A stretch of 24,535 nt of DNA, taken from a virus. Within the stretch, counting starts at the first letter, position 1; each line of letters starts with the position of its first letter. The position numbers and the translations under genes are program-made. The DNA lies in the IMG/VR virus record IMGVR_UViG_3300037155_000212, positions 1 through 24,535 of that record; one strand, given 5' to 3'. The notes under the pieces were generated by a model. The model was given only the letters and a program-made list of their open reading frames with translations, searched no databases and was not told the DNA's origin. Of the stretch, positions 1 through 24,535 are shown one piece after another.

Positions 1-687
1 CTACAGATTGTCAACGTCGATGTCGTGCGTACGGACATAGTCCATGTACGCTTTCTCGTCGCTCTTGCGAAGCGCCGCGAGATCGGTGGCTGAAATGTGT
101 TGTGGCTTTTCGGGTGTCCGGGGACCGCCGTTACCGGTCAACAATGTTGGCGCGGACGGTTTCGGCGTGGGAGCAGGAGCGCTGCCGTTTTTCTGGAGGA
201 AGGCATCCACGAGGACTTCCATAGGAACTCCTTTGTACTGCGGTTTGGAAGCATACTGTCGGAACGCTTGCTCTTTGCCCTGAAGGGCAGTGTTCGAGGC
301 GAGGACGAGCTCAATGCTCGTGTTCCAAGAACGTTCAGCTTGTAATTCTTGCGCGGTATGCGCTGCGTTTCCAGCTATGCGTTCCGCACCGAGTGTGCGG
401 GTTGCCAGCCTCTTTTCGGTGTCGCTCATGAGGTCCCATTCCGGGAATGCTGTCCTCAGATCCGAATCGGTTGGTTCTTTTGTCGATTCCTGTTGGGCTG
501 CCTGTCGTTGCTTTTCAGCTTCGACGAGCAATTGCGCCTCTCTCGATGAATCCGCGAACTTCTGTTTCCAGAAATCGACGGTCTCTTCGGGTTTGACGAC
601 AGCCGGCTCAACTATCGGCTGTGCTGGTATTTCGGTCTCCGGCTTGACCTCGTCCGTCTCTTTTATGAGGTTAGGATCTTCTGGCAT
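1..687 (-). CDS. Scaffold-like acidic phage head protein
   Basis: The 228-residue protein is rich in Glu, Pro, Gln and Ala. It has a disordered acidic N-terminus (residues 1-40), a helical, probably coiled-coil middle (about 38-150) and a Pro/Thr linker near 165-195. It has no membrane segment or catalytic motif. This composition, together with a position downstream of terminase and portal on the same strand, fits an internal scaffolding protein that shapes the procapsid and is then lost. Scaffold families diverge too much for a firm match, so this rests on composition and order. The stop codon TAG is the first three bases of the window, so the gene is complete, and the major capsid gene would be expected just beyond the edge. 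No Shine-Dalgarno sequence precedes the ATG (AATCAAATG context). A promoter candidate lies at 730-757. Confidence 0.6.
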   Translation of the reverse strand: MPEDPNLIKETDEVKPETEIPAQPIVEPAVVKPEETVDFWKQKFADSSREAQLLVEAEKQRQAAQQESTKEPTDSDLRTAFPEWDLMSDTEKRLATRTLGAERIAGNAAHTAQELQAERSWNTSIELVLASNTALQGKEQAFRQYASKPQYKGVPMEVLVDAFLQKNGSAPAPTPKPSAPTLLTGNGGPRTPEKPQHISATDLAALRKSDEKAYMDYVRTHDIDVDNL

Positions 688-729
688 TTGATTGGGTGCC
701 GTGTCTTTTAGACGTTAGGCATTGATTTA

Positions 730-757
730 ATTATGATTGCCGTTCGATATTTGGCAA
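730..757 (-). promoter_or_regulatory. Candidate leftward promoter for the scaffold-like gene
   Basis: On the minus strand TTGCCA (757-752) is followed after 16 bases by CATAAT (735-730). The predicted start of transcription is about 36 bases before the ATG at 687. A short inverted repeat (TTGCC/GGCAA) overlaps the spacer. The same geometry recurs upstream of the portal gene. Called by eye. Confidence 0.4.
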
Positions 758-767
758 TGTGTACAAC

Positions 768-962
768 CTACTTCTCTGCTTTCTTTGAGGCTCTCGGTGC
801 GGGCTTCGCACCTGTGAACCCCAACACTTCCGCGAATACTTCTCTCTCCGGTTCGGAGAGATACGGTGCGCGCGCCTTCAGAAACTCGATGTCGGTAGTC
901 GTGAGATCCTGCGGCTGTATCCGTACGAGCCTATCGAATAAGCTCTGTGAGCCCTGGTCCAT
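768..962 (-). CDS. Small hypothetical protein, 64 aa
   Basis: The product is short and soluble, with a helical middle (about residues 17-50) and a basic Ala/Lys-rich tail ending in KKAEK. I recognise no domain. The ATG overlaps the stop of the preceding 34-codon gene as TAATG, which indicates translational coupling and supports both being genes. It lies between fibre-like and scaffold-like genes, so a small head or assembly accessory is possible, but that is only inferred from position. Confidence 0.5.
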   Translation of the reverse strand: MDQGSQSLFDRLVRIQPQDLTTTDIEFLKARAPYLSEPEREVFAEVLGFTGAKPAPRASKKAEK

Positions 963-1066
963 TACTGGGCAGGCTCTTCCGTCGGCGTCTCTGCTTCCGG
1001 AGCTTCTACCGGAGCTTCCGGAGCGGCGACCTCTTCCTGGCCCGGCTCTTTTACTTCTTCATCCAT
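962..1066 (-). CDS. Tiny acidic Glu/Pro-rich protein, 34 aa
   Basis: A 34-codon reading frame starts at ATG 1066 and ends with a TAA that overlaps the next start (TAATG at 964-960). Its product is nearly all Glu, Pro, Ala and Val, with repeated PE/AP units (EAPVEAPEAE), and it is certainly disordered. The junction matches the coupling seen elsewhere in this gene chain, which is the main reason to accept it. Function is unknown. The composition resembles the acidic N-terminus of the scaffold-like protein at 1-687. Confidence 0.4.
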   Translation of the reverse strand: MDEEVKEPGQEEVAAPEAPVEAPEAETPTEEPAQ

Positions 1067-1093
1067 GTGAGTAGTGATTTGGTTTGCGACCTT

Positions 1094-1411
1094 TTATTCA
1101 ATTCCATACTTGTTCTTGAGCATGGATCGTAGTTGATCTCGTTCGGTCTCGGGAGAGACGATGAACTTCGTGAGCGTGGCGAGGATGTCGCCATACGCTT
1201 TGTAGTACGAGTCCTTGGCCGGCGAGTTCTCGAAACTGCGGAGCTCGACATTGGCGCGTTCTAGTTCCCGCGGGAGGAACTTCTTGAGATCATCGATCGT
1301 GATGTCGCGCTTTTCGAGTATGACCGCCCATTGCATCCACGTTGCCTTCTCGGCCGGTTTGAGGTCGTCGATCGATTTGAGCCCTAGTTTTTGGAGGATT
1401 TGGTCGAGCAT
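1094..1411 (-). CDS. Helical hypothetical protein, 105 aa
   Basis: I chose the ATG at 1411 (MLDQILQKLG...) because it sits just after the TAA of the preceding gene and has GGAG nine bases upstream. The frame is open further upstream, but only into that gene. The protein is charged and predicted mostly helical, with no signal peptide or membrane segment: LKPAEKATW near residue 18, and a C-terminal helix ending near NKYGIE. It lies in the structural gene block, so a virion or assembly role is possible. I do not recognise the family. Confidence 0.6.
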   Translation of the reverse strand: MLDQILQKLGLKSIDDLKPAEKATWMQWAVILEKRDITIDDLKKFLPRELERANVELRSFENSPAKDSYYKAYGDILATLTKFIVSPETERDQLRSMLKNKYGIE

Positions 1412-1415
1412 GGTG

Positions 1416-2204
1416 TTAATCTCCCGCGAAGAATATGGCGTCCGAAGTAGTTGCGACGGGTGGTGCGGCTTCAAGTTCAGCAACAACCATTGCGCTTGCT
1501 GGAAGGTTATTGCTCGACACGGAAGTTTCCGTCATGGTGTAGCTCTGAATGGTCGTGCCTGTCTTTCGGCTCGTCACTGAACCAATCGCAGAAGCACTCC
1601 CAGATTGCGGCGTTGTATTTTGCAAGAGAAGCGTTTGCGATCCGCCCTGCGTATAGGTCGTCGTCGTGCTTGTCGTATACCCAAAAGTCGCTCCATCGAG
1701 AATCCACGAGTTTACCGCAAGCGTCGTGATCGATGCGGATTCGGCAGGATTCGTCGTTTGGCTGGTGGTCGTCGCTGCGCCGAACGGGGTTGATTGATTC
1801 ACATTGTTGTACGCATTAAGATGAATCGTCATTGCTTTTGCTGCCGAGCTGACGGTAGAAGATGCGACATTCGTTCCCGTGGGTGGATTTACGAGGTAAT
1901 ACACCGCATCATAAACATCCGTTCCATTTGCTTTTGTGGACGAAGTGAGAAGCGTCATGGGAACGCCGTTGAATGATGCGGTCGAAGTCACGCCGGCGGC
2001 GGCTGTGTAATAACCGACATTCGCATACAGCACCATATTCGTCCCGGCCGAGATTGTGATGGAACTCGTGACGGTCGTGTTTGACGAAGCACCAGCGAAA
2101 GCGCTCGAAGTGGCGTTCAGCGTGATAGCGGCGGCGTGCGCCCACGGTGATCTAATGAAGAATCCAACAAATAGAATGATGAATCCAAGAGCTATTTTTT
2201 TCAT
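1416..2204 (-). CDS. Secreted Ser/Thr-rich beta protein
   Basis: The 262-residue product starts with a clear Sec signal peptide: MKK, a hydrophobic run to about residue 18, and AHA-A cleavage near residue 25. The mature part is low in charge, very rich in Thr, Ser, Ala and Asn, and shows alternating hydrophobic patterns typical of a beta-sandwich. It resembles Ser/Thr-rich surface proteins common in Parcubacteria genomes. The ATG overlaps the stop of the 800-residue fibre-like gene (TAATG), so the two are probably made together. A signal peptide is unexpected in a phage structural block. The protein may be exported to the cell surface before or instead of joining virions. It could also be a captured host adhesin. 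Confidence 0.65.
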   Translation of the reverse strand: MKKIALGFIILFVGFFIRSPWAHAAAITLNATSSAFAGASSNTTVTSSITISAGTNMVLYANVGYYTAAAGVTSTASFNGVPMTLLTSSTKANGTDVYDAVYYLVNPPTGTNVASSTVSSAAKAMTIHLNAYNNVNQSTPFGAATTTSQTTNPAESASITTLAVNSWILDGATFGYTTSTTTTYTQGGSQTLLLQNTTPQSGSASAIGSVTSRKTGTTIQSYTMTETSVSSNNLPASAMVVAELEAAPPVATTSDAIFFAGD

Positions 2205-4606
2205 TATGGGCTGTAGTTAAGATTCGCACCGCCATAGCAATCCGTCGACGAAACTCCTGCGCAAACAAGTGACACAATATCCATTTTGCTTGCAGTCGTC
2301 GTAAGTGTCGGCGCAGTTCCGGCCGCCCACTGAACCGTGGAAGGCCATGTGATCGTCCGGGAGCCGGTGGAATCTTGTAAGAGCAGGAGTAGATACCGAG
2401 CGCCGGCATTCACATTGGAGAAGGTGAAGGTGGTTGATGTCGTCAATTTTATTTCCTGCACATTGCTATTGTTCCAATTGATCGCTGTCGTGCTGACCGT
2501 CGCCGTGCTCGAAGCAAAGAGCGAATAATACTGTGTCCCGGATGCTTCGACGACGCCTTTGAATGTCGTCGCCGCATTGAATGTCTGCGCCTGTGTCCAA
2601 GTGTTCGCAGTCGTGAGTTCGGTATTGAGGCCGCCAATCGGACTCCAATAGGTCGCATCATCTATCATTCGCACCGCTTGTCCGGGCGTAAGGGTCAGCA
2701 CGCTGGATGTCGCGCTGTTGTAGTAAACATAATCACTTCCATTCGTTGTGATCGTGCAATTTGTCGTTCCGCGATTCGCAAAGTCGAAATCAAGGCCGGT
2801 GTTATTTACTATCGTCGGGAGCGTGTAATTTACCGTCGAGGTTCCGTTGCAAACCTGGTAATTCGGAGAATATGCTTGAAGTGTTGAGCTTACCGTGGAT
2901 ACGGTGGGATTACCGATAAATCCATTGTAGTAAGTGAAGTTCCCCGTCAGGGCAAGTGTTGAGTCGAGGAATGATGGCGCGTTCGTCATAAACCCTGCGA
3001 CAGGAGCACGGGTTCCATAGAGATAGGTAACGCCCGGAACATCTCCCTGATTTGCAAAGCCAACGCTTGTTACCGTACTGCCCGAACCGAGGGTCATAAA
3101 GTCAGTCACGGTCGTAGCACCGATATAGGTATTCGCATCAGCAGACACGTCGAATAAATTAACCTTCACATTCGGACCGACCGACATCATGGTCGTCCAC
3201 GCGTTGCCACCGCCGTTGCCGTCGTTCAGGAATTGAGCATTGGCAAGTCCGATGTCCACCGAAGTATTCGGGTTGCCAGCGTTGGTTGTGATAGGGACAT
3301 AAGAAACCCATCCGCCACCTGCAGACCCAGGATTCTCCCATCGGCAATTCACTGCGTGGAAGGAATTGTTCTGTCCGTCATACCAGTCGAGATAAACTCC
3401 CGCATCGTCGAACGCGACACCGGAACACTCCCAATCGGCAAAGCCCGAAGTCTGCAAGTGAACCGCCCAACTGATCGCCGTCGCATTGTTGTTCGGCTGT
3501 GCGTCCGCAAACGTACTATTTGTCAGTCGCATTTCCTCGTCACCATTCGATGTCCCATCATCAAAGAGCAGTCCGCCCCCAGTGATGTTCGGGGCATTAA
3601 AATCGCTGATAGTCTGGTCGATGGTGAAGAAGTACACATTGTCGCCTTGATAGATGTTGTAGTAGAAACCTTTTACGTGGCTGTTTTTGAGGACAACCCC
3701 TTCCGCGCCCTGCGTGCCACCGAAATAGAATCCCGTCGATGAACCGTTGCTCGGCCCATTCAGGTAAATCCCGTCCACGCCCCATCCTTCGTGCTTCGAG
3801 TTCCCGATGTCGTAGGTGAATGCAGGGGTCGCGAGTGTACCGCCAACCGCTGCCGCTGATGTCAGGGTACTCGTTGTCGTAAGCCCCGCGTTCTTGTACA
3901 GAACGAACGTGTGGGTTGACGTAGAGAGATTACCGACGTAATAGAGTGTGCCTACGCCAAGCGTTGATACTGGGCCGACGTAAGTCACTGGCTCGCCCGT
4001 GAACGTGTCGAGTGCGGTCGTCGTTGCGTAGGTGATGACCTTCGTCGAAGTATTGACTGCTGTGATGCTGAAGTAGCTAGGCGTGAAGCTAAATATCGTT
4101 CCACCTCCCGGAATGCCTTTATCGAGAATGTACTTGCCATTGATATTGCTGATGACGGGGACGCTATGGTTATACCGATAGCTTCCGTAATCAATTTCCG
4201 TACTTGACGGAGCCGCCGTATAGATGTCGTTGTGACATTGGCCTGCATCATAATCGGGGTAACTCACACCGCACGTTGCGCCTGCGGCCAATGCCGTCGG
4301 AGAAGGGAACTGAACTTTCGTATTGAAAGTAAACGTGCCAGTCGCATTTCCCGGAAGATTGAGTGGATAGGTTAATGTGCTTGTCCCAGAGCTTCCACAA
4401 CCCGAGCCTGTACACGTTCCGGCGATGTTGAGGTTGTTGAATGAACCATTGACGGTCGAGCTACCGAGCGTGGTCGATGTGGAAAGCGGAAGGATGTTGT
4501 TACCGACTTTCTTTACGATCGGAGGGGTGGATACCTGGGCAAGTGCTACCCCGATAGAGGAAGCCAAGATGAGCGCCGGAAGGATGTATTTGAGTAATTT
4601 CTTCAT
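2204..4606 (-). CDS. Large beta-helix fibre/spike-like protein with signal peptide
   Basis: The 800-residue product has an N-terminal Sec signal peptide (MKKLLKYILPALILASS, likely cut after ALA near residue 23). A Thr/Ser/Gly-rich region follows. The middle (about 265-480) has repeated short strands such as GIYLNG, GFYFGG and VVLKNS, suggesting a right-handed parallel beta-helix of the pectate-lyase type used by phage tailspikes. The last 110 residues carry a DSTGSRTITWP-type domain that I know from phage fibre C-termini and CPR surface proteins. The likely role is receptor or surface binding. It begins two bases after the stop of the 4609-4905 gene and overlaps the next gene by TAATG. The signal peptide is odd for a virion fibre. 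It could instead be a secreted adhesin. There are few Cys, and no catalytic residues that I can place. Confidence 0.7.
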   Translation of the reverse strand: MKKLLKYILPALILASSIGVALAQVSTPPIVKKVGNNILPLSTSTTLGSSTVNGSFNNLNIAGTCTGSGCGSSGTSTLTYPLNLPGNATGTFTFNTKVQFPSPTALAAGATCGVSYPDYDAGQCHNDIYTAAPSSTEIDYGSYRYNHSVPVISNINGKYILDKGIPGGGTIFSFTPSYFSITAVNTSTKVITYATTTALDTFTGEPVTYVGPVSTLGVGTLYYVGNLSTSTHTFVLYKNAGLTTTSTLTSAAAVGGTLATPAFTYDIGNSKHEGWGVDGIYLNGPSNGSSTGFYFGGTQGAEGVVLKNSHVKGFYYNIYQGDNVYFFTIDQTISDFNAPNITGGGLLFDDGTSNGDEEMRLTNSTFADAQPNNNATAISWAVHLQTSGFADWECSGVAFDDAGVYLDWYDGQNNSFHAVNCRWENPGSAGGGWVSYVPITTNAGNPNTSVDIGLANAQFLNDGNGGGNAWTTMMSVGPNVKVNLFDVSADANTYIGATTVTDFMTLGSGSTVTSVGFANQGDVPGVTYLYGTRAPVAGFMTNAPSFLDSTLALTGNFTYYNGFIGNPTVSTVSSTLQAYSPNYQVCNGTSTVNYTLPTIVNNTGLDFDFANRGTTNCTITTNGSDYVYYNSATSSVLTLTPGQAVRMIDDATYWSPIGGLNTELTTANTWTQAQTFNAATTFKGVVEASGTQYYSLFASSTATVSTTAINWNNSNVQEIKLTTSTTFTFSNVNAGARYLLLLLQDSTGSRTITWPSTVQWAAGTAPTLTTTASKMDIVSLVCAGVSSTDCYGGANLNYSP

Positions 4607-4608
4607 GG

Positions 4609-4905
4609 CTAGAATAGATAGCTGTACGAATATCCGTCGCCGCTGGTCACGGCGTCGAACCAGACCTTTGAGAGATCGTCGATCCTGATCTGTACCGATT
4701 GAAACGGGACGAGCGGAGTGCCGATTCTTCCGCTCGCCGCTCCGACAACGTTCGAACCGCCATAGACGATCGTGCCGACGTTATTCTCATTGGCAGTGAT
4801 GGTGAGCTCCGCGCATGGGGTAGCTCCTGCGGCTAATTGCACAGCGGTTCCTGCGGTCGTGATTGATCCGTTCCCGCTTTTTAGATTTGTATATGGTTGA
4901 GGCAT
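4609..4905 (-). CDS. Small beta-rich phage structural protein, 98 aa
   Basis: The protein is Gly/Thr/Ser/Val-rich and clearly all-beta. It has the pattern SITTAGTAVQLAAGATPC near residues 14-31, then TIVYGGSNVV and a C-terminal SGDGYSYSYLF. Similar small proteins (N-terminal 'TAGTAVQL', central 'GTxVVGGSxVV', C-terminal 'DAxxSGxxVxxxY') are common in tailed-phage structural modules and may decorate the head or fibre base. It sits 16 bases after the portal gene and two bases before the fibre-like gene, which suggests coupled translation. There is no Shine-Dalgarno sequence; the start context is A/T-rich (ATAATCAAATG). The exact role is not known. Confidence 0.65.
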   Translation of the reverse strand: MPQPYTNLKSGNGSITTAGTAVQLAAGATPCAELTITANENNVGTIVYGGSNVVGAASGRIGTPLVPFQSVQIRIDDLSKVWFDAVTSGDGYSYSYLF

Positions 4906-4921
4906 TTGATTATTTATTGGT

Positions 4922-6622
4922 TTATTTTCCGACTGGTTGAGGCATGGAAGGCATTGGGGACATGGGCGGTGTTGCGCCTGGCGGACCCGGTGGCGCGCCC
5001 GGCAACGCTTGGGGCATTTGGTCGTCGAAGTTCATGACCTCGGTTGTCTCCTCCGGTGTGAGATCGAGCCAATCGAGCGTCTTCTGCTTCTGGATCTTCT
5101 GTAGCGGGACGTTGTTCGGGAACTGAGCGGTCGCTACCTGCATCTTTTGAATGGTCTTGAGGCTGTCGGATTCCTTATCAGCTTTCGAGCCTACCTTGAC
5201 CTTGTAGCCTTCGTTCGAGAACGTCTTTGCGAGGTCGAGCGTCTTCGCGGAGAACTTGCCGCTCGGGCCTTTCTTGTGGAGAGTAGGCTTCTCCATCGTG
5301 CCGCCATTCGCCATGACAAGCGCGATAAAGATATTCCCGATGTCCTCCCAATAGCGTTTGTGATATTTCGAAACGTTCTGCGCGCGTTCCTTTGCCTTTG
5401 CTGCCAATATCTGAATCTCCTGGGCGGTCTGCTGTGCGCCGCCCTCGTTCGGGTCTTGATCGCCATTCTCGATGGCTGTAGCGCCTGATACGCCCTGAAT
5501 CTCCCCGTCGATGAAATTGAGCTCGTTGAACACATCGCCCATCTCGGCAATCTGCACTGGATGAAGGACCTTGCTCGGGTCGCCTGGCAATGGATAGAAG
5601 CCGAATGGCGAAGGGTCATAACCTACCGGACTCCATCCTTCCTTGACGGTCGAGTCATAGAAATACATCCCATAGTTCGCGAGTGTGCCGTTCTCCACCT
5701 TCTGGCTCCAGCGTGCGTTCGCGACGAGGTTCAATCCGCGCACCGAATCCGCTCCGCCGTCGCTCCAAATGTCCGTACGCTCGGTATCGCCGGCCCACGA
5801 TGCCCATGAAAATACGTTAATACCCAAAATATCCTCAAGCGGCTTCTGCATGAGGATCTCTGATCCGTTCCCAGTCACGATGACCATGACGACATCTTTC
5901 TTCTTTGCGTCGTCCCATACTTTCTGTTGGCACTCGTTCAATTCCACATAGGTCTCTCCCAATACCGGATTCATCACATCGGGAACGCCGAGCTCATTCA
6001 TACGCTGTGCGCGATCTGAGACAGCGAGTGAGTTTTGGCCGGCTTTGATGAGTCCGGCTTGCGTGGCAAAGAACTCTTTGAGCCGAGTGACAGAGGCCGC
6101 ATCATACAGCGGATTTCGTTCTACGTCCGAGAGCGTGCGATAGATCCCAATGTGGGTAATTCTGCGGCCGGATTGAATGTCCCACGGATTCGCGTAGCGG
6201 TCCACGAACACGTCCTGCGGATCGATGACCTCCATGTGAAACCAGCCGTCGAGGATGTTCATCTTCATGAACGATCGGCCGTAGAGCCATTCCTGCTTGC
6301 GATCGACTTCCTCAAGGATGTCGAGCCTCAAGCGATCGGCGCACGCTTCCCAATAGGCATTCAGGAATAATTCCTTCTGCCCATCATTGCCTTTGTCCTC
6401 GTACTCGTTATCAACCGGCCAATTTGTCTGTGTGAGATAGGTCTTGAGCGTCTTCTTCATGTACGGCACATTGACGCTCTGCCGCTGGGTCAAACGGTTG
6501 ATGATGACCGTATCCCGATAAAGTTCATAGTTCGCGGTCCATTGCGGATGGCGACGCAAGCGCCAATTGAGATCGGCGAGATGATTCTTCTGGATTTGGT
6601 CGATGGTGAGGGAAGTTACCAT
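4922..6622 (-). CDS. Phage portal protein
   Basis: The 566-residue protein has the layout of P22-like portals. An N-terminal helical part (about 1-60) contains IDQIQKNHLADLNWRLRRHP and NRLTQRQSVNVPYMKKT. A clip/stem core follows with VIDPQDVFVDRYANPWDIQ, the portal hallmark for positioning the DNA channel, near residues 130-150. A long helical region contains EIQGVSGATAIENG and QTAQEIQILAAKAKERAQ. The C-terminal tail is Pro/Gly/Met-rich. Portals form a dodecameric ring at one head vertex, nucleate assembly and pass DNA driven by terminase. It lies between the terminase genes (with one opposite-strand gene inserted) and the structural block, the usual place. The GTA-ATG start lacks a Shine-Dalgarno site. 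A promoter candidate lies at 6650-6677. Confidence 0.85.
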   Translation of the reverse strand: MVTSLTIDQIQKNHLADLNWRLRRHPQWTANYELYRDTVIINRLTQRQSVNVPYMKKTLKTYLTQTNWPVDNEYEDKGNDGQKELFLNAYWEACADRLRLDILEEVDRKQEWLYGRSFMKMNILDGWFHMEVIDPQDVFVDRYANPWDIQSGRRITHIGIYRTLSDVERNPLYDAASVTRLKEFFATQAGLIKAGQNSLAVSDRAQRMNELGVPDVMNPVLGETYVELNECQQKVWDDAKKKDVVMVIVTGNGSEILMQKPLEDILGINVFSWASWAGDTERTDIWSDGGADSVRGLNLVANARWSQKVENGTLANYGMYFYDSTVKEGWSPVGYDPSPFGFYPLPGDPSKVLHPVQIAEMGDVFNELNFIDGEIQGVSGATAIENGDQDPNEGGAQQTAQEIQILAAKAKERAQNVSKYHKRYWEDIGNIFIALVMANGGTMEKPTLHKKGPSGKFSAKTLDLAKTFSNEGYKVKVGSKADKESDSLKTIQKMQVATAQFPNNVPLQKIQKQKTLDWLDLTPEETTEVMNFDDQMPQALPGAPPGPPGATPPMSPMPSMPQPVGK

Positions 6623-6649
6623 GTATACGCTTCGACCTGTATATGCTTG

Positions 6650-6697
6650 ATTATGAATCGTTGTGGAAATTGTGCAAGGCTGGGGATAACTTAGAAT
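6650..6697. promoter_or_regulatory. Divergent promoter pair between portal and the plus-strand insert gene
   Basis: On the minus strand TTGCAC (6677-6672) and CATAAT (6655-6650) are 16 bases apart and point to the portal gene. On the plus strand TTGTGC (6670-6675) and TAGAAT (6692-6697), also 16 apart, point to the gene at 6714. The two -35 boxes overlap in a TTGTGCAA block, so polymerase could bind for only one direction at a time. Called by eye. Confidence 0.4.
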
Positions 6698-6713
6698 GGA
6701 CGCGAGGTGAACG

Positions 6714-7214
6714 ATGCGATTGCCAGCGTGGTGGGACTTTATGTTTGTTTGGAAATTCGTCCAGTTCTTTGGCCCATTCGCGATCTCTATTGTGGCACTC
6801 GGGTACGTACTCTACGACCGTCATCCGCGATTGAAGATAAAGGCTAGGAAAGGGGATTGGTATACGCTGAAAGATTGCTCGCGCCCTCGTTATTCCGTTA
6901 TGTTCGGTGGCGTAGTTGAGATCTATAACGTCAGTTCAAGGGCTAATGCCATACGCGAGTATCGATTCTTGTGTAAGCGAGCGAAGGGAGATTGGGAGGA
7001 GATGGAAAGCGAGTACTACTTCGCGGTTCCGTTAATAGGCGCTGCATCCGAGAGTCTCAATCGAACGCCACTCATTCTCGCGCCTTATGCCGGAGTAGAT
7101 GCGAAGATTCAGGCATTTATAAAGAAACCGCGACCCGTTGAAATGCGAGTGAGAATTGAAGTCGAAGATTTATTCGGTAAGCGTTACCGCTTGGATGTTA
7201 CTGCGAAGTCGTAG
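6714..7214 (+). CDS. Membrane-anchored beta-domain protein, probable phage moron
   Basis: The 166-residue protein has one N-terminal membrane helix (about residues 8-33, FVWKFVQFFGPFAISIVAL). A cytoplasmic or surface domain follows with alternating strands (VEIYNVSSRA, VEMRVRIEVEDLFG) resembling an immunoglobulin-like sandwich. It is on the opposite strand between portal and terminase, with its own AGGTGA ribosome site and promoter-like boxes. It ends three bases before the converging terminase stop. Such extra genes in phage structural blocks are often expressed in lysogens. A single-helix membrane protein here might block superinfection or alter the host envelope, which is inferred from position and topology only. 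I do not recognise the family. Confidence 0.7.
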   Translation: MRLPAWWDFMFVWKFVQFFGPFAISIVALGYVLYDRHPRLKIKARKGDWYTLKDCSRPRYSVMFGGVVEIYNVSSRANAIREYRFLCKRAKGDWEEMESEYYFAVPLIGAASESLNRTPLILAPYAGVDAKIQAFIKKPRPVEMRVRIEVEDLFGKRYRLDVTAKS

Positions 7215-7217
7215 TCG

Positions 7218-8429
7218 TCACCCCGGCATTCCAGGGAACGGTCGGATGAGTCCGATAGTCGGTGCGGGCATCGGCATGGACTTCGCATTGTGGTTGTAAA
7301 CCGCGTAACGGATAGCGTCCATGCAGTGATCGTTCATCTTGATGGGTTCTTCTTTCGGCTTTTCCGGGTCGTACCGATAGCTGTTGAACTCGTCGATGAC
7401 GTCCTTGCACGTGTCAAAAACAAAAAGCTGGCGCTTGCGTATAAGCTCACGGACACGGTCAATACCAAGGACGACGTTTTTATCGACGTTCTTCACGTAG
7501 AATCCATGCCGCTTCATGTTCTCAATGCGGTCCGGCTCGGCGGGGTCGGGATACACGTCGCGGAAGTTCGTTTCGAGCTGAAGCTTCTTGAGATCTGACT
7601 CTATCTCGTCCTGGACTTTCCCTGACTCGTAATACTCGTTTGTGAGGAAATAGTTACTGTCGTTGTCTATTTTGATGACGACGCCGGCGGCTGCGTTATG
7701 GAATCCAAAGTCGAACCCGAGAATTACATCGCGCACGTTGATCGGCCTGGCCACGATGATCTGGTCTTTCGGAAGGTCATAGACCAGCCCCTCCATCTTT
7801 GAGAACTCTCCGCAATACCGGCGCGCGAACTCCTCCGGGCTCAACCGCTTCTTTTCTGCCTCGAAATGCTCCTTGGGAAAGTTGGGATTGTCGATGGATG
7901 CCCAGGTAAATACCGAGAGGCGCGAGTCCTCGTGCCGTTGCCACGGCAGATAGAACTCCTCGTGAAGCCAGTTCAGGGAATATGGAGTCGTGGTGATGAG
8001 GATCTGGCCGCCGGTCATGGCGACGCGCGACTTGAGAATCGTCCAGGCAAGGCGGGGCATCTGGCCGGCTTCGTCCACCCATTCCCAGTTGGCCGTGATG
8101 CCCTCAGCGCCGGGCGGCTGGTCGAACGATCGAACGAAAACCTTTCCGCCCGTGGGAAGCTCGATCTCGCCCTTTGCTTCCTTGTAATACTTCCGGAGCA
8201 TCGGGAAGTTCTGAAAGAATTTGTCGAGGGTGGATTGCTGGAGGATCTTGTACGTTGGCGCGCCGATGATGCCGTTCCCTTTTGGAAACTCCTGTATCTT
8301 CTTGCCGGCCCAAATGGAACCGAGGAATGTCTTTCCCGACTGGACTCCCGCTATTGCAGCGCCGAATTGCGTTTGAAAATTGAACGCGGCGAATTGCTGG
8401 CCGAATAGCTCAATTCTTTTGTCCTCCAT
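7218..8429 (-). CDS. terL: Terminase large subunit
   Basis: The 403-residue ATPase-nuclease drives DNA into the head and cuts it. Visible motifs: Walker A GVQSGKT at 28-34, Walker B plus catalytic Glu in WEWVDE at 115-120, and the coupling motif ITTTPYS at 145-151. The C-terminal RNase H-like nuclease shows GFDFGF (Asp240), PDPAEPD (Asp295 or Asp300) and NDHCMDAIRY (Asp367/Asp371). All key acidic residues appear present. It is on the short side for TerL, with little sequence before Walker A. It overlaps the small-subunit gene by 20 bases, as expected for coupled translation. The stop lies three bases from that of the converging plus-strand gene. Confidence 0.92.
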   Translation of the reverse strand: MEDKRIELFGQQFAAFNFQTQFGAAIAGVQSGKTFLGSIWAGKKIQEFPKGNGIIGAPTYKILQQSTLDKFFQNFPMLRKYYKEAKGEIELPTGGKVFVRSFDQPPGAEGITANWEWVDEAGQMPRLAWTILKSRVAMTGGQILITTTPYSLNWLHEEFYLPWQRHEDSRLSVFTWASIDNPNFPKEHFEAEKKRLSPEEFARRYCGEFSKMEGLVYDLPKDQIIVARPINVRDVILGFDFGFHNAAAGVVIKIDNDSNYFLTNEYYESGKVQDEIESDLKKLQLETNFRDVYPDPAEPDRIENMKRHGFYVKNVDKNVVLGIDRVRELIRKRQLFVFDTCKDVIDEFNSYRYDPEKPKEEPIKMNDHCMDAIRYAVYNHNAKSMPMPAPTIGLIRPFPGMPG

Positions 8430-8775
8430 CCTTTTGAACGATCGTTAGATTGAAGGGAAGATTGGCGGTAGTAATGTCCGTCTCAGTACGATCGCGATAA
8501 TCGTCTTTGAAAGCGTTCTTGAGGTAGAAAATTGCTCCCGTAGCGGCGTTGGCCGCAAGCCGCTGTACCCACGCCGTTTCGATATAGCTCTCAAGACGCT
8601 TTAAGGCGTCGGGAAATCGCTTCTTATATTCGTTATACGTATCACGGCTGATGTCGAGCTCATAGCAAAGTCCGGCCTTATTCGGCATGAGATGTTTTTC
8701 ATCGCACATCTTGAAATAGGCGTTTACCGCAGTATTGAATACATCTTCTGATTTGTATTTAGGAGGTCGTGCCAT
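8410..8775 (-). CDS. terS: Terminase small subunit
   Basis: The 121-residue protein recognises phage DNA and hands it to the large subunit. It has an N-terminal helix-turn-helix-like part (ISRDTYNEYKKRFPDALKRL, about 43-62), then AWVQRLAANAATGAIFYLKN and KDDYRDRTETDIT, the typical pattern of phage small-terminase/DNA-packaging families. The 121-aa size is normal. It overlaps the large subunit by 20 bases and the preceding 88-aa gene by 17 bases. There is no obvious Shine-Dalgarno site, so translation probably depends on coupling to the upstream gene. Confidence 0.85.
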   Translation of the reverse strand: MARPPKYKSEDVFNTAVNAYFKMCDEKHLMPNKAGLCYELDISRDTYNEYKKRFPDALKRLESYIETAWVQRLAANAATGAIFYLKNAFKDDYRDRTETDITTANLPFNLTIVQKDGGQKN

Positions 8776-9025
8776 TGGATTTTGGTAGTTCTCTTGTTGC
8801 CGGCGCGAGCACGATCCATAGGCATATCTTCCATATCCACCATGGAAGTGAGATCACATAGACTGCATCATCTGTCGTCTTCCAAAGTTTGATGGATGGC
8901 CGGCGGCGAATAAGCTTGCGTAGAATGTATTCCATAACATCCGGGTCTTCAAGAACGCCCAGCACTCGCTCATTGATAACCATCTGGAGCGGCTTGCGCT
9001 TATGTTGCCTGGGGTTCTTCGGCAT
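8759..9025 (-). CDS. Small basic protein with a hydrophobic helix, 88 aa
   Basis: The N-terminus is strongly basic (MPKNPRQHKRKP). A charged helical region follows (residues 15-50), then one Trp-rich hydrophobic stretch (YVISLPWWIWKICLWIVLAP, about 56-75) that could span the membrane, and a short polar tail. The ATG directly follows the TAA of the 24-codon gene (TAAATG), and the end overlaps the small terminase by 17 bases. The tight chain makes it a convincing gene. With two tiny membrane peptides just before it, it could belong to a lysis or membrane cassette, but no holin family is recognised. Confidence 0.6.
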   Translation of the reverse strand: MPKNPRQHKRKPLQMVINERVLGVLEDPDVMEYILRKLIRRRPSIKLWKTTDDAVYVISLPWWIWKICLWIVLAPATRELPKSNGTTS

Positions 9026-9100
9026 TTAGAAAGTGCAAAGTTTGTACATAATGAACGCGCCGACGATGATTCCTGCAAAGAATACTTCCCAAAGTGTCAT
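9026..9100 (-). CDS. Tiny single-helix membrane peptide, 24 aa
   Basis: A 24-codon frame encodes a peptide beginning MTLWEVFFAGIIVGAF with a charged YK near the end, essentially one membrane helix. Its ATG overlaps the TAA of the preceding gene (TAATG), and its own TAA is followed at once by the ATG of the 88-aa gene. The exact junctions on both sides are the main support. Phage peptides of this size with one helix include holin and antiholin accessories, but the role here is unknown. Confidence 0.5.
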   Translation of the reverse strand: MTLWEVFFAGIIVGAFIMYKLCTF

Positions 9101-9204
9101 TAGAATTGGTGGATGAGGATTTGGTAGATCGCGGCGGCCTCAATAACGACGAGGAAGATGATGCAGAGCGCGCGGAGCGCTGACTTGAACTTCTTGGATG
9201 TCAT
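9100..9204 (-). CDS. Tiny single-helix membrane peptide, 34 aa
   Basis: The frame starts at ATG 9204. The product has a basic N-terminus (MTSKKFKSALRA), then a hydrophobic helix (LCIIFLVVIEAAAIY, about residues 12-26) and a short polar end. That is a positive-inside topology for one membrane span. It is the first gene of the packaging operon and has no Shine-Dalgarno site. The candidate promoter upstream would leave only about five untranslated bases. Its stop overlaps the next start as TAATG. It is possibly a small holin or another membrane effector. Confidence 0.5.
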   Translation of the reverse strand: MTSKKFKSALRALCIIFLVVIEAAAIYQILIHQF

Positions 9205-9215
9205 AGGGATGATCT

Positions 9216-9244
9216 AAGCGTATAATAGTTGTGCAATCTGTCAA
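9216..9244. promoter_or_regulatory. Bidirectional promoter module A
   Basis: On the plus strand AAGCGTATAAT (9216-9226) gives a perfect -10 box serving the gene at 9256. On the minus strand TTGACA (9244-9239) and TACGCT (9222-9217), 16 apart, face the tiny membrane genes. The layout TAAG-GTA(T/C)AAT, 12 bases, TGTCAA, GGAG repeats at 10040-10074. Shared spacing suggests a common control element. By eye only. Confidence 0.45.
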
Positions 9245-9255
9245 TGGAGGTGTCT

Positions 9256-9441
9256 ATGGTGAAGGAGTGGAAAGTTGTTTCTAATTCCGGCGAACACGTG
9301 ATCCTCAAGCGCGGAGCGGAGCGAAAGAAAATTCCGATTCCCGATGAACCAACGGCGCGAAAGTTGTTTTTGAAGCTGGTGCCCTCTGCAACCGTCACGG
9401 ATAAAGGTTTAGAGTTATTCGTACGGTCAAAGCTTCCTTAA
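9256..9441 (+). CDS. Small plus-strand hypothetical protein, 61 aa
   Basis: I chose the ATG at 9256 because GGAGGTG (9247-9253) sits just before it. An in-frame ATG at 9229 lacks such a site and lies at the predicted transcription start. The product (MVKEWKVVSNSGEHVILKRG...) is short, basic and probably beta-rich at the start with a helical end, and has no known domain. Its TAA overlaps the TAA of the converging NinG-like gene in the four bases TTAA (9438-9441). It resembles the neighbouring insert gene at 10084 in size, position and control sequences. Its function is unknown. Confidence 0.6.
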   Translation: MVKEWKVVSNSGEHVILKRGAERKKIPIPDEPTARKLFLKLVPSATVTDKGLELFVRSKLP

Positions 9442-9884
9442 GCCATGATCGGAAAATGGTGCGGGCGCAGCGTTTTATAAAACTGTATATACGCGTTGTG
9501 TCCCATTCTCGCCGCTGACCTGAGCTGTTCCAATTCTTCGGTCGTCCAAATCTCTTTTGGCCGGGCGATTTTCGTGAGGAAGTCGTCATATCCCTTTCCG
9601 TACATTCTCACGATCGCCTTCCCATATTCCCAAGTCATTCCGCCGTTGTAGCCGTTGCAGGAATTACATTGACCGTGGAGATTATGAGGATGGTATTGGG
9701 TCGCGGCGTTTGTTGATGTCTTGAAGTGTCCCGCGCTCAAGGGAAGAAACTTCTCACAGGTGATACACGCTTTGCCCGCGTCCCTTTCTCGGATCATCGC
9801 ATTCACAACGGTCTGGGTATACCTCAAAGCCTTCTGATGTTCATTCACCGGCCGCGCGCTGTACTTGTGATGTCCGAAACTCAT
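9438..9884 (-). CDS. ninG: NinG/Rap-like recombination protein
   Basis: The 148-residue protein matches the lambda NinG pattern. An N-terminal helix (VVNAMIRERDAGKACI) is followed by a zinc-binding HNH-like core with CITCEK (Cys39, Cys42), SAGHF near 50-54, HNLHGQCNSCNGYNGG (Cys73, Cys76) and a helical tail with YGKAIVRMYG. NinG/Rap proteins are structure-specific nucleases that help phage recombination, resolving joint molecules during replication. The ATG overlaps the stop of the cysteine-rich 47-aa gene as ATGA. It converges on the 61-aa plus-strand gene with shared stop bases. The family call is strong; activity on particular substrates is inferred. Confidence 0.75.
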   Translation of the reverse strand: MSFGHHKYSARPVNEHQKALRYTQTVVNAMIRERDAGKACITCEKFLPLSAGHFKTSTNAATQYHPHNLHGQCNSCNGYNGGMTWEYGKAIVRMYGKGYDDFLTKIARPKEIWTTEELEQLRSAARMGHNAYIQFYKTLRPHHFPIMA

Positions 9885-10024
9885 TCCTTTTCGTAATTTG
9901 GTTTATGGCAGTCGCACTCGCAGGGATGGTCATGGTCGTTCCACTCCTTGCGCGGGACGAAGCCGTCGCAATCGGCGTGGCGCTTGGATTTGCATTCCTG
10001 GCTGATGTAGTGGGGGCCGGGCAT
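9881..10024 (-). CDS. Small Cys/His-rich zinc-binding protein, 47 aa
   Basis: I chose the ATG at 10024 (MPGPHYISQECKSKRHADC...) rather than the frame start at 10069, which would overlap promoter elements. The product ends PCECDCHKPNYEKE, with four or five Cys and several His spaced for one zinc site (CKSKRHADC and CECDCH). Small phage proteins with a 'CxxxxHxxC...PCxCxCH' pattern are common and of unknown role, perhaps nucleic-acid or protein binding. Its TGA overlaps the NinG-like start (ATGA). The candidate promoter would leave about ten untranslated bases. Confidence 0.6.
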   Translation of the reverse strand: MPGPHYISQECKSKRHADCDGFVPRKEWNDHDHPCECDCHKPNYEKE

Positions 10025-10039
10025 ATCGGTGGGATAGTT

Positions 10040-10074
10040 TAAGAGTACAATTCCTAAATCAACTGTCAAAGGAG
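10040..10074. promoter_or_regulatory. Bidirectional promoter module B
   Basis: AAGAGTACAAT (10041-10051) gives a plus-strand -10 box for the gene at 10084. TGTCAA (10064-10069) read on the minus strand is TTGACA, 16 bases from TACTCT (10047-10042), pointing to the gene at 10024. Spacing between the two blocks (12 bases) and the following GGAG are identical to module A at 9216-9244. Confidence 0.45.
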
Positions 10075-10083
10075 AACTGGGTC

Positions 10084-10305
10084 ATGGTCAAGAATCGCGC
10101 GCAGCAAGTCCTGTATCGATATAACGCGAAAGATGAGAACAACGAGCTTGAGTTTGACGAGGATGGTATCGTACCACTCTATCCCTCCGGGACAATTATT
10201 ACCCGGCATGGCAAGTCATGGAAGGTAGCACAAGCCTCGTTAAACCAGTCCACATTTAAGAATGAAGTTCCAGTGCTAACGGTATCGCTCACGGATCAGA
10301 TCTAA
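10084..10305 (+). CDS. Small plus-strand hypothetical protein, 73 aa
   Basis: There is a strong ribosome site, AAAGGAG (10068-10074), before the ATG. The product is predicted beta-rich with an acidic patch (NNELEFDEDGIVPLYPSGTI) and a basic turn (RHGKSWKV), compatible with a small barrel or ubiquitin-like fold. No family is recognised. It is a single gene facing the leftward operons, and its TAA overlaps the TAG of the converging 52-aa gene (CTAA at 10302-10305), leaving no room for a terminator. It is the best-supported of the short insert genes. Confidence 0.65.
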   Translation: MVKNRAQQVLYRYNAKDENNELEFDEDGIVPLYPSGTIITRHGKSWKVAQASLNQSTFKNEVPVLTVSLTDQI

Positions 10306-10460
10306 CATTCGCTGATTCGTATAAGCAGTTCTTCTTTGGTTGCCGCGCGACTGATGATAATTGGCCGCTCACCCTTCCTGCTCAAGATCGCGCCCCATCC
10401 CTGGAGCGGGTGAAACCAGCAATCCCATCCGTTGTAGGTGAAATCAATGCGGGCGGTCAT
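10302..10460 (-). CDS. Small hypothetical protein, 52 aa
   Basis: The frame starts at ATG 10460, overlapping the TGA of the HerA-like gene as ATGA, and ends in a TAG that overlaps the converging stop. The product MTARIDFTYNGWDCWFHPLQ... contains two Trp-rich beta strands, then KGERPIIISRAATKEELL and a C-terminal helix. It is compact enough to fold on its own. The role is unknown; the coupling suggests it works with the HerA-like ATPase. Confidence 0.55.
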   Translation of the reverse strand: MTARIDFTYNGWDCWFHPLQGWGAILSRKGERPIIISRAATKEELLIRISEC

Positions 10461-12232
10461 AAGAAGAGCAACGATTTTGCTTTGACCTTTCCCGAGTCGT
10501 AATCGATTAGGCCGAAAGACTTCAGCCGGCCGCGGGGGTTCGTGTAACCCGTGCTGCGTTCATGCATGTATCCTGCCATCGCGCAGAGGTCGACGTTTGA
10601 GATTCCCTCCGGGTATGTTTCCAACAATGGCGAGAGCAATTTCCGTTCGGGACCGTCAAGCTTAGCGAGGACTGCTTGATGCAACGCTTCCTCCGTGAGC
10701 GGAACATCCGGACTGGACGCGAGTGGTCTTCCCTCCTCGGTGAGATATACCGAACCGGCGGAGTATTCGATAAGCCCTTTCGATTTGAGGTAGCCCCGAG
10801 GGTTCGTATAACCGGTAGAGCGGAAGTGACTGTAGCCGGAAAGAAAGGCTACAAGCTCATTTGGTGGTTTTTGGTTGCCGATGGATTCGCACCAGGCGAG
10901 AGCGTTCAATACGCGCTGCTCCGGACCGGTAAGACCAGAATCGAAGGCAGATGTTGCCGGCTCCACTCTGTGGGGACTAGCGGTCGCAGACGCTGGTGGC
11001 CGTGCGACGGGAGAACTGATCGAAAGCTTCTGCTTAGTAGGGAGTTCGAGAGCCATTGATTCGGGAGAACTGACACCCTCCACTTTTGTAATTATGGGAC
11101 CGAGAGCGGTGATTACCTTTTTAAGATCCTCGGCATATTTGATCCAAGCATTGAGAAGGACCTGCCATTCCCGGTTCGTTTTCGTCTGTTCATCTCTCTC
11201 TTTTTGAATCTCCTGATTGGCATTCCGTTCGATCTCTTTACGGACGGTTTCAACCTGTTTGGAAACCGCTGCTTCTATGGCAACGGGATTCGCTCCCGGC
11301 GCTTTCTCAAGGATGCTCTTTTCGCGTTGAAGCGTTACGATTCGGAGACGTAGCTCGTCCACCGTTTTTGCTTCTTTCTCTGCCTCTTGGGGTAAGTCTG
11401 CAAGCTTGCCAAGTATCTTCTTTATCCCATCTGTGGGAGGCACGACTTTCGTGAGTGATCGTGAACCCACCTTTGGGTGAGTGGTGTGAACGTCTCCAAC
11501 GGTAACCTTCTGGACTTCGTCGGATATTGCAGGGCCAAACGCATAGAACTCGCCCGGCTTCAATGCTCGTAATGACAGCATCTGCTCGCGGGAAGTGAAC
11601 CCGAGCTCGTCCGCCGCGCGCTTCATATCGATGTCCTGTGATGCCCGGCCAATGAGCTTGTTGTTGCACTCTGCCGCTGCATCTTTGCTCAATTTTGAGA
11701 TGCGCTGGGTGGCAAGGATAGCTGAGAATCCCCGTTTGCGACCGAGAGCACAAAGACCGATCACTGCGTCCATCGCTTCGCTTTGACCCTTTTCTGGCGC
11801 GTACGTGTGTGCTTCGTCAATGACGACGATGCAATCGTGCCAGAGGTCCTTTGGTGCATTGATAAGCGATTCAAGGAACAGTCGTACAAAACGCTTCCGC
11901 TCCTGTGGGTGAAGCTCATAGAGATCGATGATCGCGGAGACCTTGAGTTCCAAAAGCTTGCGGGCGAGTAGCGCTGCTGAACGGGGTTCGGCAGGCGTGT
12001 CTCCTCCCTTGCCGGCGAGAACATAATCGTATTTCTCCCGGAGCGTAGCGAACTCCCCCTCTGAATCAAGGATGATGTGCTGGACCTTACCGTGCGATTG
12101 TTCGAGGATACGACGAAGCGCCCACGATTTTCCTCCTCCGGAGTTCGCCTGCACAAGAAGCTTGCTCTCGATGAGCTTGGGAAGATCTATCTCTGTCTGA
12201 TTGTTGAGTTTTATGAAGTGATTCACTGGCAT
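10457..12232 (-). CDS. HerA-like ATPase with duplicated C-terminal winged helix
   Basis: I chose the ATG at 12232, which overlaps the previous stop as TAATG and gives 591 residues. It is a DUF87/HerA-type hexameric DNA motor. Walker A is QANSGGGKSW (28-37), Walker B IVVIDEAHTYAP (135-146), and ATQR (174-177) is a sensor motif. Residues about 282-355 form a coiled coil. The C-terminus holds two copies of a winged-helix-like unit, about 434-500 and 525-585, each with RSTGYTNPRG and K(S)xGLIxY. Such proteins pump or remodel DNA, as in end resection with NurA or plasmid and viral DNA handling. No NurA-type nuclease is seen here. The 108-aa winged-helix gene before it and the coupled 52-aa gene after it may be partners. 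Confidence 0.85.
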   Translation of the reverse strand: MPVNHFIKLNNQTEIDLPKLIESKLLVQANSGGGKSWALRRILEQSHGKVQHIILDSEGEFATLREKYDYVLAGKGGDTPAEPRSAALLARKLLELKVSAIIDLYELHPQERKRFVRLFLESLINAPKDLWHDCIVVIDEAHTYAPEKGQSEAMDAVIGLCALGRKRGFSAILATQRISKLSKDAAAECNNKLIGRASQDIDMKRAADELGFTSREQMLSLRALKPGEFYAFGPAISDEVQKVTVGDVHTTHPKVGSRSLTKVVPPTDGIKKILGKLADLPQEAEKEAKTVDELRLRIVTLQREKSILEKAPGANPVAIEAAVSKQVETVRKEIERNANQEIQKERDEQTKTNREWQVLLNAWIKYAEDLKKVITALGPIITKVEGVSSPESMALELPTKQKLSISSPVARPPASATASPHRVEPATSAFDSGLTGPEQRVLNALAWCESIGNQKPPNELVAFLSGYSHFRSTGYTNPRGYLKSKGLIEYSAGSVYLTEEGRPLASSPDVPLTEEALHQAVLAKLDGPERKLLSPLLETYPEGISNVDLCAMAGYMHERSTGYTNPRGRLKSFGLIDYDSGKVKAKSLLFL

Positions 12233-12558
12233 TAGAAAAGAGTTTGTTCTGCGTCTTCTTTCGGCTTGAACGCCGGCGGCAACACTGGATGCTTGGCTTT
12301 CCACACTTTCGCCATATTTCCCGTGATCTGACAGTGCCGCGCGCCTGCTTCATGGACAAGACTTCCCAGTTGTTCACTGCGAAGTTCTTTTATGCGAGGC
12401 GTGATTACATTGATGGGAAGATTCAAGGCGTGGGCGATTTCGGTATTAGTGTGCGGCCCGGCGTTTCTCAAGTATTCAAGTACCAGGGCCTGACGCGCGC
12501 CGAGATTCTTATGAACCTTCGATAGAGCTTGGAGTGATGTAATTTGAATATCGTTCAT
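12232..12558 (-). CDS. Winged-helix DNA-binding protein, 108 aa
   Basis: Residues about 17-75 form a winged helix: LGARQALVLEYLRNAGPHTN, then TEIAHALNLPINVITPRIKE as the recognition-helix region, then a wing with SLVHEAG. A short polar tail follows. MarR-, ArsR- and similar repressor-like folds share this plan, and there is no metal or ligand motif. It is translationally coupled to the HerA-like ATPase by TAATG. It may be a local repressor or a DNA-loading partner of the ATPase. No Shine-Dalgarno site precedes the ATG. Confidence 0.7.
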   Translation of the reverse strand: MNDIQITSLQALSKVHKNLGARQALVLEYLRNAGPHTNTEIAHALNLPINVITPRIKELRSEQLGSLVHEAGARHCQITGNMAKVWKAKHPVLPPAFKPKEDAEQTLF

Positions 12559-12562
12559 GATT

Positions 12563-12643
12563 TTATTCGGGGAGGGTCGGCATGACGCCTACGCGTACCT
12601 TCTCTATTGCCCCGCTGCCTATTTGAGATGGCGACCCTTGAAT
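12563..12643 (-). CDS. Possible 26-aa peptide with an ATT start
   Basis: The gap between two genes holds an open frame from the TAA of the 145-aa gene to a TAA just before ATG 12558. It reads IQGSPSQIGSGAIEKVRVGV plus a short tail, quite protein-like. Its only upstream start is an ATT placed exactly where neighbours have ATG (TAACC-ATT versus TAACC-ATG). An in-frame ATG near the end would give only six codons. Either a rare start, a mutated start or chance. Confidence 0.25.
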   Translation of the reverse strand: MQGSPSQIGSGAIEKVRVGVMPTLPE

Positions 12644-12645
12644 GG

Positions 12646-13083
12646 TTAGAAGTCGATGCTCGGCAGTTCTTCGGGTGCGCCGACCTGCGTGCCCTTCTTC
12701 ACGATCACGGTATAGCCGTTCTCGTCGTCCACGCGCTCATATCCGTCTGCCACAAGATAAACGGCGGTTACTGCTTTGCCCGCGACGCGCACCTTCTCTG
12801 TTTCAGCCGTGAGGACCTGTCCCTGCCACAAAGCCGAATCATCACCGAACGCGTCTATCAGGCCGTTTATCGTAGCGCGGTTCAGGCTGATGTTCTTCTC
12901 TTCCGTGTCGCCGCTAAAGAGAACTTTCGCCACGTCCTGGGTCTTCACTTCGCCCGTCTTCTCGTTCTTGAACTGGCTCTGCATCGGGACGGTTTCGCTC
13001 ATCAGCTTGCACCGCGAACCCGACTGCACTTCTGCTCCTTTTACCCACGCTCCACCGATTGACTGCTGTTTTTGATATTTCAT
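12646..13083 (-). CDS. Conserved phage-type non-structural protein, SSB-like tail
   Basis: The 145-residue soluble protein has a beta-rich N-terminal half (GAWVKGAEVQSGSRCKLMSE). A phage-typical segment, NRATINGLIDAFGDDSALW, lies near 68-86. More strands follow (VRVAGKAVTAVYLVADGY). The C-terminus ends PEELPSIDF, which recalls the acidic tip with terminal Phe used by single-stranded DNA-binding proteins to recruit partners. An OB-fold DNA-binding role is a guess. It follows the 77-aa gene with a TAACCATG junction in the early operon, beside replication and recombination genes. Confidence 0.6.
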   Translation of the reverse strand: MKYQKQQSIGGAWVKGAEVQSGSRCKLMSETVPMQSQFKNEKTGEVKTQDVAKVLFSGDTEEKNISLNRATINGLIDAFGDDSALWQGQVLTAETEKVRVAGKAVTAVYLVADGYERVDDENGYTVIVKKGTQVGAPEELPSIDF

Positions 13084-13085
13084 GG

Positions 13086-13319
13086 TTAGAATGTATTTTT
13101 ACGTTTAATTACTTCGACTTTCTTCATCTCGTTCTCTATCGTCCGTTCGACCTCCTGCCGGACAAGTTTATCGAGATGTTCAGAGAATGAACTGATGATG
13201 GTATCGCTCGGCGTTTCATCCTCTTCATACTCCATTGAGACGGAGCAGAAGGAATTGATCGGCTCGAACGACTGGACCTGCTTTGTCTTACTGAACGAAC
13301 GGGTGATGATGAGTTTCAT
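13086..13319 (-). CDS. Charged helical hypothetical protein, 77 aa
   Basis: I chose the ATG at 13319 (MKLIITRSFSKTKQ...). It lies inside the end of the previous gene, a 32-base overlap. The N-terminal part is predicted beta (KLIITRSFS, then VQSFEPINSFCSVSME). The C-terminal half is a long charged helix (HLDKLVRQEVERTIENEMKK). There is no known domain. Similar 'two-strand plus long helix' proteins occur in phage early regions. Its stop is followed by CC and the next ATG. Confidence 0.55.
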   Translation of the reverse strand: MKLIITRSFSKTKQVQSFEPINSFCSVSMEYEEDETPSDTIISSFSEHLDKLVRQEVERTIENEMKKVEVIKRKNTF

Positions 13320-13695
13320 TGTTTTGAGTCCAGTCCGGCAGGACGACATTCGCCGGAGGATTAGTGAATAGTGATTTCATGTATTCGGGTTCATAGCCCG
13401 CGATGCCTATGCCTACGGGAGTCATTAGGAACTCCTTTTCAGGAAGCGCGCGGGCGGTTGCGTAGAACTTCTTGACTGACTGTTCAAGTTCTTGCTTCAT
13501 GCGCTGTTGTAATCCGCCATAATTGAAGGATTTGTAAAGTGTAGGAAAGGCATAGCACTGTCCCGTCAAACCTTCGCCTATTCCCTCCTCGGCACCGAAC
13601 TGCTCTTTTGCCTGGAGCGCGGCACCTCCCATATGACGCCCGGCAATGTTAGATCCGAACACGAAGAACTGATTTTTTTCGAGTGATGTAATCAT
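13288..13695 (-). CDS. A1S_2505-like phage non-structural protein (macro-like)
   Basis: The 135-residue protein carries the family signature FVFGSNIAGRHMGGAALQAK (residues 11-30), followed by GEGLTGQCYAFPT (about 40-52) and MTPVGIGIAGYE (about 90-101). I know this pattern from a widespread phage and bacterial family (A1S_2505 type). Its glycine-rich loops recall ADP-ribose-binding macro domains. If that holds, it may bind or process an ADP-ribose-like nucleotide, which could matter for NAD-linked host defences. That is inference. It is in a tight leftward chain, with the next gene overlapping its end. Confidence 0.7.
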   Translation of the reverse strand: MITSLEKNQFFVFGSNIAGRHMGGAALQAKEQFGAEEGIGEGLTGQCYAFPTLYKSFNYGGLQQRMKQELEQSVKKFYATARALPEKEFLMTPVGIGIAGYEPEYMKSLFTNPPANVVLPDWTQNNETHHHPFVQ

Positions 13696-13712
13696 TCTTT
13701 TAGTTTAATTCT

Positions 13713-13934
13713 TTATTGTGATGCTTCGATGTTTTGTCCGACGATTGATTGGAGTTCCTTATTTCTTGTTTCACGGGGGGATTCTTCAGGGAAGTAAAGA
13801 GGGTGATGGGGAGCGGGGCGGAGCATCTGTTCTGCGCCCATTTCGATGAACTGCCGCTCCTTCGCATAATCGTGGTCGGTGGGGCAACCGTCGCGGCGGC
13901 AATCCGAAGTACATTCATTATTTGGTGTGTGCAT
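13713..13934 (-). CDS. Small Cys-rich protein, 73 aa
   Basis: I chose the ATG at 13934, one base after the TAA of the 67-aa gene (TAACATG). The frame is open far upstream, but only through that gene. The N-terminus MHTPNNECTSDCRRDGCPTD holds three Cys and two His that could bind one zinc. The rest is polar and helical (YAKERQFIEMGAEQML, later SIVGQNIEASQ). The neighbouring 67-aa protein also has a Cys/His cluster. Function is unknown. A competing frame (13700-14035) looks like a shadow. Confidence 0.55.
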   Translation of the reverse strand: MHTPNNECTSDCRRDGCPTDHDYAKERQFIEMGAEQMLRPAPHHPLYFPEESPRETRNKELQSIVGQNIEASQ

Positions 13935-13935
13935 G

Positions 13936-14139
13936 TTAGTCGTTGTAATTTTGTTCCTCCGCCGAGGCGACCAATCCTCTGCGTGAAAAGTAATCTCCTG
14001 CGTCTGCCATCGCTTCGCTGATGCACACTCCGCACATGCCAGCGCGGGGGTCGAAGCCGTCATGCAAGACGACGTGCGCTCCTTGCGGGCACCATACGAA
14101 GTCGTCCTGACCACTCAATAGAAAGTTGATGATGTTCAT
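13936..14139 (-). CDS. Small zinc-binding-like protein, 67 aa
   Basis: The ATG at 14139 follows an A/T-rich leader with TTAAA and ACAAACC but no Shine-Dalgarno site. Residues about 15-45 contain WCPQGAHVVLHDGFDPRAGM and CGVC, so Cys17, His22 and the CGVC pair could form a zinc site. The remainder is helical with an acidic end. An in-frame upstream ATG at 14190 or 14250 would overlap the 50-aa gene, so I prefer the shorter form. It works alongside the similar Cys-rich 73-aa protein in the same chain. Confidence 0.55.
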   Translation of the reverse strand: MNIINFLLSGQDDFVWCPQGAHVVLHDGFDPRAGMCGVCISEAMADAGDYFSRRGLVASAEEQNYND

Positions 14140-14225
14140 GGTTTGTAATTGCTTTAAGTTTATTTCCCGATAAAGCGGGAGAGGTGAACCGATGCCGATT
14201 GCCCCTCCCTCGCTTTGCATCCGTT

Positions 14226-14378
14226 CTATCCGACTATCGACGCTATCCAAATCAACAAGCTAACGAATGCGACTATCAGCACGATGAAGGCAATTCCTTC
14301 GGCGATTTTTCGGAGGCGCGATACACGGGGCGCGAGATAGGTCATCTCTGTTCCCGTCAATTCGTAATCTTTGTACAT
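14226..14378 (-). CDS. Small single-helix membrane protein, 50 aa
   Basis: The frame starts at ATG 14378 and encodes MYKDYELTGTEMTYLAPRVS, a basic stretch (RLRKIAEG), then a strong membrane helix (IAFIVLIVAFVSLLIWIASI, about 29-48) ending almost at the C-terminus. That topology places the N-terminus inside. It would be the first gene of the long leftward early operon and has a good candidate promoter at 14421-14448. Function unknown; early phage membrane proteins of this kind can act on host envelope or on superinfection. Confidence 0.55.
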   Translation of the reverse strand: MYKDYELTGTEMTYLAPRVSRLRKIAEGIAFIVLIVAFVSLLIWIASIVG

Positions 14379-14420
14379 GGTTTAAGTTATTAGTTTGTGG
14401 CTCGACCTGACCACTTCCTT

Positions 14421-14448
14421 ATAATACCGCCGCCCCATAGGATTGCAA
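14421..14448 (-). promoter_or_regulatory. Candidate promoter of the leftward early operon
   Basis: On the minus strand TTGCAA (14448-14443) and TATTAT (14426-14421) are 16 bases apart. Transcription would begin near 14414, about 36 bases before the ATG at 14378. The spacer length equals that of the other leftward candidates in this window. Confidence 0.45.
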
Positions 14449-14473
14449 GCCCAGCCTGGGGATAAGTCCGGTA

Positions 14474-14501
14474 TTGTAAAAACCCCTATATTTCCTATGC
14501 T
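14474..14501 (+). promoter_or_regulatory. Candidate promoter of the CHC2 gene
   Basis: TTGTAA (14474-14479) and TATGCT (14496-14501) are 16 bases apart. The ribosome site AAAGGGGTGA (14517-14526) and ATG at 14530 follow. It is divergent from the leftward early promoter. Confidence 0.4.
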
Positions 14502-14529
14502 ACAAGAGGCTATTTGAAAGGGGTGAGTC

Positions 14530-15079
14530 ATGCTCGACTTTAACCGCATCAAGGAAATCAAACTGACGGACGTTCTCGCGCGCTACAAGATCGCATTGCG
14601 CTTCAAAGGCGAGTATGCCGCGTGCGCATGTCCGCTGCCAACCCACAAACAGGGGGACAATGCCAAAAGCTTCAATCAACCTCGCGGGGAACTATTGGCG
14701 GTGTTTCTCAGATTCCTGCAACGCGAACAACGGCGGCAAGCGCGGTGGGGATGTCATCAACTTCGTGGCGCTGATGGAAGGATGCCGGGAAAAGGACGCG
14801 GCGCAAAAACTCTCCGAGTGGTATGGAGTGGGACAAAGTAAAACGCCCCAGCACATGGCCGAGGCGTCGAAAGAAAAACCGAAAACAAATACGACAAGCT
14901 ATCAAGACGATAACTCTTCTGCGATAGCAGTCAAGTATATGGTTTCGGTTGATGCCTGGTACGATGAGGTGTCGGTTCGGCTTCCCGATGAATCGGAGGA
15001 GGAACACCGGAGGCGGGTCCTCAAGGGGTTGAAGGCGAAGCTGATTGAATCGTATCGTGCAGGACAAAAGGCTCGCTGA
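14530..15079 (+). CDS. CHC2 zinc-finger primase-like protein, split by +1 frameshift
   Basis: Two frames together encode one CHC2 zinc domain. The first (14530 to about 14673) gives the N-terminus with CPLPTHKQGDNAKSF (Cys34, His39). The second (from about 14675) gives INLAGNYWRCFSDSC (Cys58, Cys63 in the joined product) and GGDVINFVALMEG, the standard continuation. A +1 shift at TTC-A-ATC joins them into about 182 residues. This is the DNA-reading zinc finger of DnaG-type primases, without a TOPRIM catalytic domain, so it needs a partner or acts as a regulator. An AGGGGG plus ATG at 14660 could start the second half on its own. The split could be programmed, a mutation or a sequencing error. 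The rest is Lys/Glu-rich and helical. The ribosome site before 14530 is strong. Confidence 0.7.
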
Positions 15080-15227
15080 TCTTGGCGGGTCTACCGCGTT
15101 TCTTTAACGGAAGCGCGGTTTTATTATGCCCGAGCTGTTCAAGGCGCGCGTCGATCTGCTCGCGCTCGGCAAGCAGGATGTTCACGGCCTCATCCTGAAG
15201 TTCAGCGGCTTTTTCTAATGCGGTCAT
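15021..15227 (-). CDS. Small coiled-coil protein with AT-hook-like motif, 68 aa
   Basis: Unlike most leftward genes this one has a strong ribosome site (AAAGGAG, eight bases before the ATG at 15227). The product has an N-terminal helix (MTALEKAAELQDEAVNILLA) and a second charged helix. It then has KKRGRPAK, the core of an AT-hook that binds the minor groove of A/T-rich DNA, and a polar tail. The 3' end overlaps the converging CHC2 gene by 59 bases, so the last 20 residues are less certain. A role as a small DNA-binding accessory is plausible. Confidence 0.55.
   Translation of the reverse strand: MTALEKAAELQDEAVNILLAEREQIDARLEQLGHNKTALPLKKRGRPAKISEPFVLHDTIQSASPSTP
15093..15123 (+). terminator. 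Possible terminator after the CHC2 gene
   Basis: A perfect six-base stem, ACCGCG (15093-15098) with CGCGGT (15114-15119), has a 15-base loop and is followed by TTTATTAT. It lies 14 bases after the CHC2 stop, but inside the coding region of the converging 68-aa gene. The long loop makes it a modest candidate. Confidence 0.35.
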
Positions 15228-15264
15228 TCAATCTCCTTTGTGCGTCGCAGGGAAAAGGGTTAAT

Positions 15265-15705
15265 TTACTGAATCGTGGTCACGGATTTCAATAGTTTGTC
15301 CGCGTCTTCAAGTGATGCGACCGTCATCATAGCGAGCTGAAGGCTATCGAAGCGGGCGTCTATACCGTCTGAAGTACCAAGCTCTTTATCAACCCGAGCC
15401 TCAATGCTTCTGCGGAGGGTATTTCCTACGTCGCCGTTCGTGTAGAGATCACCGTGGTTCTCCTGAAATCCGAGCATGAGGAGTTCGTGCTCCAAGTCAC
15501 TGATTTTTTGGCGAGCCACTTTGATCTGTTCCACAAACTTCAACGCGCCCTTTTTCTCGGCAGATTCATCGAGGAGCTTGCTATAAAGCGCCTGGTGCTT
15601 CTCGCGTAGTTTGTTCTTCGCCTTGGAGCGAAGACTGTCATATTTGTCTGCTAATATGTCGGCAAGCTGCTTCCGGTTCGCCAACGAAAATTGATTAGTA
15701 TTCAT
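15265..15705 (-). CDS. Coiled-coil hypothetical protein, 146 aa
   Basis: I chose the ATG at 15705 (MNTNQFSLANRKQLADILAD). The frame stays open to 15876, so a longer 203-aa form with a basic N-terminus cannot be excluded, nor can a start near 15795. Residues about 15-75 form a long charged helix (DKYDSLRSKAKNKLREKHQA, later QIKVARQKISDLEHELLMLG). The rest is helical with an acidic end. There is no membrane segment or catalytic motif. It follows the second VirD4-like ATPase and may be its cofactor or a structural accessory. Confidence 0.6.
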   Translation of the reverse strand: MNTNQFSLANRKQLADILADKYDSLRSKAKNKLREKHQALYSKLLDESAEKKGALKFVEQIKVARQKISDLEHELLMLGFQENHGDLYTNGDVGNTLRRSIEARVDKELGTSDGIDARFDSLQLAMMTVASLEDADKLLKSVTTIQ

Positions 15706-15859
15706 GATTTGAGTGTTATTTTGTCTTCCCCCTGCTTCCGCAACAATGATGTCGCGAATGTCCGTCGGTAGGCCGTGGCTTATCGTGAGCATCATGTAAA
15801 TGATTATGCGCCGACGCTTATGGATTCGCGCGGGGATTTTCGTGAGGTACGCGCGCCCG

Positions 15860-17101
15860 TTACGCTGAAGACGCAAGGAAGCGATTTATCTTTTCAATCA
15901 CATCTTTCCGTTTTGCTCCGTAGCGTTGAAGCGAAGCCTTTATGAGTTTCGTTGCGTTCGCTTCGTCGCCGCGTTTTTGAATGGTAGGCCAGCCGATGAT
16001 TCTCCGAGCTTCGGGCGCGTCCGTGATCGTCCGGCAGTAGAACTGGTAGCGCGGAAGGGAGGTGATGTGCGTTGCCTGGATCTGTTCCTCGTTCCAATTC
16101 TCCTGGATTGCGCGGGCGTCTTCCCCGGAAACGTTAAAGGTGATCTGCGTGGGACAGTTTGAGAACACGTCCTTTGCAAATGGGAGCTGGTACATTCCCT
16201 GCGAGGCCAAGACAAGCGTGATGCCATATTTGCGTGATTCGGCCAGGAGAGTCCCGAATCTGCCGCCGTGGATGAAATTGTGAACCTCATCGGCCACGAG
16301 CATGAATGGCGGCCGGATTTTCTGCTTTTCTCTCTTGAGCGCGGAGATAGATACCATCGAAACGATGAGCGAACCGAGGATCTGGGCTATCTCTTCCCCG
16401 AGCCGTCCTTTTGAAAACCGGCACACGACAATCTTCTTCTTGTTCATTATCTCCAGAAAGTCGAGGGATTGGGGTTGTCCGATGATGGGAATGATGGACG
16501 GCCGGAGCAATTTGCCGACTTTATTGATCGGAGGACTGAATTTGGACATCTGCTCCGAGTTCCTCAATTTTTCATCGTACTGTTCCTTGAACATTTGAAG
16601 CAAAGGGTTTTCGGTCGCGGCCAACACCTTTTCCCTGAACTTGTCATCTGCCATGAACCGGAAGATGTGAACGGGGGTCGGGTGGTCATAGTACTCGCAT
16701 ACCGCGTCAATGGCGTTGATGATTACCCTGGCGGATTCGTCGCCCCATGCCGAGCCGGCAAGTGATTTGAATGTTGTAAAAAGCGACTCTTTGCCGAGCT
16801 CTAATTCTTCCGGGGAGTTGAAATGGAGTGGGTTAAACGGCGGGACGAGCGAAGCATCAGGGTCTATCCATATAAAGTCGCGCATCCGGCTCTTGGGGAT
16901 GAGTTTGGCGATCTGATCGGCAGTATCGCCGTGAGGGTCAATAAAAAGGCCGCCGTTGCCCTGGCGGATGTGTTCAATGAAGAGGTTTACGAGCAAGGTG
17001 GACTTGCCCATGCCGCTCATTCCGGATATGTTCACGTGTTTGGTCGAATCTATAAAGGACTCGTTGCGCGTTATTGAATCGCGGCCAATGCTTATGTCCA
17101 T
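15860..17101 (-). CDS. VirD4/TraG-like (DUF87) DNA-transfer ATPase, short form
   Basis: The 413-residue protein begins almost directly with the ATPase core and lacks the usual membrane anchor. Walker A is GMSGMGKS (27-34), then GLFIDPHGDTADQIAKLIP (about 51-69), Walker B FMLVADEVHNF (266-276) and the sensor LASQG (298-302). These are the marks of coupling ATPases of type IV secretion and conjugation systems, which feed DNA to the transfer channel, and of related mobile-element ATPases. A C-terminal domain (about 350-413) is basic. With a second ATPase and a replication-relaxation protein nearby, DNA transfer is the best guess. A palindromic operator-like site lies 23 bases upstream of the start. 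Confidence 0.8.
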   Translation of the reverse strand: MDISIGRDSITRNESFIDSTKHVNISGMSGMGKSTLLVNLFIEHIRQGNGGLFIDPHGDTADQIAKLIPKSRMRDFIWIDPDASLVPPFNPLHFNSPEELELGKESLFTTFKSLAGSAWGDESARVIINAIDAVCEYYDHPTPVHIFRFMADDKFREKVLAATENPLLQMFKEQYDEKLRNSEQMSKFSPPINKVGKLLRPSIIPIIGQPQSLDFLEIMNKKKIVVCRFSKGRLGEEIAQILGSLIVSMVSISALKREKQKIRPPFMLVADEVHNFIHGGRFGTLLAESRKYGITLVLASQGMYQLPFAKDVFSNCPTQITFNVSGEDARAIQENWNEEQIQATHITSLPRYQFYCRTITDAPEARRIIGWPTIQKRGDEANATKLIKASLQRYGAKRKDVIEKINRFLASSA

Positions 17102-17123
17102 GGACTCAGCGGATAATTAGCGG

Positions 17124-17143
17124 GATGTTCAATGTTGAACATC
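17124..17143. promoter_or_regulatory. 20-bp palindromic operator-like site
   Basis: GATGTTCAA (17124-17132) and its exact reverse complement TTGAACATC (17135-17143) flank a two-base centre. It lies between divergent genes, 23 bases before the ATPase start at 17101 and 33 before the zinc-finger gene at 17176. It is a typical dimeric-repressor binding site. The GTTC/GAAC halves recall LexA-type boxes, but I cannot assign a regulator. Confidence 0.6.
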
Positions 17144-17175
17144 TTTCTTGGATCGAGTAAGCGTAGGAAAAGCAT

Positions 17176-17388
17176 ATGAGTGAGAAGGACCTTTCTCTGA
17201 AGTTCGTGTGCCCCATTTGTAGCGCGCCCAGGCAAGAGCAATGTCATGTTCAAAAGGGCGTCCTCCGGGATGAGTCTCACTCGGAACGCGTGGAACTCGC
17301 CAATCATGCGGTGCTTGATAGCATCGGCGAGGCGCACGAATCCCCCCACCGAGCGCACGCATTGAGAAACAAGTCGCAGATGTCCTAA
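17176..17388 (+). CDS. Small zinc-finger protein, 70 aa (plus strand)
   Basis: The N-terminus reads LKFVCPICSAPRQEQCHV, followed by a His-rich segment (DESHSERVEL). This is the 'CPxCxAxxxxxC...H..R' zinc finger often seen in phage and actinobacterial small proteins. The rest is polar and helical. An AGGA ribosome site is ten bases upstream. It is divergent from the ATPase gene, with the palindrome between them. A competing minus-strand frame (17092-17493) overlaps it but has no family-like pattern. Role unknown; perhaps DNA binding. Confidence 0.6.
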   Translation: MSEKDLSLKFVCPICSAPRQEQCHVQKGVLRDESHSERVELANHAVLDSIGEAHESPHRAHALRNKSQMS

Positions 17389-17454
17389 TCCGCCGTCGCC
17401 GCCACCATCAAAGGCTGGATTACAGTCCGAGATGGCGGCGAGGGAACGGTTAGT

Positions 17455-17480
17455 GGTGGAATGTCCACCCCCGCTTTTTT
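17455..17480 (+). terminator. Rho-independent terminator candidate
   Basis: GGTGGA (17455-17460) and TCCACC (17464-17469) pair across a three-base loop. CCCGC and six T (17475-17480) follow. It lies 67 bases after the stop of the 70-aa zinc-finger gene and would end that transcript. Confidence 0.5.
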
Positions 17481-17526
17481 GGGAGCGATTCACTTCATTA
17501 TGAGTGATTGGCGGGAGATGTCGAGG

Positions 17527-18168
17527 CTAGGTGAGTTCTGGCTTTCCGGCCTCTTTGAGCTTCTTATTTAATTCGGCTCTGCGCTTAGCCGCCCTCGTTG
17601 GTTCAACAAAATAAAAGTCGAAAAGCGATTCGAGAACGTCAAGATTCCATTCTGCCTCTCCAGTCTCGACTTCGACGATGGCGCCTGTGACCTTGCTCTT
17701 TATCTCGTGAGCGGCGAAATTTCCGATATTGCGGACGGCGTGAAGATCATCAGCAATATGGGATGGTAACTTGCCCGAAGCGATAACCTCTTCAATTTGG
17801 TCGAAGAGGTCCCTCTTTGTTGTACCCGCCTTGTCGCGGAGAATGGCTTGAAGATTACGACGGCTGAGAGCAGCACTGGCCATCGGGCTCAACGAAAGAA
17901 CTGCGCACGCCTCGACAAAATCCTGGTTGTAAGGTTCGGTGACCTCGGTAGGAACTGGACGTAAGGAATCGGTCTTCGGAAACACCGGAATTGTTTCCTT
18001 GTAGACGGCGCCCTGCGTTCGGAGTACGCGGATGATCGCACTGGAGCAAGCGGGACAGACCATTTGCATGAGAGTCCAATGGGAGTCTCCGCACCCGGTG
18101 GTATTAGTGCCGACGAACCCTTCGTGAATATTCTGCTGACAATGCGGACATTTCATCACCGCCAGCAT
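17527..18168 (-). CDS. DUF4145 protein with N-terminal zinc ribbon
   Basis: The 213-residue protein starts with a zinc ribbon: CPHC at Cys7/Cys10, and VCPAC at Cys38/Cys41. A central helical part and a C-terminal DUF4145 domain (about 110-190) follow, with IADDLHAVRNIGNFAAHEIK. DUF4145 is common in mobile elements and near restriction or defence genes, where it is thought to bind partner or nucleotide. The biochemical role is unknown. It ends the transfer-like operon. An in-frame ATG at 18156 (MKCPHC) is an alternative start. The leader lacks a clear Shine-Dalgarno site. Confidence 0.75.
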   Translation of the reverse strand: MLAVMKCPHCQQNIHEGFVGTNTTGCGDSHWTLMQMVCPACSSAIIRVLRTQGAVYKETIPVFPKTDSLRPVPTEVTEPYNQDFVEACAVLSLSPMASAALSRRNLQAILRDKAGTTKRDLFDQIEEVIASGKLPSHIADDLHAVRNIGNFAAHEIKSKVTGAIVEVETGEAEWNLDVLESLFDFYFVEPTRAAKRRAELNKKLKEAGKPELT

Positions 18169-18185
18169 ATCACGACTGGCGAGGG

Positions 18186-18383
18186 CTATGCGTTAAAGGC
18201 AACCGACTTGTTCGCCCACATTGCGGCCTCTTCTAGCTTGGTAATTGCCAACGAGGTTTCGCGAGCTGGGGGAAGTGTTTGCAATACTTCGTAGAACGCT
18301 TTGGCCGCCGCCATCACTTCTTGTATCTTCGCCGATTGCTCAGGCGAAACCTTTTGATATTCGAACGGATTTTTGGTGTCCAT
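18186..18383 (-). CDS. Predicted Acb2/Tad1-type anti-defence protein, 65 aa
   Basis: The protein is one helical hairpin. Residues about 15-35 form helix one (EQSAKIQEVMAAAKAFYEV). The link LPPARETSLAITKLEEAAMW is followed by ANKSVAFNA. The 'LPPxREtSLAiTKLEEAxMWANxxiA' pattern is what I know from the Acb2/Tad1 hairpin domain family. Acb2 sponges bind cyclic oligonucleotide signals of CBASS; Tad1 binds the gcADPR signal of Thoeris. It would sequester a host immune messenger during infection or transfer. The assignment is by motif memory, and the ligand cannot be told. The ATG overlaps the replication-relaxation stop as TAATG, so it is coupled to the transfer operon. Confidence 0.7.
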   Translation of the reverse strand: MDTKNPFEYQKVSPEQSAKIQEVMAAAKAFYEVLQTLPPARETSLAITKLEEAAMWANKSVAFNA

Positions 18384-19210
18384 TAGATAGTTAAAAATGA
18401 GTACGACCTTTGATTCAAGTCTTTCGGTGTGGCAAAAATCTCCCCGCCAATATCGCTCTTATACGCCGCTTCACTCGCAAGCCAGAACATCCGATGGTTC
18501 AATTCTTTGTTCAACTGCTTCAAGAGGTTCTCGCGGCGCTCGTCCGTGCGCTGGACGACGATCACCCTGAACTGCCGAAAGTCCGTCCACTCTTTTTCGC
18601 ACGCATCCGTCCCGTAATAGGTGTAATACTTCCCGAGCTTGCGCATGATGGACGGCTCGCCGTCGCGGTAATGGCCTATTTTCGCCCGCTCCATTTCGAG
18701 GAAATAGTACAGGGTATTCTTTCCTTCCGGCTTCGCGGGGTCGGTGATGGCGAACATCGAATCAGGTGAAACGGTACACTTCAAGTCTGACTGTTGCCAA
18801 TAGAGCTTCAGCTTATTCTTCGTGGAGAATTTCTTGAGTGCGATATGAAAAAAGGAAATCTCAAGTTCGTGGTCTAAGGTTCTCTGAGAGTGTTCGTCAA
18901 AGGTCTTGGCATCGGGCCAGATTGTCTCGACGAACTTCACGCCTTTATCGGAGAGCCCATAGACGTAGGTAACGCCGCCGCTCTCACGATCAAAGTCTAA
19001 ATAGGGAAGGCGGTTTACCAGTCCTGCTTTATAAAGAAGTCCGAGAGTATGCCGGACGGAACGCTTGTCATTGTCGTTGGGTTCCCGTGATCGGATGAGG
19101 CGCGCGACATCGTTGGTTCTCAGGCAGAAGTATTCGGCTAACAGTTCAATCGCTTCTCTCTTAGCGCTCGTGATGCGACGGCGGGGCTCCTGGCTGGGGG
19201 TCTTGGTCAT
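18383..19210 (-). CDS. Replication-relaxation family protein
   Basis: I chose the ATG at 19210 (MTKTPSQEPRRRITSAKREA); the frame runs on to 19324 but only inside the upstream ATPase gene. It gives 275 residues. Residues about 14-90 form a winged helix (LLAEYFCLRTNDVARLIRSR, then SVRHTLGLLYKAGLVNRL) followed by GGVTYVYGLSDKGVKFVE, the hallmark of the Replic_Relax family. Family members occur on conjugative plasmids such as those of Bacillus and in actinobacterial elements, next to FtsK/VirD4-type ATPases. They are thought to assist DNA relaxation or act in place of a classical relaxase. The central and C-terminal parts include YYFLEMERAKIGHYR. It overlaps the ATPase gene by 50 bases. Confidence 0.8.
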   Translation of the reverse strand: MTKTPSQEPRRRITSAKREAIELLAEYFCLRTNDVARLIRSREPNDNDKRSVRHTLGLLYKAGLVNRLPYLDFDRESGGVTYVYGLSDKGVKFVETIWPDAKTFDEHSQRTLDHELEISFFHIALKKFSTKNKLKLYWQQSDLKCTVSPDSMFAITDPAKPEGKNTLYYFLEMERAKIGHYRDGEPSIMRKLGKYYTYYGTDACEKEWTDFRQFRVIVVQRTDERRENLLKQLNKELNHRMFWLASEAAYKSDIGGEIFATPKDLNQRSYSFLTI

Positions 19211-20705
19211 TCCCTTCAGTATGCGGTATCTCAAGGGAATTACCAGAGGGGTTATCCCCAGGGCGTTTCTGGCTGTATTCAGCGGAAGTATTGGCCTTAA
19301 GGCGAGCAGCCATTGATTCGGCACGGTGTTTATCTATCGGCGGCTTGTCGGCTGTCCACTTGAATATCGGCTGGGTTCCGGCAACACGAAAGACCGCCTG
19401 GTACTTGGGTATCCGCGCGAGATGGTTCACGTTGTAGGGATGGACTATGTTTGTAAATAACGAGAGTTGTTCTTCGATGTGGAAGATGATGTAAGTCCCC
19501 ACATTCCCGAAGATCGCGTGTCTAATGTCCGGCGTGAGTTGGTCGATATATTGATTGCCCACGGTAAGCCTCAATCCCAATCCGCCGGCCACAGATAAGA
19601 TCTTGGCGAAGGATGATGTCTGGAAGTTTTCGAACTCATCCACAAATAAGTGGTAAGGGATAATCTCTGAGGGGTCGAGCTTTGTTCGTTTGAATGCGGC
19701 TTGTTGGAATTGGGATACGAGGAGTGCGCCGTAAATCTCTCGCGGCTCGCCGATGCCGCCGAGATCAACAAGGATAATCCGCTTGTCATTCATGGCTTTG
19801 GATATATTCAATCCGCCGCCGCTGAGAATTGTTTTCAGACTGTCGTTCTGGGTGAAGTCCGTCATGCGCGACGTGAGCGGCTCGTATTCTTTTGGCGCGG
19901 GCCAATTGTTCTGCCAATACTCCCATCGTGTGGGATCGATGGTCTTCAGTGCGTCGAGTATTGCTTGCTTTCGCCGGGGAAGAGTGAAGATGTCCTCGAT
20001 GTCAGTGAAGGATGTACCGGGAACCTTGAGGAGGGTGTAAATGAGCCGGGTGAGTATCGGCTCTGCCCGCTTGAGCGTCGTGTCGCCCCGCAATACCATC
20101 TGTTTAAGATCGCCGACGAGAAACTCCGGGTTTGATACTCCGCCAAGGATGTCGAGGGGGACCGGGTGTTCGAGGTCGAGATAAATACAATCTGTTACGC
20201 GGTTTTCGGGGAGAAGCCCACAAATATCTCTTATCAATCCTCCTTTGGGGTCGAGGACTGCAACGCCTTTGCCATGTGCGATGTCGTGCATGACGAGTTG
20301 AAGTATCTGGGTAGATTTCCCATGTTGCGTCATACCTGGAATAAAAATATGCTGTGCACGGACGTTTGAAGGTATCGGCGTGGGGTAATTGGCTGACTGG
20401 ATTACAGGGGTGGGGTCGCGTCGTTCGCGCTCTGCTTCGCGTTCGCGCTTGCGGCCTTCCTCGCGACGGATGCGTTCTTTTTCGCGCTCGATTTGTAGAC
20501 GAAGCTGATCCACGGTCGTTTGATGTTGCTTTGCTTCCTTCTCAAGAGCCTTTCTGTGTTCGACCTTTTCTCGCTCTTGCTTCTCCCACTCTTGCCGAGC
20601 TGGTTTCAAAAAGAGCTGACGGTCTTCCCAAGCGCAATTGTCTGGAATATGCACGCGCCTTTCGACGTAGTCGTTCCAACTCTCGGGAGGATCCCACTCG
20701 CTCAT
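19161..20705 (-). CDS. VirD4/TraG-like DNA-transfer ATPase with coiled-coil N-terminus
   Basis: The 514-residue protein has a charged coiled coil at about 40-97 in place of membrane helices. The ATPase core follows: Walker A GMTQHGKS (124-131), VAVLDPKGGLIRDI (148-161), Walker B HLFVDEFENFQ (352-362) and GNQYIDQLTPDIR (383-395). The pattern is that of conjugative coupling ATPases. The preceding gene, overlapping by ATGA, encodes a two-helix membrane protein with its own coiled coil, so anchor and motor may be two separate chains that pair. The C-terminal tail is Pro/Asp-rich and disordered. Its partners are probably the replication-relaxation protein and the second ATPase at 15860. Confidence 0.8.
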   Translation of the reverse strand: MSEWDPPESWNDYVERRVHIPDNCAWEDRQLFLKPARQEWEKQEREKVEHRKALEKEAKQHQTTVDQLRLQIEREKERIRREEGRKREREAERERRDPTPVIQSANYPTPIPSNVRAQHIFIPGMTQHGKSTQILQLVMHDIAHGKGVAVLDPKGGLIRDICGLLPENRVTDCIYLDLEHPVPLDILGGVSNPEFLVGDLKQMVLRGDTTLKRAEPILTRLIYTLLKVPGTSFTDIEDIFTLPRRKQAILDALKTIDPTRWEYWQNNWPAPKEYEPLTSRMTDFTQNDSLKTILSGGGLNISKAMNDKRIILVDLGGIGEPREIYGALLVSQFQQAAFKRTKLDPSEIIPYHLFVDEFENFQTSSFAKILSVAGGLGLRLTVGNQYIDQLTPDIRHAIFGNVGTYIIFHIEEQLSLFTNIVHPYNVNHLARIPKYQAVFRVAGTQPIFKWTADKPPIDKHRAESMAARLKANTSAEYSQKRPGDNPSGNSLEIPHTEGNDQDPQPGAPPSHHER

Positions 20706-21145
20706 AGGATATTGTCCTCCGACACATCTCCTTCTATGTTCTTAAGATCCCGCAACTGGCGTTCCAGCTCCGCAATTTCGGATATTCGCCTACGCCGTTC
20801 TTCCCATACTTCGTTAAGGTGTTTGTCGGACTGCTTAACAGTTGCTTCGTGTTGTAACTGCTTCCTTTGTTTCTCTTCTTGCTCGTTTTTTTCTAGATTT
20901 GCTGCAGCTAAACTCAGATCTTCATGGGTCGGATCTGTATCGGGCCAGCTGTAAGGATGCATTTTCCGTTCTCTATGCTGTCGAATGAGCGTCCATACAA
21001 AAGTAACTATCAAAGCGATTGCGAATAATTCGAGGCGGCTCGTACCGGAGATGAGGGAAATAAGGAAAGCAATAAAGCCAACCACAACGAATATTGCCAG
21101 GAAATCTGCCCAAAATGGAGTTGGCTTCCATTTTCCTTGAGTCAT
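20702..21145 (-). CDS. Membrane protein with coiled coil, likely anchor of the transfer ATPase
   Basis: The 147-residue protein has two membrane helices (about 12-33, FWADFLAIFVVVGFIAFLIS, and 38-56, LELFAIALIVTFVWTLI). A cytoplasmic segment and a long coiled coil (about 82-135, rich in Glu, Lys, Gln and Arg) follow. VirD4-type ATPases usually carry such helices in the same chain; here the ATPase gene overlaps it by ATGA, which suggests a split coupling protein. The start codon lies inside a 9-bp direct repeat, and an inverted-repeat element sits directly upstream. An upstream frame would join it without interruption if that element were absent. Confidence 0.7.
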   Translation of the reverse strand: MTQGKWKPTPFWADFLAIFVVVGFIAFLISLISGTSRLELFAIALIVTFVWTLIRQHRERKMHPYSWPDTDPTHEDLSLAAANLEKNEQEEKQRKQLQHEATVKQSDKHLNEVWEERRRRISEIAELERQLRDLKNIEGDVSEDNIL

Positions 21146-21320
21146 ATCAGTCGCCGCACCGTCCTAGCGGTAGCGTACCCCGATAGGGGCGAGCGAGAGC
21201 GACGGGCATCCTTCTGCGCAAGCCCGGTAGGGTGGAGGGACGAAGAGCAATAGCGAGGAGGAGAGAAACAGAAGGATGCCCGTCGGTAGACGAGGGACGG
21301 TGCGGCATACCAGTCATATC
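21140..21320. repeat. Nested inverted-repeat element flanked by 9-bp direct repeats
   Basis: Outer arms CCGCACCGTCC (21154-21164) and GGACGGTGCGG (21295-21305) match over 11 bases. Inner arms of 17 bases (21200-21216 and 21269-21285) also match perfectly. The loop of 52 bases is purine-rich on the plus strand, and the left inter-arm segment holds CCCC-GATA-GGGG. AGTCATATC occurs at 21140-21148 and 21312-21320, five and six bases outside the outer arms. It could fold as a DNA cruciform or as a stable RNA. The direct repeats resemble a target duplication of a small inserted element. A minus-strand frame of 120 codons crosses it, but the perfect pairing argues that the region is not coding. Confidence 0.75.
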
Positions 21321-21580
21321 CAGTAACCTCAAGTAAATCAAGGATATATCGTCGGCGGAATATCCGGCGCGATATATTTTGGGATACCTATAGAGGACAG
21401 ACAAGAGTATCACAAGAAAGAGTACAATGGTCGGCAAGTCCTCATCCCGCAAGGGGTGAGGGTACAGACGCGGGTGAAGCGCAGGGTGTCGCGGCCTAGT
21501 CGTAGACATATTGCGCGGCAGTCGCGTATGCGCTTTTCAGTTCTCCCGAAAGGGAGAGGCATTCAATCTGGAGACAGGTC
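21146..21580 (+). ncRNA. Possible structured RNA or structured leader region
   Basis: This 435-base stretch has no convincing gene. Besides the nested inverted repeat it holds two hairpins with GNRA loops when read on the plus strand: a nine-base stem with GCAA loop (21440-21461) and a six-base stem with GAAA loop (21542-21557). GNRA loops are typical of structured RNA. An AAGAGTACAAT box (21418-21428), identical to the -10 region of module B, sits just before the first hairpin. So at least a 146-base hairpin leader for the HTH gene is plausible. A longer RNA beginning near 21150 is speculation. No known family is recognised. Confidence 0.35.
21503..21532 (+). promoter_or_regulatory. Candidate promoter of the excisionase-like gene
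   Basis: TAGACA (21503-21508) and TATGCG (21527-21532) are 18 bases apart. The GAAA hairpin (21542-21557), the ribosome site GGAG (21570-21573) and ATG at 21581 follow. A competing start further upstream is the AAGAGTACAAT box at 21418. Confidence 0.35.
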
Positions 21581-21787
21581 ATGGATGCTAATGAAAAGTG
21601 GTACTCAGTGAAAGAAGTGTCTGGGCGCTTGGGCTGGTCGGTGGATACCATCCGCCGCCTGGTAGATCGGGGCCACATGAAAGCCATCGTGCTTCCGTGT
21701 CGTTCCGGGCGGCGCAAGAGGGTGTATCGGTCGATGAGGATTGCAAAGTCTGAGGTCGAGCGAGTGATTAAGGCACTTCAGGTATAA
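21581..21787 (+). CDS. Excisionase-like helix-turn-helix protein, 68 aa
   Basis: The product contains WYSVKEVSGRLGWSVDTIRR, the helix-turn-helix of excisionase/MerR-like DNA-binding proteins (HTH_17 type), then a wing with CRSGRRKRVYRS and a final helix. Small proteins of this type control prophage excision or repress early genes. The gene lies about 50 bases before tRNA-Ser, a classic integration site, with a strong terminator between. It is the most likely directionality or repressor gene of the element. No tyrosine integrase is in the window. The ribosome site GGAG is seven bases before the ATG. Confidence 0.75.
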   Translation: MDANEKWYSVKEVSGRLGWSVDTIRRLVDRGHMKAIVLPCRSGRRKRVYRSMRIAKSEVERVIKALQV

Positions 21788-21790
21788 GGG

Positions 21791-21818
21791 AAGCCCGGTG
21801 ATGAGCCGGGCTTTTCTT
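21791..21818 (+). terminator. Rho-independent terminator after the HTH gene
   Basis: AAGCCCGG (21791-21798) pairs perfectly with CCGGGCTT (21806-21813) across a seven-base loop and is followed by TTCTT. It begins four bases after the stop and separates the HTH gene from tRNA-Ser. Confidence 0.8.
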
Positions 21819-21835
21819 GGTATCTTGGTATCAGC

Positions 21836-21925
21836 GGAAGAGTGGCCGAGTGGTTGATGGCATCGGTCTTGAAAACCGACGTACCTGAAACGGTATCGGG
21901 GGTTCGAATCCCTCCTCTTCCGCCA
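21836..21925 (+). tRNA. trnS(uga): tRNA-Ser (anticodon UGA)
   Basis: The 90-base gene folds completely. A seven-base acceptor stem pairs GGAAGAG (21836-21842) with CTCTTCC (21915-21921), followed by a G discriminator and an encoded CCA. The anticodon stem is TCGGT/ACCGA around CTTGAAA, with TGA at 21870-21872. There is the long variable arm typical of tRNA-Ser, and the T-loop TTCGAAT. Its 3' half is a common site for prophage integration, and the excisionase-like gene next to it supports that. It could be a host gene marking the element edge or a phage-carried tRNA. Confidence 0.95.
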
Positions 21926-22079
21926 GATTCGTACATTAACAGTTGTTAATCCGCCACGTGCAATACACGTGCAGTTAATCGTCCAATCTAGAGTTTTGAG
22001 CGTTTGTAGCGTCGTTTAAAATCAGTAAGTTGAGTGTTATCAATGCCAAGAGGCAGTCCGAATCCCTCTCCCTCCGCCA
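21903..22079 (+). repeat. tRNA-Ser 3' end and degenerate second copy (att-like)
   Basis: The tRNA 3' end (21903-21925) recurs at 22057-22079 with 19 of 23 bases identical, again ending CCGCCA; the two are 154 bases apart. The second copy has the sequence expected for the 3' end of another tRNA-Ser, but no matching 5' half. It looks like a scar or att half-site left by integration. An eight-base inverted pair, GTAAGTTG (22025-22032) and CAACTTAC (22097-22104), frames it. Confidence 0.5.
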
Positions 22080-22388
22080 TCTATATTCAGAATCAACAAC
22101 TTACGAGATACAAACCTCCAATACCGTTAATTTCCCGGCAGTTTCGCAAGATTCCCAATCGCAACGGAATTGGAGAGGCTCTCCGGCGGGAGCCATATGT
22201 GCCGATTCGTCGGCACTTCTCTGATTGCAATTTCGGCAGTTCCCTTTCTATATGCAAGGGGACTGGAGAAAGTTGACTCTTCGACGACTGCATGATCTGG
22301 ACTAAAGGTAGTGTTGGTTGTTTCGGAAGAGCCTAAGCAGCCCGCTGGCTGCCTGAGGAGTTCGTAAACTGAGGAATTGGCGTCTTCG
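21926..22388. other. Gene-free boundary region with palindromes and hairpins
   Basis: No convincing gene. Right after the tRNA come ATTAACA-GT-TGTTAAT (21935-21950), then CACGTGCA twice (21955-21962 and 21966-21973), then GTTAATC again. This resembles clustered binding sites for an integrase or excisionase. Further on are stem-loops GTGCCGA/TCGGCAC with TTCG loop (22199-22216), GGCTCTC/GGGAGCC (22177-22194) and GCAGCC/GGCTGC (22337-22352). The last could end the leftward recombinase transcript, although no T run follows. Base composition changes across this stretch. Confidence 0.5.
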
Positions 22389-24056
22389 TTATGCGGACTT
22401 TGCCGACAGTCCGAGAGACTGCTTGCGCCAGTCCATCGGGATTAAGGCGAGCAAATCGTCGAGCGAGAGTGGAAGCGACTCAGGTCGGGTCATCATGTTT
22501 TCAATCGACTGCGGGCTCAGTTGAACCAGCTTCATCTGCATGCGGATAAAGCGGGGAGACACACCGTCGATGCCGGCCAATTGGGCGATGTTACTGGATT
22601 TTCCCGTAGTGATCTGCTCGTACCAACGACGCGCGCGAGCAATGGCTTTGAGAATGGCCTGGCGGCTGGCGTCAGTGGTGATATTTGTATCGCCGACGAC
22701 AAGGCGTACCGCGCGGCCCTGCCGAACATGTCGGAAGGGACATTCAATCGACGCAATCTGCGGAAGATCGATAGAAATTTCACCGCAGCCAAGAATCTCA
22801 TTGAGGAGCGCTGGCACGCGCAGGCGAATCTCGACGTAAGTCTGGTGGATAACAACGCGATCGATGACAGTCCTTAGAAACTGCGCGCGGTCCGCGGTGA
22901 TGCGCTCGCGCCAACTCTGCGCCGTCGCAGCAGCTTGCGCAATGATCTGCGCGAAAATACCTTCTGGCGGGGCCACGGTTGTCTCATCACGAAACGCGGC
23001 AAGCAACTGGGTAGGCGTTTGTAGCCATTCAAGCATGCGATCAACCACAGCCTTTTCGAGATCATGCGCCGGGATGCGGCCTGGGGCGTTGCTCGTTCCG
23101 ATCTTCTTAATTACGGCCTGCGAGGTGTAATAGCGATAACGGCGGCCGTTCTTGTTGGCATGTGTCGGCGTGTAGAGCGTGCCGATAGCATCGAAAAGAA
23201 TGCCGGTCAGAATACTCTCCTTGGTGGCGCGCACCTTACGCCGCTTGCCTTGAATGTTTTCGTCGAGCACCGCCTGCACTTTGTCCCAGGTTCCGCGATC
23301 TATGATGGCGGGATGCTCTCCAGGATAAGTTGCCTTCTTGTGTTTGATCAAACCGATATAGTGCGGATTGCGCAGCATCATGTACAGCGGACCGCGGAAG
23401 AAGTGATTACCCCGTCGGCTCATGATGTTGTTCTCGCACAGCCAGTCATGCAGGCTATGCACATTGCCGAGGCGCAGAAACTCGTCGAAGATTGTGCGCA
23501 CCGTGACGGCTTCCGGTTCGTTGATGATGAGTTTCCGGTCCTTGGCCGTGTATCCGAGCGGTACGGTGCCGCCCATCCACATTCCCTTCTTCTTCGAGGC
23601 AGCAATCTTGTCACGTATGCGCTCGCCAGTGACCTCGCGTTCGAACTGCGCGAAGGATAGAAGGACATTGAGCGTGAGGCGACCCATCGAGGACGTGGTA
23701 TTGAACTGCTGTGTGACCGAGACGAAGCTGACGTTGAACTTATCGAATTGCTCGACGAGTTTGGCGAAGTCCGCCAGCGAGCGGGTCATCCGGTCAACCT
23801 TGTAAACAACCACTACCGAAACCTTGCCTGCTTGAATGTCGGCCATCAGTCGCTTCAATGCCGGTCGCTCCATGTTGCCGCCGGAGAAACCACCGTCGTC
23901 GTAGTCCGTGGCTATTAGTCGCCAGCCCTCGTGCTGTTGGCTCTTTACGAAGGCCTCGCAGGCCTCGCGCTGAGCGTCGAGCGAGTTGAAAGATTGCTCG
24001 AGACCTTCTTCCGAGGATTTGCGGGTGTAGATGGCGCAACGAATCTGGTTGCTCAT
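22389..24056 (-). CDS. Large serine recombinase
   Basis: I chose the ATG at 24056, which overlaps the DUF2924 stop as ATGA and has AAGGAG upstream. It gives 555 residues. The resolvase domain (about 5-150) shows AIYTRKSSEEGLEQSF with the catalytic Ser at 14 or 15, DDGGFSGG, and VVVYKVDRMTRSLADF with the active-site Arg residues. A recombinase domain follows (about 180-280, GTVPLGYTAKDRKLIINEPE). Next comes the position of the usual zinc ribbon, but it has no Cys pairs (TPTHANKNGRRYRYYTS), as in a proteobacterial subfamily. The long C-terminus binds DNA. It cuts and joins DNA at att sites, probably for the module or island itself. GC is higher than in the phage part. Confidence 0.9.
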   Translation of the reverse strand: MSNQIRCAIYTRKSSEEGLEQSFNSLDAQREACEAFVKSQQHEGWRLIATDYDDGGFSGGNMERPALKRLMADIQAGKVSVVVVYKVDRMTRSLADFAKLVEQFDKFNVSFVSVTQQFNTTSSMGRLTLNVLLSFAQFEREVTGERIRDKIAASKKKGMWMGGTVPLGYTAKDRKLIINEPEAVTVRTIFDEFLRLGNVHSLHDWLCENNIMSRRGNHFFRGPLYMMLRNPHYIGLIKHKKATYPGEHPAIIDRGTWDKVQAVLDENIQGKRRKVRATKESILTGILFDAIGTLYTPTHANKNGRRYRYYTSQAVIKKIGTSNAPGRIPAHDLEKAVVDRMLEWLQTPTQLLAAFRDETTVAPPEGIFAQIIAQAAATAQSWRERITADRAQFLRTVIDRVVIHQTYVEIRLRVPALLNEILGCGEISIDLPQIASIECPFRHVRQGRAVRLVVGDTNITTDASRQAILKAIARARRWYEQITTGKSSNIAQLAGIDGVSPRFIRMQMKLVQLSPQSIENMMTRPESLPLSLDDLLALIPMDWRKQSLGLSAKSA

Positions 24057-24535
24057 ACCGCTGCGCTCCTTGCCCTGAGCATCAAGCCGAAGAATGCCGG
24101 CCCCGACCACTTGGTGCCGGTGATTGCACGCGCAATCTCAGAGAGGCTGCGGTAGGTCGTCCCCTCATACTCATAGCCGGCTTCGAGGACCGTGACCTCG
24201 TGCAGTTTGCCGGCATGCTCGCGGACGTAGCGGGTGCCGATCTTCGGACGCAAGCTCTTCTGGGCAGGAGTCTCACCGGCGACGCTTTCGTCGGCCAACG
24301 CGCGCAGCTTGCGAACGGTGGACTCTTTGAGCCCGCCGAAAGCCTTCTCCTGAATGCGGTAGGCCAGGATTGGGATCAACGTTTCGCGGCGCAGAGCCGG
24401 GCTGGGCACCCGGTCGAATAGATCGCGCCAAAGCCTTAGAAGCTCCTTCCGCTCCATTGTCAGCAGCTGTTCCAAGAGTCGGTAAGCCACCTCCCGCCTG
24501 GTGGGCTTTGATTTGGTTATCTTATGCTTTTCCAT
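24053..24535 (-). CDS. DUF2924 protein
   Basis: The ATG is the last three bases of the window, so upstream context is unseen and a longer form cannot be excluded. The 160-residue protein has a basic N-terminus and a helical part (LTMERKELLRLWRDLFDRVP, then RRETLIPILAYRIQEKAFGG). Its beta-rich C-terminus includes YEYEGTTYRSLSEIARAITG and WSGPAFFGL. This is the DUF2924 pattern, commonly encoded directly before serine recombinases in proteobacterial mobile modules. It probably binds DNA or assists the recombinase, though the mechanism is unknown. It overlaps the recombinase by ATGA. Confidence 0.85.
   Translation of the reverse strand: MEKHKITKSKPTRREVAYRLLEQLLTMERKELLRLWRDLFDRVPSPALRRETLIPILAYRIQEKAFGGLKESTVRKLRALADESVAGETPAQKSLRPKIGTRYVREHAGKLHEVTVLEAGYEYEGTTYRSLSEIARAITGTKWSGPAFFGLMLRARSAAV

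Follow-up and report, generated by a model that had tools for sequence, protein, structure and literature searches.

Fibre-like proteins with predicted Sec signal peptides in the structural gene region of tailed phages

Two adjacent genes in the structural region of a tailed phage encode a fibre-like protein and a smaller partner, and both products are predicted to leave the cytoplasm through the Sec pathway. The genes lie in a 24,535-base linear virus record, referred to here as the window. Evident in the sequences compared are a mobile late-operon cassette, conserved signal peptides, a cysteine-pairing bias, and homology to virion-type fibre domains. The interpretation that we favor, at about even confidence, is that a tailed phage, which probably infects Acidobacteriota, encodes the pair in a swappable late-operon cassette, and that the pair would be produced late, exported by Sec, and active on surface glycans.

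The gene pair and its signal peptides

Both reading frames are present on the minus strand and overlap by TAATG, as an earlier note on this DNA had described, and its placement of the pair in a structural region also holds: the two genes are located between the portal and scaffold-like genes, with terminase genes nearby (Table 1). Related phages were collected by portal and capsid searches, and dozens of them are syntenic with the window. In these phages (family 1, i.e., those with a portal related to that of the window), the gene order is TerL, portal, slot 1, 105-aa protein, scaffold, capsid, 165-aa protein, slot 2, and 562-aa protein; the capsid gene of the window phage falls past the end of the fragment. 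No promoter-like (sigma-70-type) site was found ahead of the pair on the minus strand between positions 760 and 9000, with a consensus that may differ from that of the host, so the pair should be expressed together with the late genes.

Table 1. Coordinates of the features discussed (positions in the window)
Feature	Position	Strand	Basis or remark
Fibre-like protein, predicted exported, 800 aa	2204..4606	-	ORF and signal scoring
Predicted Sec/SPI-type signal peptide of fibre, MKKLLKYILPALILASSIGVALA/Q	4538..4606	-	Scorer; conserved in L007, L008, L010, L011, L012, L016
Fibre body, residues 92-657	2636..4333	-	61% identical to the signal-bearing fibre of L002 (third phage type)
C-terminal tail-fibre domain, residues 697-793	2228..2518	-	Sequence match
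Partner, predicted exported, 262 aa, Thr/Ser-rich, 0 mature cysteines	1416..2204	-	ORF and signal scoring
Predicted Sec/SPI-type signal peptide of partner, MKKIALGFIILFVGFFIRSPWAHA/A	2133..2204	-	Scorer
Partner domain, residues 38-218	1551..2093	-	HMM family shared with related phages' non-exported adhesins (their N-terminal domain)
TAATG, stop/start overlap from fibre to partner	2202..2206	-	
98-aa protein without signal peptide, precedes every slot-1 signal-bearing fibre	4609..4905	-	
Portal, upstream border of slot 1	4922..6622	-	Position and synteny; no family match
Conserved 105-aa protein, downstream border of slot 1	1094..1411	-	
Scaffold-like protein, 228 aa	1..687	-	
TerS	8410-8775		PHROGs/Pfam
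TerL	7218-8429		PHROGs/Pfam

Signal peptides were scored with a home-made rule for the n-, h-, and c-regions, which is crude. It flags both proteins strongly, in agreement with the Sec signal peptides read in the earlier note. The fibre begins with MKKLLKYILPALILASSIGVALA, followed by the cut and QVST, and the partner with MKKIALGFIILFVGFFIRSPWAHA, followed by the cut and AAIT. Both N-termini have the features of Sec/SPI substrates (a positive n-region, an apolar core of 14-18 residues, and AxA ahead of the cut), with no lipobox and no twin arginine.

The slot-1 fibre carries a signal peptide in 7/7 distinct family-1 phages (the window, L007, L008, L010, L011, L012, and L016; L008 was found again as L009 and L057). 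All seven fibres start with MK..(L)K...(P)A.I...., then an AxA-like site, and their ATG lies 1-12 nt past the stop of the 98-aa gene; in some relatives, an open frame runs upstream of the MKK start. The fibre bodies diverge strongly among the seven phages and the N-terminal signal peptide is kept. A fibre search using the N-terminus alone recovered only phages that had already been found. None of 417 core proteins (TerL, portal, p98, p105, scaffold, capsid, p165, and p562) scores as having a signal peptide at its annotated start, and the two p165 frames that do score do so solely at an internal Met. Likewise, no signal peptide was found on the slot-2 LamG/beta-sandwich adhesins or on the few other slot-1 proteins of relatives.

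Several other features of the gene neighborhood were recorded. The window encodes three TraG/VirD4- or HerA-like ATPases (15860-17101, 19161-20705, and 10457-12304, minus strand; Pfam TraG-D_C, TrwB_AAD_bind, DUF87), found here in a tailed phage and accompanied by a Replic_Relax protein (18383-19324); the region next to the L022 prophage has a P-loop ATPase as well, with genes in a similar short order (L042:13244-15692). At 22389-24535 (minus strand), there is a serine recombinase beside DUF2924 (E 2e-42), and this pair may serve phage integration. Between TerL and the portal, the extra genes vary, and some of them encode signal peptides or membrane segments (L012:3744-4253, L025:7524-8531, and window 6714-7214, the last on the opposite, plus strand). 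The N-termini of TerL differ widely (403-aa, 402-aa, and 457-aa types) despite close portals in L007, L008, L010, L014, and L016, suggesting terminase swaps.

Relatives, protein bodies, and cysteine content

Signal-bearing fibres also occur in a second group, family 2, which is the siphovirus family of L003/L004 and is unrelated to family 1. It was assigned to the siphoviruses by a tape-measure protein (a tail hub protein is also present) and is represented by 29 loci from a search with the L004-type portal, which has only distant matches among known isolates (50,697 phage records searched for fibre and portal). L003/L004 encode a 1108-aa fibre and a 250-aa partner, both with signal peptides. 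A signal-bearing fibre directly follows the portal region in nearly all family-2 loci that have downstream sequence, the exceptions seen being L149 (a LamG protein) and L162, and in seven loci it is followed by a signal-bearing second gene. Separately, just upstream of the family-2 scaffold-like gene there is a conserved protein of ~186 aa whose N-terminus carries a Gly-rich transmembrane segment (L149:7270-7830, L166:18392-18952, L169:16393-16953, and others), and a similar protein of ~172 aa is found in the L002 family.

Phage L002, a third type, encodes two signal-bearing fibres and a signal-bearing LamG protein. We considered whether this is a general trait of L002-type phages and rejected the idea, as no signal-bearing fibre was found in 27 relatives outside the contig of L002 itself. 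L002 also encodes its own cpn60/GroEL-type chaperonin (L137:1104-2630; PF00118, E 6e-34).

The larger protein of the window had been described as beta-helical and fibre-like. The fibre-like part of that description stands, based on a match to tail-fibre PHROGs that involves only the last ~100 aa (phrog_9017, E 1e-10). The C-terminal domain is 82% identical to that of the signal-bearing L003/L004 fibre and 55% identical to that of a fibre from L005, which has no signal peptide and no cysteine in 798 aa (vs. 10 cysteines in the window fibre). If those ten paired in order, which is a guess, the bonds would be 65/70, 112/124, 394/421, 586/617, and 782/790. The beta-helix fold is only indirectly supported: the window fibre has no Pfam match and, by sequence and profile search, no PDB match, and a pectate-lyase-like match below threshold (PF12708, E 1.7e-4) was obtained for the fibre of L010 only. 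Neither an enzyme active site nor any homologue whose active site is known was found for the fibre. The window fibre, the window portal, and the L011 fibre have 0 matches in the 50,697 records of known isolates. The signal-bearing fibres of both families have in common a C-terminal tip in which a pair of cysteines is conserved (C...YVY...TKPxFCQ). This tip is absent from every protein without a signal peptide that was compared.

A direct search of the relatives' records for the partner came up empty, but an iterated profile search did find its domain, in same-family adhesins that lack signal peptides (L015, L022, L025, L059, L072, L088, L100, and others; E 1e-39 to 1e-58). Some of these adhesins match minor-tail PHROGs. 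Thus, a virion-type domain exists both with and without an export signal. In addition, the partners of the window (1416-2204, minus strand) and of siphovirus L144 (L144:10678-11430) end in a common tail, (S/P)DA(I/L)FFAGD, and a protein of L005 that has no signal peptide ends in the similar LLLAGD, possibly a sorting or docking tag.

Cysteine content offers a test of export that does not depend on the signal-peptide call, because parity and density are measured on the mature body. In an oxidising compartment, the cysteines of exported proteins should pair, so even counts mark disulfide-bonded, exported proteins; exported bacterial proteins have been described as favoring even cysteine numbers (PMC7678975). 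The mature cysteine number is even in 27/28 complete signal-bearing fibres and in 24/25 when these are made non-redundant (binomial p ~8e-7, with independence between rows only approximate). The only fibre with an odd number, that of L146, is a truncated version of the L147 fibre, in which 18 cysteines are present. By comparison, cysteine-containing core proteins are 76 even vs. 120 odd, and cysteine-containing fibres without signal peptides are 12 even vs. 12 odd. The fibre group therefore displays the parity bias of Sec-exported proteins. Median cysteine density is also higher in signal-bearing fibres (n=9; 13.7 per 1000 aa) than in fibres without signals (n=27; 3.7 per 1000 aa; p=3e-5), and charged residues are scarcer (7.7% as opposed to 13.1%, p=6e-5). 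Counts are even in 7/9 signal-bearing partners; the window partner lacks mature cysteines, which makes parity uninformative there and leaves the signal peptide to argue for its export.

Considering the conservation of the signal peptide, the 0/417 core proteins, and the 24/25 even counts, the signal-peptide reading is, as far as sequences can tell, not a product of chance. Export of the fibre and partner is well supported as a prediction, by three independent lines: N-terminal signals that are conserved, the lack of such signals on core proteins and on proteins of the alternative slot, and the even-cysteine bias.

Other family-1 relatives have no slot-1 fibre and instead carry a LamG/beta-sandwich adhesin without a signal peptide in slot 2, or else one of a few slot-1 proteins without signals. 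The slot-2 adhesin is missing in four phages with the signal-bearing fibre and present in 18 others (Fisher p=1.4e-4, uncorrected for kinship). On the portal tree, this exclusivity is represented by 1-2 independent evolutionary pairs only, and we regard it as only suggestive. The phages with signal-bearing fibres do not form one clade (AU p=0.0036), and well-supported branches force at least two changes, so the cassette has moved and the swap has recurred.

Probable hosts

The earlier note presumed an epibiotic host, and the evidence lends this premise no support. We consider it probable that the host of the window phage belongs to the Acidobacteriota. One related prophage, its portal 54% identical, is embedded in a 156-kb Thermoanaerobaculia (Acidobacteriota) contig, alongside chromosomal genes for MacB, an M16 peptidase, phosphomannomutase, and transketolase, and an Acidobacteriaceae genome bin includes an 11-kb contig with a 75% relative. 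Relatives of the window serine recombinase (E<=1e-60) were found in 12/111 Terriglobia vs. 1/96 Patescibacteria genomes. For the tyrosine integrase found in L004, L007, L010, and L014, about 9/81 Terriglobia genomes contain relatives that match over nearly the full length (35-58%, E 1e-50 or better), and the matches in Patescibacteria are all partial and XerC-like; by this comparison, the integrase carried by the relatives is of Terriglobia type.

Both phage families do have Patescibacteria relatives, including a 41%-portal relative in a Paceibacterota bin. We rejected Patescibacteria as the host of the window phage because the fibre C-terminal matches there lack signal peptides, and the strong family-2 portal matches are prophages without a signal-bearing fibre after the portal. 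Host copies of the pair, a possibility raised in the earlier note, did not materialize: a search of host genomes for the fibre body found none, and the C-terminal domain alone, without a signal peptide, occurs in 5/379 Patescibacteria and 1/297 Acidobacteriota genomes. Shine-Dalgarno-like motifs ahead of phage genes are near background in both families at all loci checked; being near background in every group, they were uninformative and were dropped as a host discriminator.

Possible roles of the pair predicted to be exported

We suggest that the fibre and partner would be made with the late genes, alongside the capsid proteins, from a swappable cassette, and that cleavable Sec signals would take them out of the cytoplasm during late infection, before the burst. 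The fibre would fold with disulfide bonds after export, and the pair would then bind or trim surface glycans at or outside the envelope, rather than joining virions in the cytoplasm. Such action on glycans may stop the dying cell, debris, or neighbors from trapping progeny or admitting rival phages. In this scheme, Sec translocation, cleavage, and activity at or beyond the envelope are what we infer. The idea of exported phage adhesins, as first put forward, thus survives with regard to predicted export (signal conservation, absence from core and alternative-slot proteins, and cysteine parity) and finds no support for its epibiotic host; coating of the infected cell, blocking of superinfection, and changed attachment are possible consequences.

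A role outside the virion is favored by the signal itself and by family 2, in which L004 has a separate 466-aa protein, cysteine-free and without a signal peptide, near the end of the tail genes, making the exported fibre there an extra. Pulling the other way, the downstream contigs of the family-1 phages L007, L010, and L011 showed no further fibre, which is unexpected if the virion lacks the exported one. It could instead be a virion receptor-binding fibre that is exported, disulfide-matured in the periplasm, and docked on the particle at lysis. This would fit a gene within the morphogenesis operon that encodes the only fibre candidate seen in family 1, the alternation with a non-exported adhesin in the other slot, the recurrence of the swap, a partner domain that elsewhere is a virion-type minor-tail domain, and a conserved mature N-terminus with a variable body, which is the layout of a virion-anchored tailspike. 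However, L004 has the other tail-end candidate, the exclusivity comes down to the one or two independent pairs noted above, and we know of no precedent in a tailed phage, which counts against it. We judge assembly in two compartments to be somewhat unlikely, and we doubt its general form, in which two unrelated tailed-phage families would build capsid and tail in the cytoplasm, send disulfide-bonded receptor-binding fibres through Sec to the periplasm, and join them at lysis.

It is improbable that the pair is lysogenic-conversion cargo, that is, a prophage-made adhesin that alters the sticking of lysogens or biofilm. The window serine recombinase and the tyrosine integrases of relatives indicate that the phages are probably temperate, and the phage tail proteins PblA/PblB serve as surface adhesins (Streptococcus literature). 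However, a moron would be expected to have its own promoter and terminator and to be expressed from the prophage, and no promoter-like site was found ahead of the pair (with the sigma-70-type consensus possibly not that of the host), which makes this explanation less likely, as do the tight coupling to the 98-aa gene and the TAATG overlap, which suggest late co-expression. More improbable still is that the N-terminal apolar segment is an uncleaved virion or membrane anchor, or that the start codon lies elsewhere, as the crude rule and the upstream frames of some relatives might allow, given that the MKK start always lies 1-12 nt after the upstream stop, that the AxA/Q site is kept, and that cysteine parity and density belong to the mature body.

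Several described proteins can be set beside the pair, exported and glycan-directed in the reading that we favor. Among tailed-phage proteins, the tail fibres and tailspikes of virions (phrog_9017 and other PHROG families; P22-type tailspikes) resemble the window fibre in C-terminal domain homology, structural-gene position, a low-charge Ser/Thr/Asn/Gly-rich body, and a conserved N-terminus with a variable body. They are proteins without export signals that assemble in the cytoplasm, whereas the window fibre carries a conserved Sec-type signal peptide and paired cysteines. The LamG/beta-sandwich adhesins of the same families (for example, L015, L019, and L149) occupy the same slots and have the homologous partner domain, yet, unlike the signal-bearing fibres, they have no signal peptide, few cysteines, and no even-number bias. 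PblA/PblB of streptococci are phage tail-type proteins that act at the cell surface, as proposed here, in unrelated hosts; they are not known to have signal peptides and reach the surface via lysis.

Phage-encoded surface proteins (PblA/PblB) and exported tailspike-like enzymes are thus already known. Among the latter, WceF of Pantoea stewartii acts on glycans after export and folds as a trimeric beta-helix similar to that of tailspikes (PMC7949094), a fold that is assumed for the window fibre. It is similarly made for export and acts on surface polysaccharide, but it is a cellular gene of a biofilm operon with a Tat signal, in contrast to a phage late-operon gene with a Sec-type signal. A survey of the target proteins of phage DGRs reported no detectable signal peptides (PMC6199706). 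In the open-access literature searched, we found no description of a conserved Sec-tagged fibre in a tailed-phage structural operon.

Tailed phages are not known to export fibre-like proteins before the burst, and the signal-tagged fibres of these soil bacteriophages contradict the working rule that phage fibre-type proteins are without export signals. For metagenomic studies, this means that a signal peptide alone does not make a fibre gene cellular. The recurrence of the signal-bearing fibre in two unrelated phage families points to a strategy rather than an accident, and raises the question of whether tailed phages secrete fibres during infection and whether such fibres would be surface weapons and shields or virion parts that mature outside the cytoplasm.

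Follow-up and report, generated by a model that had tools for sequence, protein, structure and literature searches.

The window analysed here, a stretch of 24,535 nucleotides of viral DNA (IMG/VR record IMGVR_UViG_3300037155_000212), carries on its minus strand a gene block in the order ATPase2, replication-relaxation (RR) protein, ATPase1, with a membrane protein containing two predicted transmembrane (TM) helices ahead of it and phage packaging genes on the same strand. The features of the region are:

1-687, minus strand: scaffold-like protein, named by position alone, without a family match
4922-6622, minus strand: portal-like protein, likewise named by position alone, without a family match
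7218-8429, minus strand: terminase large subunit, clear family match
8410-8775, minus strand: terminase small subunit, GP3-like, clear family match
14615-15079, plus strand: DnaG-type primase zinc-finger protein
15265-15876, minus strand: conserved coiled-coil protein immediately 3' of ATPase1
15860-17101, minus strand: ATPase1, VirD4/TrwB-like by family matches, 413 aa
17527-18168, minus strand: DUF4145 protein, phrog_1305, weak PADLOC match to PD-T7-4, variable cargo
18186-18383, minus strand: small ORF of 65 aa in a variable slot between RR and ATPase1
18383-19210 (approximate), minus strand: RR protein, Replic_Relax PF13814, putative MOBC-like relaxase or nicking initiator
19161-20705, minus strand: ATPase2, VirD4/TraD-like coupling-protein ATPase by family matches, N-terminal coiled coil
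20702-21145, minus strand: membrane/coiled-coil protein, two predicted TM helices by hydropathy
21151-21309, minus strand: nested inverted-repeat element, candidate oriT or nick origin, located 5 bp ahead of the first gene in the operon
21581-21787, plus strand: HTH_17 excisionase-like protein
22056-22079, plus strand: degenerate copy of a tRNA-Ser 3' end, probable att side

A first-pass annotation had listed the ATPases, the RR protein and their membrane partner on one strand with terminase, portal and scaffold genes, which holds for all but the last two, whose identity is positional only. Among the neighbours, the small ORF has no homolog that we could find in related contigs and the DUF4145 protein is missing from the corresponding position in relatives. 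The family of the coiled-coil protein following ATPase1 also adjoins the block in the loci L047 and L171, and a relative of the primase protein (L042:6905-7927) combines a zinc finger with a TOPRIM domain.

The window shares its gene order with several bacterial genomes, with six IMG/VR contigs identified with ATPase1 and with a seventh identified via the portal-like gene, and the recurrence of this order across independent contigs indicates more than chance. Most portal-found contigs without the block stop before the expected position of ATPase1 and are thus not counter-examples. In the 232-kb Acidobacteria contig G017, the block is part of a complete 52-kb prophage (116036-168126) bounded by exact 23-bp att repeats at a tRNA-Met gene, and the prophage of G006 is bordered by a 22-bp att repeat. 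Terminase genes together with integration at att repeats characterize the carriers as temperate tailed phages. In the window, a conserved phage region (21957-22045) just precedes the tRNA-Ser copy, which, by analogy to the edge layout of G017, is probably the att side of this prophage edge. The proposal of a conjugation-like gene set within a tailed-phage genome is thus borne out as a single element in a defined prophage, and a misjoined assembly or two adjacent elements, named at the outset as the observation that would overturn it, is contradicted by the presence of the block in independent contigs and in a complete prophage.

As judged from sequence identity, the host is an acidobacterium and not, as initially assumed, a member of the CPR. 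ATPase1 is 85-91% identical to its copies in three Acidobacteria MAGs, compared to 24-35% for its distant VirD4-like homologs in CPR (Patescibacteria), which are mostly larger and reside in bacterial loci where a search for the same cluster detected no RR neighbour. These identities and loci rule out a CPR origin of phage or module, and with the CPR host the scenario of a small parasitic host falls.

The RR protein matches PF13814 with an E-value of 2.3e-11, its score of 44.6 bits exceeding the cut-off of 25.3. Since this profile represents the MobC relaxase family, named MobC in CONJscan (PMC5357655), the earlier statement that no classical relaxase is seen does not stand, and by this match the protein is a relaxase-like member of the MOBC-type family. 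Its structure model (pLDDT 73.9) contains a MarR-like winged helix (Z ~11) and a second domain with an alpha-beta-beta-beta-alpha-beta core of PD-(D/E)XK topology, whose best PDB match is FokI at a low TM-score. A PDB fold listing returned winged-helix matches alone and has no bearing on the nuclease domain. The modelled architecture is that of an N-terminal winged helix followed by a C-terminal PD-(D/E)XK-type domain, the latter as judged from topology, the FokI match and its residues. P148-D149, E171, K190 and Y194 are invariant across 14 proteins including those of phages SPO1 and G, and the conserved acidic, Lys and Tyr residues may correspond residue by residue to the active site reported for TraX (Francia 2013). 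A comparison with MobC of CloDF13 gave no significant match, the CloDF13 record being of poor quality with reading frames that look broken. Searches by tblastn found no RR relatives in phages or plasmids, whereas the fold search reached Bacillus phages.

ATPase1 matches TrwB_AAD_bind (E 1e-6) and TraG-D_C (1.2e-5), both above cut-off, and phrog_5156 (1.5e-43). ATPase2 matches TraG-D_C (2e-4) and falls slightly under the cut-offs of this profile and of TrwB_AAD_bind, while matching phrog_5156 at 8e-20 and TraD models at 3e-9 (NCBIfam SXT TraD) to 1e-6. The TraG/TrwB-type nucleotide-binding domain of a T4CP is present in both proteins, in ATPase1 by cut-off and in ATPase2 via phrog_5156 and TraD, and hydropathy finds the N-terminal TM helix of a T4CP in neither. 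The reading frames of the membrane protein and ATPase2 overlap by 4 nt, and in L049 the membrane anchor is fused to ATPase2. We thus propose that the membrane protein serves as a separate anchor of ATPase2; coupling proteins devoid of a TM domain that act with separate membrane partners form a recognised class (PMC7431656). A PDB sequence search with both ATPases returned no match, and the structure model of ATPase1 (pLDDT 48.6) is too poor for use. ATPase1, which is related to SPO1 gp27.4 over its full length, evolves slowest among the proteins compared. The very strong purifying selection acting on it suggests a core phage role, an observation that sits uneasily with mobilization. Near-saturated synonymous sites (dS >1) rule out a recent transfer of the gene between phages, and its apparently uniform conservation of 70-95% is an artefact of close-pattern searches, as the portal-found G025 shows 34%.

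Directly upstream of the operon lies a nested inverted repeat of ~150-160 bp with perfect outer arms of 12 nt (21153-21164/21295-21306) and perfect inner arms of 17 nt (21200-21216/21269-21285), the latter length being reached in none of 300 dinucleotide shuffles. This previously unreported element is located immediately upstream of the operon at 11 loci, and the model R1 recovered two further copies on which it had not been trained, both located at a block. G017 and G019 each contain a single copy, positioned at the block, which in these lysogen genomes rules out a dispersed repeat or transposon. No comparable inverted repeats were found near the ATPase-RR pairs of SPO1 and phage G.

VirB4, whose presence the first-pass annotation had suggested checking, was found neither in the phage records G005, G006 and G008 nor on the G017 prophage contig, and the search of G007 gave only a weak match inside ATPase1. 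Conversely, VirB4 is present elsewhere in all three lysogen genomes tested. Its absence from the phage, which in itself weighs against mobilization, leaves the carrier at most helper-mobilizable and not self-conjugative. Lacking VirB4, the mating-pore family searched, the phage is distinct from self-transmissible ICEs, and its features (integrase and RR present, VirB4 absent, oriT as a candidate only) may be those of an IME. A VirD4-type coupling protein with a MOBC-family relaxase but without mating-pore genes is also found in CloDF13 mobB/mobC plasmids and in streptococcal IMEs (VirD4 coupling protein with PF13814/MobC), the latter, as here, together with an integrase. In contrast to these, the module described here resides inside a complete tailed phage, its relaxase is flanked by two ATPases, which exceeds the needs of CloDF13 mobilization, and the anchor is a separate protein.

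A single prophage that also has an integrase and att sites thus holds an inverted-repeat site followed by an operon encoding membrane anchor, VirD4-like ATPase, MOBC-family relaxase-like protein and second VirD4-like ATPase. The explanation that we favour, with a confidence somewhat short of even, is a MOBC-type mobilization module (relaxosome and coupling protein) resembling those of CloDF13 and IMEs, which a temperate tailed Acidobacteria phage would use in a helper-dependent manner besides virion packaging. After excision of the phage, RR would bind the element through its winged helix and nick it with the PD-(D/E)XK-like domain; rolling-circle copying, assisted by the phage primase and SSB, would displace the nicked strand, and the membrane-anchored VirD4-like ATPases would dock and pump the nicked complex. 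Most likely, this would serve to mobilize the circular phage DNA by conjugation after excision, via a resident type IV secretion system provided by a helper.

A credible competitor, though one to which we assign well under an even chance, is a replication/segregation module, where RR would act as nicking replication initiator in a role similar to P2 gpA, the element as origin and the anchored ATPases as devices to tether or move replicating DNA inside the cell, with no cell-to-cell transfer. PHROG labels RR relatives as 'replication initiation by nicking', primase and SSB are among the early genes, and a non-exhaustive scan of genes recognised no other initiator or replicative helicase. Moreover, VirD4-like ATPases and RR proteins with the same invariant residues are found in SPO1 (gp27.5-27.3) and phage G (gp155/156/146), which differ as large lytic Bacillus phages with a partition protein. 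SPO1, despite its single ATPase of 906 aa, shares the order of small membrane proteins, VirD4-like ATPase (27.4) and RR (27.3), and conjugation would be of no obvious use in this lytic phage, which speaks against mobilization. Tailed phages combining a T4SS/FtsK-type ATPase with a replication-relaxation protein also include Tyroviruses (Thrax gp11-18) and the B. pumilus phages Novomoskovsk and Bolokhovo, which infect another host phylum; the accessible parts of these accounts interpret such genes, together with ParM/RHH, as plasmid-prophage maintenance and describe no origin element. In the deep-sea thermophilic phage D6E, the VirD4-like gp23 adjoins an integrase with a DUF4352 protein nearby, but no RR is annotated beside it. 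Against a replicative role stands that two VirD4-type pumps and a membrane anchor are not required for replication by itself.

It is improbable that the element is instead an operon-regulating RNA leader, which would leave the ATPase-RR block without a known origin here. In several phages only a few bases separate its end from the first start codon, and as RNA it folds strongly, yet Rfam contains no match, returning only tRNA and sub-threshold matches elsewhere. In the element, 25 of 37 pairs covary and G-U is restricted to pairs at helix ends, and inside the two long helices none of the nine sequences has a G-U pair, even though ~39 cells changed on both sides. This pattern speaks for pairing at the DNA level, and the L048 element, whose two arms are exactly reverse-complementary over an extended length, likewise better fits DNA inverted repeats. 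Together, these features make the element a candidate for an oriT, a nick origin or a similar site acting as DNA.

We consider a system for anti-phage defence or superinfection exclusion, pairing ATPase and nuclease in a HerA- or MADS-like manner, very unlikely. ATPase1 does match PADLOC mad8 (E 3e-18), the nuclease-like RR adjoins an ATPase and the DUF4145 cargo resembles PD-T7-4, but except for ATPase2 of this window, mad8 matches all VirD4/HerA-like ATPases tested and the match thus reflects a shared fold. Furthermore, block and DNA site are conserved across the phage group, unlike variable defence cargo. Although VirD4-type ATPases are generally membrane-linked DNA movers, a motor for DNA entry or late-stage genome injection is likewise very unlikely, since the genes occupy the end of the prophage that meets the integration genes once the genome is circular, away from tail and head genes, ATPases synthesised in the cell would arrive after entry and a site-specific nickase would be left unexplained.

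Returning to the mobilization module, it is possible, if rather doubtful, that this phage lineage is also a functional mobilizable element, whose DNA would exit either in terminase-packaged virions or as a strand that starts from a nick in the inverted repeat and is driven by the phage's VirD4-like proteins through a T4SS already present in the cell. As far as gene content tells, the carriers are temperate tailed viruses of soil Acidobacteria with a DNA-transfer kit conserved beside their capsid genes, and they add defined prophages to a phylum with few described phages. The defined DNA site and operon also offer a handle on the unexplained VirD4-RR pairs of SPO1 and phage G. Phages and conjugative elements are usually seen as separate routes of gene transfer, which such a temperate phage would join if the proposal is true, and its DNA could then move through soil, in which diffusion of virions is poor. 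The carriers might thus travel as virus particles and also by DNA transfer from cell to cell.

The window, a complete IMG/VR record of 24.5 kb, contains a gene block encoding two ATPases (ATPase1, ATPase2), both VirD4/TraG-like by sequence, and a Replic_Relax protein (PF13814, termed RR), which is preceded by an inverted-repeat element:

15860-21145 (-): in order of transcription, genes for a two-helix membrane protein, ATPase2, RR, a small ORF, a DUF4145 protein and ATPase1
21151-21309 (-): nested inverted repeats upstream of the membrane protein gene

The membrane protein and ATPase2 genes share 4 nt, and there is a further overlap between ATPase2 and RR, an arrangement as in an operon. The terminase genes follow ATPase1 on the same strand, in line with the first-pass annotation, whereas the 'portal' and 'scaffold' genes it also listed there are placed by position, without family match. 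The DUF4145 gene (17527-18168) weakly matches PD-T7-4, and in the related contig G005 ATPase2 and RR are separated by a small HNH-like gene (L038:13638-14156); such variable accessory genes define a cargo slot, possibly with a role in defence. A third, HerA/DUF87-type ATPase with C-terminal extension (10457-12304) has no homolog in related contigs.

Relatives of ATPase1 with 70-95% identity were found on eight IMG/VR contigs, and all six that are long enough encode two phrog_5156 ATPases with RR recognised between them. Three Acidobacteria MAGs match ATPase1 at 85-91% identity, compared to 24-35% for CPR matches, which argues against the small parasitic CPR host proposed initially. In one Acidobacteria genome (G017), a 232-kb contig harbours a complete prophage flanked at 116013 and 168104 by the copies of a 23-bp direct repeat; tRNA-Met and a tyrosine integrase occupy one end and the ATPase-RR block the other, with the structural genes between them. 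The 51.6-kb record G006 is organised in the same way, with a 22-bp repeat and a related integrase (Pfam Phage_integrase). Block and capsid genes are thus parts of one integrated element, as expected for a motor set residing inside a tailed-phage genome, and excision as a circle would bring the block next to the integrase. Two different morphogenesis gene sets share this block, a wholesale exchange of modules; the head-tail sets of G006, G017, G003 and G002 are non-homologous to those of the window, G001, G005, G007 and G008. In G025, a contig found via its portal-like gene, block order is kept at merely 32-34% identity. Other genomes of the class contain more divergent sets (ATPase2-RR-ATPase1 in G239, L172; ATPase2-RR in G353, L171), with no copy of the inverted-repeat element detected within the short stretch examined.

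At the phage edge of the window, a complete tRNA-Ser(tga) (21836-21925), with a similar gene in the corresponding place in G025, precedes a second, degenerate copy of its own 3' end (22056-22079), suggesting a phage-carried tRNA copy beside its att site. Past this probable edge, a large serine recombinase, unrelated to the relatives' tyrosine integrases, and a DUF2924 gene (22389-24535) may represent a host island, a neighbouring element or an integrase swap.

The element, which contains nested perfect inverted repeats, spans about 150-160 bp between an excisionase-like gene and the operon, and none of 300 dinucleotide shuffles reached a 17-nt arm. Similar elements precede the block in the window, G003 (partial), G005, G006, G007, G025 and three Acidobacteria genome loci. 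A covariance model trained on seven copies detected a divergent copy upstream of ATPase2 in G008 (E 5e-7) and, among 399 genomes of the class, matched only the three known ones and G217, where the block again follows the element. In a nine-sequence alignment fitted to the model, both partners vary in 25 of 37 pairs, a value attained in 0/500 shuffles and collapsing in slid controls; in a seven-sequence alignment free of such fitting the figure is 13/37. No G-U pairs occur inside the long helices, even though both partners changed in dozens of cells, and in one prophage locus (L048:6232-6429) the left arm matches the reverse complement of the right exactly over a long stretch, as if one had been copied onto the other. 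Both features suggest selection or conversion at the level of DNA rather than RNA folding, and no Rfam match was found. Given its position beside a relaxase-type gene, the element is most naturally read as a candidate oriT or nick origin.

The AlphaFold model of RR (pLDDT 73.9) shows a winged helix, to which MarR proteins fit, followed by an alpha-beta-beta-beta-alpha-beta core. Its best PDB match, with low TM-score, is FokI, which combines a winged helix with a PD-(D/E)XK domain. Residues P148-D149, E171, K190 and Y194 are invariant in 14 proteins, including SPO1 gp27.3 and phage G gp146; full-length viral matches are found in Bacillus phages JL and G. PF13814 has been grouped with MobC relaxases, and streptococcal IMEs encoding it have a VirD4 coupling protein (PMC5357655). 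MOBC relaxases are akin to PD-(D/E)XK nucleases, and the TraX N-terminus is a winged helix (PMC12857230).

Neither ATPase has a predicted N-terminal membrane anchor; the protein upstream of ATPase2 contains at least one predicted helix in most relatives, and in several of them a pair, whereas ATPase2 of L049 carries a fused TM segment, together suggesting a split coupling protein with a separate membrane partner. Among close relatives, the protein sequence of ATPase1 changes more slowly than those of the portal-like protein, terminase and RR, and synonymous sites are near saturation, a pattern indicative of strong constraint.

The mating-pore search covered VirB4 (TIGR00929), which is absent from G005, G006 and G008 and weakly matched in G007 only within ATPase1. 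VirB4-like genes on other contigs of three lysogen genomes are nearly full length and below the family's curated cut-off. If serving conjugation, the module would be a mobilizable element with a helper, for which CloDF13 sets a precedent (PMC7431656, PMC11389934), and we regard helper-dependent mobilization as the leading, though tentative, reading, falling just short of an even chance. In the RefSeq CloDF13 record (L137), typed non-mobilizable, frames around mobB/mobC appear broken, and database searches may miss MOBC homologs as a result. A role in replication or segregation, which is compatible with mobilization, is a possible, somewhat less likely reading. Lytic SPO1 encodes, in matching order, three small membrane proteins, a VirD4-like ATPase and RR, its ATPase being homologous to ATPase1 along its length (hhalign E 6e-10), and ATPase-RR pairs of Tyroviruses and two B. 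pumilus phages have been interpreted as plasmid-maintenance genes. The phage early regions encode primase, SSB, exonuclease or ERF, and resolvase; since the proteins scanned include no recognisable initiator besides RR, RR may additionally or solely start phage replication.

A description of this combination was not found in the literature searched, although subscription papers could hold one. Its parts, a VirD4-like ATPase, a MOBC-family RR and a tailed prophage, are of known kinds; what is new is that integrated phages of Acidobacteria consistently combine them with an origin-like DNA element whose pairs covary.
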